A DNA stretch of 34,158 nt, from IMG/VR virus record IMGVR_UViG_3300025168_000308, positions 1 to 34,158 of that record, one strand, 5' to 3'. Shown one piece after another: positions 1 to 34,158 of the stretch (positions within the stretch are counted from its first letter, which is position 1; each line of letters starts with the position of its first letter). Source of the stretch: a virus. Under the pieces are notes generated by a model. The model searched no databases. It had not been told where the DNA came from and worked only from the letters and a program-made list of their open reading frames with translations. The translations under genes and the position numbers were made by a program.

Positions 1-185
1 CTATTACTTCTTTGTCTAACCAAGTTCAGATGTTGAACAGCGGCGACTTAGCAGCGGGTTCTGTACTGGGCATTCCTGTACCGCCAGCGGCTAGCAAGTT
101 TATGTACTTGGTTACAGGTGCTGCTACTAACGCGGACTATACTGCTGGTAAAATCCTTATCGAATTTTTTGGCTACAACGCTTAA
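1..185 (+). CDS. Capsid-region structural protein, C-terminal 60 residues (5' end outside window)
   Basis: An open frame enters from the left edge (first full codon at base 3) and ends at TAA 183-185. The visible 60 residues end in GKILIEFFGYNA, with small and hydrophobic residues typical of a beta-rich virion protein. No catalytic motif is visible. It is followed by a strong hairpin and then by small structural genes, so it probably belongs to the capsid gene group, perhaps the major capsid protein or a capsid accessory protein. The N-terminal part is missing, so neither identity can be fixed. That it is coding is well supported by the clean frame and the good ribosome site of the next gene; the product name is inference. 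Confidence 0.6.
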   Translation, partial: ITSLSNQVQMLNSGDLAAGSVLGIPVPPAASKFMYLVTGAATNADYTAGKILIEFFGYNA

Positions 186-191
186 TAATCT

Positions 192-211
192 GGCGGGGTT
201 AACGCCCCGCC
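192..211 (+). terminator. GC-rich hairpin after the capsid-region gene, possible terminator or attenuator
   Basis: GGCGGGG (192-198) pairs perfectly with CCCCGCC (205-211) around a six-base loop, TTAACG. It lies 7 bases after the stop at 185 and just before the ribosome site AGGAG (222-226) of the next gene. The following bases (TATGTTTTATAGG) are only weakly T-rich, so it may be a leaky intrinsic terminator that lowers expression of the downstream genes, or a 3' mRNA-stabilising hairpin. The stem is seen directly; the role is inferred. Confidence 0.45.
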
Positions 212-232
212 TATGTTTTATAGGAGATTAAT

Positions 233-637
233 ATGGCAGATGCTGTAACCTCACAAACTCTGATCGACGGCGGTAAACATGTCGTTATGAAGTTCACTAA
301 CGTTTCCGACGGGTCAGGAGAAGCCGCCGTCACAAAGGTTGATGTTTCTGCTTTGGAACCCAGTGTGGACGGTGAAGCCTGTACGGGTGTTGTGATTGAA
401 CGTATTTGGTGGCAGTGCATTGGTATGAAGGTTCAAATTTTTTGGGATGCGACTACGAACGCATTTTGCATTGAGCTTGGCGAAAACCAGAGCGGCTCCC
501 ACGACTATACTGTTTTTGGTGGTTTAACCAACAACGCGGGAAGTGGCAAAACCGGGGACCTTGCTTTTACAACCGTAGGTCATACGAGCGCGGACACTTA
601 TACAATTATTTTGTATATGCGTAAAAAGTATGGCTGA
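233..637 (+). CDS. Small virion-type protein, unknown function
   Basis: 134 residues. The ATG at 233 follows a clear AGGAG (222-226). The chain is rich in beta-forming residues (HVVMKFTNVSDG, VIERIWWQCIGMKVQIFWD) and glycine, with no signal peptide, membrane segment or catalytic motif. I recognise the type as a protein common in uncultured marine phage contigs, where it sits beside capsid genes. By position it could be a head decoration or minor capsid protein, but nothing in the sequence proves it. The 3' end overlaps the next gene by 8 bases, which suggests coupled translation. Confidence 0.8.
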   Translation: MADAVTSQTLIDGGKHVVMKFTNVSDGSGEAAVTKVDVSALEPSVDGEACTGVVIERIWWQCIGMKVQIFWDATTNAFCIELGENQSGSHDYTVFGGLTNNAGSGKTGDLAFTTVGHTSADTYTIILYMRKKYG

Positions 638-929
638 CACTAAGAAAAAAACTAGCAAGGGCGAAATGCCTGCGCGAAACAAAAAGAATTTTCGCCCTAC
701 TAAATCTGGGGCGGGGATGACTGAAAAAGGTGTGGCTGCATACAGACGAAAGAACCCCGGTTCTAAGTTAAAAACGGCGGTTACTGGAAAAGTTAAAAAA
801 GGCAGCGCGGATGCAAAGCGGCGTAAGTCTTATTGCGCCCGTTCTTTGGGTCAGATGAAAAAGTTTCCAAAGGCAGCGAAAGACCCAAACAGTCGTTTGC
901 GCCAAGCTCGTAAAAGATGGAAGTGTTAA
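630..929 (+). CDS. Lysine/arginine-rich small protein (DUF6321-like)
   Basis: 99 residues, extremely basic, first of four consecutive Lys/Arg-rich products. Recognisable stretches are MPARNKKNFRPTKSGAGMT, GVAAYRRKNPGSKLKTAVTG and SADAKRRKSYCARSLGQMKK. From memory this matches the phage family called DUF6321; the family number is recalled, not searched. It has two cysteines (C69 and the C-terminal residue) and no enzymatic motif. The composition suggests nucleic-acid binding, for example neutralising packaged DNA or a head protein facing DNA; that is inference. It starts inside the end of the previous gene (8-base overlap) and ends one base before the next start codon. Confidence 0.8.
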   Translation: MADTKKKTSKGEMPARNKKNFRPTKSGAGMTEKGVAAYRRKNPGSKLKTAVTGKVKKGSADAKRRKSYCARSLGQMKKFPKAAKDPNSRLRQARKRWKC

Positions 930-930
930 T

Positions 931-1185
931 ATGACAATAAGCCGTGGTCAAATGAACAAACAAATCACTACCTCTCCTCGTAAAAAAAACGTTATGCCAA
1001 GAGGTTTAAGTTACTTTAAAAATGGTGGAGAAGCTTCAACAAAATCTAAAGGCAGTAAAATATGCCCTTCTGGAAAAGCATGGGCTAAAAGAACATTTGA
1101 TACATATCCTTCGGCGTATGCAAACATGGCAGCGTCCAAGTATTGTAAAGACCCTAACTATGCTAAGAAAAGCAAGGGGAAGTAA
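931..1185 (+). CDS. Basic small phage protein with a YFKNGGEA motif
   Basis: 84 residues, lysine-rich, unknown function. The N-terminal part has MPRGLSYFKNGGEAS, an aromatic-x-x-Gly-Gly motif that recurs in the large virion proteins downstream. The C-terminal half (CPSGKAWAKRTFDTYPSAYA, then a KYCKDPNY segment) carries conserved-looking aromatic and two cysteine positions. Its stop (1183-1185) directly abuts the next ATG, with an AGGGG-type ribosome site inside its own 3' end. It is probably a DNA-proximal virion protein like its neighbours, but I cannot assign a role from sequence alone. Confidence 0.78.
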   Translation: MTISRGQMNKQITTSPRKKNVMPRGLSYFKNGGEASTKSKGSKICPSGKAWAKRTFDTYPSAYANMAASKYCKDPNYAKKSKGK

Positions 1186-1563
1186 ATGGGAGAGCTAAAG
1201 AAGTGGCGCGACCAGAATTGGGTTCGAATTGGGGCGGACGGTTCTATAAAGGGCCCCTGTGGCACGTCTAAGGACAAGAAAAACCCTGATAGATGCCTTC
1301 CTGAAAGTAAAGCTAAGTCTCTTACTAAAGGCCAGCGCAAAGCTACGGCTGCAAAAAAGAAAAGAGCTGGCTCCAAAGGTCAACAAGTTGTAAAAAACAC
1401 AAAAGCTGCTACCGTTAAAAACATGTCCAGAGGTGGAGACCCTTCTGTGACAAAAGCGAAGAGACCTTTTCGGGGTAATACTTCTCCCGGAAGCGTAGTG
1501 GCTAGAGGTTGTGGAAAAGTATTAACCAGTAGACGCAAACAAACAAAAGGATCAGTGGCATGA
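1186..1563 (+). CDS. Basic phage protein, DUF5872-like
   Basis: 125 residues. The N-terminal half contains KKWRDQNWVRIGADGSIKG, then CGTSKDKKNPDRCLPESKAK and KSLTKGQRKATAAKKKRAG, a pattern I recall as the DUF5872 family of marine viruses (name from memory). The C-terminus, RGCGKVLTSRRKQTKG, is a tail I recall in unrelated small phage proteins, so it may be a separate short module. Two cysteines in a CGTSK...DRC arrangement could bind metal, but this is not demonstrable. The ATG abuts the previous stop; the stop overlaps the next ATG (ATGA, 1560-1563). Confidence 0.8.
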   Translation: MGELKKWRDQNWVRIGADGSIKGPCGTSKDKKNPDRCLPESKAKSLTKGQRKATAAKKKRAGSKGQQVVKNTKAATVKNMSRGGDPSVTKAKRPFRGNTSPGSVVARGCGKVLTSRRKQTKGSVA

Positions 1564-1757
1564 AAAAGATGAAGAAAAAAGGTTACGCTAAAGGCGGCGT
1601 TGCTAAAAAGAAAATGGGCGGCGCAATGAAGAAAAAAGGTTTCGCTAAAGGTGGCGTTGCTAAAAGAAACATGGGCGGCGCAATGATGAAGAAAAAAGGT
1701 TTCGCTAAAGGTGGCGTTACTAAAATGAAACGCGGCGGCGCGGCTAAGAAAAAGTAA
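1560..1757 (+). CDS. Lys/Gly-rich three-repeat microprotein
   Basis: 65 residues made almost wholly of three tandem units, each approximately KKKGFAKGGVAKKKMGGAM. About one third of residues are lysine and nearly a quarter glycine, so it should be highly basic and disordered. Each unit holds the motif [FY]AKGGV, the same aromatic-Ala-x-Gly-Gly pattern found in the large virion proteins at 12-27 kb. It starts by ATGA overlap with the gene upstream. It may condense DNA or dock onto another virion component; both are inference. A non-coding origin is unlikely because the repeat keeps frame through copies of slightly different sequence and fits the gap between neighbours exactly. Confidence 0.7.
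   Translation: MKKMKKKGYAKGGVAKKKMGGAMKKKGFAKGGVAKRNMGGAMMKKKGFAKGGVTKMKRGGAAKKK
1572..1754 (+). repeat. Three tandem 57-60 bp coding repeats
   Basis: The string AAGAAAAAAGGT begins copies at 1572, 1629 and 1689, giving periods of 57 and 60 bases (the last copy gains one ATG codon). Each copy continues with CGCTAAAGGNGGCGTT and ends near the ATGGGCGGCGC or ACGCGGCGGCGC block. All differences keep the reading frame, as expected of a repeat within a gene that can grow or shrink by recombination. Confidence 0.85.
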
Positions 1758-1761
1758 TTAA

Positions 1762-2436
1762 ATGCCTTTTTTGCAAAGTAATATACCACACTTTAAGTGT
1801 TGGGTTCGTCGTGAGTATACGGTCAACCATGAGCGTTACCACGGCGAATTTCTGCATGCTATGGTGATTGCTGTAACTACAATGCCCAACCGTTGCTTGA
1901 GCTTTCAAGTAATATTTACGGGTTGTGAGGCTGATGAGGACGGTGACGAAAACGTTCACGGTGGTGCAATGTGGGCTCGGATGCCTATAACGGCCTTAGT
2001 TGCTGACGAACCTTTAGAGGCTTGGCCCGCTCCAATGGCGGTACACAATGCGCAACCTTGGGACTGTCCGTCTCATACTCATGCGGTATATACATTAGAA
2101 AGAGCTACACCTTGTCCATGGATGGCAAAGATAGACGGTAAATTCTTTCCAGCAAAGTATATGTTTACAGTTGATTATACCGATACCGACGTTGCAGATG
2201 ACCCCGCTCAACACAAGCAAGCCCATGTTATGCAGCTTTTAGAGGCGGGGGAATGGACGGGTAATATTGTTGCGTTGCCGAATAACCGTGTGCGGGTAAC
2301 GCATCCTGCTTGGTTTGAAACCGGGAAAGGCGCTCCAGACTTCAAACCGTCTCAGCATGTACATTATTCTAAATCTGATCTAGACTATACACTAGATGTA
2401 AACCAAATATTCGACAATATTTACAGCGAGGAATGA
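1762..2436 (+). CDS. Conserved-type phage protein, unknown function (tail/connector region)
   Basis: 224 residues. Aromatic and histidine-rich at the start (IPHFKCWVRREYTVNHERYHG), then a strand-rich body (SFQVIFTGCEADEDGDENV; TLERATPCPWMAKIDGKFFP) and an acidic C-terminal part. No catalytic signature is recognised. I have the impression of having seen this family in marine phage contigs next to tail adaptors, always without a function. The ribosome site is weak; the ATG at 1762 lies five bases after the previous stop. The stop is one base before the next ATG. A structural role in the connector or tail is plausible only from context. Confidence 0.75.
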   Translation: MPFLQSNIPHFKCWVRREYTVNHERYHGEFLHAMVIAVTTMPNRCLSFQVIFTGCEADEDGDENVHGGAMWARMPITALVADEPLEAWPAPMAVHNAQPWDCPSHTHAVYTLERATPCPWMAKIDGKFFPAKYMFTVDYTDTDVADDPAQHKQAHVMQLLEAGEWTGNIVALPNNRVRVTHPAWFETGKGAPDFKPSQHVHYSKSDLDYTLDVNQIFDNIYSEE

Positions 2437-2437
2437 T

Positions 2438-3106
2438 ATGGCGGTTTCTAACAGCGTAAATTTTGAGCTAGACGTGGCTGAATATATTGAAGAAGCGTTT
2501 GAGCGTTGCGGCTTAGAGGTACGAACGGGTTACGACTTAAAATCAGCCAAACGTTCTTTAAACTTAATGCTGGCTGAGTGGGCGAACCGAGGTTTAAACC
2601 AGTGGACTATTGCGCAGCGCACGGTTGCAATGGTGGAAGGAACGGGCGAATACGCTTTGGGCGCTGATGTTATTGATATTTTGTCTTTGATAGTTAGTCG
2701 GGATGGCACGGATTATTCTTTGTCTAGGTTAAGCCGAGATGATTATATTACAATTCCAAACAAGACCACAGACGGTCGCCCGAACCAGTTCTTTTTAGAC
2801 AGGCAGGTTACACCGAGTCTTAAACTCTGGCCTGTTCCTGACAACAGCACAGACGTTGTTTATTACAACGCGCTTACTCGCATGGACGACGCGGACACTT
2901 ATATAAACAATATGGACATGCCCTTCAGGTTTTATCCTTGTTTGGCTGCGGGCTTGGCTTATTATATCTCCGTTAAGCGGGCTCCTCAACGTGTTCAACT
3001 TTTAAAAGCCATGTACGAGGAAGAGTTTGAGCGGGCCATGACCGAAGATCGTGACCGTGCATCGTTCAACGTTGTACCTCAGTACGATTATTATAGGATG
3101 GGCTAA
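2438..3106 (+). CDS. Head-tail adaptor, P22 gp4-like
   Basis: 222 residues, mainly helical. The region around residues 33-60 (LKSAKRSLNLMLAEWANRGL) matches the helical core typical of P22 gp4-like connector proteins, which bind below the portal ring and close the packaged head. The middle (residues 60-150) is strand-rich with DVIDILSLIVSRDG, and the C-terminal helices (ERAMTEDRDRASFNVV) resemble related adaptor proteins. No enzymatic motif. The stop overlaps the next start by one base (TAATG, 3104-3108). It sits directly upstream of a second adaptor candidate, as expected of a podovirus neck. Assignment is from fold-like sequence pattern, without a search. Confidence 0.6.
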   Translation: MAVSNSVNFELDVAEYIEEAFERCGLEVRTGYDLKSAKRSLNLMLAEWANRGLNQWTIAQRTVAMVEGTGEYALGADVIDILSLIVSRDGTDYSLSRLSRDDYITIPNKTTDGRPNQFFLDRQVTPSLKLWPVPDNSTDVVYYNALTRMDDADTYINNMDMPFRFYPCLAAGLAYYISVKRAPQRVQLLKAMYEEEFERAMTEDRDRASFNVVPQYDYYRMG

Positions 3107-3411
3107 TGAGCAAGTTTGCGTCGGGCAAAAACTCTTATGCAATCTCTGACCGATCCGGTTTCCGGTATCGCTATAGAGACATGCGCAAGGAGTGGAACGG
3201 CTTGCTGGTTGGACGCGACGAGTTTGAACCGAAACAGCCGCAACTGGGGCCTTTTAGAAAAGTAACTGATCCCGAGTCTTTAAAGAACGCCCGCCCCGAT
3301 GTAGCAGAGACTTTAGACGTTTTTGTAGGGATTGCCTTGGTTGAAGAGCCGTTTCCGCTTCCCATAGTGGGCACTGGCCTTGTAGGAGTTATTACGGTGG
3401 TTACAACATGA
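3106..3411 (+). CDS. Small virion-type protein with SDRSGFRYRYRDM motif
   Basis: 101 residues. The first 70 residues (MSKFASGKNSYAISDRSGFR; then WNGLLVGRDEFEPKQPQLGP) are a pattern I recall from many marine phages, where it lies between two adaptor genes. The C-terminal tail is hydrophobic and valine-rich (PIVGTGLVGVITVVTT) but too short and too glycine-rich to call a membrane anchor. ATGA overlap with the next gene at 3408-3411 and one-base overlap with the previous gene put it inside a coupled neck operon. Function unknown; a neck or tail component by position. Confidence 0.75.
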   Translation: MSKFASGKNSYAISDRSGFRYRYRDMRKEWNGLLVGRDEFEPKQPQLGPFRKVTDPESLKNARPDVAETLDVFVGIALVEEPFPLPIVGTGLVGVITVVTT

Positions 3412-4346
3412 GCTATACTTACACTACATTAAAACAGGCAATAATTGATTACACTGACAACAATGAGACAACCTTTGTAAGTAATCTTCCTGTTTTCATC
3501 AAAAACACAGAGGAACGTATTTTAAAGAACGTTCAATTAAGTTTGTTCCAAAAGAACGATTCTGGCGCAATGTCGGCTTCTAATAAATTTTTAGGGGTTC
3601 CAAGCGATTTTTTAGCGCCTTTTTCTTTGTCTTTTACCAACAGTGATGAAGACTCCGTGTTTTTAGATTTTAGAGACCCAAACTTTATTCAGTCTTTTAA
3701 CCCTAACCCTTCCGTCACAGGCGCTCCTCGTTTTTACGCTCAATATGATTTAAACAATCTTATTCTAAGCCCCACTCCTAACAGTGCTTATGCGGTTGAA
3801 CTTAATTATTTTTATCGTCCAACCAGCCTAACTAAGAGTCAGACAACTTTTTCGGTTGCCTACACTGGATCAACTGTTTTCTCCGCTGGAGAAACTATTA
3901 TTGCAACTCCTGCGGGCGCAACTTCTTCCACTGCAAACTCTTCCTTTATCGTTACTGGAACCACTGGGGCGGATAACACAACTTTAACAGCTAATTTTCC
4001 TGCGGGTCTTACGGACGCTTACCCCCGAGGAACGGCGGATTCTGGAACAGCTTTAGTTGGAAATACCAGCGGGGCTGTTGCTGTAGTTAATAGCGTTCCC
4101 AGTGGAACAACGTCAGAAAAGATAGTTCCGGACATTACTGAAACTTGGCTTAGTGAGAACGCCGATCTAGCTCTTTTGTACGGAAGTTTGATGGAAGCGT
4201 ATATTTTTATGAAAGGCGAGCAGGACATGCAAGTCTTGTATGAAAAACGCTTTGTAGAAGCCATTATGGGGCTAAAACTTCTTGGCGAGAGCAAGGAAGT
4301 AACGGACGAGTATAGAACAGGACCAGTGGTGAGGCAGAAACAATGA
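3408..4346 (+). CDS. Tail adaptor, SU10-type, with a Ser/Thr/Gly-rich insertion
   Basis: 312 residues. The N-terminal 140 residues (TTLKQAIIDYTDNNETTFVS; FIKNTEERILKNVQLSLFQK) and the C-terminal 70 (NADLALLYGSLMEAYIFMKG; LYEKRFVEAIMGLKLLGE) fit phage adaptor proteins of the kind described for phage SU10, which link the portal to the tail nozzle. Residues about 142-238 are a low-complexity, Thr/Ser/Gly/Ala-rich stretch between these two halves. It looks like an inserted beta domain, because the family normally passes quickly from YFYRP to the helical ENADLALLYG segment. It starts and ends with ATGA overlaps. The adaptor call is from remembered family pattern. Confidence 0.65.
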   Translation: MSYTYTTLKQAIIDYTDNNETTFVSNLPVFIKNTEERILKNVQLSLFQKNDSGAMSASNKFLGVPSDFLAPFSLSFTNSDEDSVFLDFRDPNFIQSFNPNPSVTGAPRFYAQYDLNNLILSPTPNSAYAVELNYFYRPTSLTKSQTTFSVAYTGSTVFSAGETIIATPAGATSSTANSSFIVTGTTGADNTTLTANFPAGLTDAYPRGTADSGTALVGNTSGAVAVVNSVPSGTTSEKIVPDITETWLSENADLALLYGSLMEAYIFMKGEQDMQVLYEKRFVEAIMGLKLLGESKEVTDEYRTGPVVRQKQ

Positions 4347-4642
4347 ACAACATGTCTTTTGGTGTATCAATGTCTAATGATTTTAAGGTGGGGGTTGAGA
4401 CTACGGATAACCGCGGGTTTACCCCTGAAGAAACTGCGAAACGTTGTGTGAGCAAAATCATAAATGTTTCCGAAACCGCGCCCCCCGAAATAAGGGATCA
4501 GGCTCTTGCGTACCGAGACGAAGTTGAGAAGGTCATAGCCGTCTATATGAAACAGGCTATTCAAAGCGACAGAACTACGGTATATAATGCAATTAAAGAT
4601 GCTGGTCAGCCGAAGTTGGCCGAATATATAAGGAAAATGTAA
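4343..4642 (+). CDS. Small helical phage protein, unknown function
   Basis: 99 residues, mixed charge. Recognisable stretches are DNRGFTPEETAKRCVSKI, ETAPPEIRDQALAYRDEV and SDRTTVYNAIKDAGQPKLAE. I recall close relatives in marine phages, always next to tail genes and without a function. Mostly helical, soluble, no catalytic motif. It starts by ATGA overlap with the adaptor gene and its TAA directly abuts the next ATG, which has AAGGA upstream inside this gene. The start could also be the ATG at 4352 or 4370; the first is chosen because of the overlap. Confidence 0.72.
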   Translation: MNNMSFGVSMSNDFKVGVETTDNRGFTPEETAKRCVSKIINVSETAPPEIRDQALAYRDEVEKVIAVYMKQAIQSDRTTVYNAIKDAGQPKLAEYIRKM

Positions 4643-5077
4643 ATGGCTTTTAACGGCAACTTTCTATGTACTTCGTTCAAAGTAGAATTAATGAAGGCGG
4701 TGCATAATTTCACGGCAGCGAGTAACGTTTTTAAACTTGCTCTTTATGACAACAGCGCAACCTTCACTGCGGCAACTACTGCTTATACTGCAACCAATGA
4801 GATTAGCGGCACGAACTACACGGCTGGAGGTAACTTTTTAACGAGTGTAACGCCTACAAGCAGTAGCACGACCGCTTTCACCGATTTCGCTGACGAGGTG
4901 TTTTCGACGGTTACGATTTCTGCTGTGCGTGGCGCTTTGATTTATAACGATGCGGCTTCGGGGGACCCCACTGTTTGTGTGTTAGACTTTGGTGCAGACA
5001 AGGCGGCTAGTTCCGGCGACTTTACGATTGTCTTCCCAACGGCGGATGCTTCTAACGCGATTATCCGGATAGCCTAA
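4643..5077 (+). CDS. Beta-rich tail/fibre-associated structural protein
   Basis: 144 residues. It has a conserved phage pattern: FKVELMKAVHNFTAASNVFK, LALYDNSATFTAATTAY, EISGTNYTAGGNFLTSVTP and the closing ASSGDFTIVFPTADASNAII. This family occurs widely in phages of Proteobacteria, usually annotated as structural or tail fibre-related. The sequence alternates short hydrophobic strands with Thr/Ser/Asn turns, consistent with a compact beta fold. The stop overlaps the next start by one base (TAATG). Its exact place in the virion is unknown; between adaptors and fibre, a tail accessory role is likely. Confidence 0.72.
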   Translation: MAFNGNFLCTSFKVELMKAVHNFTAASNVFKLALYDNSATFTAATTAYTATNEISGTNYTAGGNFLTSVTPTSSSTTAFTDFADEVFSTVTISAVRGALIYNDAASGDPTVCVLDFGADKAASSGDFTIVFPTADASNAIIRIA

Positions 5078-5559
5078 TGGCCGATCCGGTTGCAGCCTTT
5101 CAGGGGTGGAATAGCTCCCTCCAAGGGTGGAACACCGGGACTTGGAACACCAATGTTGCCTATTCTATAACTGCAACTGGAGCAGTTGGTGCGGCTACGG
5201 TGTCTGGAGATGCCGCCGTTTCTGTTACTGGAGTTGGTGGAACAGCGGCGGTTGGAGCCGTAACAGTCACCGGATTTGCAAATGTCTCTGTCACAGGAAT
5301 TGCGGGAACATCAGCGTTAGGCAGTTATTTCACTACCAGCACAATGGTGGCGATGACAGGCTCTGTAAATGCGGCTACTGCTGGAGCAGTTGGTGACGCA
5401 AACATTTTTGTAACGGGTATATCCTGTACCGGAATAATTGGCACTCTGAAAAACGAACCGTGGGGTCAAATCATTCCAGATCAAAACCCTAACTTTTTAA
5501 ATATAACGCCCTCTCAAGACCCTTCTTGGGCCAATATTGAGAGCGGACGCGCAGCATAG
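5077..5559 (+). CDS. Short beta-repeat virion protein with WNxGTW motif
   Basis: 160 residues. The N-terminus carries a tryptophan motif (GWNSSLQGWNTGTWNTN). Residues about 30-125 are degenerate repeats of the type VTGxxGTAAVGAVTVTG, and the C-terminal part ends in NPNFLNITPSQDPSWANIE. I recall this three-part design from marine phage tail proteins, where the repeat number varies. It is likely a fibrous beta-sheet tail or spike component. A near-identical Trp motif (GWNAGTWGRGTWN) is found in the nozzle-like protein at 9599-11707, hinting at a contact or shared origin. There is no strong ribosome site; it is probably coupled to the preceding gene by the one-base overlap. Confidence 0.72.
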   Translation: MADPVAAFQGWNSSLQGWNTGTWNTNVAYSITATGAVGAATVSGDAAVSVTGVGGTAAVGAVTVTGFANVSVTGIAGTSALGSYFTTSTMVAMTGSVNAATAGAVGDANIFVTGISCTGIIGTLKNEPWGQIIPDQNPNFLNITPSQDPSWANIESGRAA

Positions 5560-5568
5560 GATAAAACA

Positions 5569-8436
5569 ATGGCAAGTGTATATACAAATGACTTACGGTT
5601 AGAGGAAATCGGCTCCGGCGAACAGTCGGGCTCTTGGGGTGATACCACCAACACTAACCTAGAATTAATTGCAGAAGCGTTTGGTTTTGGCACTGAAGCC
5701 ATTACCACCAACGCAGACACACATACAACTACGATTGCGGACGGTGCTAGTGATCCCGGTCGAGCGATATTCTTAAAGTACACTGGTACTTTAGATTCTG
5801 CCTGTACAATTACGCTTGCACCTAACACGGTTAGCAAGCTGTGGTTTATTGAAAACGGCACTAGCGGTTCACAGAATATTATACTTTCTCAGGGCTCGGG
5901 GGCTAACATAACAATCCCAGCGGGTCAGACTAAGGCCGTCTATTCAAACGGTGCGGGCTCTGGCGCGGTTATGGTTGATGCCTTTGCCACGCTTAATGTT
6001 GTGGATTTGCTGGTTGATGACGATCTGACGGTTACGGATGATTTGATTGTAGGCGGTGACATTGATCTTGAAGGCAGTATCGACGTTAACGGCACTGCAA
6101 ACCTAGACGTAATTGACGTAGACGGTGCAGCTAACTTCGCCGCTGACGTAACCTTTGCCGCTGGCGCAGATATTATTACTGCTTCAACAGGCAATGGCCA
6201 GAATGTTAGAGTTGGCGTGGACGCAGGCAGCTCTATAGCTTCTGGCGGTAACCAGAACGTCCTACTAGGTGATTCGGCTGGAGCCGCAGTTAATACTGGT
6301 GATGGTAATATTGCGATTGGTTTTGAGGCAGGCAATGATATCACTACTGGCAGCTACAACACTATTATGGGTTGGAAAGCTGGTGATAAAATAAGTACTG
6401 GCGCACAAAATACTGCTATTGGTGATGGCGCTATAGGCGCAGACACATTAGGACAAAAAAGTATTGCCGTTGGTTCTAACGCACTAAATCAACAAAACTT
6501 CACGACAGCAACAGATGCTTACAATGTGGCGGTTGGTTATAATGCAGGGCAAGGAATTACAACTGGAACATTTAACACATTAATTGGTGGTCTTGCAGGT
6601 GATGCTATTACATCGGGTGATAACAATACTTCTGTGGGCTACTCATCTTTAACTACTAATACACTTTCAGATAGAAACGTAGCAATGGGTAATTTTGCAC
6701 TATCTGCCCTCAATCATACTACCACTACAGATGCTTACAATGTAGGTATTGGTCATAGTGCAGGAAGAGAAATCACAACGGGCGTAGAGAACGTATTAAT
6801 CGGTGGTCTTGCTGGTGATGCCTTAACTGACGCTGATTACAACACATCCGTTGGTGGTGCTAATTTAAGTTCGGATACTCTAGGTAGTAAATCAACTGCT
6901 ATTGGTTACGGTGTTTTAGTTACACAAAACTTTACGACAGCTACAGATACTCATAACACAGCCGTTGGTTATAACGCAGGTACATCAGTTACAACTGGCG
7001 TAGAAAACACCCTCATTGGCGCTCTAGCTGGCGATGCTTTGACCACAGGTAATGCTAACGTAGCTATTGGATTTGAGGCATTATCAACAGAAGATGGTCA
7101 TGGAAATAATGTTGCAGTTGGATACAGAGCTTTAAAAACATTAAATGTAGGAGCTACAGCATACAATACAGCAGTTGGGAATGATGCAGGGCTTTCAATG
7201 ACCTACGGTGTAAACAACACCCTTGTAGGTGGTCTTGCAGGTGATGCTTTAACAGGTTCAGCAGATTATTCTGGCGGTGCAAATAATGTTGCTGTTGGTC
7301 GAGCAGCTTTAGGCGCAGATACTTTAGGGTCTTCATCTGTAGCTATTGGATTTGAAACTTTGTTGGCTCAAAACTTTACTACTACTACAGAAAGTGTAAA
7401 CACTGCTGTTGGTCATAGAGCAGGACTAGCAGTCACAATTGGCGTAGAAAACACCCTTATCGGTGGTTATGCAGGCGATGCTCTTACTGATGCTGGTTAT
7501 AATGTAGCTATAGGAGCTAGAGCATTAGGCGCTGATACACTAGGTAGTAGGTCTGTTGCTATTGGTCAGGGAGCTTTGTCAACTCAAAACTTTACTACTG
7601 CTACAAATACTTCCAACGTGGCTGTAGGTTATGATGCAGGACTAGCAATTACAACTGGCACAAGTAACACCTTTGTTGGTAGTTCAACAGGTGACGGTAC
7701 TAATGATGGTAATAACAACACGGCCATTGGGTCCCTAGCTCTTAGTGCTAACTGTGGAGATAGTAATACGGCTGTAGGTTTAGAGGCACTCAAGGTTTGC
7801 ACAGGTTCTAATAATACTGCAATGGGTAAAAATGCGGGAAATGCTGTGACGAGTGGCAATAATAATATGTTGCTAGGTCTAGATGCGGGTCTAACAGGAA
7901 GCCCCGGCGGTGCTATTACTACAGACAACAACTTTATGGTGTTAGGTGATGAAAATATTGCAACCATTAGAACGGCAGTAGGTGTTACTGCTACCTCAGA
8001 TCAGCGTGATAAAACTGATTTTACGGCACTAGACGTTGGCTTAGACTTTGTTAAGGCACTAGCACCTGTGACATACAAGTGGGACAAACGGTCTAAGTAT
8101 ATTGATAAAACAGATGTCACAACATACAACGAAGATGGCAGTGTAGACCATGAGGGTTGGGATATAACTACCGATTTAAATGTTATTACACATGACGGTA
8201 CTCACAAAGAAGATTGGTTAGACATTGGTTTCAAAGCTCAAGAAGTTGAAGCCTTGGAGCAAGCTGCTGGTTACAACAAAAACAATAAAACTAATTTGGT
8301 TTCTTCAATAACTCCCGATGGCAAAAGCTATGGCTTAACCTATGAAAAATTTATACCAATCTTAGTCAAAGCAATGCAAGAACAGAACGCATTAATTGAA
8401 GCCTTAACGGCTCGTGTGGCGACATTGGAAGGTTAA
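5569..8436 (+). CDS. Tail fibre with YadA-like head repeats and self-cleaving S74 chaperone domain
   Basis: 955 residues. The N-terminus (MASVYTNDLRLEEIGSGEQS) looks like a virion-attachment part shared by marine fibres. Residues about 150-205 are Asp/Val/Gly beta repeats; about 205-800 is a long run of NTAVGYNAG/NTLIGGLAGDAL units like the heads of trimeric adhesins. The end is an intramolecular chaperone of the peptidase S74 type: TSDQRDK gives the expected Ser810 and Lys815 (Ser, then Lys at +5), followed by IGFKAQEVE (886-894) and a C-terminal heptad helix. Known S74 domains trimerise the fibre, then cut just before the Ser, which would release about 146 residues. AGGA precedes the start. 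Role: host receptor binding. Confidence 0.85.
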   Translation: MASVYTNDLRLEEIGSGEQSGSWGDTTNTNLELIAEAFGFGTEAITTNADTHTTTIADGASDPGRAIFLKYTGTLDSACTITLAPNTVSKLWFIENGTSGSQNIILSQGSGANITIPAGQTKAVYSNGAGSGAVMVDAFATLNVVDLLVDDDLTVTDDLIVGGDIDLEGSIDVNGTANLDVIDVDGAANFAADVTFAAGADIITASTGNGQNVRVGVDAGSSIASGGNQNVLLGDSAGAAVNTGDGNIAIGFEAGNDITTGSYNTIMGWKAGDKISTGAQNTAIGDGAIGADTLGQKSIAVGSNALNQQNFTTATDAYNVAVGYNAGQGITTGTFNTLIGGLAGDAITSGDNNTSVGYSSLTTNTLSDRNVAMGNFALSALNHTTTTDAYNVGIGHSAGREITTGVENVLIGGLAGDALTDADYNTSVGGANLSSDTLGSKSTAIGYGVLVTQNFTTATDTHNTAVGYNAGTSVTTGVENTLIGALAGDALTTGNANVAIGFEALSTEDGHGNNVAVGYRALKTLNVGATAYNTAVGNDAGLSMTYGVNNTLVGGLAGDALTGSADYSGGANNVAVGRAALGADTLGSSSVAIGFETLLAQNFTTTTESVNTAVGHRAGLAVTIGVENTLIGGYAGDALTDAGYNVAIGARALGADTLGSRSVAIGQGALSTQNFTTATNTSNVAVGYDAGLAITTGTSNTFVGSSTGDGTNDGNNNTAIGSLALSANCGDSNTAVGLEALKVCTGSNNTAMGKNAGNAVTSGNNNMLLGLDAGLTGSPGGAITTDNNFMVLGDENIATIRTAVGVTATSDQRDKTDFTALDVGLDFVKALAPVTYKWDKRSKYIDKTDVTTYNEDGSVDHEGWDITTDLNVITHDGTHKEDWLDIGFKAQEVEALEQAAGYNKNNKTNLVSSITPDGKSYGLTYEKFIPILVKAMQEQNALIEALTARVATLEG
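6450..7720 (+). repeat. About six fibre super-repeats of roughly 216-230 bp
   Basis: The marker [QL]N[FH]TT[AT]T recurs near 6494, 6713, 6928, 7374 and 7590, with a diverged copy near 7144. Spacing is mostly 215-219 bases (72-73 codons) and once about 230. Each unit runs AIG...L...QNFTTATD...N.AVGYNAG..ITTG..NTLIGGLAGDAL...DTLG. Copies differ by synonymous and conservative changes and stay in frame. The repeats form the adhesive shaft or head of the fibre and are a likely substrate for recombination. Confidence 0.8.
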
Positions 8437-8438
8437 GC

Positions 8439-9080
8439 ATGGAACTTATACCACGCCACTTTCCAAACGTAGGTGTAGTTGAAGCCCAGCTACCAGAGGA
8501 CGTTGTAGACAACATATGGACTGTCATCAACGAGGCACGGGAACAGCCAGAGGATATGAAGCCTGAACTAGCGGGTAACATAAGCTCATCTATCAGGCTG
8601 GACTCTAGCTCACCGCTGCTTGAGAAGTTTATCTCTGAGGTAATACCTTCGTTCATGGACAGCCACATACAGAACTATGGCTCACCGTGGAGGGCAGTAA
8701 TGAAAGAGGGCGAAGGGTTTAACCTTGAAAGCCTCTGGGTTAATTTCCAAAAGAAGCATGAGTTCAACCCACCTCACGATCATAGCGGTGTGTTTAGCTT
8801 TGTAATCTGGATGCAGATACCTACGTCCTACGCAGAACAAAAGAAACTTCCTATATGCGCTGAGTCAAATGCGGATAACCACATATCTAACTTTGCATTC
8901 AACTACACAAATACGTTGGGCAGGGTATCTACCTTTGCCTACAACATGGAAAAAGAAGCAGAGGGTTACATGGTTATGTTCCCCTCAACCATGCTCCACC
9001 AAGTCTTCCCATTCTATGAGAATGATGGAGAAAGAATATCAATCTCAGGCAATGTGAATATTGCACAATTACAAGGATAA
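8439..9080 (+). CDS. 2OG-Fe(II) oxygenase-like protein
   Basis: 213 residues, the expected size for a single double-stranded beta-helix domain. The metal and co-substrate residues appear in order: H113 and H115 in NPPHDHSGVFSFVIWMQIP, H187 in MVMFPSTMLHQVFPF, and R199 in GERISISGNV. This matches the phage 2OG-Fe(II) oxygenase type, in which the first pair is HxD or HxH; here H113-D114-H115. Such enzymes hydroxylate protein, nucleotide or glycan substrates using 2-oxoglutarate. It starts two bases after the fibre stop, so it is probably made with the fibre and may modify the fibre or a host surface component. The substrate is unknown. Confidence 0.75.
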   Translation: MELIPRHFPNVGVVEAQLPEDVVDNIWTVINEAREQPEDMKPELAGNISSSIRLDSSSPLLEKFISEVIPSFMDSHIQNYGSPWRAVMKEGEGFNLESLWVNFQKKHEFNPPHDHSGVFSFVIWMQIPTSYAEQKKLPICAESNADNHISNFAFNYTNTLGRVSTFAYNMEKEAEGYMVMFPSTMLHQVFPFYENDGERISISGNVNIAQLQG

Positions 9081-9085
9081 AGAAA

Positions 9086-9334
9086 ATGGCAAGAGAAGCT
9101 GATCAAATCGCACAAGACTACTCAGCAATGCTGGGCAGTGTAAGCGTAATTACTAACGTCATTGATGATGACAATAAGTTCTGTAACGACATGACTACAG
9201 ACGAAAAGAAAGAACGTGTTGGTCGTAGCATGGGCTACATTGCTCACATGAAAGACCTAGATGATTGGGGCAGCGAAGACATGGCTCCTATTACTGCCGC
9301 TATCACCGCAGCTACTAACTTTATAGCTGCTTAA
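9086..9334 (+). CDS. Small acidic protein of the fibre cassette
   Basis: 82 residues, acidic and helical (MAREADQIAQDYSAMLGSVS; DLDDWGSEDMAPITAAITAA). The start at 9086 follows AAGGATAAAGAAA, giving a usable AAGGA site. I recall relatives directly beside S74 fibres and oxygenases in marine phages, with no function known. Possible roles are a fibre chaperone or small structural partner; neither can be shown from the sequence. The gap to the next gene (23 bases) holds only that gene's ribosome site. Confidence 0.7.
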   Translation: MAREADQIAQDYSAMLGSVSVITNVIDDDNKFCNDMTTDEKKERVGRSMGYIAHMKDLDDWGSEDMAPITAAITAATNFIAA

Positions 9335-9357
9335 CTTTAACATAATAGGAGATCAAA

Positions 9358-9585
9358 ATGGCTAAGAAACAAACAAACACCATTACGATCAACGGCACTG
9401 AGTATGATTACGAAAGTCTAAACGACACCCAGAAAAACTTTCTGGATCATGTTGTTGATTTAGAGCGTAAAATTCGTTCTTCCCAGTTTAATATAGATCA
9501 GTTAAAAATAGGACGTGAAGCATTTTTGAATATGCTGACAAACTCTTTGGGTTCTGATACAGAAGAGACAGACGTTATAAACTAG
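9358..9585 (+). CDS. Small coiled-coil protein, DUF6447-like
   Basis: 75 residues with the signature TITINGTEYDYESLNDTQKN followed by one amphipathic helix (FLDHVVDLERKIRSSQFNID). This fits the family I remember as DUF6447: a short beta hairpin ITINGxEY plus a coiled coil, common beside phage tail fibres. AGGAG lies upstream of the ATG (ATAGGAGATCAAAATG). Function is unknown. It closes the fibre cassette; the next gene returns to the tail nozzle proteins. Confidence 0.75.
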   Translation: MAKKQTNTITINGTEYDYESLNDTQKNFLDHVVDLERKIRSSQFNIDQLKIGREAFLNMLTNSLGSDTEETDVIN

Positions 9586-9598
9586 GCGGAGTGAATGA

Positions 9599-11707
9599 AT
9601 GCCCCTGACCAAACTCCAGTTCAAACCCGGTATTAACCGAGAAGTCACCTCATACACCAATGAGGGCGGATGGTTTGACATGGACATGGTTAGGTTTCGT
9701 TTTGGGTTCCCCGAGAAAGTGGGCGGTTGGTCTAAGTTTACTAACGTTAATTTTCTCGGGTCCTGCCGAGCTTTGCACTCATGGAAAGCTTTAGACGGCA
9801 CTGATTTTATCGGGGTTGGAACCAACTTAAAGTACTATATTTTAGAGGGGCAACAGTTCTACGACATTACTCCTATTCGGCTTACGTCGAGTGCGGGGGA
9901 TGCTACTTTTGCTACCGGGGCTGACACGCTAAATGGTGCAATATCCGCAGTTTCTGAAACTATTGTAATAGACAGTGCTACGGGGTTTCCTGCGTCTGGA
10001 AGAGTAAAAATAGGCTCTGAAGAAATAACTTATGCTTCTATTTCCAGCGTTACGTTAAATGGTTGCGCTAGAGGCCAAAACGGAACAACAGCAGCGGCGC
10101 ATGCGGACGGTGCGGCAATAGCGTGTTGCACGATTACGGTTACGGAAAATGACCACGGCGCATTAGACAGTGATTTTGTGACATTTACAGATGCGGCGTC
10201 TTTGGGTGGTTTAATTACCGCGGCGGTTCTTAACCAAGAGTATCAAATTACAACAATTGTTAGTTCCAACGCTTATCAAATAGAAGCTAGAACGGTATCA
10301 AGCATTCCATCCATTACGACAACGAATGGTTTAAACCCTACCTTTGTTTTTTGTAACGCCTCGGATAGCGGCTCTGGGGGGTCCGCGGCGGTAGCTGCAT
10401 ATCAAATTAACACCGGGCTTGACACAACAATCTCTGGAAACGGTTGGAACGCGGGCACATGGGGCCGCGGAACGTGGAATTCGGCAACTGACTTGTCTGT
10501 TTCGGGTCAGACTTTGCGCATTTGGAGCCATGATAATTTCGGTGAGGACCTCCTGATTAATCCGCGGGACGGCAATATCTTCTATTGGAATAAAACAGAT
10601 GGTACGGGTGTTAGGGCTAAATCTCTTACGGCAGTAGGGGCCACTGATCCTCCCATAGTTGCTAAAATCGTGTTAGTTTCGGACGTTTCACGGCATGTTA
10701 TTTTATTTGGTTGTAATCCAGAAAACAGCACGACCCAAGACCCGCTTTTAATCCGGTTTGGTAGCCAAGAGAGTTTGTTAACGTGGTCTGCCAGCGCTAC
10801 AAACTCCGCGGGAGACCTAAGACTTGGGTCGGGCTCTGAGATTATAGCTGCAATAGAGACAAAACAGCAGATTATGGTGTTTACGGACGTTTCTTTACAC
10901 GCGATGCAGTTTCTTGGACCCCCGTTTACCTTTGGTATTGGCATGGTATCGGACAACTTAACCATTATGGGTCCTTTGAGCGCTATTAACGTAGAGGACA
11001 AGATTTTCTGGATGGGTCAGGAAGAGTTTTACGCTTATTCTGGTGCTGTGCAGCGTTTACCTTGTACTGTGCGAGATTACGTCTTTTCGGACTTTAATTT
11101 CCTTCAAAAAGAGAAGGTTACGGCGGCTTCAAACACTGCTTTTGGGGAGATTTGGTGGTTTTATCCTTCGGGTTCTAGCGAAGAAAACGACCGATATGTT
11201 GTGTTTAATTATCAGCAAAACCTTTGGTATTATGGAAATATGGGGCGAACCGTGTGGTTAGACCGCGGTATTAACGCCGATCCGATTGCGGCTTCAGCCG
11301 ATCACTACCTTTACGCTCAAGAAACGGGCTTTGACGACGGCAGCACGGTTCCTGAAACGGCTATTTCGGCGTATATTGAGAGTAGTCAAATAGACATGGG
11401 TGATGGGGATCACTTCCTGTTTTTAAGCCGTTTAGTGCCTGATATGACCTTTATGAACTCCACTGCGTCGGCTCCTTCGGCCACTATGACGCTTGAAACC
11501 CGCAATTATCCGGGCGGTTCTTACCTTCAGTCTCAAGCACAAGCGGTTACTAGAACGGCTACGGTTCCTATAGAACAGTGGACAAATGTGATTAATGTAA
11601 GGCTTCGGGGGCGGTCGTTTTCGTTTAAAGTGTCTTCCTCGGATGAGGGGGTAGGCTGGCGGTTAGGTACGCCTCGTGTTGATTTAAGACCTGACGGGAG
11701 AAGGTAG
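9599..11707 (+). CDS. Tail nozzle/hub-like protein (possible P22 gp10 counterpart)
   Basis: 702 residues. It begins LQFKPGINREVTSYTNEGGW, then FDMDMVRFRFGFPEKVGGW, a pattern known to me from marine phage structural proteins. Residues about 100-175 form an Ig-like module ending in NGCARGQNGTTAAAHADGA. Near residue 282 is the Trp motif GWNAGTWGRGTWN. The second half (PLLIRFGSQESLLTWSASAT; GMVSDNLTIMGPLSAINVED) looks like a beta-propeller or nozzle as in P22 gp10. It would form the tail tube end through which DNA and internal proteins pass. The stop overlaps the next start by one base. The assignment to gp10 is by context and pattern, not by search. Confidence 0.65.
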   Translation: MPLTKLQFKPGINREVTSYTNEGGWFDMDMVRFRFGFPEKVGGWSKFTNVNFLGSCRALHSWKALDGTDFIGVGTNLKYYILEGQQFYDITPIRLTSSAGDATFATGADTLNGAISAVSETIVIDSATGFPASGRVKIGSEEITYASISSVTLNGCARGQNGTTAAAHADGAAIACCTITVTENDHGALDSDFVTFTDAASLGGLITAAVLNQEYQITTIVSSNAYQIEARTVSSIPSITTTNGLNPTFVFCNASDSGSGGSAAVAAYQINTGLDTTISGNGWNAGTWGRGTWNSATDLSVSGQTLRIWSHDNFGEDLLINPRDGNIFYWNKTDGTGVRAKSLTAVGATDPPIVAKIVLVSDVSRHVILFGCNPENSTTQDPLLIRFGSQESLLTWSASATNSAGDLRLGSGSEIIAAIETKQQIMVFTDVSLHAMQFLGPPFTFGIGMVSDNLTIMGPLSAINVEDKIFWMGQEEFYAYSGAVQRLPCTVRDYVFSDFNFLQKEKVTAASNTAFGEIWWFYPSGSSEENDRYVVFNYQQNLWYYGNMGRTVWLDRGINADPIAASADHYLYAQETGFDDGSTVPETAISAYIESSQIDMGDGDHFLFLSRLVPDMTFMNSTASAPSATMTLETRNYPGGSYLQSQAQAVTRTATVPIEQWTNVINVRLRGRSFSFKVSSSDEGVGWRLGTPRVDLRPDGRR

Positions 11708-12021
11708 TGTCCCGTAATCTAGTAAAACCGTTTTTTCCGGTAGCGCCTGAAGCTTATGACCGAGACTACATGGAGCAAGTTGTACGTTCTTTTTCGGTGT
11801 ATATTGAGCAGATTCAGAACCCCGGAGCTAACAGGGGCACGGGCATAGTTTTAACGGCGTTGCAAACGGACGATCAGGGGTTAGAAGTAGGTGAAGTGTT
11901 CCAGTACAGAGACGCGGCGGGCGTTATGGGGCAGTTAAAAGTAACGGTTGCGAACCAGCCAAATCTTGGCGGAAACGTTTCAACGGGTGGGGTTGGTTCT
12001 GTAACTGTAGTAATATCATAA
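11707..12021 (+). CDS. Small tail protein, GTG start
   Basis: 104 residues starting at GTG 11707 (overlapping the stop TAG by one base). The sequence SRNLVKPFFPVAPEAYDRDY, with VVRSFSVYIEQIQNPGANRG, is a type I recall next to nozzle proteins in marine phages; the C-terminal half is beta (LEVGEVFQYRDAAGVMGQLK; GSVTVVIS). No enzymatic motif. GTG is accepted because it keeps the conserved N-terminus and the coupling overlap; the next ATG is internal (M22). Probably a nozzle partner or plug, but this is inference. Confidence 0.72.
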   Translation: MSRNLVKPFFPVAPEAYDRDYMEQVVRSFSVYIEQIQNPGANRGTGIVLTALQTDDQGLEVGEVFQYRDAAGVMGQLKVTVANQPNLGGNVSTGGVGSVTVVIS

Positions 12022-12026
12022 TGGCA

Positions 12027-12055
12027 TGGAAAAGTTAAAACATACCTGCTATAGT
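12027..12055 (+). promoter_or_regulatory. Candidate sigma70-type promoter with extended -10
   Basis: TGGAAA (12027-12032; four of six matches to TTGACA), a 17-base spacer, and TATAGT (12050-12055; five of six), with TG two bases before the -10 (TGCTATAGT), an extended -10. It lies in the only sizeable gap of the late block, just before the first ejection-type gene. The predicted transcript would begin close to 12062, leaving a very short leader that starts at the ribosome site GAAGGGG (12062-12068). Seen by eye; not tested. Confidence 0.4.
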
Positions 12056-12074
12056 AGTTTTGAAGGGGTTTAAG

Positions 12075-13535
12075 ATGCAGCAACAAATGGTACTTCCAGA
12101 AGGTGGTTTAGCCTCTTTCCTTACGTCTAACTTAGACGAGATGGACGACAGCCGCCTTGCTTTTGGCTCCCAGAACGGCATTAACTCCATGCGGGAAACC
12201 GCAGAACGCATGGCTAAAATGGGCCGTGGCGGCGACGATGTTATCATTCACGCAAAAACAAGAGAACGTTTGATTCCTCAAGAAGTAAGTGACGGCAACC
12301 CTGAACTTATGTCTCAAGTAGATATCGCTATCGCCAACGCGGGCGCTGATCCTTCGGCATATATTATTGGCAGCGAAACAAACTCAGTAAACCCTTACAC
12401 AGGACAGCGGGAGTTCTTCTTAAAGAAGCTTATCTCCGGTGTTAAGAACGTGTTTAAGAAGCTTGCCCCGATTATTGTGCCTATAGCGCTTAACTTTATA
12501 GCACCGGGGTTAGGTTCTATAGCTTCGGGCTTTATTGGCAGCGGAATTACTGCATTGGCTCAAGGCAAGAACTTTAAGGAATCGTTAAAAGCGGGCCTTA
12601 TAGGCGGCGTACTGGGCGGTATTAGCTCTGGAATGAAGGGCGTTATGGCGAAAGGCGAGGGCGTAAAAGGAAATATGTTTGAAAGGTTTGGGCAAGGCTT
12701 TGAACAAGGGGCGCTTCCAGACCTTAGCGACGGTGCGAGTTCTATGTTTAAGCTTGGAAAAGCGGAAGGCAGCACCCTGTTTGGCAAGCCGTATGATGTA
12801 GAAGCGGGCAACAAAGCCATAGCCGGGGGCAACACTCCCGTGATGGATAAACTTAGTGGGACGTTTTACAACGATCCCGTCGCTGCCGTTGGTCCAGACG
12901 TACAGGGCGCAGTTAATACCTTAAACGCTACTGGAAAACCGTTTGAGATGGCGGACGCTATAACTCTCGCCAACCAGAGCGTTACTGCGGCCGTTCCGGG
13001 CAGCATAAAATATATACCTACTATTGCCGCTGGTTCTGCTCTTGCCTACGGCTTGGGAGCTTTTGATGAAATTGAGCCTGAAAAAGTAGACGATCCATAT
13101 GACAGCGCTTCGGCCTCTGAACGGCGTCTTGCTAATTTCCCTAGAAGGTACAGCACAGATACTCCTATAGCTGGTATGGGCGCTAATATGGACGACGTAA
13201 TGGTTCCTTACTATGGGGAGCAAATGGCTCAACCTACGGTACAAGTTGCTCAATCTTTGGAAGAGCAGTATCCTGATCTTTATAAGCAATACTTAGCAGA
13301 AAATCAAACTCAATTTGCCGCGGCGGGCGGTCCAATGGAATCCTTCCCACGCCGGACAGGTTATATCGCGGGCCCCGGAACAGAGACTTCTGACGATATC
13401 CCAGCGATGTTGTCTGACGGAGAGTTTGTAATGAATGCAAAGGCCGTCCGCGGTGCGGGTAACGGAAGCAGAGAGCAGGGAGTTCGTAACATGTACCAGA
13501 TGATGCGAGCTTTTGAAGGGGGTGCAGTAGCATGA
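12075..13535 (+). CDS. Ejection-type internal virion protein with hydrophobic tract
   Basis: 486 residues from ATG 12075, chosen because GAAGGGG ends six bases upstream; an in-frame TTG at 12060 lies before that site and is rejected. The N-terminus has PEGGLASFL, then GGDDVIIHAKTRERLIPQE. Residues about 129-186 (APIIVPIALNFIAPGLGSIA and onward) are hydrophobic and glycine-rich, and a second such tract is near 311-330, suggesting membrane interaction. Residues 438-460 carry TSDDIPAMLSDGEFVMNAK, known to me from phage tape-measure and internal proteins, and the chain ends FEGGAVA. It is likely an injected or internal protein. ATGA overlap with the next gene. Confidence 0.6.
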   Translation: MQQQMVLPEGGLASFLTSNLDEMDDSRLAFGSQNGINSMRETAERMAKMGRGGDDVIIHAKTRERLIPQEVSDGNPELMSQVDIAIANAGADPSAYIIGSETNSVNPYTGQREFFLKKLISGVKNVFKKLAPIIVPIALNFIAPGLGSIASGFIGSGITALAQGKNFKESLKAGLIGGVLGGISSGMKGVMAKGEGVKGNMFERFGQGFEQGALPDLSDGASSMFKLGKAEGSTLFGKPYDVEAGNKAIAGGNTPVMDKLSGTFYNDPVAAVGPDVQGAVNTLNATGKPFEMADAITLANQSVTAAVPGSIKYIPTIAAGSALAYGLGAFDEIEPEKVDDPYDSASASERRLANFPRRYSTDTPIAGMGANMDDVMVPYYGEQMAQPTVQVAQSLEEQYPDLYKQYLAENQTQFAAAGGPMESFPRRTGYIAGPGTETSDDIPAMLSDGEFVMNAKAVRGAGNGSREQGVRNMYQMMRAFEGGAVA

Positions 13536-14908
13536 GTGTTAGCGAAACAGTTGTAACCAACCGCCAAGACCCGGCAATTGAAGCCTACCGTTTAGGACTT
13601 TTACAAGACGTTCAAGGCTTTACTGGCGGGCAGATTTTTGGGCAAAACGTTCAAAACTTGCGTAAGCAGGGTCTTTCTGACCAACAAATCTCTGAGCGTT
13701 TATCTACGGCGGCTACTGGGACTGAGGGCGAAGATGATTACAACGCTGGTCGAACCTATTCTTTAGACGAAGTTAGCGGAATTAATCAGGACGCCCAGTA
13801 TGCTCCCCCTGACTACCAGATTGCGGGTCTTAGTGCGTCTGAACAAGCGGCGATTACTCAGGCTCAACAGGGTTTGGGCGCATATCAGCCTTACCTTGAC
13901 CGAGGGGATCAGTCAGTTCGTTCCGGTATTTCTTCTTTATATGGTACAGGGGCACAGTTTGATCCCACTAACGCAAGAAACTTTGCCAACCAAGGCATAG
14001 CGGCTTATGGCCAAACTACAGGCCAGTATGATCCGTCACGGGCTATACAAAATACTTATGGCGCTATGGACGATCTGTCTGGAACAACGGGTGGATACGA
14101 TCCGGCAAGCGCCAAAGCTTATATGAACGAGTACGAAGATGCTGCTGTGCAGCAAGCTTTAGCCGACGTGGCCCGTGCTGGAGAGGTACAGAAAACTCAA
14201 CTAGGAGCAAATGCTGTAGGTGCGGGAGCGTTTGGCGGAGCGCGTCAGGGCATTGAAAACTCAGAGCTTGGCCGTAACATTTTGATGCAACAGGGCCGAA
14301 CAGCGGCTCAGATGCGGGCTGCGGGATATGAAAGCGCGGCACAGCGGTCTCAGCAAGCGTTTGAACAACAGATGGGCCGTGGTCAAAATGCGGCGGCGCA
14401 GCGGTCTCAGATGGGCTTGCAGGCTGGACAGTTTGGCAGTCAGACATACGAGCAAGCGATGGCTCGTCGTCAAGCAGCGGCACAGAACGCGGCAAATCTT
14501 GGTATGTCAGCAGAACAGTTTGCGGCAACTGGGATGGAAAATGCAATGGCTCGTCGTCAGGCGCAGGCCAGCGGATATGGTCAACTGGGCATTCAGCAAG
14601 CGGGTCTTGGAGAAATGCGGGCGAACCTTGGCAGCATGGACCTACAAAACTTAATGGGGACGGGCGCTTTAGAGCGTGGAAACCGTCAAGCGGGCTTGGA
14701 TGCGCTACGTCTGTCAAACTTGCAGCGTTATACGCAACCTTATCAGCAGTATGGCTTCCTTTCAGACATTTATTCTGGTACTCCTTCGGGGTCATCTACA
14801 CTTACAGCGGCATCAGCGCCGCAAACTTCACCTTTCCAATCCATGTTAGGTTTGGGAATAGCGGGTTTAAGTGCCGCGGGCGGCGCACAAAAAGCAGGAT
14901 TATTGTAA
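13532..14908 (+). CDS. Gln/Ala-rich internal virion protein
   Basis: 458 residues. Residues about 143-205 contain three FDP/YDP-led repeats (FDPTNARNFANQGIAAYG, YDPSRAIQNTYGAMDD, YDPASAKAYMNEYEDAA). Then comes a long helical Gln/Ala/Arg-rich stretch (205-395) with GAGAFGGARQGIENSELGRN and repeats around MARRQAAAQNAAN. The C-terminus is Ala/Gly-rich (MLGLGIAGLSAAGGAQKAG). I recall this design from marine phages as an uncharacterised structural protein beside the other internal proteins. An ejection-channel or core role is inferred from helical, low-complexity composition and position. The stop directly abuts the next ATG. Confidence 0.65.
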   Translation: MSVSETVVTNRQDPAIEAYRLGLLQDVQGFTGGQIFGQNVQNLRKQGLSDQQISERLSTAATGTEGEDDYNAGRTYSLDEVSGINQDAQYAPPDYQIAGLSASEQAAITQAQQGLGAYQPYLDRGDQSVRSGISSLYGTGAQFDPTNARNFANQGIAAYGQTTGQYDPSRAIQNTYGAMDDLSGTTGGYDPASAKAYMNEYEDAAVQQALADVARAGEVQKTQLGANAVGAGAFGGARQGIENSELGRNILMQQGRTAAQMRAAGYESAAQRSQQAFEQQMGRGQNAAAQRSQMGLQAGQFGSQTYEQAMARRQAAAQNAANLGMSAEQFAATGMENAMARRQAQASGYGQLGIQQAGLGEMRANLGSMDLQNLMGTGALERGNRQAGLDALRLSNLQRYTQPYQQYGFLSDIYSGTPSGSSTLTAASAPQTSPFQSMLGLGIAGLSAAGGAQKAGLL

Positions 14909-17900
14909 ATGAACGTTCCAAACAGATACAAAGGCTTTTCTCAGTTGCCTGAAAACGTGCAACAGCGCATGGACCCTTCTTTGGCTAATAAGTACCAGAT
15001 GGGTGGCTCTGTTATGCAGCGTCCGTTGTTTAGGCAAATGGGCGGTCCGACTGACATGATGCCACAAGATATGATGCCGCCACCTCCGATGGGTGGCGCT
15101 CCAATGCCCCCTCCTCCGATGGCTCCCCCTCCGATGGGCGTAGACCCTGCTATGGAAGCGCAATTGATGGACGCCGAGAACACGGGTCAGCAAATTGGCG
15201 CACAGTTCTCTGAAGATATGATGATGAATTTGGAAGGCGCAGAAGACTATCAGTCTTTGATTGACGGGATTCGAGGCAACCAGCTTCCTATAGATGCTCG
15301 TTATCAAGAGCTTGCGGGTTACGTTGGCGAGCAAGACGCCATGGCAACACCGGAATCGGTTTTAGCCTTAACTCAGCCTACTATAATGATGACTGAGCAG
15401 GGTGCGATGGACAGCGGCATTGGTGAGTTGATGCAAGGTATTGCTGGTGACGTACCGATGGAAGGTCCGATGGACGAGGGCGTTGGCGCACTCATGGCGG
15501 CGGGGGCGGGAAACACACCACCCGTAAATTTTAGGAATGGCGGACCTGTAGAGGTCCGCGGTTACTCCAACGGTGCCGCAGTTAGCTCGGGCGGCGGAAG
15601 TCGAATTATGGCGCAGGCCGAAAGAGACGCTTCAGGTTACGAGAAATACTTTGCAGGCGGCTTAGACCAAGAAGCGCGGGCCGCGGCCCTTGCGGAGCAA
15701 AACGAGATGGCGAAGGCTCAGATGTTGTTTGACATTGCGGGCACTGCTTTAAACTTTGCAGGCAATACGCAAGGCAATACTATTGCGGAGCGCTTGGCTA
15801 ATGCCGCGGCACAAACTCAGTTAACCGACAAGATCGGAGCGCGGTCCGCGGGCATTTTGACTGCGAAACAATCGCAGGCGGCCGAAGAACGTCAGCTTCG
15901 CATGGCCGCTAGGCAGGCCAGCTTGAATCAGGCTCAAGCTGACGACACGTTTAGAAAAAACTTAGAATTAGCGTCAGCTAAAAAATCGGCAGGTACTCCA
16001 AAATTTGAAACTTTATATAACGTAAATGGGGAAGGAAACCTGACCGGGCAAGGCACTAGATACGATTTAACAGACCCTCTTTCATTGACTAGGTATAACG
16101 CCGCTCTTAGAACAGGAAAATATCGGGACGCAACAACCGCTGCCCCGTTCCTTGCGGCTTTGGGTGAAGAAATAAAACCTCAAGAGCTTACTCAAGTGCA
16201 AGTTACGGCCCCTATAACTGTTGATGGTTACACTTATAAAATAGGTGAGATTGCCAATCTCACTCCGAGACAAAAACAAGACAATGCTAGAAAATGGAGC
16301 GCTGTTCCCGAAAAAGTTGAGTTTGTAACTCTTAATAAAGGTACAGAAACCAAGCTAGTTATTACAAATGCTCCGGGGTCTGGAAAAACTCTTCAAACGT
16401 TATCTGACCTAGGCTGGAGTACAAGCACTTTAGAAGGGGAAACAGCCGCTAAGAAAGAGATTATCAGCTTTACACAAGGCTTTAACAAAGACGCTCAAGC
16501 CCGCTTGTTTGCGAACCAAAAAGAACTTGCAGGAATGTCCGACAAAACAACCCGAAGAGGTCAGGACCTGCAAGAACAGATTGCAAGGGATGGAAGAGAG
16601 CTTCAAAAAACTTTACAAGACAACAGGCAGCTATTTACAACTGGTCGAGATCAGACGTTGCAGGGTTATAAGACGGCCCTTAAATCTTACAGCGCTACTA
16701 TTGACAAAGATTTGCTGGCTCTCAAAGGCCAACAAGGCGTTGAAATTGAAAAACTTAGAGCCGAACTTAGGGATCAAAGCTCTAAAGTTTCATCTGAACT
16801 TAGTTTGGCTAATCAACTTTCTGTTGCGAAGGTTAAGCGCAGCTATGAGATTGAGCGCCTTACTACAACAAATGAACGGTCAATTGAGATTGAAAAACTT
16901 AGGTCCGCGTTAGGCGATGCTTCACGACAAGATCAAAACGTTTTCAAAGCGGCCGAATCGCTACTTAATAGAGTTGCAGATACAGAAGGTCTTTTAAGTC
17001 AACAAGAATGGAAAAACATTCAAAACGAACTTGATCGTAATTTTAAAGGCACGGAAGCTGAGAAAAAAGCTGCGGCACTTCTTTTACAGAACATTGCAAA
17101 AAACAACATGACCGCAGAGGGCTTAGACCTGCAAGAAGCAAGAGACCTTGTTTCGAAAGCTAAGGGTGAAGCCAAAACTATTTTGGACAGAGAGCGCTTT
17201 GAACTTGAGAAAGCAGAGGAGCCGTTGCTTGCCGCTAAAGGCACGGACGCTACGATCAAAGCGCTTTCAGATCAAGACAAGCTAGACAGATACGCTACTA
17301 ACACAATGCCCGCTACTGAGGCTAATCAGTTTGACATGATTATAGAATATTGGGCAAAGAAACAAAGCGAGAAGTGGTCTAGTGCTGCAAATGATGGCCA
17401 AGGGGGCTATGTTCCTAGTGCTTTAACTCTTGGACCAGCTTTGAAAAAGGCAATCGCGGCCCGCGTAGCTATACTTGGACAGGAAAACGTTCCTGATTTA
17501 AGTAATGCATCTAATTTTGTTGTGAGAGGAGCGCCGGGAAGCGTTGCGGCATATGCGTTTAACGAAGACGGAACAGTGAATCCGGACTCATTTAACTCAG
17601 ATAATACACTGATAATTTCGGGTGTTGACTTGTCAAAGTCTCAGGGCATAGCTTCGGGCTTTAACCGTGTGTTTAAAAACATAGGTTCGTTTATTAAAGA
17701 AATCTCACTTGGGTTTTTTGATACGGAAGGTGGCCCTTCTAGTAAAGTTGGTGTTACTAGAAGGGCTGACGCTGAATTAGACGCTTTAGCAAGAAAAACT
17801 ATTGAACTTGGAAGATCGGGCGTAGAAGGAAAAGTTTTTGCTTTAGATGTTAAACTTTTAGAAGAAGAAGTTAAGAACTTTAAGGCTTCGGCTTTTGGTA

Positions 17901-18193
17901 CAGACCGAGGGGCTTTGGATCAACTGTATGTTACAAGGGCTTCAATGGCGGCACAGTTTGGAGCTATTGTAGATGTTCTAAATGGTGGAACTAAAGGAGG
18001 TTATACGGAACTCCAAGTAACCACAGCTAGAGCAACGAAGCCAAAACTAGAAGAATTGTTAGGCGAGTATACCGCAGCAATTCTTATATATGAGCGGTCT
18101 TTGGATTCTTCTTCAAGCGCTGAAGCAAGCACCGCCAGCGACCAAGTTCAAACGGGGGGTTCTTTGACACGCGATGCTGGAAGAGTTAATTAA
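14909..18193 (+). CDS. Large internal virion protein with Met/Pro tract and long coiled coil
   Basis: 1,094 residues. N-terminal YQMGGSVMQRPLFRQMGGP leads into a Met/Pro tract (residues 50-80, PPPPMGGAPMPPPPMAPPPM). Residues 128-195 hold ARYQELAGYVGEQDAMATPE and MMTEQGAMDSGIGELMQGI, a block known to me from marine phages. Further FRNGG and YFAGG motifs flank a helical region (240-350), a beta-like middle (430-505) and a long coiled coil (about 515-690, KLRAELRDQSSKVSSELSLA). No enzymatic motif is credible; NAPGSGKT near residue 490 is not a P-loop. Length and composition fit an ejection protein or one bound inside the head. Separated from the next gene by its AGGGGGG ribosome site only. Confidence 0.65.
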   Translation: MNVPNRYKGFSQLPENVQQRMDPSLANKYQMGGSVMQRPLFRQMGGPTDMMPQDMMPPPPMGGAPMPPPPMAPPPMGVDPAMEAQLMDAENTGQQIGAQFSEDMMMNLEGAEDYQSLIDGIRGNQLPIDARYQELAGYVGEQDAMATPESVLALTQPTIMMTEQGAMDSGIGELMQGIAGDVPMEGPMDEGVGALMAAGAGNTPPVNFRNGGPVEVRGYSNGAAVSSGGGSRIMAQAERDASGYEKYFAGGLDQEARAAALAEQNEMAKAQMLFDIAGTALNFAGNTQGNTIAERLANAAAQTQLTDKIGARSAGILTAKQSQAAEERQLRMAARQASLNQAQADDTFRKNLELASAKKSAGTPKFETLYNVNGEGNLTGQGTRYDLTDPLSLTRYNAALRTGKYRDATTAAPFLAALGEEIKPQELTQVQVTAPITVDGYTYKIGEIANLTPRQKQDNARKWSAVPEKVEFVTLNKGTETKLVITNAPGSGKTLQTLSDLGWSTSTLEGETAAKKEIISFTQGFNKDAQARLFANQKELAGMSDKTTRRGQDLQEQIARDGRELQKTLQDNRQLFTTGRDQTLQGYKTALKSYSATIDKDLLALKGQQGVEIEKLRAELRDQSSKVSSELSLANQLSVAKVKRSYEIERLTTTNERSIEIEKLRSALGDASRQDQNVFKAAESLLNRVADTEGLLSQQEWKNIQNELDRNFKGTEAEKKAAALLLQNIAKNNMTAEGLDLQEARDLVSKAKGEAKTILDRERFELEKAEEPLLAAKGTDATIKALSDQDKLDRYATNTMPATEANQFDMIIEYWAKKQSEKWSSAANDGQGGYVPSALTLGPALKKAIAARVAILGQENVPDLSNASNFVVRGAPGSVAAYAFNEDGTVNPDSFNSDNTLIISGVDLSKSQGIASGFNRVFKNIGSFIKEISLGFFDTEGGPSSKVGVTRRADAELDALARKTIELGRSGVEGKVFALDVKLLEEEVKNFKASAFGTDRGALDQLYVTRASMAAQFGAIVDVLNGGTKGGYTELQVTTARATKPKLEELLGEYTAAILIYERSLDSSSSAEASTASDQVQTGGSLTRDAGRVN

Positions 18194-18210
18194 ATACCAT
18201 AGGGGGGTTA

Positions 18211-21200
18211 ATGATGGCCGACAATAACGTTGAATTAGACCCTACCGGGGCAAACGTAGAAGAATTTATTGGAACTACGGACGTGCCTTCACTCGTGTCT
18301 GTTCCAAAGGAGCCTGCGACTTTTAAGCAAGTTTATATTAACAAAGTTATTTTAACCCCTGAACTAATGAACACGGCTCGCGATCTTTTTCCTCAAGCAA
18401 AACAGGAAGCTATAGAGGCGGGAGATATGTCATTTCCCCGGACTTCAGGCGGGTTTCTTGCAAACGACCTAGTAGATACCATGCGCGTGGATTTTAAGGA
18501 TCGGCTTGCAGAAGACCCTAATTATATTACATACGAAAGCTTGAGAAACGGGACGGCGACAATACTAGACGAAATTGAGATTTACGCTGGAAAAAGCCCA
18601 AAAGAACGTATGTTAACAGATGACGACATTGCTAAAATATTTAGCAATGCAGAGGATGCGCCGTTTGCTCGTGCTTTCTTTGGAGAACTAGCGAAAACAG
18701 TTCCCGCTTTACAGGCCGGAATGTCAACTACGGCTTTGACCGCGGGGAAACTTTATTCAAAACCGCTTTTTCCAGTTGGAACTCCTTTAAGCGGTGCGGA
18801 GTGGCTTGGTAAAACGGTTGCGGCTCTTGGGACGGGTGTTGCTGTGGGTTTTGGCGTATATAGCGCTGCTGATGCAATTGAAGAAGGTTTTTTAGGTCCC
18901 GATCCAGTAGTTGTTCCCGGACAGCGGGCCGCGTATGAGGCTTTTAGAACCGCGGGCGGCGGTGCTGCAAACATCCTTTTTCCGTTTATGTTATCGCGAT
19001 ACACCGTAGACAGTGGAGCAAGGTTTGTTTTAGATAATCTTGCAAGAAACATAAAAGGCCCTATTGGTTTACGCATACAGGCCAGTTTAGATGAAATGTT
19101 GGCAGGTTCAGCAAGATTAGCCACGGGCTCTCGGACCGGAGCAATAAGCACGGCGATTGTAGAGAGTGGCGGCGCACTGGGCTCCGCGGGGGCAGCTTAT
19201 CTAGCAGAGGATGCCAATGTTGGAACGGGTGGAAGGCTGCTTTCTGAGTTTATCGGAGGCAACATAGGAGCTTTGACCGTCTTAAAAGCTCTTCCAAAAG
19301 CTTTAACGTCCCTTACAGACGCGGGCGGGGTCGAAGGAATTACAAGCTCCATTGGAGACGCTCGTCAAAAGAAAGTTTTTTCAAAAATAAGCGAGCTTTA
19401 CCAAAAATTTGGTGACCAATCTCAGTACGACGAATTGTTAGAAAATTTAACCAGCCCAGCATTTAAGGCAGAAATGGAGAAGGCTTTTCCGGGCGTTGAC
19501 TTTAGTGTTGGGCAACGGTCGGGAGACCCGTTGTTCATGGCTTTAGAGGCTTCGCGGTCGGCAAAGAGTGAAGACCTTAGCGCCGCTCGCAAGAAGTCCG
19601 AAAGATTAGCGTTTGAAGCAACAAACAACTTTATAAAAGCTTTGACCGCGGAAGGTTCAGAAGCTTCATTAAATGCTGCGGCTCAGTTGCGAAAGTCTTT
19701 GTTTGACGAAGCGGTTCAAAACAACATTAGTGTTCCACTAGCCCGACTTGCTAAGTCTATAGCGCAACTAAAAAAACTTCCCGTAGTAGATGGTGATCCA
19801 ACCGTTATTGCAGGATTAAGTCCGGCCGCTCTTTCCAAAAAATTAACAGACGTTTTAGAAAACCAACTCTTTACCGTGATGGGCGCTAAAGAACGCGCGT
19901 TGTACACAGCCGCGGGAGCAAGGGACCACGTTGTTTATGATCTTTCTGAAGGTGTCCCAGAATTTATTAAGGTGTTCGACGAAATATCTTATTTAAACCC
20001 GTCTGTTCAAGCCGAGTTTGAAAAATCAATGCCCGAGATTGCGCTTTTTATTAAACAAGCAAAAAGAGATTTAGGTTTAGACGTTGAAGGCGGGGAGAGT
20101 TTTAACCTTACAGCTTTGCAATCGGAAGTAGACCAAACTACAGAAATTCTTTCTAAATATGTTCCAGTGGATCGTAGAAAAGAAAGGGGCGTGGATTATC
20201 AAGTTTTTGATTTTGAAGATTTTAATATCAGTCTTTCATTTATGAAAAATAGTTTTAAAGAAAAAAACCTGTCTTTCGACGAGCAAGCAGACATTTTTGA
20301 AAAAGTTGCTAAAGATAAACTTTCTTTATCCGAAAAGATTAACGACGGTGCTAGTGCGACACCCAGCATGGCGAAAGAATCTCGTGAGGCATACGCAAAC
20401 GTCTTGCTGGCGGAAGCAGGACTTGCAAGGGCCAAAGCTACGCGTGGGATGGTCGGTGACGAAGCCGAAGCTGTTGTTATAACCGCTGGAAAAATAGATG
20501 AAATCCGAAGCCGCGCGTTAGCACTGGGCAGAGAGTTTACAAGCGGGCTTTACCCTGCAAAATCTGACTATGGAAGACGGCTTGGGCAGCTTGCAAACTC
20601 TTTGAGAGAAGGCTTGGATGCTGTTGAAGGAGGTGCGCCGGAAGCTTACAAAAACGCACTTGCTTTTACTAGGGCTAAACACGACGTGGTTAGCCGAATG
20701 GTTAACGCAAAGGCTAAGTCTAGTTTGAGAAGTGGCGCAAGGGCCATAGACCCTGAAATTCAGTTTAGTACTTATATTAACGCAAATCCTAGCGTAACGT
20801 TAGGCCGGACTCGACAACTTCAAGCCTTGGCGCAATTTGCGGACGATCAAGACTTGGCTTCATATGCCCTTGAGGCTGGAGTTGAACCGGGTGTAGACCC
20901 CGTTTTTACAACTATAAACAACCTTACAGACGCTTATTTGAGGAAAACTCAAATAGACAAGGTTATTACAAAAAAATTCGACTCTACTTTAAACAGGGAA
21001 GTAATAGAGGTAAACGATCAAAAGTTAGCTGAGTGGAGAGACGCTAATTCAGATTTGTTGGAAGCTTTTCCACAGATAGATATTGATACAGCAGATGCTG
21101 TAACTTTTCAAAGGTCTTTAGAGTTTAAACAAGCTCGTAAAGCCAAGCTAGATAAGAAAGGGTTGGTCCAACAACAACTGGGTTCTCTTTTAAACGGCAG

Positions 21201-22389
21201 GTCTCCAACCGAAGCAATCGGAGAAGCTTTTGAGGCCGCACAACCTGCGGACGCTATGCGAAAGCTGTTTAACATTAGAAGAGTAGCCGCAGACTTCACT
21301 ATAACCGGGGGTAGAACCCGGTCTCGTGTTAAACTGGGAACTCCTAAACCCAACTCAAGAACGGCGCTAATTCAAGAGGCCGGATTAAAAGTTAAAGACG
21401 TGAACGAAGGGTTTCGGACCGCTATCTTGCAACAAGCAATGATGCGGGCTGGAGGAGAAGTTGGAGGTAAAAACAAAACCTTTGACCCAAAAACGTTTCA
21501 CGAGTTTTTGTTTAAGCCTATGGGCAAGTCTAATCAGGTTTCCGTTGCAGACCTTGCCTTAAAAAACGATATATTTACAGAGGGCCAGTTTAAACGGTTA
21601 AAATTTATGTCTACTCAGATGGTTAGAATTCAAGCTGCGGACGCGGCAGGAAGACTAAAAGACCCTGATTTTGCCGATGAGGCGGGTGCTATAGTAGATT
21701 TTTACTATTCTGTTGTGGGATCGGCGTTAGGTTCCGCAGCTTACAGTGCAACTTCAAGTGTCCTTCCTATTTCGGGTAGCGCCGGACAATTGGCGGCGTC
21801 TTCTGCGGGCGCTAAATATATAAGAACAATTATGCAATCAATTCCGGCTGTGCAGAACTTGGAAACTTTGGATCAAGCGTTTATGGACGCAGAACTTGTC
21901 AGCAAGCTTTTGCGTAGACCTACAAATGCTGCTGATGCCGAACGTCAAAGGTTTTCCGTTGGAAACCATCTAAAAGAAATGTTCTTTACAAAAGGCGCAA
22001 CGATAGGCCGAGAGATGATTCCGTTTGTGGCTAGGGAAACTTTTGAGGAAGACGACAACACGGTTGAAGCGCCGTATCTAGGATTTCCGGGCTTTCCAGA
22101 AAACGCAGAAAAAAATCGTCAACAGTACATTGACCGTATTCGGCGCAACCTTCCTCCCAACGATCAGCAGGGGGCTTTTGTTCCACCGTCTAATTTTCCC
22201 GCGAGACCTTCGCCTGTGGTATCTCCCACCACGCAGGCGTCGGCCGTACCTAGTCCTGCCCCGGCTCCAATTAATTCTGGTCCGGTAGACAGAACTAGGT
22301 ACGCAGCCCTATTCCCAAATGATTCGATTTCCGGTATGATGAAAACACAAATGTTGTCCCGCGGCGGCATTGCAAGTTTGATGAGGTAA
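18211..22389 (+). CDS. Giant internal virion protein (ejection-type) with hydrophobic segments
   Basis: 1,392 residues, the largest in the window. AGGGGGG (18201-18207) precedes ATGATG; the second ATG (18214) has the better spacing. Residues about 150-400 hold several hydrophobic, Gly/Ala-rich helices (VPALQAGMSTTALTAGKLY; GKTVAALGTGVAVGFGVYSA; GAISTAIVESGGALGSAGAA), with another near 1,160-1,210 (GSALGSAAYSATSSVLPIS). The rest is helical and charged. A Pro/Ser/Ala tail precedes RTRYAALFPNDSISGM and the end MLSRGGIASLMR. It resembles very large ejected proteins that build a DNA channel across the cell envelope; pore formation is inference. Tape measure is less likely with no long-tail genes nearby. 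Confidence 0.65.
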   Translation: MMADNNVELDPTGANVEEFIGTTDVPSLVSVPKEPATFKQVYINKVILTPELMNTARDLFPQAKQEAIEAGDMSFPRTSGGFLANDLVDTMRVDFKDRLAEDPNYITYESLRNGTATILDEIEIYAGKSPKERMLTDDDIAKIFSNAEDAPFARAFFGELAKTVPALQAGMSTTALTAGKLYSKPLFPVGTPLSGAEWLGKTVAALGTGVAVGFGVYSAADAIEEGFLGPDPVVVPGQRAAYEAFRTAGGGAANILFPFMLSRYTVDSGARFVLDNLARNIKGPIGLRIQASLDEMLAGSARLATGSRTGAISTAIVESGGALGSAGAAYLAEDANVGTGGRLLSEFIGGNIGALTVLKALPKALTSLTDAGGVEGITSSIGDARQKKVFSKISELYQKFGDQSQYDELLENLTSPAFKAEMEKAFPGVDFSVGQRSGDPLFMALEASRSAKSEDLSAARKKSERLAFEATNNFIKALTAEGSEASLNAAAQLRKSLFDEAVQNNISVPLARLAKSIAQLKKLPVVDGDPTVIAGLSPAALSKKLTDVLENQLFTVMGAKERALYTAAGARDHVVYDLSEGVPEFIKVFDEISYLNPSVQAEFEKSMPEIALFIKQAKRDLGLDVEGGESFNLTALQSEVDQTTEILSKYVPVDRRKERGVDYQVFDFEDFNISLSFMKNSFKEKNLSFDEQADIFEKVAKDKLSLSEKINDGASATPSMAKESREAYANVLLAEAGLARAKATRGMVGDEAEAVVITAGKIDEIRSRALALGREFTSGLYPAKSDYGRRLGQLANSLREGLDAVEGGAPEAYKNALAFTRAKHDVVSRMVNAKAKSSLRSGARAIDPEIQFSTYINANPSVTLGRTRQLQALAQFADDQDLASYALEAGVEPGVDPVFTTINNLTDAYLRKTQIDKVITKKFDSTLNREVIEVNDQKLAEWRDANSDLLEAFPQIDIDTADAVTFQRSLEFKQARKAKLDKKGLVQQQLGSLLNGRSPTEAIGEAFEAAQPADAMRKLFNIRRVAADFTITGGRTRSRVKLGTPKPNSRTALIQEAGLKVKDVNEGFRTAILQQAMMRAGGEVGGKNKTFDPKTFHEFLFKPMGKSNQVSVADLALKNDIFTEGQFKRLKFMSTQMVRIQAADAAGRLKDPDFADEAGAIVDFYYSVVGSALGSAAYSATSSVLPISGSAGQLAASSAGAKYIRTIMQSIPAVQNLETLDQAFMDAELVSKLLRRPTNAADAERQRFSVGNHLKEMFFTKGATIGREMIPFVARETFEEDDNTVEAPYLGFPGFPENAEKNRQQYIDRIRRNLPPNDQQGAFVPPSNFPARPSPVVSPTTQASAVPSPAPAPINSGPVDRTRYAALFPNDSISGMMKTQMLSRGGIASLMR

Positions 22390-22395
22390 GTAGCT

Positions 22396-24177
22396 ATGAT
22401 GAACAACATGTCACAAGGGCTCGGTTCGTTTAACAACATGATGCCTCAGAACAACATGCAGCAAAACCCTTATGGCCAACAGATGAACCCGCAGATGATG
22501 GGTCAACAGGTTCGCTCACCAGAGATGTTCAGCGAACAGCTAATGAACCCGATGATGCCTCAGATGCAAGACCCGTTGCAGGGCTTACAGCCGATGGCCG
22601 AGCCAGAGGGCTTTGGCGTTTACGGTCAGTCTTTATCTGGCTTCGCGGACGGCGGTGCGGCATCCAGTGGCGGCGTTCCTCGTGAGACGGTGATTGGTGG
22701 CCAGCCTCACATGTTGGCTTATATTAATCCTGAAGAGGAGCAGATGCTTTATGCCGCTGGCGGTTCGGGCGAGCCGGGTCCGGGCGGCATTCCTGCTTTT
22801 ATTCCTGACGATGGAAATCGCGGCTCCTCCTACGCGCCCAGAACTTCCCCGCGCCCAAGAGCGCGGCCCGCGGACCTTTCTTCTTCAATGCGTCGGGCCA
22901 GTAGTCAGTCCGCGGCTGAACTAGCTTATATGGCTCGGGCTAGGAGGGCTGCTCAACAATCCACGGCTGGTCAACAGGCCGAGGCTAATATAGCTACTCA
23001 ACAGGCGGCTGTTAAAAAACAAGCGGCTCAACAAGCCGAGGCTGATCGTAGACAAGTTTTGTCAGACCAACGTCTCGCGGATCAACAAAGGGCTCAACAA
23101 GGAACGGGTATTGCAGGTTTGGGCGGTCAGGGTGGTATGAGTACACCCGTAAACGTCTCCTATAACAATCCGGGCACAGGCCTGTCCGCCGACCGCCGCG
23201 CTTTAATAACTCAGGCTTTACAAAACACTCCTGTTAACCAGCGTGATGGGGTAATGAAGGCGCTGTTAGAATTACAAGGGCCTCCAGTAGATAACGAGAC
23301 CATCCCTAAGACCGTTTCTTTTCCCGGGGGGAATGTTGTTGGCGGAACCGTACCTACTGCCGCAACTGTTGGCGGTTCCGCCGCGGAAAAACTTGCCGGG
23401 TACAGAAAAAACACGCCCAACACCTTTAGAGAATTCTTAGCAAATGCGTTAACTCCGGGTGACCAAATGAAGTATGTAAACGGTCTATTGGTGTATGGGG
23501 ATAACCATCCAAACGCTGGTCAGCCCGTTCCAGAAGACGCCACAAATTCATTTGGACTAAAGGTAGGGATGGGCAACAGCGTAGGAAACGACAATCCGGG
23601 TGCAGGAAATTTCGCTAACTCTGGAGAAGCGCAGGCCGCGAACCAAGGTGGCCTACCCGGAATTCCCGGCGCTATTGCGGGTACTTTGGGAAAGGGTATG
23701 GCCTTTCTTGGGGGCATACGACCTACAGATGTTGAGGTAGGCCGTGGCGCAGATGGCCTACAGATTTTTCAGACAGAAGGCGCTTTTGGCGGGGCCGGAA
23801 ATTTTTATGTAATTGACCCAATGACGGGTTTAGTTCGCAATGTTAAAGGTGCTAACGATTCAACCTCTCCACTTGTAGACATGAGCCAGATGATGGACGA
23901 CGCCAGTAGCAACAATTCTGCGGAAGAACTGGCCTACGTTGCTAATCTTCAAGCCGAACAGGATGCTATTAATAACCCTGTGGTAGATGATCCTTACTCT
24001 CCAACTCCTTTAACAAGAGCGGGAACTGGAATGGGCTCTAATGTTGGCACTATTTACGACACGGGAAATACGATAGTTGAATCCGGTACAAATCCTTTTG
24101 CCCAAGGAAACCAAGTTGGTGCGCTTACTTTTGAAGAGCTAATGCGGCTTAACCAGCAACAAAATCGTATTCTTTAA
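22396..24177 (+). CDS. Met/Asn/Gln-rich internal virion protein
   Basis: 593 residues. Residues 1-65 are extremely Met/Asn/Gln/Pro-rich (NNMMPQNNMQQNPYGQQMNP). FADGG at 83-87 and YAAGG near 119-123 bracket VPRETVIGGQPHMLAYINPE, a stretch I recall from other phage internal proteins. Residues about 160-240 are an Ala/Gln/Arg helix (AELAYMARARRAAQQSTAG). The rest is glycine-rich with no catalytic motif. Starts at ATGATG 22396 after the TAAGTAG double stop; the stop overlaps the next start by one base (TAATG, 24175-24179). It is grouped with the ejection set by composition, shared Gly-Gly motif and position. Confidence 0.65.
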   Translation: MMNNMSQGLGSFNNMMPQNNMQQNPYGQQMNPQMMGQQVRSPEMFSEQLMNPMMPQMQDPLQGLQPMAEPEGFGVYGQSLSGFADGGAASSGGVPRETVIGGQPHMLAYINPEEEQMLYAAGGSGEPGPGGIPAFIPDDGNRGSSYAPRTSPRPRARPADLSSSMRRASSQSAAELAYMARARRAAQQSTAGQQAEANIATQQAAVKKQAAQQAEADRRQVLSDQRLADQQRAQQGTGIAGLGGQGGMSTPVNVSYNNPGTGLSADRRALITQALQNTPVNQRDGVMKALLELQGPPVDNETIPKTVSFPGGNVVGGTVPTAATVGGSAAEKLAGYRKNTPNTFREFLANALTPGDQMKYVNGLLVYGDNHPNAGQPVPEDATNSFGLKVGMGNSVGNDNPGAGNFANSGEAQAANQGGLPGIPGAIAGTLGKGMAFLGGIRPTDVEVGRGADGLQIFQTEGAFGGAGNFYVIDPMTGLVRNVKGANDSTSPLVDMSQMMDDASSNNSAEELAYVANLQAEQDAINNPVVDDPYSPTPLTRAGTGMGSNVGTIYDTGNTIVESGTNPFAQGNQVGALTFEELMRLNQQQNRIL

Positions 24178-27100
24178 TGGAGCAGCTTAAACGTTTACAA
24201 CTTATGGAACGTGAAATGATTTCTGATGGGAAATCAGCTTCGGAGATTGACGGTGCTAAAGCCCGCATTCGCCAGCAAGCTTATTCCGGAATACCTCCTG
24301 AGCTTAACGGCGTCGGGTCTTTAAGCGAAACGGCGCGGAATATGAACCGCGGCCCGCGGGGCATTGCCGCTTACATGGCGGAAGGCGGAGAAGCCGAGGA
24401 AGAAGTCTATGATGCAGGTGGTCGGTTTCAATTTGACCAAAACATGCAAGAACCTTCTATCGTTAGTTTTTTAAGAAAAATGTTTAACCGGGACACTTAC
24501 GATACTTCTTTAGAAAAGGCCCGCAAGATAAAAGCAGGGGAAATGCCCACAGGTTATGAACCCCCCGGTGTACGACTCTCTCGTGAGTTCATAGGAATGA
24601 CTCCTATTGGGACTGCGGAAACGGGGGTCGCCATGTATGACGAGTTTAACCAAGATGACCCCAACTACTTAAAACTAGGAATTATGGGAGCAGGGGAACT
24701 GGCGGGTTATATTCCTTTGGCGGGTCCACCTATTAAAAAAATGATTCGCGGCGGTAGAGGAAATGTTCCGATTAACAAGAATGTTTTTGATGATTCCGAA
24801 GAAATTATTGAAGTGTATCATGCGACTCCTAACGCTCCTTTTGAAAAATTAGACGCAAACATGTCAGATTTAAACAAAGATGGAGCTTTTGGGCCGGGAG
24901 ATTATTTTTCGTTAGATAGCAGGTATCCGTCACAATTTGTTGGTGGAAGAGGAAGTTTATTATCTGCAAAAGTTGATGTTTCAAGAATGCTGGATGCTAG
25001 GTTGGGGGGCAAGCCGTTTACTTCAGATCAAACAGAAGGTTTAATAGAAGCTCTTTCTCGTAGAACAGACTTAGATGGAAAAAATTTAACGGTTGTAAAA
25101 AAAGATGACGTGTTGTCTGTTTCTTATGTAAGAAGACCTCTTTTTTCTGGTGAGCCGTTGGCAGACCGCAGATTAGTTCAAAGAATCCCTCTTAGAAATG
25201 CGGAAGAGGCTTTTAAAAAAATTAAAGAAATAACTAATAATATTAAAAACCCCCTTCAAAAAGATGCAGATGGATATGCCCTCGTTAGAAACAATTCAAC
25301 TAATACGGAAAATTTAAAAGATGTTTTAAGTGAATCGGGTTTTACTGGCGTAGTGGGTGTACAAGAAGCAAGTAGCGGTGGAAAAAGTAATTTAGTTGTA
25401 TTTGATAATTCGGTTTATAAAGATGGTGGCAAACTCGATACTGTAATAGATCAGGGAGTTATTCCAGAAGACATAGGGTTTTCTGCGTCACGATCCGCAG
25501 ACGAGTATACAGCCGGAAACGATGCTAAAATAGTTGAAAATTACAGAAGACGTTTAGAGAAGGAAAACGTTTCCCCCCCGGGGTCTCCGGACTTTCGTAC
25601 TTCTGAAGACATTGAACTTCTTGTACAAAACTTTGCTAGGCAACGATCACAAAAATACGCAGACGGAGGCGAAGTTATGGAAGGCATTGGTTCTTTAAAC
25701 GAAACCGCACGAAACATGACTCGCGGACCGCGGGGCCTTAACTCTTTGCAACGTTTTGCTGAAGGCGGAGAACTAAACGTTAATTTACAACCTCTTGATT
25801 TGCCCGTTGATGGCCGTATGTCATACACTAAAACAGACGACGGGGGGATGTTTGACAGTGAAGTAAGCAAAACGTTTGAGGGGGGCCTTGGATCGCTAAC
25901 TCCTTCTTTTGATTATTCTACTCAAAACAGTTCTAGAGACATGGGCGACGTGGTTATAGATGAAAACGGCGAACAGATAGGCTTTGCCGTAGAGGGTGAA
26001 TTGTTTTTAAACTCAGACCCTGACAGTGAAGACAAGGTTCGCGGAGCATTTGAAGTAGAAAAATCTCGTAACAACACAAATTTCACGTTTCCAGAAGGGG
26101 AGTTTGTGCGGACTAATGAGGGTCTTTTAAAACGGTTTAATCTTGGAATGGATTTAGGGCGCTTTGGGTTAGATTTAAACCGCATGGAGGGCTCCGGTAG
26201 AGAGCCTGTAAATTCTGGGTCAGCTACTATTAGAATTGGCGAAAACGGTATTGTTAGATACAGTGATTCTGACCGAGGTGAACCGACTATTGGGTTTAAT
26301 TATGCCAGAGAGTTCGCGTCTGGCGGACCTGTTTATATGAAAAACGGGGGAGAATCGTCGGAAGCTAAAGCTAGAAAGGATGTTTTAAACACCATTTACG
26401 AAATTGAGTCCAACTCAAATTATGACCAATGGAATTTAAAGGCAAAAAACCCTCCTGAAACACCTTTAAGCTCTTTGACAATTCAAGAAATAATGGATTT
26501 TCAAGGTGATGAAAACGGTCCCGCGGCGGGCGCAGGTCAAATTAAATACAATACTTTTAAATACTTGATTAAAAGTGGCGTACTTTCTCCTGACGATGTT
26601 TTCTCTCCGGAAAACCAAGATGCGGCAAACAGCCGTTTACTTGACCGAAGAGGTTTTGTTTCGTGGTTTAACGGAGACATTTCAACGGAAGAGTTTGGGT
26701 CAGACGTAGCCAAGGAATGGGCTTCTCTTCCACTGCTTGAAAGCAGGGATGTTTCAGGGGGGAAAAAGGAAAGAGGTGATTCTCGTTACGGGGGATCAAA
26801 CAAGGCTCTTGTCGGGGCGGACTATTGGCAAGAGGCTTTAGACTCGGCAAAAGTCTCTCAACCTACAGTGGTTGCAAGTGCCGATACATCTGGAATTGCA
26901 ACTTTCTTACCCCAGACAGAAACGCGGGCCACGCAGCCTCAACCCGTTTCCTATGTCCCAAACTTTCAAGGGTTTCAAATGCAGCCTTCTCAAGCCTCTT
27001 CCATGCCGGGGCCGCTTGAACCTGAAAGACCTCCGGTAGAAGAAGCAAAACAATACGCCAGCTTGTATGAAAAATACACCCCGCAAGCTATGCAGGATGC

Positions 27101-27254
27101 TTTGCAGGGACTTGGTTATTTCAACAGTCCTACGGGACCTTCTGGTTATCAACAGTTCGCTTCTGGCGGCGAAGCTTTAGGACCGCCCCCGTTACGCGGA
27201 CCGGACCCACAAGGCATTGGCGCTTATCAACAGTTTAACGCAGCCAACCGCTAA
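24177..27254 (+). CDS. Multidomain virion protein: ADP-ribosyltransferase-like + beta domain + lambda-type lytic glycosidase
   Basis: 1,025 residues. Order: GVGSLSETARNMNRGPRG motif (45-62) with MAEGG; hydrophobic stretch (168-185); ART-like domain (about 208-418) with H215 in EVYHATP, Y243 in GPGDYFSLDSRY and the closing strand NLVVFDNSVYKD (405-416); second GIGSLNETARNMTRGPRG motif (503-520) with FAEGG; beta-rich domain (533-712); FASGGPVYMKNGG (713-725); a lysozyme-like domain (about 731-890) with E744 in TIYEIESNSNYD, AAGAGQIK (783-790), FSPENQDA (809-816), WASLP (848-852), as in lambda endolysin; Pro/Gln tail ending in two GYQQF/AYQQF copies. Probably a virion wall-cutting enzyme plus a host-modifying domain. 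It overlaps the minus-strand helicase by 20 bases. Confidence 0.7.
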   Translation: MEQLKRLQLMEREMISDGKSASEIDGAKARIRQQAYSGIPPELNGVGSLSETARNMNRGPRGIAAYMAEGGEAEEEVYDAGGRFQFDQNMQEPSIVSFLRKMFNRDTYDTSLEKARKIKAGEMPTGYEPPGVRLSREFIGMTPIGTAETGVAMYDEFNQDDPNYLKLGIMGAGELAGYIPLAGPPIKKMIRGGRGNVPINKNVFDDSEEIIEVYHATPNAPFEKLDANMSDLNKDGAFGPGDYFSLDSRYPSQFVGGRGSLLSAKVDVSRMLDARLGGKPFTSDQTEGLIEALSRRTDLDGKNLTVVKKDDVLSVSYVRRPLFSGEPLADRRLVQRIPLRNAEEAFKKIKEITNNIKNPLQKDADGYALVRNNSTNTENLKDVLSESGFTGVVGVQEASSGGKSNLVVFDNSVYKDGGKLDTVIDQGVIPEDIGFSASRSADEYTAGNDAKIVENYRRRLEKENVSPPGSPDFRTSEDIELLVQNFARQRSQKYADGGEVMEGIGSLNETARNMTRGPRGLNSLQRFAEGGELNVNLQPLDLPVDGRMSYTKTDDGGMFDSEVSKTFEGGLGSLTPSFDYSTQNSSRDMGDVVIDENGEQIGFAVEGELFLNSDPDSEDKVRGAFEVEKSRNNTNFTFPEGEFVRTNEGLLKRFNLGMDLGRFGLDLNRMEGSGREPVNSGSATIRIGENGIVRYSDSDRGEPTIGFNYAREFASGGPVYMKNGGESSEAKARKDVLNTIYEIESNSNYDQWNLKAKNPPETPLSSLTIQEIMDFQGDENGPAAGAGQIKYNTFKYLIKSGVLSPDDVFSPENQDAANSRLLDRRGFVSWFNGDISTEEFGSDVAKEWASLPLLESRDVSGGKKERGDSRYGGSNKALVGADYWQEALDSAKVSQPTVVASADTSGIATFLPQTETRATQPQPVSYVPNFQGFQMQPSQASSMPGPLEPERPPVEEAKQYASLYEKYTPQAMQDALQGLGYFNSPTGPSGYQQFASGGEALGPPPLRGPDPQGIGAYQQFNAANR

Positions 27255-28677
27255 CGTCCTCTTTTAGCACCTGACCCGCTAGATCAATCTTACTGCGCAG
27301 CGCGTTCAACACCTTCTCATCTATGGTGTTGGGCGACACAAGATCAATATAAGTTACAGCATTCTTCTGCCCGATCCGGTGAGCGCGGTCCTCGGACTGT
27401 AGTCTTATCTCAAGGTCGTAAGAGTTACTGTAATAGATCACGGTGTTGGCCGCCGTCAGAGTGATGCCATAGCCGCCTGTCTTAGGCTGCCCCACAAAGA
27501 AACGCAGCGGATCATCGTCGTCTTGGAAGCGGTTAACAATCTCTTGACGTTCGTCTTGCGGCGTTGCTCCGTAATAAAGTGCGACCGAATCGGGCCCGAA
27601 ACGGTCGCGCAGGGTCTGGCAAATCTGTTGGATATCGTGAGTGTACGAAGCCCAAATGATTGCCTTCCCTGATAGTTCATCTGTAATGCTCATTAGTTCA
27701 TTCAGACGGTTGTTCTTTAGCTTCTGTATCTTTCCAACGTCGGGCTGGAAGAAACCGCAGCAAATCTGTTGTAGGCGCATTATTTGCGTCAAGACACTTT
27801 CTGTCGTCGCAAGCTCCCCGTTCTCAAGCTGTGCAAGAGCCAGCTTCTTCATCTGCCCGTAAACCTTGGCCTGCTCGTCGGTCAGTTCTACGTTGCGCCG
27901 AGTATAAATTTTGTCTGGGAGGTCTAGGCAGTCTTCTTTCAAAACTCGGGTGGAGAAGGTAAACAACTTCTCGTTTAACTCGTCTAGTCGGCGGTATCCC
28001 GTTATCTCTTGAAAACTCCGCGCTCCCATCACACGTTTCTGGACTATAGCGTACCTGTTCTGAAAAGCAAAGAAACTGTTATAACCAAGCGCCCGTTCGT
28101 CTAAGAAGTTGCACTGGCTAAACAAATCCATTGGGCTTTTGGTAACAGGAGAGCCTGTTAGTATGCGGCGGTACTTACTGTACTTCGTTAACACCATCAG
28201 GTTCTTTGTGCGTTGCGCCTTGCGGTTCTTGATAGTCGTGCTTTCGTCAATAACCATCATGTTGTCAGGGTTCTGCACTAGAAAACGCCCCGCGGCCCGC
28301 GCACCTCTGGGAGAGGAAAACGCTTCGACATTCATTACAAATATTTTAAGACCGTCGTAGTCTTCCATTATTAATTCTTCTAGTTCTGCGGCAAACTTCT
28401 TGCTTGAAGAGGGCGTCCAGCTTACTATCCTACGCTCAATTCGCTCTGGCATATGCAAGGGAATTTCGCCCAGCGCCCAGTTGTCATACACACCTTTAGG
28501 AGCCACGATTAACGCGGCCTTTATTTCGCCTTTTTCAAAAAGAACACCAATGTTATCTATAGCGACTTTACTCTTGCCCGTACCCATTTCCATGAAGTAC
28601 GCATGAAAGCTCGCGGACCACGAATCTTGTAAAGCTTTCCGCTGATGCTCGAACGGTTCTGTTTTATATTCGTACAA
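27235..28677 (-). CDS. SNF2-type superfamily 2 helicase
   Basis: 480 residues, with all main motifs: Walker A MEMGTGKS (29-36, K35), motif II VIDEST (142-147), motif III ILTGSPVT (172-179), motif V GGYGITLTAANTVIYY (401-416) and motif VI QSEDRAHRIGQK (427-438). It is a compact two-lobed SNF2-like DNA translocase or helicase typical of phage replication and recombination modules. The start is TTG at 28675-28677, supported by AAAGGA six bases upstream and an in-frame TAA just before it; the next in-frame Met would delete the P-loop lead-in. It is the only minus-strand gene, converging with the virion block (20-base overlap) and diverging from the replication genes. Confidence 0.85.
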   Translation of the reverse strand: MYEYKTEPFEHQRKALQDSWSASFHAYFMEMGTGKSKVAIDNIGVLFEKGEIKAALIVAPKGVYDNWALGEIPLHMPERIERRIVSWTPSSSKKFAAELEELIMEDYDGLKIFVMNVEAFSSPRGARAAGRFLVQNPDNMMVIDESTTIKNRKAQRTKNLMVLTKYSKYRRILTGSPVTKSPMDLFSQCNFLDERALGYNSFFAFQNRYAIVQKRVMGARSFQEITGYRRLDELNEKLFTFSTRVLKEDCLDLPDKIYTRRNVELTDEQAKVYGQMKKLALAQLENGELATTESVLTQIMRLQQICCGFFQPDVGKIQKLKNNRLNELMSITDELSGKAIIWASYTHDIQQICQTLRDRFGPDSVALYYGATPQDERQEIVNRFQDDDDPLRFFVGQPKTGGYGITLTAANTVIYYSNSYDLEIRLQSEDRAHRIGQKNAVTYIDLVSPNTIDEKVLNALRSKIDLAGQVLKEDVSGWLR

Positions 28678-28696
28678 AGTTTTATCCTTTTGAAGC

Positions 28697-28725
28697 TTGA
28701 CTATACGATCTTATGAGAATATAAG
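28697..28725 (+). promoter_or_regulatory. Strong sigma70-type promoter for the replication genes
   Basis: TTGACT (28697-28702), a 17-base spacer and TATAAG (28720-28725): five of six matches at each box. Transcription would start near 28732, about 44 bases before the ATG at 28776. It is the best promoter in the window and would drive the coupled genes to the right. A minus-strand promoter overlaps it. Confidence 0.6.
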
Positions 28726-28737
28726 CGTGTTTGTCAA
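28710..28737 (-). promoter_or_regulatory. Opposing promoter for the SNF2 helicase, overlapping the rightward one
   Basis: On the minus strand a perfect TTGACA (complement of 28732-28737) is followed by 16 bases and CATAAG (28715-28710; four of six), or by 18 bases and TAAGAT. Transcription would begin about 25-30 bases before the TTG start of the helicase. Its footprint covers the rightward -10 (28720-28725), so both cannot be occupied together. The -35 is convincing, the -10 only fair. Confidence 0.45.
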
Positions 28738-28775
28738 GGCCGTAAAAGGGTCTTTAACAGCGAAAGTGAAAAAAC

Positions 28776-29345
28776 ATGACAGATATACTATCAATGATGG
28801 AAGCCGACTTTGAAGAGAACGTCGCATCTTCCATGGAAAAGGGCAACCTTGGCGGCATAGCCATACTAGCCCGCAAAATACGAACAGCCCAGCAAGAAGT
28901 CGAAGAGATTGAGAAAGACCTCAAGTCTCGCAAGAAAGACTTGCTGAAGCTGACAGATGAAGAACTACCTTCTGCTATGCAGGAACTAGGTATTTCCTCG
29001 TTTGCTCTGGATGACGGTTCAACAGTAGACGTAAAGCCTACATATGGAGCCAGCATTTTAGTTGCCAACAGGCTTCATGCCTACGCTTGGTTGCGTGACA
29101 ATGGCTACGACGACATTATTAAAAACATCGTTTCATGCGAGTTTGGTCGTGGCGAAGACGATCAAGCCAGCGCTTTTAAAGCGTTTGCTTCTAAAGAAGG
29201 GTTTCCGGCGGATCAGAACGAAAGCATCCATTCGGGCACACTAAAAGCTTTTGTACGGGAACGTGTGGAAGCTGGGGACGACTTTCCAATGGAACTTTTC
29301 GGGGCCTATATCGGTCAACGCGCTATAATCAAAGGAGCAAAATAA
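28776..29345 (+). CDS. Phage protein with coiled coil and FGRGEDD motif, replication module
   Basis: 189 residues. An N-terminal coiled coil (about 33-70, QQEVEEIEKDLKSRKKDLLK) is followed by a small beta/alpha domain (GISSFALDDGSTVDVKPTY; HAYAWLRDNGYDDIIKN) and the signature FGRGEDD (123-129), then TLKAFVRERVEAGDDFPMEL and LFGAYIGQRAIIK. I recognise this as a family found in many phages beside SSB-like genes, but I know no demonstrated function. Partner or accessory of the adjacent SSB-like protein is a reasonable guess. There is no clear ribosome site before ATG 28776. The stop overlaps the next ATG by one base. Confidence 0.75.
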   Translation: MTDILSMMEADFEENVASSMEKGNLGGIAILARKIRTAQQEVEEIEKDLKSRKKDLLKLTDEELPSAMQELGISSFALDDGSTVDVKPTYGASILVANRLHAYAWLRDNGYDDIIKNIVSCEFGRGEDDQASAFKAFASKEGFPADQNESIHSGTLKAFVRERVEAGDDFPMELFGAYIGQRAIIKGAK

Positions 29346-30127
29346 TGGCGAATGCAGTAACAAAAAATAAAGCAGCGGATGTAGCCGTGTTTGACACATC
29401 CATGTTCGAAGCAGATGCGGGCGCGGGAAACCAAAACGTAGGGTCAGAAGACCTCGCGCTGCCGTTTCTCAAGCTGTTGAGCGGGTTAGATTCCTTGCTG
29501 GACACACACGAAACCGCGCGTAAAGGTGACATATACAATACCGTCACAGGCACTGTAGTGAGCGGTAAGGATGGGTTAAGCGTAATTCCTTGTGCCTATC
29601 AGCGCGTGTTCATTCAGTGGGTTCCAAGGGGCGCTGGTACAGGCGCACCGATGAACGTCTACAAGCCGAATGACCCCGCTATGCCAAAGACTGAGCGTAG
29701 CAAAGAAGATAATAAAAACTACGTTGTCGGCGGTGACGGTGACTACATCGAAGAAACTCACCAGCACTACGTTATGATCGTCAACGAAGACGGTTCAACT
29801 GAAACGGCTCTGATTGCAATGAAGTCCACGCAGCTAAAGAAAAGCCGCAAATGGAACAGCATGATACAGTCGGTAACGATGCAGGGTAAGAACGGTCCGT
29901 TCACACCACCCCGCTTCTCTCACGTTTACCGCATCAAAGCGGAATCCGAGGAGAACTCTAAAGGTAGCTGGCACGGTTGGGAAATGTCCCGAGAAAACCC
30001 TGTGCAAGACGCATCCGTATATGCCCGAGCAAAAGCTTTCTCAGAAAGTGTGCTTACTGGCGACGTGGTTGTAAAACACCAAAACGAAGATGACAAAGGC
30101 GAAGGCGCTGACGACATTCCGTTTTAA
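29345..30127 (+). CDS. SSB-like protein with DDIPF C-terminal tail
   Basis: 260 residues. AAGGAG precedes ATG 29345. The body has SEDLALPFLKLLSGLDSLLD, GLSVIPCAYQRVFIQWVPRG, AMKSTQLKKSRKWNSMIQS and PFTPPRFSHVYRIKAE, a family seen in many phage replication modules. The chain ends in an acidic disordered tail closing DDKGEGADDIPF: the DDIPF end is the interaction tip used by bacterial SSB proteins to recruit partners. A single-stranded-DNA-binding function is therefore inferred from the tail, the basic KKSRKW patch and position before the primase; I see no classical OB-fold signature. Confidence 0.6.
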   Translation: MANAVTKNKAADVAVFDTSMFEADAGAGNQNVGSEDLALPFLKLLSGLDSLLDTHETARKGDIYNTVTGTVVSGKDGLSVIPCAYQRVFIQWVPRGAGTGAPMNVYKPNDPAMPKTERSKEDNKNYVVGGDGDYIEETHQHYVMIVNEDGSTETALIAMKSTQLKKSRKWNSMIQSVTMQGKNGPFTPPRFSHVYRIKAESEENSKGSWHGWEMSRENPVQDASVYARAKAFSESVLTGDVVVKHQNEDDKGEGADDIPF

Positions 30128-30136
30128 TGTTTACTA

Positions 30137-30158
30137 GGGGGCTGCTTCGGTAGTCCCC
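30137..30158 (+). promoter_or_regulatory. Stable RNA hairpin with cUUCGg tetraloop before the primase
   Basis: GGGGGCTGC (30137-30145) pairs with GTAGTCCCC (30150-30158) over nine pairs, two of them G-U, closed by the tetraloop TTCG between C and G, an exceptionally stable RNA loop. It occupies most of the 48-base gap between the SSB-like gene and the primase, six bases before the ribosome site AAGGA (30164-30168). There is no following T-run, so it is more likely an mRNA processing or stability element, or a translational modulator, than a terminator. Confidence 0.55.
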
Positions 30159-30175
30159 ACCGCAAGGACAAAACC

Positions 30176-31714
30176 ATGACAGTTAAAAAGTTCTCGTCTA
30201 TCTTTGATGGACTGAAAGAAGCTTACGGCACATACCGGATAGAGAAAACTCAGTCCAACGGGAAGAACACAGGCAAAGCAGGCATCGTTCGCGAACCGCG
30301 CAACGCGGGTCTGTGGGAGGGCCACCTGTCGGGTAAGGGAAACTCTATCGGCATTATCCCAATAAACGCAGATAACATGTGCAAGTGGGGCTGTGTAGAT
30401 ATTGACCAGTACCCGCTGGATCATAAACTACTCTTAGAAAAGATCAGGAAGCTAAAACTTCCGCTCGTTGTCTGTCGCTCTAAGTCTGGCGGAGCGCACT
30501 GCTTCCTATTCTGTAAGGATTGGGTTGAGGCAAAAGACATGCAAAGGTCACTCAAAAGTATAGCGGCCGCGCTGGGCTACGGTGAAAGCGAGATATTCCC
30601 AAAGCAGATTAAACTGCACCTAGATCGTGGAGATGTGGGTAACTTTCTAAATCTTCCGTACTACAACGCAGAAGACGGTCTGCGCTACGGCATCCTAGAT
30701 GACGGCACTTCGGCCACTCTAAAAGAATTCTTTGAACTCTACGAGACACACGTTCAAACGCCAGAGCAAATCCAGAAGCTCCAGATAACAGAAGCAACCG
30801 AAACAACGCCCGTAAGAGACGGCCCGCCGTGCCTACAGCACTTAGTCAAAGAGAAAATCTCTGAGGGTGGGCGCAATAACGGTCTGTTTAATATAGGCGT
30901 GTACCTTCGCAAGGCGTTCCCAGATAGCTGGGAAACAGAAATCCTGACCTACAACATGCAATACTTTGAGCCGCCGCTCCCACTGTCAGAAGTTACAGTG
31001 GTTGCAAAGCAGCTAGAGCGCAAAGATTATGCCTACCGCTGTAGTGATGCGCCGATAAACGCGCACTGTAACAAGGAACTTTGCCAAACCCGTAAGTTTG
31101 GTATTGGGAGCGCCATACAGAACGCTACAGTAGCCAATCTGCGTAAGTACAATTCAACGCCCCCCGTCTGGTTTATGGACGTTAACGGCGAGCCTCTGGA
31201 GCTAGATACAGACGCCCTAATGAGCCAGCCGATGTTTCAGAAAGCATGTATGGAGCAACTCAACTTCATGCCGCGCAGCGTGGCAAAGCAACAGTGGGAA
31301 GGTCGGATCAGCGCACTGCTTACAGAGATGCGCGAAAACGAAAGCGCCATCATGGAAGTGGCAGTAGACGCCAGCGTTAGCGGCCAGTTTTACGACTACT
31401 TAGAAGAATTTTGTCGTTTCCTACAGCAAGCGCAGGACAAAGAAGAAATCTTGCTCCGCCGCCCTTGGACCGACGAAGACGCAATGGTAACCTTCTTTCG
31501 CCTAAAAGACTTCGAAAACTTTCTAAAGAAGAACAAATTCTTTGAGTACAAGTCACACCGAATTGCCCAGCGCCTGCGTGACATAAACGGCGATAGCACC
31601 GTTCTGAAGATCAAAGGCCGCGCAGTGCGGGTCTGGCAGATTCCAGCGTTTGAGTCTGGCGACATAGATATAACAACTCCAGACTTCACACCAAAACAGG
31701 AGAGCCCGTTTTGA
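30176..31714 (+). CDS. Archaeo-eukaryotic-type DNA primase (TOTE/AEP-like) with PriCT-like region
   Basis: 512 residues. The primase domain (about 20-165) shows the metal pair D75/D77 in GCVDIDQYP, RSKSGGAHCFLF (101-112) with H108, SEIFPKQIKLH (138-148) and GNFLNLPYY (155-163). It resembles the AEP domains described from TOTE systems and phages. Residues about 220-290 (SEGGRNNGLFNIGVYLRKAF; PPLPLSEVTVVAKQLERKD) match primase C-terminal (PriCT) domains, followed by C289, H297, C298, C303, a possible zinc site, then RKFGIG. There is no Walker motif, so no helicase is fused. It would make primers, or polymerise, for phage DNA. AAGGA precedes the ATG; the stop overlaps the next TTG start. Confidence 0.75.
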   Translation: MTVKKFSSIFDGLKEAYGTYRIEKTQSNGKNTGKAGIVREPRNAGLWEGHLSGKGNSIGIIPINADNMCKWGCVDIDQYPLDHKLLLEKIRKLKLPLVVCRSKSGGAHCFLFCKDWVEAKDMQRSLKSIAAALGYGESEIFPKQIKLHLDRGDVGNFLNLPYYNAEDGLRYGILDDGTSATLKEFFELYETHVQTPEQIQKLQITEATETTPVRDGPPCLQHLVKEKISEGGRNNGLFNIGVYLRKAFPDSWETEILTYNMQYFEPPLPLSEVTVVAKQLERKDYAYRCSDAPINAHCNKELCQTRKFGIGSAIQNATVANLRKYNSTPPVWFMDVNGEPLELDTDALMSQPMFQKACMEQLNFMPRSVAKQQWEGRISALLTEMRENESAIMEVAVDASVSGQFYDYLEEFCRFLQQAQDKEEILLRRPWTDEDAMVTFFRLKDFENFLKKNKFFEYKSHRIAQRLRDINGDSTVLKIKGRAVRVWQIPAFESGDIDITTPDFTPKQESPF

Positions 31715-31908
31715 CAACCCCAGTATTAAAAAAACTTAGAAACGTAGAGATCGTCCGGATGATCGACGAACAGCACATGACAAAAACCGCCGTCGCTAAA
31801 TGGTTTAAAATAAGCAAACAGCGCGTGTGGCAGATTTACGAACGGGAGAAAGAAAATGTTCAGGATATTCGGCCCACCGGGGACGGGGAAGACAACCAGA
31901 CTTCTTAA
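31711..31908 (+). CDS. Small helix-turn-helix protein, TTG start
   Basis: 65 residues from TTG 31711 in a TTGA overlap with the primase stop; AGGAG (31698-31702) is eight bases upstream. Residues 23-46 (MTKTAVAKWFKISKQRVWQI) form a clear HTH of the kind seen in sigma region 4 and small phage regulators. The last 17 residues, acidic and polar, are encoded in the overlap with the helicase gene (53 bases). It could regulate phage promoters, for example the opposed pair near 28700, but no target is visible. An alternative start is ATG 31759, which would leave the HTH intact. Confidence 0.65.
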   Translation: MTTPVLKKLRNVEIVRMIDEQHMTKTAVAKWFKISKQRVWQIYEREKENVQDIRPTGDGEDNQTS

Positions 31909-33376
31909 TATGGTTGACGACGCGCTCCAAAAGGGTGTCGCCCCGATGAACATAGCTTTCCTAGCTTTTACACGCAAAGCCGCCAACGAAGCAAAAGAAC
32001 GCGCGGCTAAACGCTTTAACCTAGACCCCAAGAAAGACCTGTTCTATTTCCGGACACTGCACAGCCTAGCTTTGACCTGTTCCGACATACGCACCGAACA
32101 GGTAATGCAGGACGAAAACTATAGGGAACTCTCCAGAGAGATGGGGGTGCAGCTAAACGTAGCTCGTACCAATAACTTTGATGACGATCTGCCTGAGATG
32201 ACCAAAGCAACTGACCCTATCTTGGGCCTGATTAACCTTGCCCGAATGCGCAAAGTGCCGCTGCGCCAACAGTACAACGAAACCCCAATCGAAATAGAGT
32301 GGAACATTGTAACCTATGTGGACAAATGCCTGACCAGCTACAAAGAAAACATGGAGATGTACGACTTCACAGATATGCTGGAGAACTTTCCAAAAGAAGG
32401 CTACACAAGCTGCCCGCACTTTGACCTATGCTTTGTAGATGAAGCGCAAGACCTTTCACCCATACAATGGGACATAGCGCACATCCTAGACGAACGATCA
32501 AAAAGAATGTACTGCGCAGGCGATGATGACCAAGCCATATACCGCTGGGCAGGGGCAGATGTAGACCACTTTATCGGGCTGGACGGCGGATCAGAAACCC
32601 TGTCACAATCCTACCGCGTTCCATTCCTAGTACACCAACTGGCAGAACGGGTCGTGTCCCGTATCGGTAAGCGCTTCCTTAAAGAATACAAACCAAAGGT
32701 CGATGAATACGGTTCGATACGCCGTATCTTCAGCGTCGAAGAGATAGACATGTCAGAAGGATCGTGGCTCATCCTCGCCCAAGCCGGATACCAGCTACAG
32801 CCCGTAGCCGCCGAACTCCGGTCCTCCGGATACCTGTTCATCAATCGCGGCCATCGCTCCATATCCGAAAAGATATCCGACGCCGTTAACGGTTGGGAAC
32901 AACTGCGCAAAGGCAAAGAAATCACAGGAGCCGTAGCGCGTAAAATATACAGCTACATGTCAACTAAAGACCGCGTGAAAAGAGGCTTTAAAACCCTGAC
33001 CGCCGTCGAAGATACAGACTTCGTAACCCTCGAAACACTGACCGCGGACCACGGACTTTTAGCAACACAAGACATGGTATGGCATATTGCCATGGACCGC
33101 GTACCAGAAAGCGACAGAGCCTATATCATTGCAATGCTTCGACGAGGCGAGCGCTTTAACGGCGAGCCACGCATAACCGTGTCAACGATACACGGGGCAA
33201 AGGGCGGAGAGGCGGACAACGTAGTTCTATTCACAGACCTTTCCCCCGCCGCCGAAGAACAAATGAATGTTAACCCAGACGACACGCACCGCGTATTCTA
33301 TGTGGGCGTAACTCGCGCTAAACAAAGCCTGTTTATCGTGGAACCTCAAGACTTCACAAGGAGTTATGATCTATGA
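31856..33376 (+). CDS. UvrD/PcrA-like superfamily 1 helicase
   Basis: 506 residues. Motifs: Walker A GPPGTGKTT (6-14), Ia AFLAFTRKAANEA (34-46), II DEAQD (195-199), III GDDDQAIYRWAGA (222-234), IV region SQSYR, V VSTIHGAKGGEADNVVLF (442-459), VI RVFYVGVTRAKQ (479-490). All catalytic residues of a 3'-5' SF1A helicase are present and the length is short, as in phage versions. The start must be ATG 31856, since the P-loop begins at residue 6; it lies inside the HTH gene (53-base overlap). It probably unwinds DNA for replication or recombination together with the primase and SSB-like protein. ATGA overlap with the next gene. Confidence 0.88.
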   Translation: MFRIFGPPGTGKTTRLLNMVDDALQKGVAPMNIAFLAFTRKAANEAKERAAKRFNLDPKKDLFYFRTLHSLALTCSDIRTEQVMQDENYRELSREMGVQLNVARTNNFDDDLPEMTKATDPILGLINLARMRKVPLRQQYNETPIEIEWNIVTYVDKCLTSYKENMEMYDFTDMLENFPKEGYTSCPHFDLCFVDEAQDLSPIQWDIAHILDERSKRMYCAGDDDQAIYRWAGADVDHFIGLDGGSETLSQSYRVPFLVHQLAERVVSRIGKRFLKEYKPKVDEYGSIRRIFSVEEIDMSEGSWLILAQAGYQLQPVAAELRSSGYLFINRGHRSISEKISDAVNGWEQLRKGKEITGAVARKIYSYMSTKDRVKRGFKTLTAVEDTDFVTLETLTADHGLLATQDMVWHIAMDRVPESDRAYIIAMLRRGERFNGEPRITVSTIHGAKGGEADNVVLFTDLSPAAEEQMNVNPDDTHRVFYVGVTRAKQSLFIVEPQDFTRSYDL

Positions 33377-33705
33377 AACAACAAGAACGTTTTGAATTTA
33401 TAGAGGCCGAGATTGACCGAGCCTATGTTCACGCTGATGACGAATGGAAACAAGAGTATTACCAGAACGCCGCTAAATATCTAGCTGAACACAAGATTGT
33501 TGAAGGCGGAAAGATTTGTGCCTTTTGCAGATCACAAGGGATGGCTGATCCGCACCACCATAACGTTTGGGGTGCAATGATGACATCTCTAAAAAAACTA
33601 GGGTGGGTCGAGAAGATAGGAATGGTCCGCCCAACTACACGCCACACGCATATTAACGAAGTATGCCAATGGGAAAGCAAACTATTTAAGGGAGAGAAGA
33701 CGTGA
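33373..33705 (+). CDS. Winged-helix-like phage protein with CxxC and HHH
   Basis: 110 residues. The N-terminal half is helical (EAEIDRAYVHADDEWKQEYY). The C-terminal half, PHHHNVWGAMMTSLKKLGWV then MVRPTTRHTHINEVCQWESK, resembles small winged-helix proteins found near phage replication genes, where a histidine/Gly turn precedes a recognition helix. CAFC (49-52) and H61-H63 could bind a metal, but the spacing is not that of an HNH nuclease. Starts by ATGA overlap with the helicase and overlaps the next GTG by four bases. Function: DNA binding inferred, not shown. Confidence 0.6.
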   Translation: MKQQERFEFIEAEIDRAYVHADDEWKQEYYQNAAKYLAEHKIVEGGKICAFCRSQGMADPHHHNVWGAMMTSLKKLGWVEKIGMVRPTTRHTHINEVCQWESKLFKGEKT

Positions 33706-33857
33706 ATTGTTGGCATTGTAAGACAGAACTTATTTGGGGAGGAGATCACGATTGTGAGGATGACGAAGAGCATTCTATGGTCACAAACCTCTCATGCCCT
33801 AAATGCGAGAGCTTTGTATTAGTTTATTATCCAAGGGAGAAAGAAGATGAAACGTGA
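33702..33857 (+). CDS. Zinc-ribbon microprotein (GTG start)
   Basis: 51 residues, GTG 33702 in a GTGA overlap with the preceding stop, with GGGAGA upstream. It has two Cys pairs: CWHC (3-6) and CPKC (32-35), with KTELIWGGDHDCEDDEEHS between them. This is the pattern of a small phage zinc ribbon that I recall in several phage groups (CWHC...ELIWGGDHD...CPKC). The stop TGA is at 33855-33857 and overlaps the next gene's start (ATG 33847) by 11 bases. Likely DNA-, RNA- or protein-binding; no specific role visible. Confidence 0.75.
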   Translation: MNCWHCKTELIWGGDHDCEDDEEHSMVTNLSCPKCESFVLVYYPREKEDET

Positions 33858-34158
33858 TGAAATACTGGATTTGTCAAAAGAACTGATAAACGGCCAACGC
33901 GCCAAAGACTACGGCGATGCGTTCGACAACCACAACAGAATAGCGGAGGGTTGGAACATAATTACAAACAGCGCACTGGTAAGCCACGGCGCACTGACCG
34001 CGCAGCACGTTGTATTAATGATGGATTGGGTGAAGACAGCACGGCTACTTAACACTCTGGATCACGATGACTCTTGGATAGATAAAGTTGGTTACAGCGC
34101 TCTTGGTGGCGAGTTCTCACAAAAGAACGAAATGATCCAAGAGATAGAAGCAGTAAAG
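33847..34158 (+). CDS. DUF6378-like protein, 3' end outside window
   Basis: 104 visible residues from ATG 33847 (ribosome site GGGAG in CCAAGGGAGAAAGAAG); the frame stays open to the edge. Sequence ILDLSKELINGQRAKDYGDA, with GALTAQHVVLMMDWVKTARL and DSWIDKVGYSALGGEF, fits the phage family I remember as DUF6378: a helical protein with a YGD-type N-terminal motif and conserved D and K in the helices. Its place among replication genes has suggested a link to nucleotide metabolism, as for MazG-like proteins, but I know of no proof. Little of the protein is likely to be missing. Confidence 0.75.
   Translation, partial: MKRDEILDLSKELINGQRAKDYGDAFDNHNRIAEGWNIITNSALVSHGALTAQHVVLMMDWVKTARLLNTLDHDDSWIDKVGYSALGGEFSQKNEMIQEIEAVK

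What the first reader, a model, noticed from the sequence alone, without database searches (positions are those of the whole stretch)
24177..27254. One virion-type chain joins an ADP-ribosyltransferase-like domain to a lambda-endolysin-like domain
Within 1,025 residues there are an ART-like region (about 208-418: EVYHATP, GPGDYFS, NLVVFD strand) and a lytic glycosidase-like region (about 731-890: E744, AAGAGQIK, FSPENQDA, WASLP), separated by a beta-rich domain and repeated linkers. Known precedent: T4 Alt is a virion ART injected with DNA, and some phages carry virion wall hydrolases. Joining both in one long protein at the end of an ejection-protein block suggests it cuts the cell wall on entry and then modifies a host target. 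That combined role is inference.
Basis: partly seen in the sequence, partly recalled or inferred. Interest (0 to 1): 0.85.

Follow-up and report, generated by a model that had tools for sequence, protein, structure and literature searches.

The report
Swappable effector-plus-wall-cutter phage ejection protein
The last protein of this marine phage's DNA-ejection gene block joins a cell-wall-cutting lysozyme to a probable host-modifying (ADP-ribosyltransferase-like) domain, and in related phages that domain has been swapped for other predicted effectors, so phages seem to exchange the payload they inject.

Summary
In detail: window 24177-27254 is one intact 1,025-aa ORF with the motifs quoted. 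The C-terminal domain (res ~725-896) is a lambda-type lysozyme: phrog_90 endolysin E=9e-10, Rhizobium-phage lysozymes E=3e-14, and a family profile that picks up solved lambda lysozyme weakly at the same motifs. The ART-like domain (res ~208-432) is probable, not proven. It has no Pfam hit of its own, and its AlphaFold model is poor (pLDDT 58, no Foldseek match). Its His/Tyr/Asp motif set matches the polyvalent-protein ARTs, and a sister phage carries a recognisable ART-PolyVal domain in the same slot of the same protein. T4 Alt is the wrong family (R-S-E, not H-Y-D). New here: this is a cassette locus. DNA alignment shows the middle of the gene replaced between near relatives at shared linkers, by ART-A, a different ART, or a ParB-like domain. 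The wall cutter also alternates between lambda-type lysozyme, SLT transglycosylase and none. The ART cassette is the lowest-GC stretch of the window, and its closest relative (80% DNA identity) sits in an HMO-2011-type phage. It is best filed as a modular 'polyvalent' injected protein: a new variant of a known kind.

The parts
24177..27254 (+). 1,025-aa multidomain ORF, last gene of the ejection block; overlaps the previous gene's stop codon and the convergent helicase gene
24177..24391 (+). N-terminal leader (res 1-72), conserved in L110 at 72% DNA identity
24309..24392 (+). linker copy 1 (GVGSLSETARNMNRGPRGIAAYMAEGGE)
24663..24752 (+). hydrophobic segment before the effector (NYLKLGIMGAGELAGYIPLAGPPIKKMIRG); similar stretch in CRP-207 gp58 and in L110; possible membrane element (inference)
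24798..25474 (+). ART-like cassette (res 208-432); putative triad H215 (24819-24821), Y243 (24903-24905), D410 (25404-25406); lowest-GC stretch of the window (36.6%)
25656..25772 (+). linker copy 2 (YADGGEVMEGIGSLNETARNMTRGPRGLNSLQRFAEGGE); cassette boundary near 25659 shared by L110, L186 and L187
25764..26300 (+). beta-rich module (res 530-708), no known family; shared with L109, L110, L111 and the ParB-bearing L186
26313..26355 (+). FASGGPVYMKNGGE linker before the lysozyme
26349..26864 (+). lambda-type lysozyme domain (res 725-896), catalytic-Glu candidate E744 (26406-26408)
27156..27251 (+). C-terminal tail with a linker-like copy (FASGGEALGPPPLRGPDPQGIGAYQQF); the same stretch precedes the SLT domain in L088-L090
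22396..24177 (+). 593-aa upstream protein of the block, also with FADGG-type motifs; no family
18211..22389 (+). 1,392-aa ejection-type protein; distant relative of the 'DNA transfer protein' of phage DSL-LC04
9599..11707 (+). virion 'stabilization'/structural protein that places the phage with DSL-LC04, CRP-901 and HTVC023P
27235..28677 (-). convergent SNF2-type helicase, used as the anchor for synteny

Best explanation
The ORF is a modular injected phage protein of the 'polyvalent' type, carried in the virion and released with the DNA. Its C-terminal lambda-type lysozyme (Glu744) opens the peptidoglycan. Its middle cassette is an H-Y-D ADP-ribosyltransferase-like effector that, once in the cytoplasm, would use NAD+ to modify a host macromolecule early in infection. 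The locus is a cassette slot: phages of this group exchange the effector, and separately the wall-cutting module, by recombination at repeated linkers. Shown by sequence: the domain order, the lysozyme family, the DNA-level cassette boundaries, and the alternative cassettes. Inferred: ART activity, packaging, ejection order and host target.
For: Lysozyme. ART-like: invariant His, Tyr-Phe-Ser and Phe-Asp in all five members including 30%-identical ones; strand N-[YFL]-[VA]-[VI]-[FY]-D shared with ART-PolyVal domains of G063 and L166; L110 carries an ART-PolyVal domain (PF18760 E=1e-4 on the fragment, 4.8e-7 per genome, below the curated cut-off) in the same slot with the same N-term, beta module, lysozyme and flanking helicase. 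Cassette exchange: window vs L110 has no DNA match over 24392-25658 between 72% and 77% matched flanks, next to an 85% matched helicase; L186 matches at 91% from 25659 but carries a ParB-like domain upstream (phrog_723 E=1.8e-6). L094 matches at 80% DNA identity only over 24798-25474, in an HMO-2011-type gene before scaffold and capsid. Cassette GC 36.6% vs median 46.8%, lowest in the window. Wall module exchange: SLT in L088-L090 and L189 (E about 1e-18 to 1e-19), none found in L186. Virion context: syntenic with the ejection block of DSL-LC04. Precedent: PMC5512222.
Against: No Pfam hit for the window's own ART-like region; best PF18760 score in its near family is E=0.096; profile-profile comparison with ART-PolyVal gives probability 7%; AlphaFold model pLDDT 58 with no Foldseek match in PDB or viral libraries. 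The family's published third residue, Asp in strand 5, could be another Asp (GYDG in some members), which is Thr390 here. No proteomics.
Confidence: 0.62

Rival explanations
1. The ART-like domain is not a working ADP-ribosyltransferase: it is a degenerate or structural domain that keeps the H / YFS / VFD skeleton, and the protein is in effect a virion lysozyme with a filler region.
For: No significant profile or fold match; the position of PARP's catalytic Glu is Asn in the window and His in L088-L090; a ~70-residue inserted region is modelled better than the core.
Against: His, Tyr and Asp stay invariant between 30%-identical members; accepted ART-PolyVal domains also have Asn at the PARP Glu position; it moves as a unit between unrelated phages and is replaced by recognised effector-type domains.
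Confidence: 0.23
2. The protein is a late lysis or tail-associated enzyme that stays outside the cytoplasm: the lysozyme serves exit or tail penetration, and the ART acts in the producing cell.
For: phrog_90 and the Rhizobium-phage homologues are annotated as endolysins.
Against: The gene ends the ejection block, next to ejection-type proteins and not holin genes; other wall-lytic domains (SLT) occupy the same place, and T7-type ejection proteins carry swappable peptidoglycan hydrolases.
Confidence: 0.13
3. The fusion is an assembly or gene-calling artefact of a metagenome contig.
For: Metagenomic source; abrupt GC change at the cassette.
Against: Three contigs encode the identical protein; L110 has the same architecture with a different ART, and L088-L090 have an ART-plus-wall-cutter order with another enzyme.
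Confidence: 0.02

Closest known systems
Phage polyvalent proteins (Iyer et al. 2017, PMC5512222)
   Same: One large late-gene product combining disparate effector domains with a lysozyme; ART, ParB-like and zincin domains are among their listed parts; predicted to be injected with DNA.
   Different: Here it sits at the end of a podoviral ejection block (HTVC023P/DSL-LC04-like), with an effector slot and a wall-cutter slot exchanged independently at repeated linkers among close relatives; the ART is a divergent subtype below Pfam detection.
ART-PolyVal (PF18760) / Tox-ART-HYD2 clade
   Same: Ordered H, Tyr-Phe and ...VFD motifs; strand N-x-V-V-F-D shared with accepted members.
   Different: No significant PF18760 score for the window domain; ~70-residue insertion; Asp of GYDG is Thr390.
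Lambda endolysin / phrog_90 endolysins
   Same: Catalytic-Glu position, AAG..Q, QD, WASLP motifs and family membership.
   Different: Embedded in a 1,025-aa ejection-block protein instead of a stand-alone lysis enzyme.
T7 gp16 / internal virion proteins with a transglycosylase
   Same: Ejection-type protein with a peptidoglycan-cutting domain that can be swapped between ejection proteins (PMC8954989).
   Different: Different glycosidase family, C-terminal not N-terminal, and with an added effector cassette.
T4 Alt
   Same: Virion-borne ART as a functional analogy.
   Different: Alt belongs to the R-S-E clade; the window domain has an H-Y-D motif set, and no lysozyme is fused to Alt.
Roseovarius Plymouth podovirus 1 N4-like virion RNA polymerase
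   Same: Marine podovirus virion protein with a PF18760 ART.
   Different: Fused to an RNA polymerase; unrelated phage group.

Membership tests
Polyvalent proteins | Two or more domains of disparate biochemical activity in one polypeptide | tested here: met
   Lysozyme plus a conserved, separately mobile ART-like domain; the second activity is predicted only
Polyvalent proteins | Late-gene context next to virion or ejection genes | tested here: met
Polyvalent proteins | Injected into the host with DNA | not testable with these tools
   needs virion proteomics and infection assays
ART-PolyVal (PF18760) | Score above the curated cut-off | tested here: not met
   no hit for the window domain; best of its near family E=0.096; so not filed as a PF18760 member
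ART-PolyVal / Tox-ART-HYD2 | His strand 1, Tyr strand 2, Asp strand 5 | tested here: inconclusive
   H215, Y243, D410 invariant in 5 of 5, but strand assignment rests on a low-confidence model
ADP-ribosyltransferase fold | ART fold | tested here: inconclusive
   AlphaFold pLDDT 57.8, pTM 0.58; no Foldseek match
Lambda-type lysozyme (phrog_90 endolysin) | Significant profile match and conserved Glu | tested here: met
   E744 conserved in at least 90% of 20 relatives
Lambda-type lysozyme (phrog_90 endolysin) | Lysozyme superfamily fold | tested here: inconclusive
   model pLDDT about 90 for this domain; Foldseek lists lysozyme-class chains at probability 0.5-0.8 but none with E below 0.001; family profile to lambda lysozyme E=0.05
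T4 Alt clade | R-S-E active site | tested here: not met
   motif set is H...Y...D
T7 gp16-type ejection protein | N-terminal SLT-type transglycosylase plus C-terminal DNA-binding region | tested here: not met
   different glycosidase at the C-terminal side; no SLT match in P0001

The most novel reading that the evidence does not exclude
The end of the ejection block is a dedicated payload slot: closely related phages carry different injected effectors (two kinds of ART, a ParB-like domain, possibly a zincin) in front of an interchangeable wall cutter, with repeated LNETARNM..GPRG..FAxGG linkers acting as recombination joints and perhaps as cleavage sites that free the effector after entry.
Probability: 0.4. 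Interest if true: 0.75.

Novelty: new variant of a known kind. Interest (0 to 1): 0.62.

Why it matters
If the slot reading is right, host-takeover effectors of marine podoviruses of this kind can be found by position alone, without detectable homology: compare the last gene before the convergent helicase across relatives. It would give a phage counterpart to polymorphic-toxin cassette exchange, with a virion lysozyme as carrier, and a tractable set of candidate host-modifying or counter-defence proteins to test. It also shows one effector module shared recently by two unrelated phage groups.

Tried and rejected
Direct Pfam, PDB-sequence and PHROG searches with the ART region found nothing. 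tblastn of the ART region against phages gave only weak serine-integrase matches at E about 0.2, dismissed as chance. Bacterial genome scans found no relative. The structure model of the ART region was too weak for fold search. The beta-rich module could not be folded. I first thought the domain had lost its catalytic Glu by analogy with PARP (Asn at that place); rejected as an argument for inactivity because accepted ART-PolyVal domains have Asn there too. An alignment mixing ART-only rows with lysozyme rows misaligned and was discarded. The T4 Alt family was rejected on its active-site class.

Full report
What is there. The window is a 34-kb virus record of a podovirus-like phage related to DSL-LC04, CRP-901 and HTVC023P; the placement rests on the 702-aa virion protein at 9599-11707. 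The finding is the last gene of its ejection block: ORF 24177-27254, 1,025 aa. Its ATG overlaps the preceding stop codon, and its end overlaps a convergent SNF2-type helicase gene. Two other metagenome contigs encode the identical protein.

The lysozyme domain. Residues 704-896 match PHROG 90 (endolysin) at E=9e-10 and lysozyme-like proteins of Rhizobium and Stappia phages (E=3e-14 for the best). E744, AAG/Q788, Q814-D815 and WASLP are conserved. A 20-member profile finds solved lambda lysozyme at E=0.05 over exactly these motifs and a '66 kDa protein' chain at 1e-7. The AlphaFold model of this part is confident (about 90), although Foldseek gave only sub-threshold lysozyme-class matches, probably because the other half of that model was disordered.

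The ART-like domain. No library recognises it in the window protein. Relatives were found by going through neighbouring genes: L088-L090 (30% identical) have the same domain in the same position before the same helicase, followed by an SLT transglycosylase instead of the lambda-type enzyme. H215, T217, G239, Y243-F244-S245, Y250-P251-S252, G388-F-T-G-V and F409-D410 are invariant across the five members (G239 is the G of FG in that alignment). One of these relatives touches PF18760 weakly (E=0.096). ART-PolyVal domains recognised by PF18760 in G063, and a sub-cut-off match in L166, share the strand N-[YF]-[VA]-[VI]-[FY]-D with the window's NLVVFD. The published active site of polyvalent ARTs is H-Y-D, which the window fits with H215, Y243 and D410; strand assignment is uncertain. 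Profile-profile comparison and structure prediction were inconclusive. I put the ART assignment at about 0.75.

The cassette slot. L110, whose helicase region is 85% identical at DNA level, has the same leader, beta module, lysozyme and tail, but a different ART that PF18760 does detect (E=1e-4 on the fragment). DNA alignment of the two shows no similarity from 24392 to 25658 and 72-77% on either side. L186 is 91% identical from 25659 through the beta module, and again in the helicase, yet carries a ParB-like domain upstream and no lysozyme. L187 shares only the linker and helicase. L112 has a HELGH motif in the slot (no family hit, so zincin is a reading of the motif) plus the lambda-type lysozyme. 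L189 and L190 carry other N-terminal parts, one with SLT and one ParB-like. The exchange points seen in L110, L186 and L187 lie at a linker of the form GIGSLNETARNM.RGPRGIGAYQQFAxGG, which also flanks the cassettes in the other relatives; in L112 and L089 the linkers are better conserved (79-96% over 24-71 nt) than the helicase beside them (68-69%).

Transfer of the cassette. L094, a fragment with HMO-2011/CRP-type genes (scaffold- and capsid-like genes follow), has the same ART-like domain at 80% DNA identity over 24798-25474 and nothing else in common with the window region. In the window that segment is the lowest-GC stretch of its size (36% against a median of 47%); in L094 it is 32% in a 33-38% GC gene. 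This fits acquisition from an AT-richer phage; direction is an inference.

How it probably works. By analogy with T7-type ejection proteins, whose peptidoglycan hydrolase is needed to enter some cells and can move between ejection proteins (PMC8954989), and with polyvalent proteins (PMC5512222), the lysozyme opens the wall during ejection and the effector reaches the cytoplasm. The hydrophobic stretch before the effector (res 163-192), which has a counterpart in CRP-207 gp58 and L110, could help membrane passage; this is speculation. FAxGG-type motifs are over-represented in held ORFs (75 against about 16 in shuffles; related sequences were not removed, so the excess is inflated) and sit at module edges; whether they are cut is unknown.

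Known or new. The principle is published. New here are the particular architecture in this phage group, a divergent ART subtype, independent exchange of effector and wall cutter at repeated linkers, and a recent transfer between unrelated phages. I found no mention of ART, lysozyme or ejection proteins in the two papers on the nearest phage groups (term search of the main text only).

Noticed in passing
window 12060-13535, 14909-18193, 18211-22389, 22396-24177, 24177-27254; also L004, L094: Short [FY]Ax-GG-type motifs recur in several ejection-block proteins and at module edges, also in unrelated HMO-2011-type phage proteins; purpose unknown (processing site, docking peptide or recombination by-product).
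   Followed up: partly
L267/L269 (G063:C1:33984-35252): A 589-aa ORF in a related phage contig holds two tandem ART-PolyVal domains (both over the Pfam cut-off) and ends with the same linker as the window protein.
   Followed up: partly
L186:4985-7381 (-): Same beta module and linker as the window protein but with a ParB-like domain upstream and no recognisable wall-lytic domain.
   Followed up: partly
L112:3190-3443 and 4300-6861: Part of the beta module lies in the preceding ORF in this relative, and the slot protein has a HELGH metallopeptidase-like motif.
   Followed up: partly
L094:3-4013: HMO-2011-type protein with an HEIQH zincin-like motif upstream of the ART-like cassette.
   Followed up: no
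window 5569-8436: Long repetitive protein with a C-terminal stretch (SDQRDKTDFTALDVGLDFVKALAPVTYKW) that resembles an intramolecular-chaperone tail-fibre end; read by eye only.
   Followed up: no
window 8439-9080: 213-aa protein in the place where DSL-LC04 and HTVC023P carry 2OG-Fe(II) oxygenase-like genes; possible oxygenase.
   Followed up: no
L115/L116:5980-10284: A 1,435-aa ORF begins with the same lambda-type lysozyme domain (res 4-172), another large lysozyme fusion in a different context.
   Followed up: no

Follow-up and report, generated by a model that had tools for sequence, protein, structure and literature searches.

Putative overlapping divergent promoters form a conserved bidirectional hub between helicase and replication genes of marine phages

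A compact bidirectional hub very probably lies between the helicase gene and the replication operon of a viral genome, where two overlapping divergent sigma70-type promoters (28696-28738) would be used by the host RNA polymerase in a mutually exclusive manner. The DNA analyzed, hereafter called the window, is the whole 34,158 bp of the IMG/VR virus record IMGVR_UViG_3300025168_000308, and from its letters and those of its relatives we infer the activity in both directions, the use of the host polymerase, the exact transcript starts and the exclusion. Up to position 27254 the window carries structural genes that are all read rightward; the helicase and the gp33-like gene that opens the replication operon then face outward from starts separated by 98 bp, and the promoter boxes fall inside this gap (Table 1). 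Genome contigs were searched for a relative of the gp33-like protein in a prophage or host and none was found, and a comparison of the window with Rfam gave 0 matches. At its 3' end the helicase gene shares 20 bp (27235-27254) with the 3' end of the last structural gene; late transcripts going rightward could therefore extend, as antisense RNA, into both the helicase and the hub.

Table 1. Coordinates of the genes, predicted promoter elements and predicted RNA features around the hub (positions in the window).
Feature	Position	Strand	Remarks
SNF2-type DNA helicase	27235..28677	-	TTG start; ribosome site AAAGGA at 28685-28690
Interlocked bidirectional promoter hub (predicted)	28696..28738	both	ends CTTGAC/GTCAAG inverted
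Rightward -35 box TTGACT	28697..28702	+	TTGAC nearly invariant across 74 aligned 41-bp cores
Predicted leftward transcript start	28701..28703	-	beside or inside the rightward -35 box; from the -10 position
Alternative leftward -10 box TAAGAT, 18-bp spacer	28708..28713	-	10/12 matches; 47/74 cores score best with 18 bp
Leftward -10 box of the earlier note, CATAAG, 16-bp spacer	28710..28715	-	
Rightward -10 box TATAAG, 17-bp spacer	28720..28725	+	core columns 26-27 (T, A) 0.95-1.00; final base never T (74 cores of 41 bp)
Leftward -35 box TTGACA	28732..28737	-	same hexamer in 74/74 cores of 41 bp
Predicted rightward transcript start	28732..28733	+	within the leftward -35 box; from the -10 position
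Stem-loop AAGGCC / GGTCTT	28736..28754	+	very 5' terminus of the predicted rightward transcript
DUF7307 / Pam3 gp33-like protein	28776..29345	+	opens the rightward operon
Remaining replication operon: Pam3 gp34-like, AEP-type primase, HTH, UvrD-type helicase	29345..33376	+	
65-aa sigma region-4-like HTH protein, stand-alone	31711..31908	+	candidate regulator

An earlier note on this DNA had described two opposed promoters, TTGACT-17-TATAAG on the plus strand and TTGACA-16-CATAAG on the minus strand, interlocked so that both -10 boxes lie between the two -35 boxes and bounded by an inverted repeat (CTTGAC, 28696-28701; GTCAAG, 28733-28738). On re-reading, the boxes are base-exact at these coordinates and both the repeat and the interlock are present. 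Each direction has 10 of 12 matches to the sigma70-type consensus at its best spacing (16-18 bp), and the pair falls within the general class of overlapping divergent promoters, in which promoters on opposite strands have overlapping -35 to +1 stretches. Both -10 boxes are off consensus, and two readings compete for the leftward one; the site based on TAAGAT is the sole 10/12 site listed in a consensus scan of 24000-34158, a list from which the rightward promoter is missing because TATAAG lacks the final T.

In order to estimate chance expectation, interlocked pairs were scored by their matches to TTGACA/TATAAT at 16-18 bp (maximum 24). The hub is the best such pair in the window, with 20/24 matches at one place, and an equal or better pair was obtained in only 1/2000 base shuffles of the 98-bp intergenic region. 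The evidence from the window sequence alone is moderate, suggestive without being proof, since a pair as good appears somewhere in 20/300 dinucleotide shuffles of the whole window. What settles the case, and makes it strong, is conservation across relatives rather than the single sequence.

With two viral contig scans and a few annotated records, 156 loci were collected that have both genes in divergent orientation; they hold 83 distinct intergenic regions, 82 of which were compared. Facing -35 boxes were found in 81 of these 82, at 41 bp end to end in 74 and at 40 bp in 7; the exception is L072/L073, where the right arm is lost. Among the 74 cores of 41 bp the leftward box does not vary, and the rightward box reads TTGACT in 51, TTGACA in 22 and TTGTCT in 1; both -35 boxes approach 2 bits of information content and the spacer columns mostly stay below 1 bit. 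The 41-bp arrangement is present in 131 of the 134 full-length loci of the window's lineage. One spacer position, the G at 28717, is invariant in 74/74 cores of 41 bp and is required by neither promoter, hinting that a further protein may be bound. When the 41-bp DNA pattern was used as the sole bait, it led to the helicase/replication junction in 78 of the 80 loci examined (80 listed loci of 119 stretches): 73 matches lay between both genes, 3 adjoined the helicase only, 2 the gp33-like gene only and 2 lay elsewhere. The pattern was built from the same lineage, so this demonstrates specificity to the junction and not independence. A looser pattern was found at the junction in 15/20 records, with 4 more matches elsewhere.

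Three additional scans with the helicases of relatives as queries led to sister lineages with other geometries. In the 023Pt_psg01-like lineage, 58/58 distinct upstream regions carry TTGACA...TGTCAA with an end-to-end length of mostly 37 bp (range 36-38), and the 37-bp pair is present in 79/79 of its full-length loci. The HTVC027P-like lineage carries TTTACT...AGTCAA, which encloses TATATA and measures 51 bp from end to end; the pair was found at 50-51 bp in 73/78 loci and in the 51-bp form in 70/77 full-length loci, and both directions appear to share TATATA as one common -10 box. In L249 and related loci of this lineage, the apparent ribosome sites of both genes also lie within the 51-bp hub upstream of the helicase, where they form a CTTTCT/AGAAAG dyad; the -35 box of the helicase, AGTCAA, extends into the ATG of the neighbor gene (AGTCAATG). 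No clear facing -35 pair was found among the 11 members of the freshwater DSL-LC04-like lineage, 8 of which have a palindromic AGTGTACACT, and examination of HTVC023P gave no such pair. In a helicase tree of 80 rows rooted at midpoint (support of the 41-bp group 74/73) the geometry forms are clustered, and L321, which is basal to the 51-bp group, carries the 37-bp form; for this reason an interlocked ancestor is the probable origin of the 51-bp form. The retention of the pair despite these changed layouts suggests that overlapping start signals matter to these marine phages.

The most serious competing explanation is space economy, in which ordinary promoters were squeezed into a short gap and their overlap has no regulatory meaning; it accepts the promoter pair, disputing only the value of the overlap, and its chances are put a little short of even. 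The intergenic regions are indeed short, about 90-120 bp in the window's lineage and shorter in the sister lineages, and an insertion or deletion within the overlap would harm both promoters, so that the fixed length needs no selection for exclusion. Additionally, five divergent gaps other than the hub were scored and one of them was clearly interlocked, namely the HTVC027P gp20/gp21 gap (L339, 4562-4656), with 20/24 matches and 0/200 shuffles as good. On the other hand, the pair is still interlocked in intergenic regions of 158-167 bp (L037, L107, L108) and the overlap outlasts the geometry changes between lineages, although both observations are also compatible with economy.

A palindromic operator is an unlikely reading. 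The CTTGAC/GTCAAG ends and the conserved center would then serve as a binding site for a repressor or activator of the phage, with the promoter likeness being secondary, a view that the near-symmetry of the hub and its invariant central G, dispensable for both promoters, would favor. However, both arms fit the -35 consensus, and their spacing is 41, 37 or 51 bp according to lineage, a movement not expected of a fixed dyad, whereas in every one of these geometries a -10-like hexamer lies about 16-18 bp from each -35 box. The arms thus move relative to each other, yet the spacer of each promoter remains usable; the constraint therefore resembles that of two promoters, and selection appears to act on these rather than on one fixed dyad operator.

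It is similarly improbable that the hub works as the earlier note had proposed, with the small HTH protein encoded at 31711 binding it and flipping transcription between the helicase and the replication genes. The HTH gene lies inside the rightward operon, where it overlaps the end of the primase gene on one side and the start of the UvrD gene on the other, and a homologue matches the family profile (E<=1e-3) in the primase-UvrD gap of 144/155 loci. Region 4 of sigma factors is the domain that reads -35 boxes, and the family profile fits it: against the PDB, sigma factors come first (best SigB, E 5.6e-4; rpoD region 4, about 0.01), and each of the 10 HTH members scanned has a match to Sigma70_r4 (E<=0.1; best 1.1e-8), the window's own copy reaching 0.066, under the curated cut-off and with other HTH families ahead. 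Its recognition helix is nevertheless unlike that of sigma70 at positions which we take to be base-contacting. Among 13 whole records, a homologue was found in 7 and not in G006, G008, OR003939 (DSL-LC04), 023Pt_psg01, HTVC027P and HTVC023P; of these, the complete 023Pt_psg01 (37 bp) and G006 and G008 (records of 43-51 kb, 40-41 bp) have the pair nonetheless, so that the protein does not seem to be required for the arrangement. The HTH protein is thus an attractive but not necessary candidate regulator. A stronger proposal, also improbable, is that mutual exclusion is itself the selected trait: one platform would fix the ratio of helicase to replisome, the stand-alone sigma region-4-like protein would read the facing -35 boxes and could close both directions at once, and the overlap would be kept or re-made in three geometries because separation is harmful. 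Finally, an AT-rich dyad origin of replication is highly improbable: the core G+C is 32% and replication genes adjoin it, but the GC skew has no clear sign change at the hub (window, G001) and promoter grammar accounts better for the conserved -35 columns.

The predicted rightward RNA would open with a stem-loop, which begins at about its nucleotide 4. A stem forms at the same place in the folds of all 37 distinct leaders, and the folding z-score of the window leader (-0.96) is not unusual. The letters of the stem vary by sublineage (GGC/GCC, GAC/GTC and, in L072, GCAC/GTGC). Compensatory changes were found at two stem pairs; covariation support is modest overall, since in a test of 22 leaders picked from the 37 distinct ones plus one from L072 the score was reached by 2/500 shuffles and the count of pairs changed on both sides by 156/500. 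Given the precedent of ompA, in which a 5'-terminal stem slows RNA decay, the same effect may be guessed at here by analogy. A boxA-like antitermination signal was also considered in the rightward leader, where GGTCTTTAACA resembles what we take to be the rrn boxA; it was rejected since part of the likeness falls within the covarying stem and other sublineages do not retain it.

Under the preferred reading, that of two overlapping promoters, the leftward one would start near 28702 and lead to helicase expression, and the rightward one would start near 28732 and lead to the replication operon through the leader that opens with the stem-loop. Each predicted start lies at or inside the opposite -35 box, so occupancy should be exclusive and a polymerase bound in one direction would shut out the other. 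The relative HTVC027P lacks an RNA polymerase gene and is described as relying on the host polymerase throughout (PMC12753301); its RNA-seq describes early genes that are all of unknown function, and therefore does not place the replication genes as early (PMC12753301). In E. coli exclusion is reported, yet at five bidirectional promoters basal activity was too low for competition (PMC12825309). The near-consensus -35 boxes could lift the phage pair above the competition threshold of E. coli. Of the switch between helicase and replication genes put forward earlier, there remains a real-looking promoter pair, exclusive by geometry, with the helicase to the left and replication to the right; its regulated character is not sustained, since both outputs are replication functions and competition was absent at basal level in E. 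coli. The likeliest effect would be that one shared platform sets the ratio of two replication functions by coupled expression, and not a two-state switch.

These results bear on the open question of whether divergent promoters overlap by accident or because the overlap is selected for. In these marine phages an overlapping pair with near-consensus -35 boxes has persisted at a single junction, across wide divergence and in several layouts, and the phage hubs constitute a set of small natural promoter variants. Moreover, HTVC027P has been cultured and its RNA-seq published, so that a direct test, by moving the promoters apart, is within reach.

Several known systems resemble the hub. Divergent phage promoters of the host polymerase at a control junction are also present in lambda (PR/PRM) and, reportedly, in TP901-1 (PR/PL), where they serve a repressor-based lysis-lysogeny decision; unlike in these phages, no repressor or lysogeny gene was identified at the phage hub. 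The Pr/Pc promoters of plasmid pLS20 likewise overlap divergently, and according to the authors the polymerase binds only one at a time and thereby serves as a switch itself (PMC4207663). There, a dedicated regulator and DNA looping switch between regulator and conjugation genes (PMC4207663), whereas both outputs of the phage hub are replication genes. The bidirectional promoters of E. coli described by Warman et al. are similar in that divergent transcription arises from one short pseudo-symmetrical stretch to which two polymerases cannot bind at once (PMC12825309, PMC10268837). By the definition used there, divergent starts are 7-25 bp apart (PMC10268837), whereas the predicted starts in the window (28701-28703 and 28732-28733) are 29-32 bp apart. 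Unlike those promoters, with their shared -10 element, the form in the window has two separate -10 boxes and two near-consensus -35 boxes, and throughout a phage lineage the hub is retained at a single junction. A common -10 box seems to be found only in the HTVC027P-like lineage, in which the 51-bp form, with TATATA common to both directions and predicted starts separated by about 19 bp, fits the commonest class of Warman et al. (18 bp). The open-licence literature searched on phage overlapping or bidirectional promoters contained no report of this hub. Overlapping divergent promoters are a known type of element, of which the phage hub, as judged from comparison of its relatives, is a new and well-conserved form.
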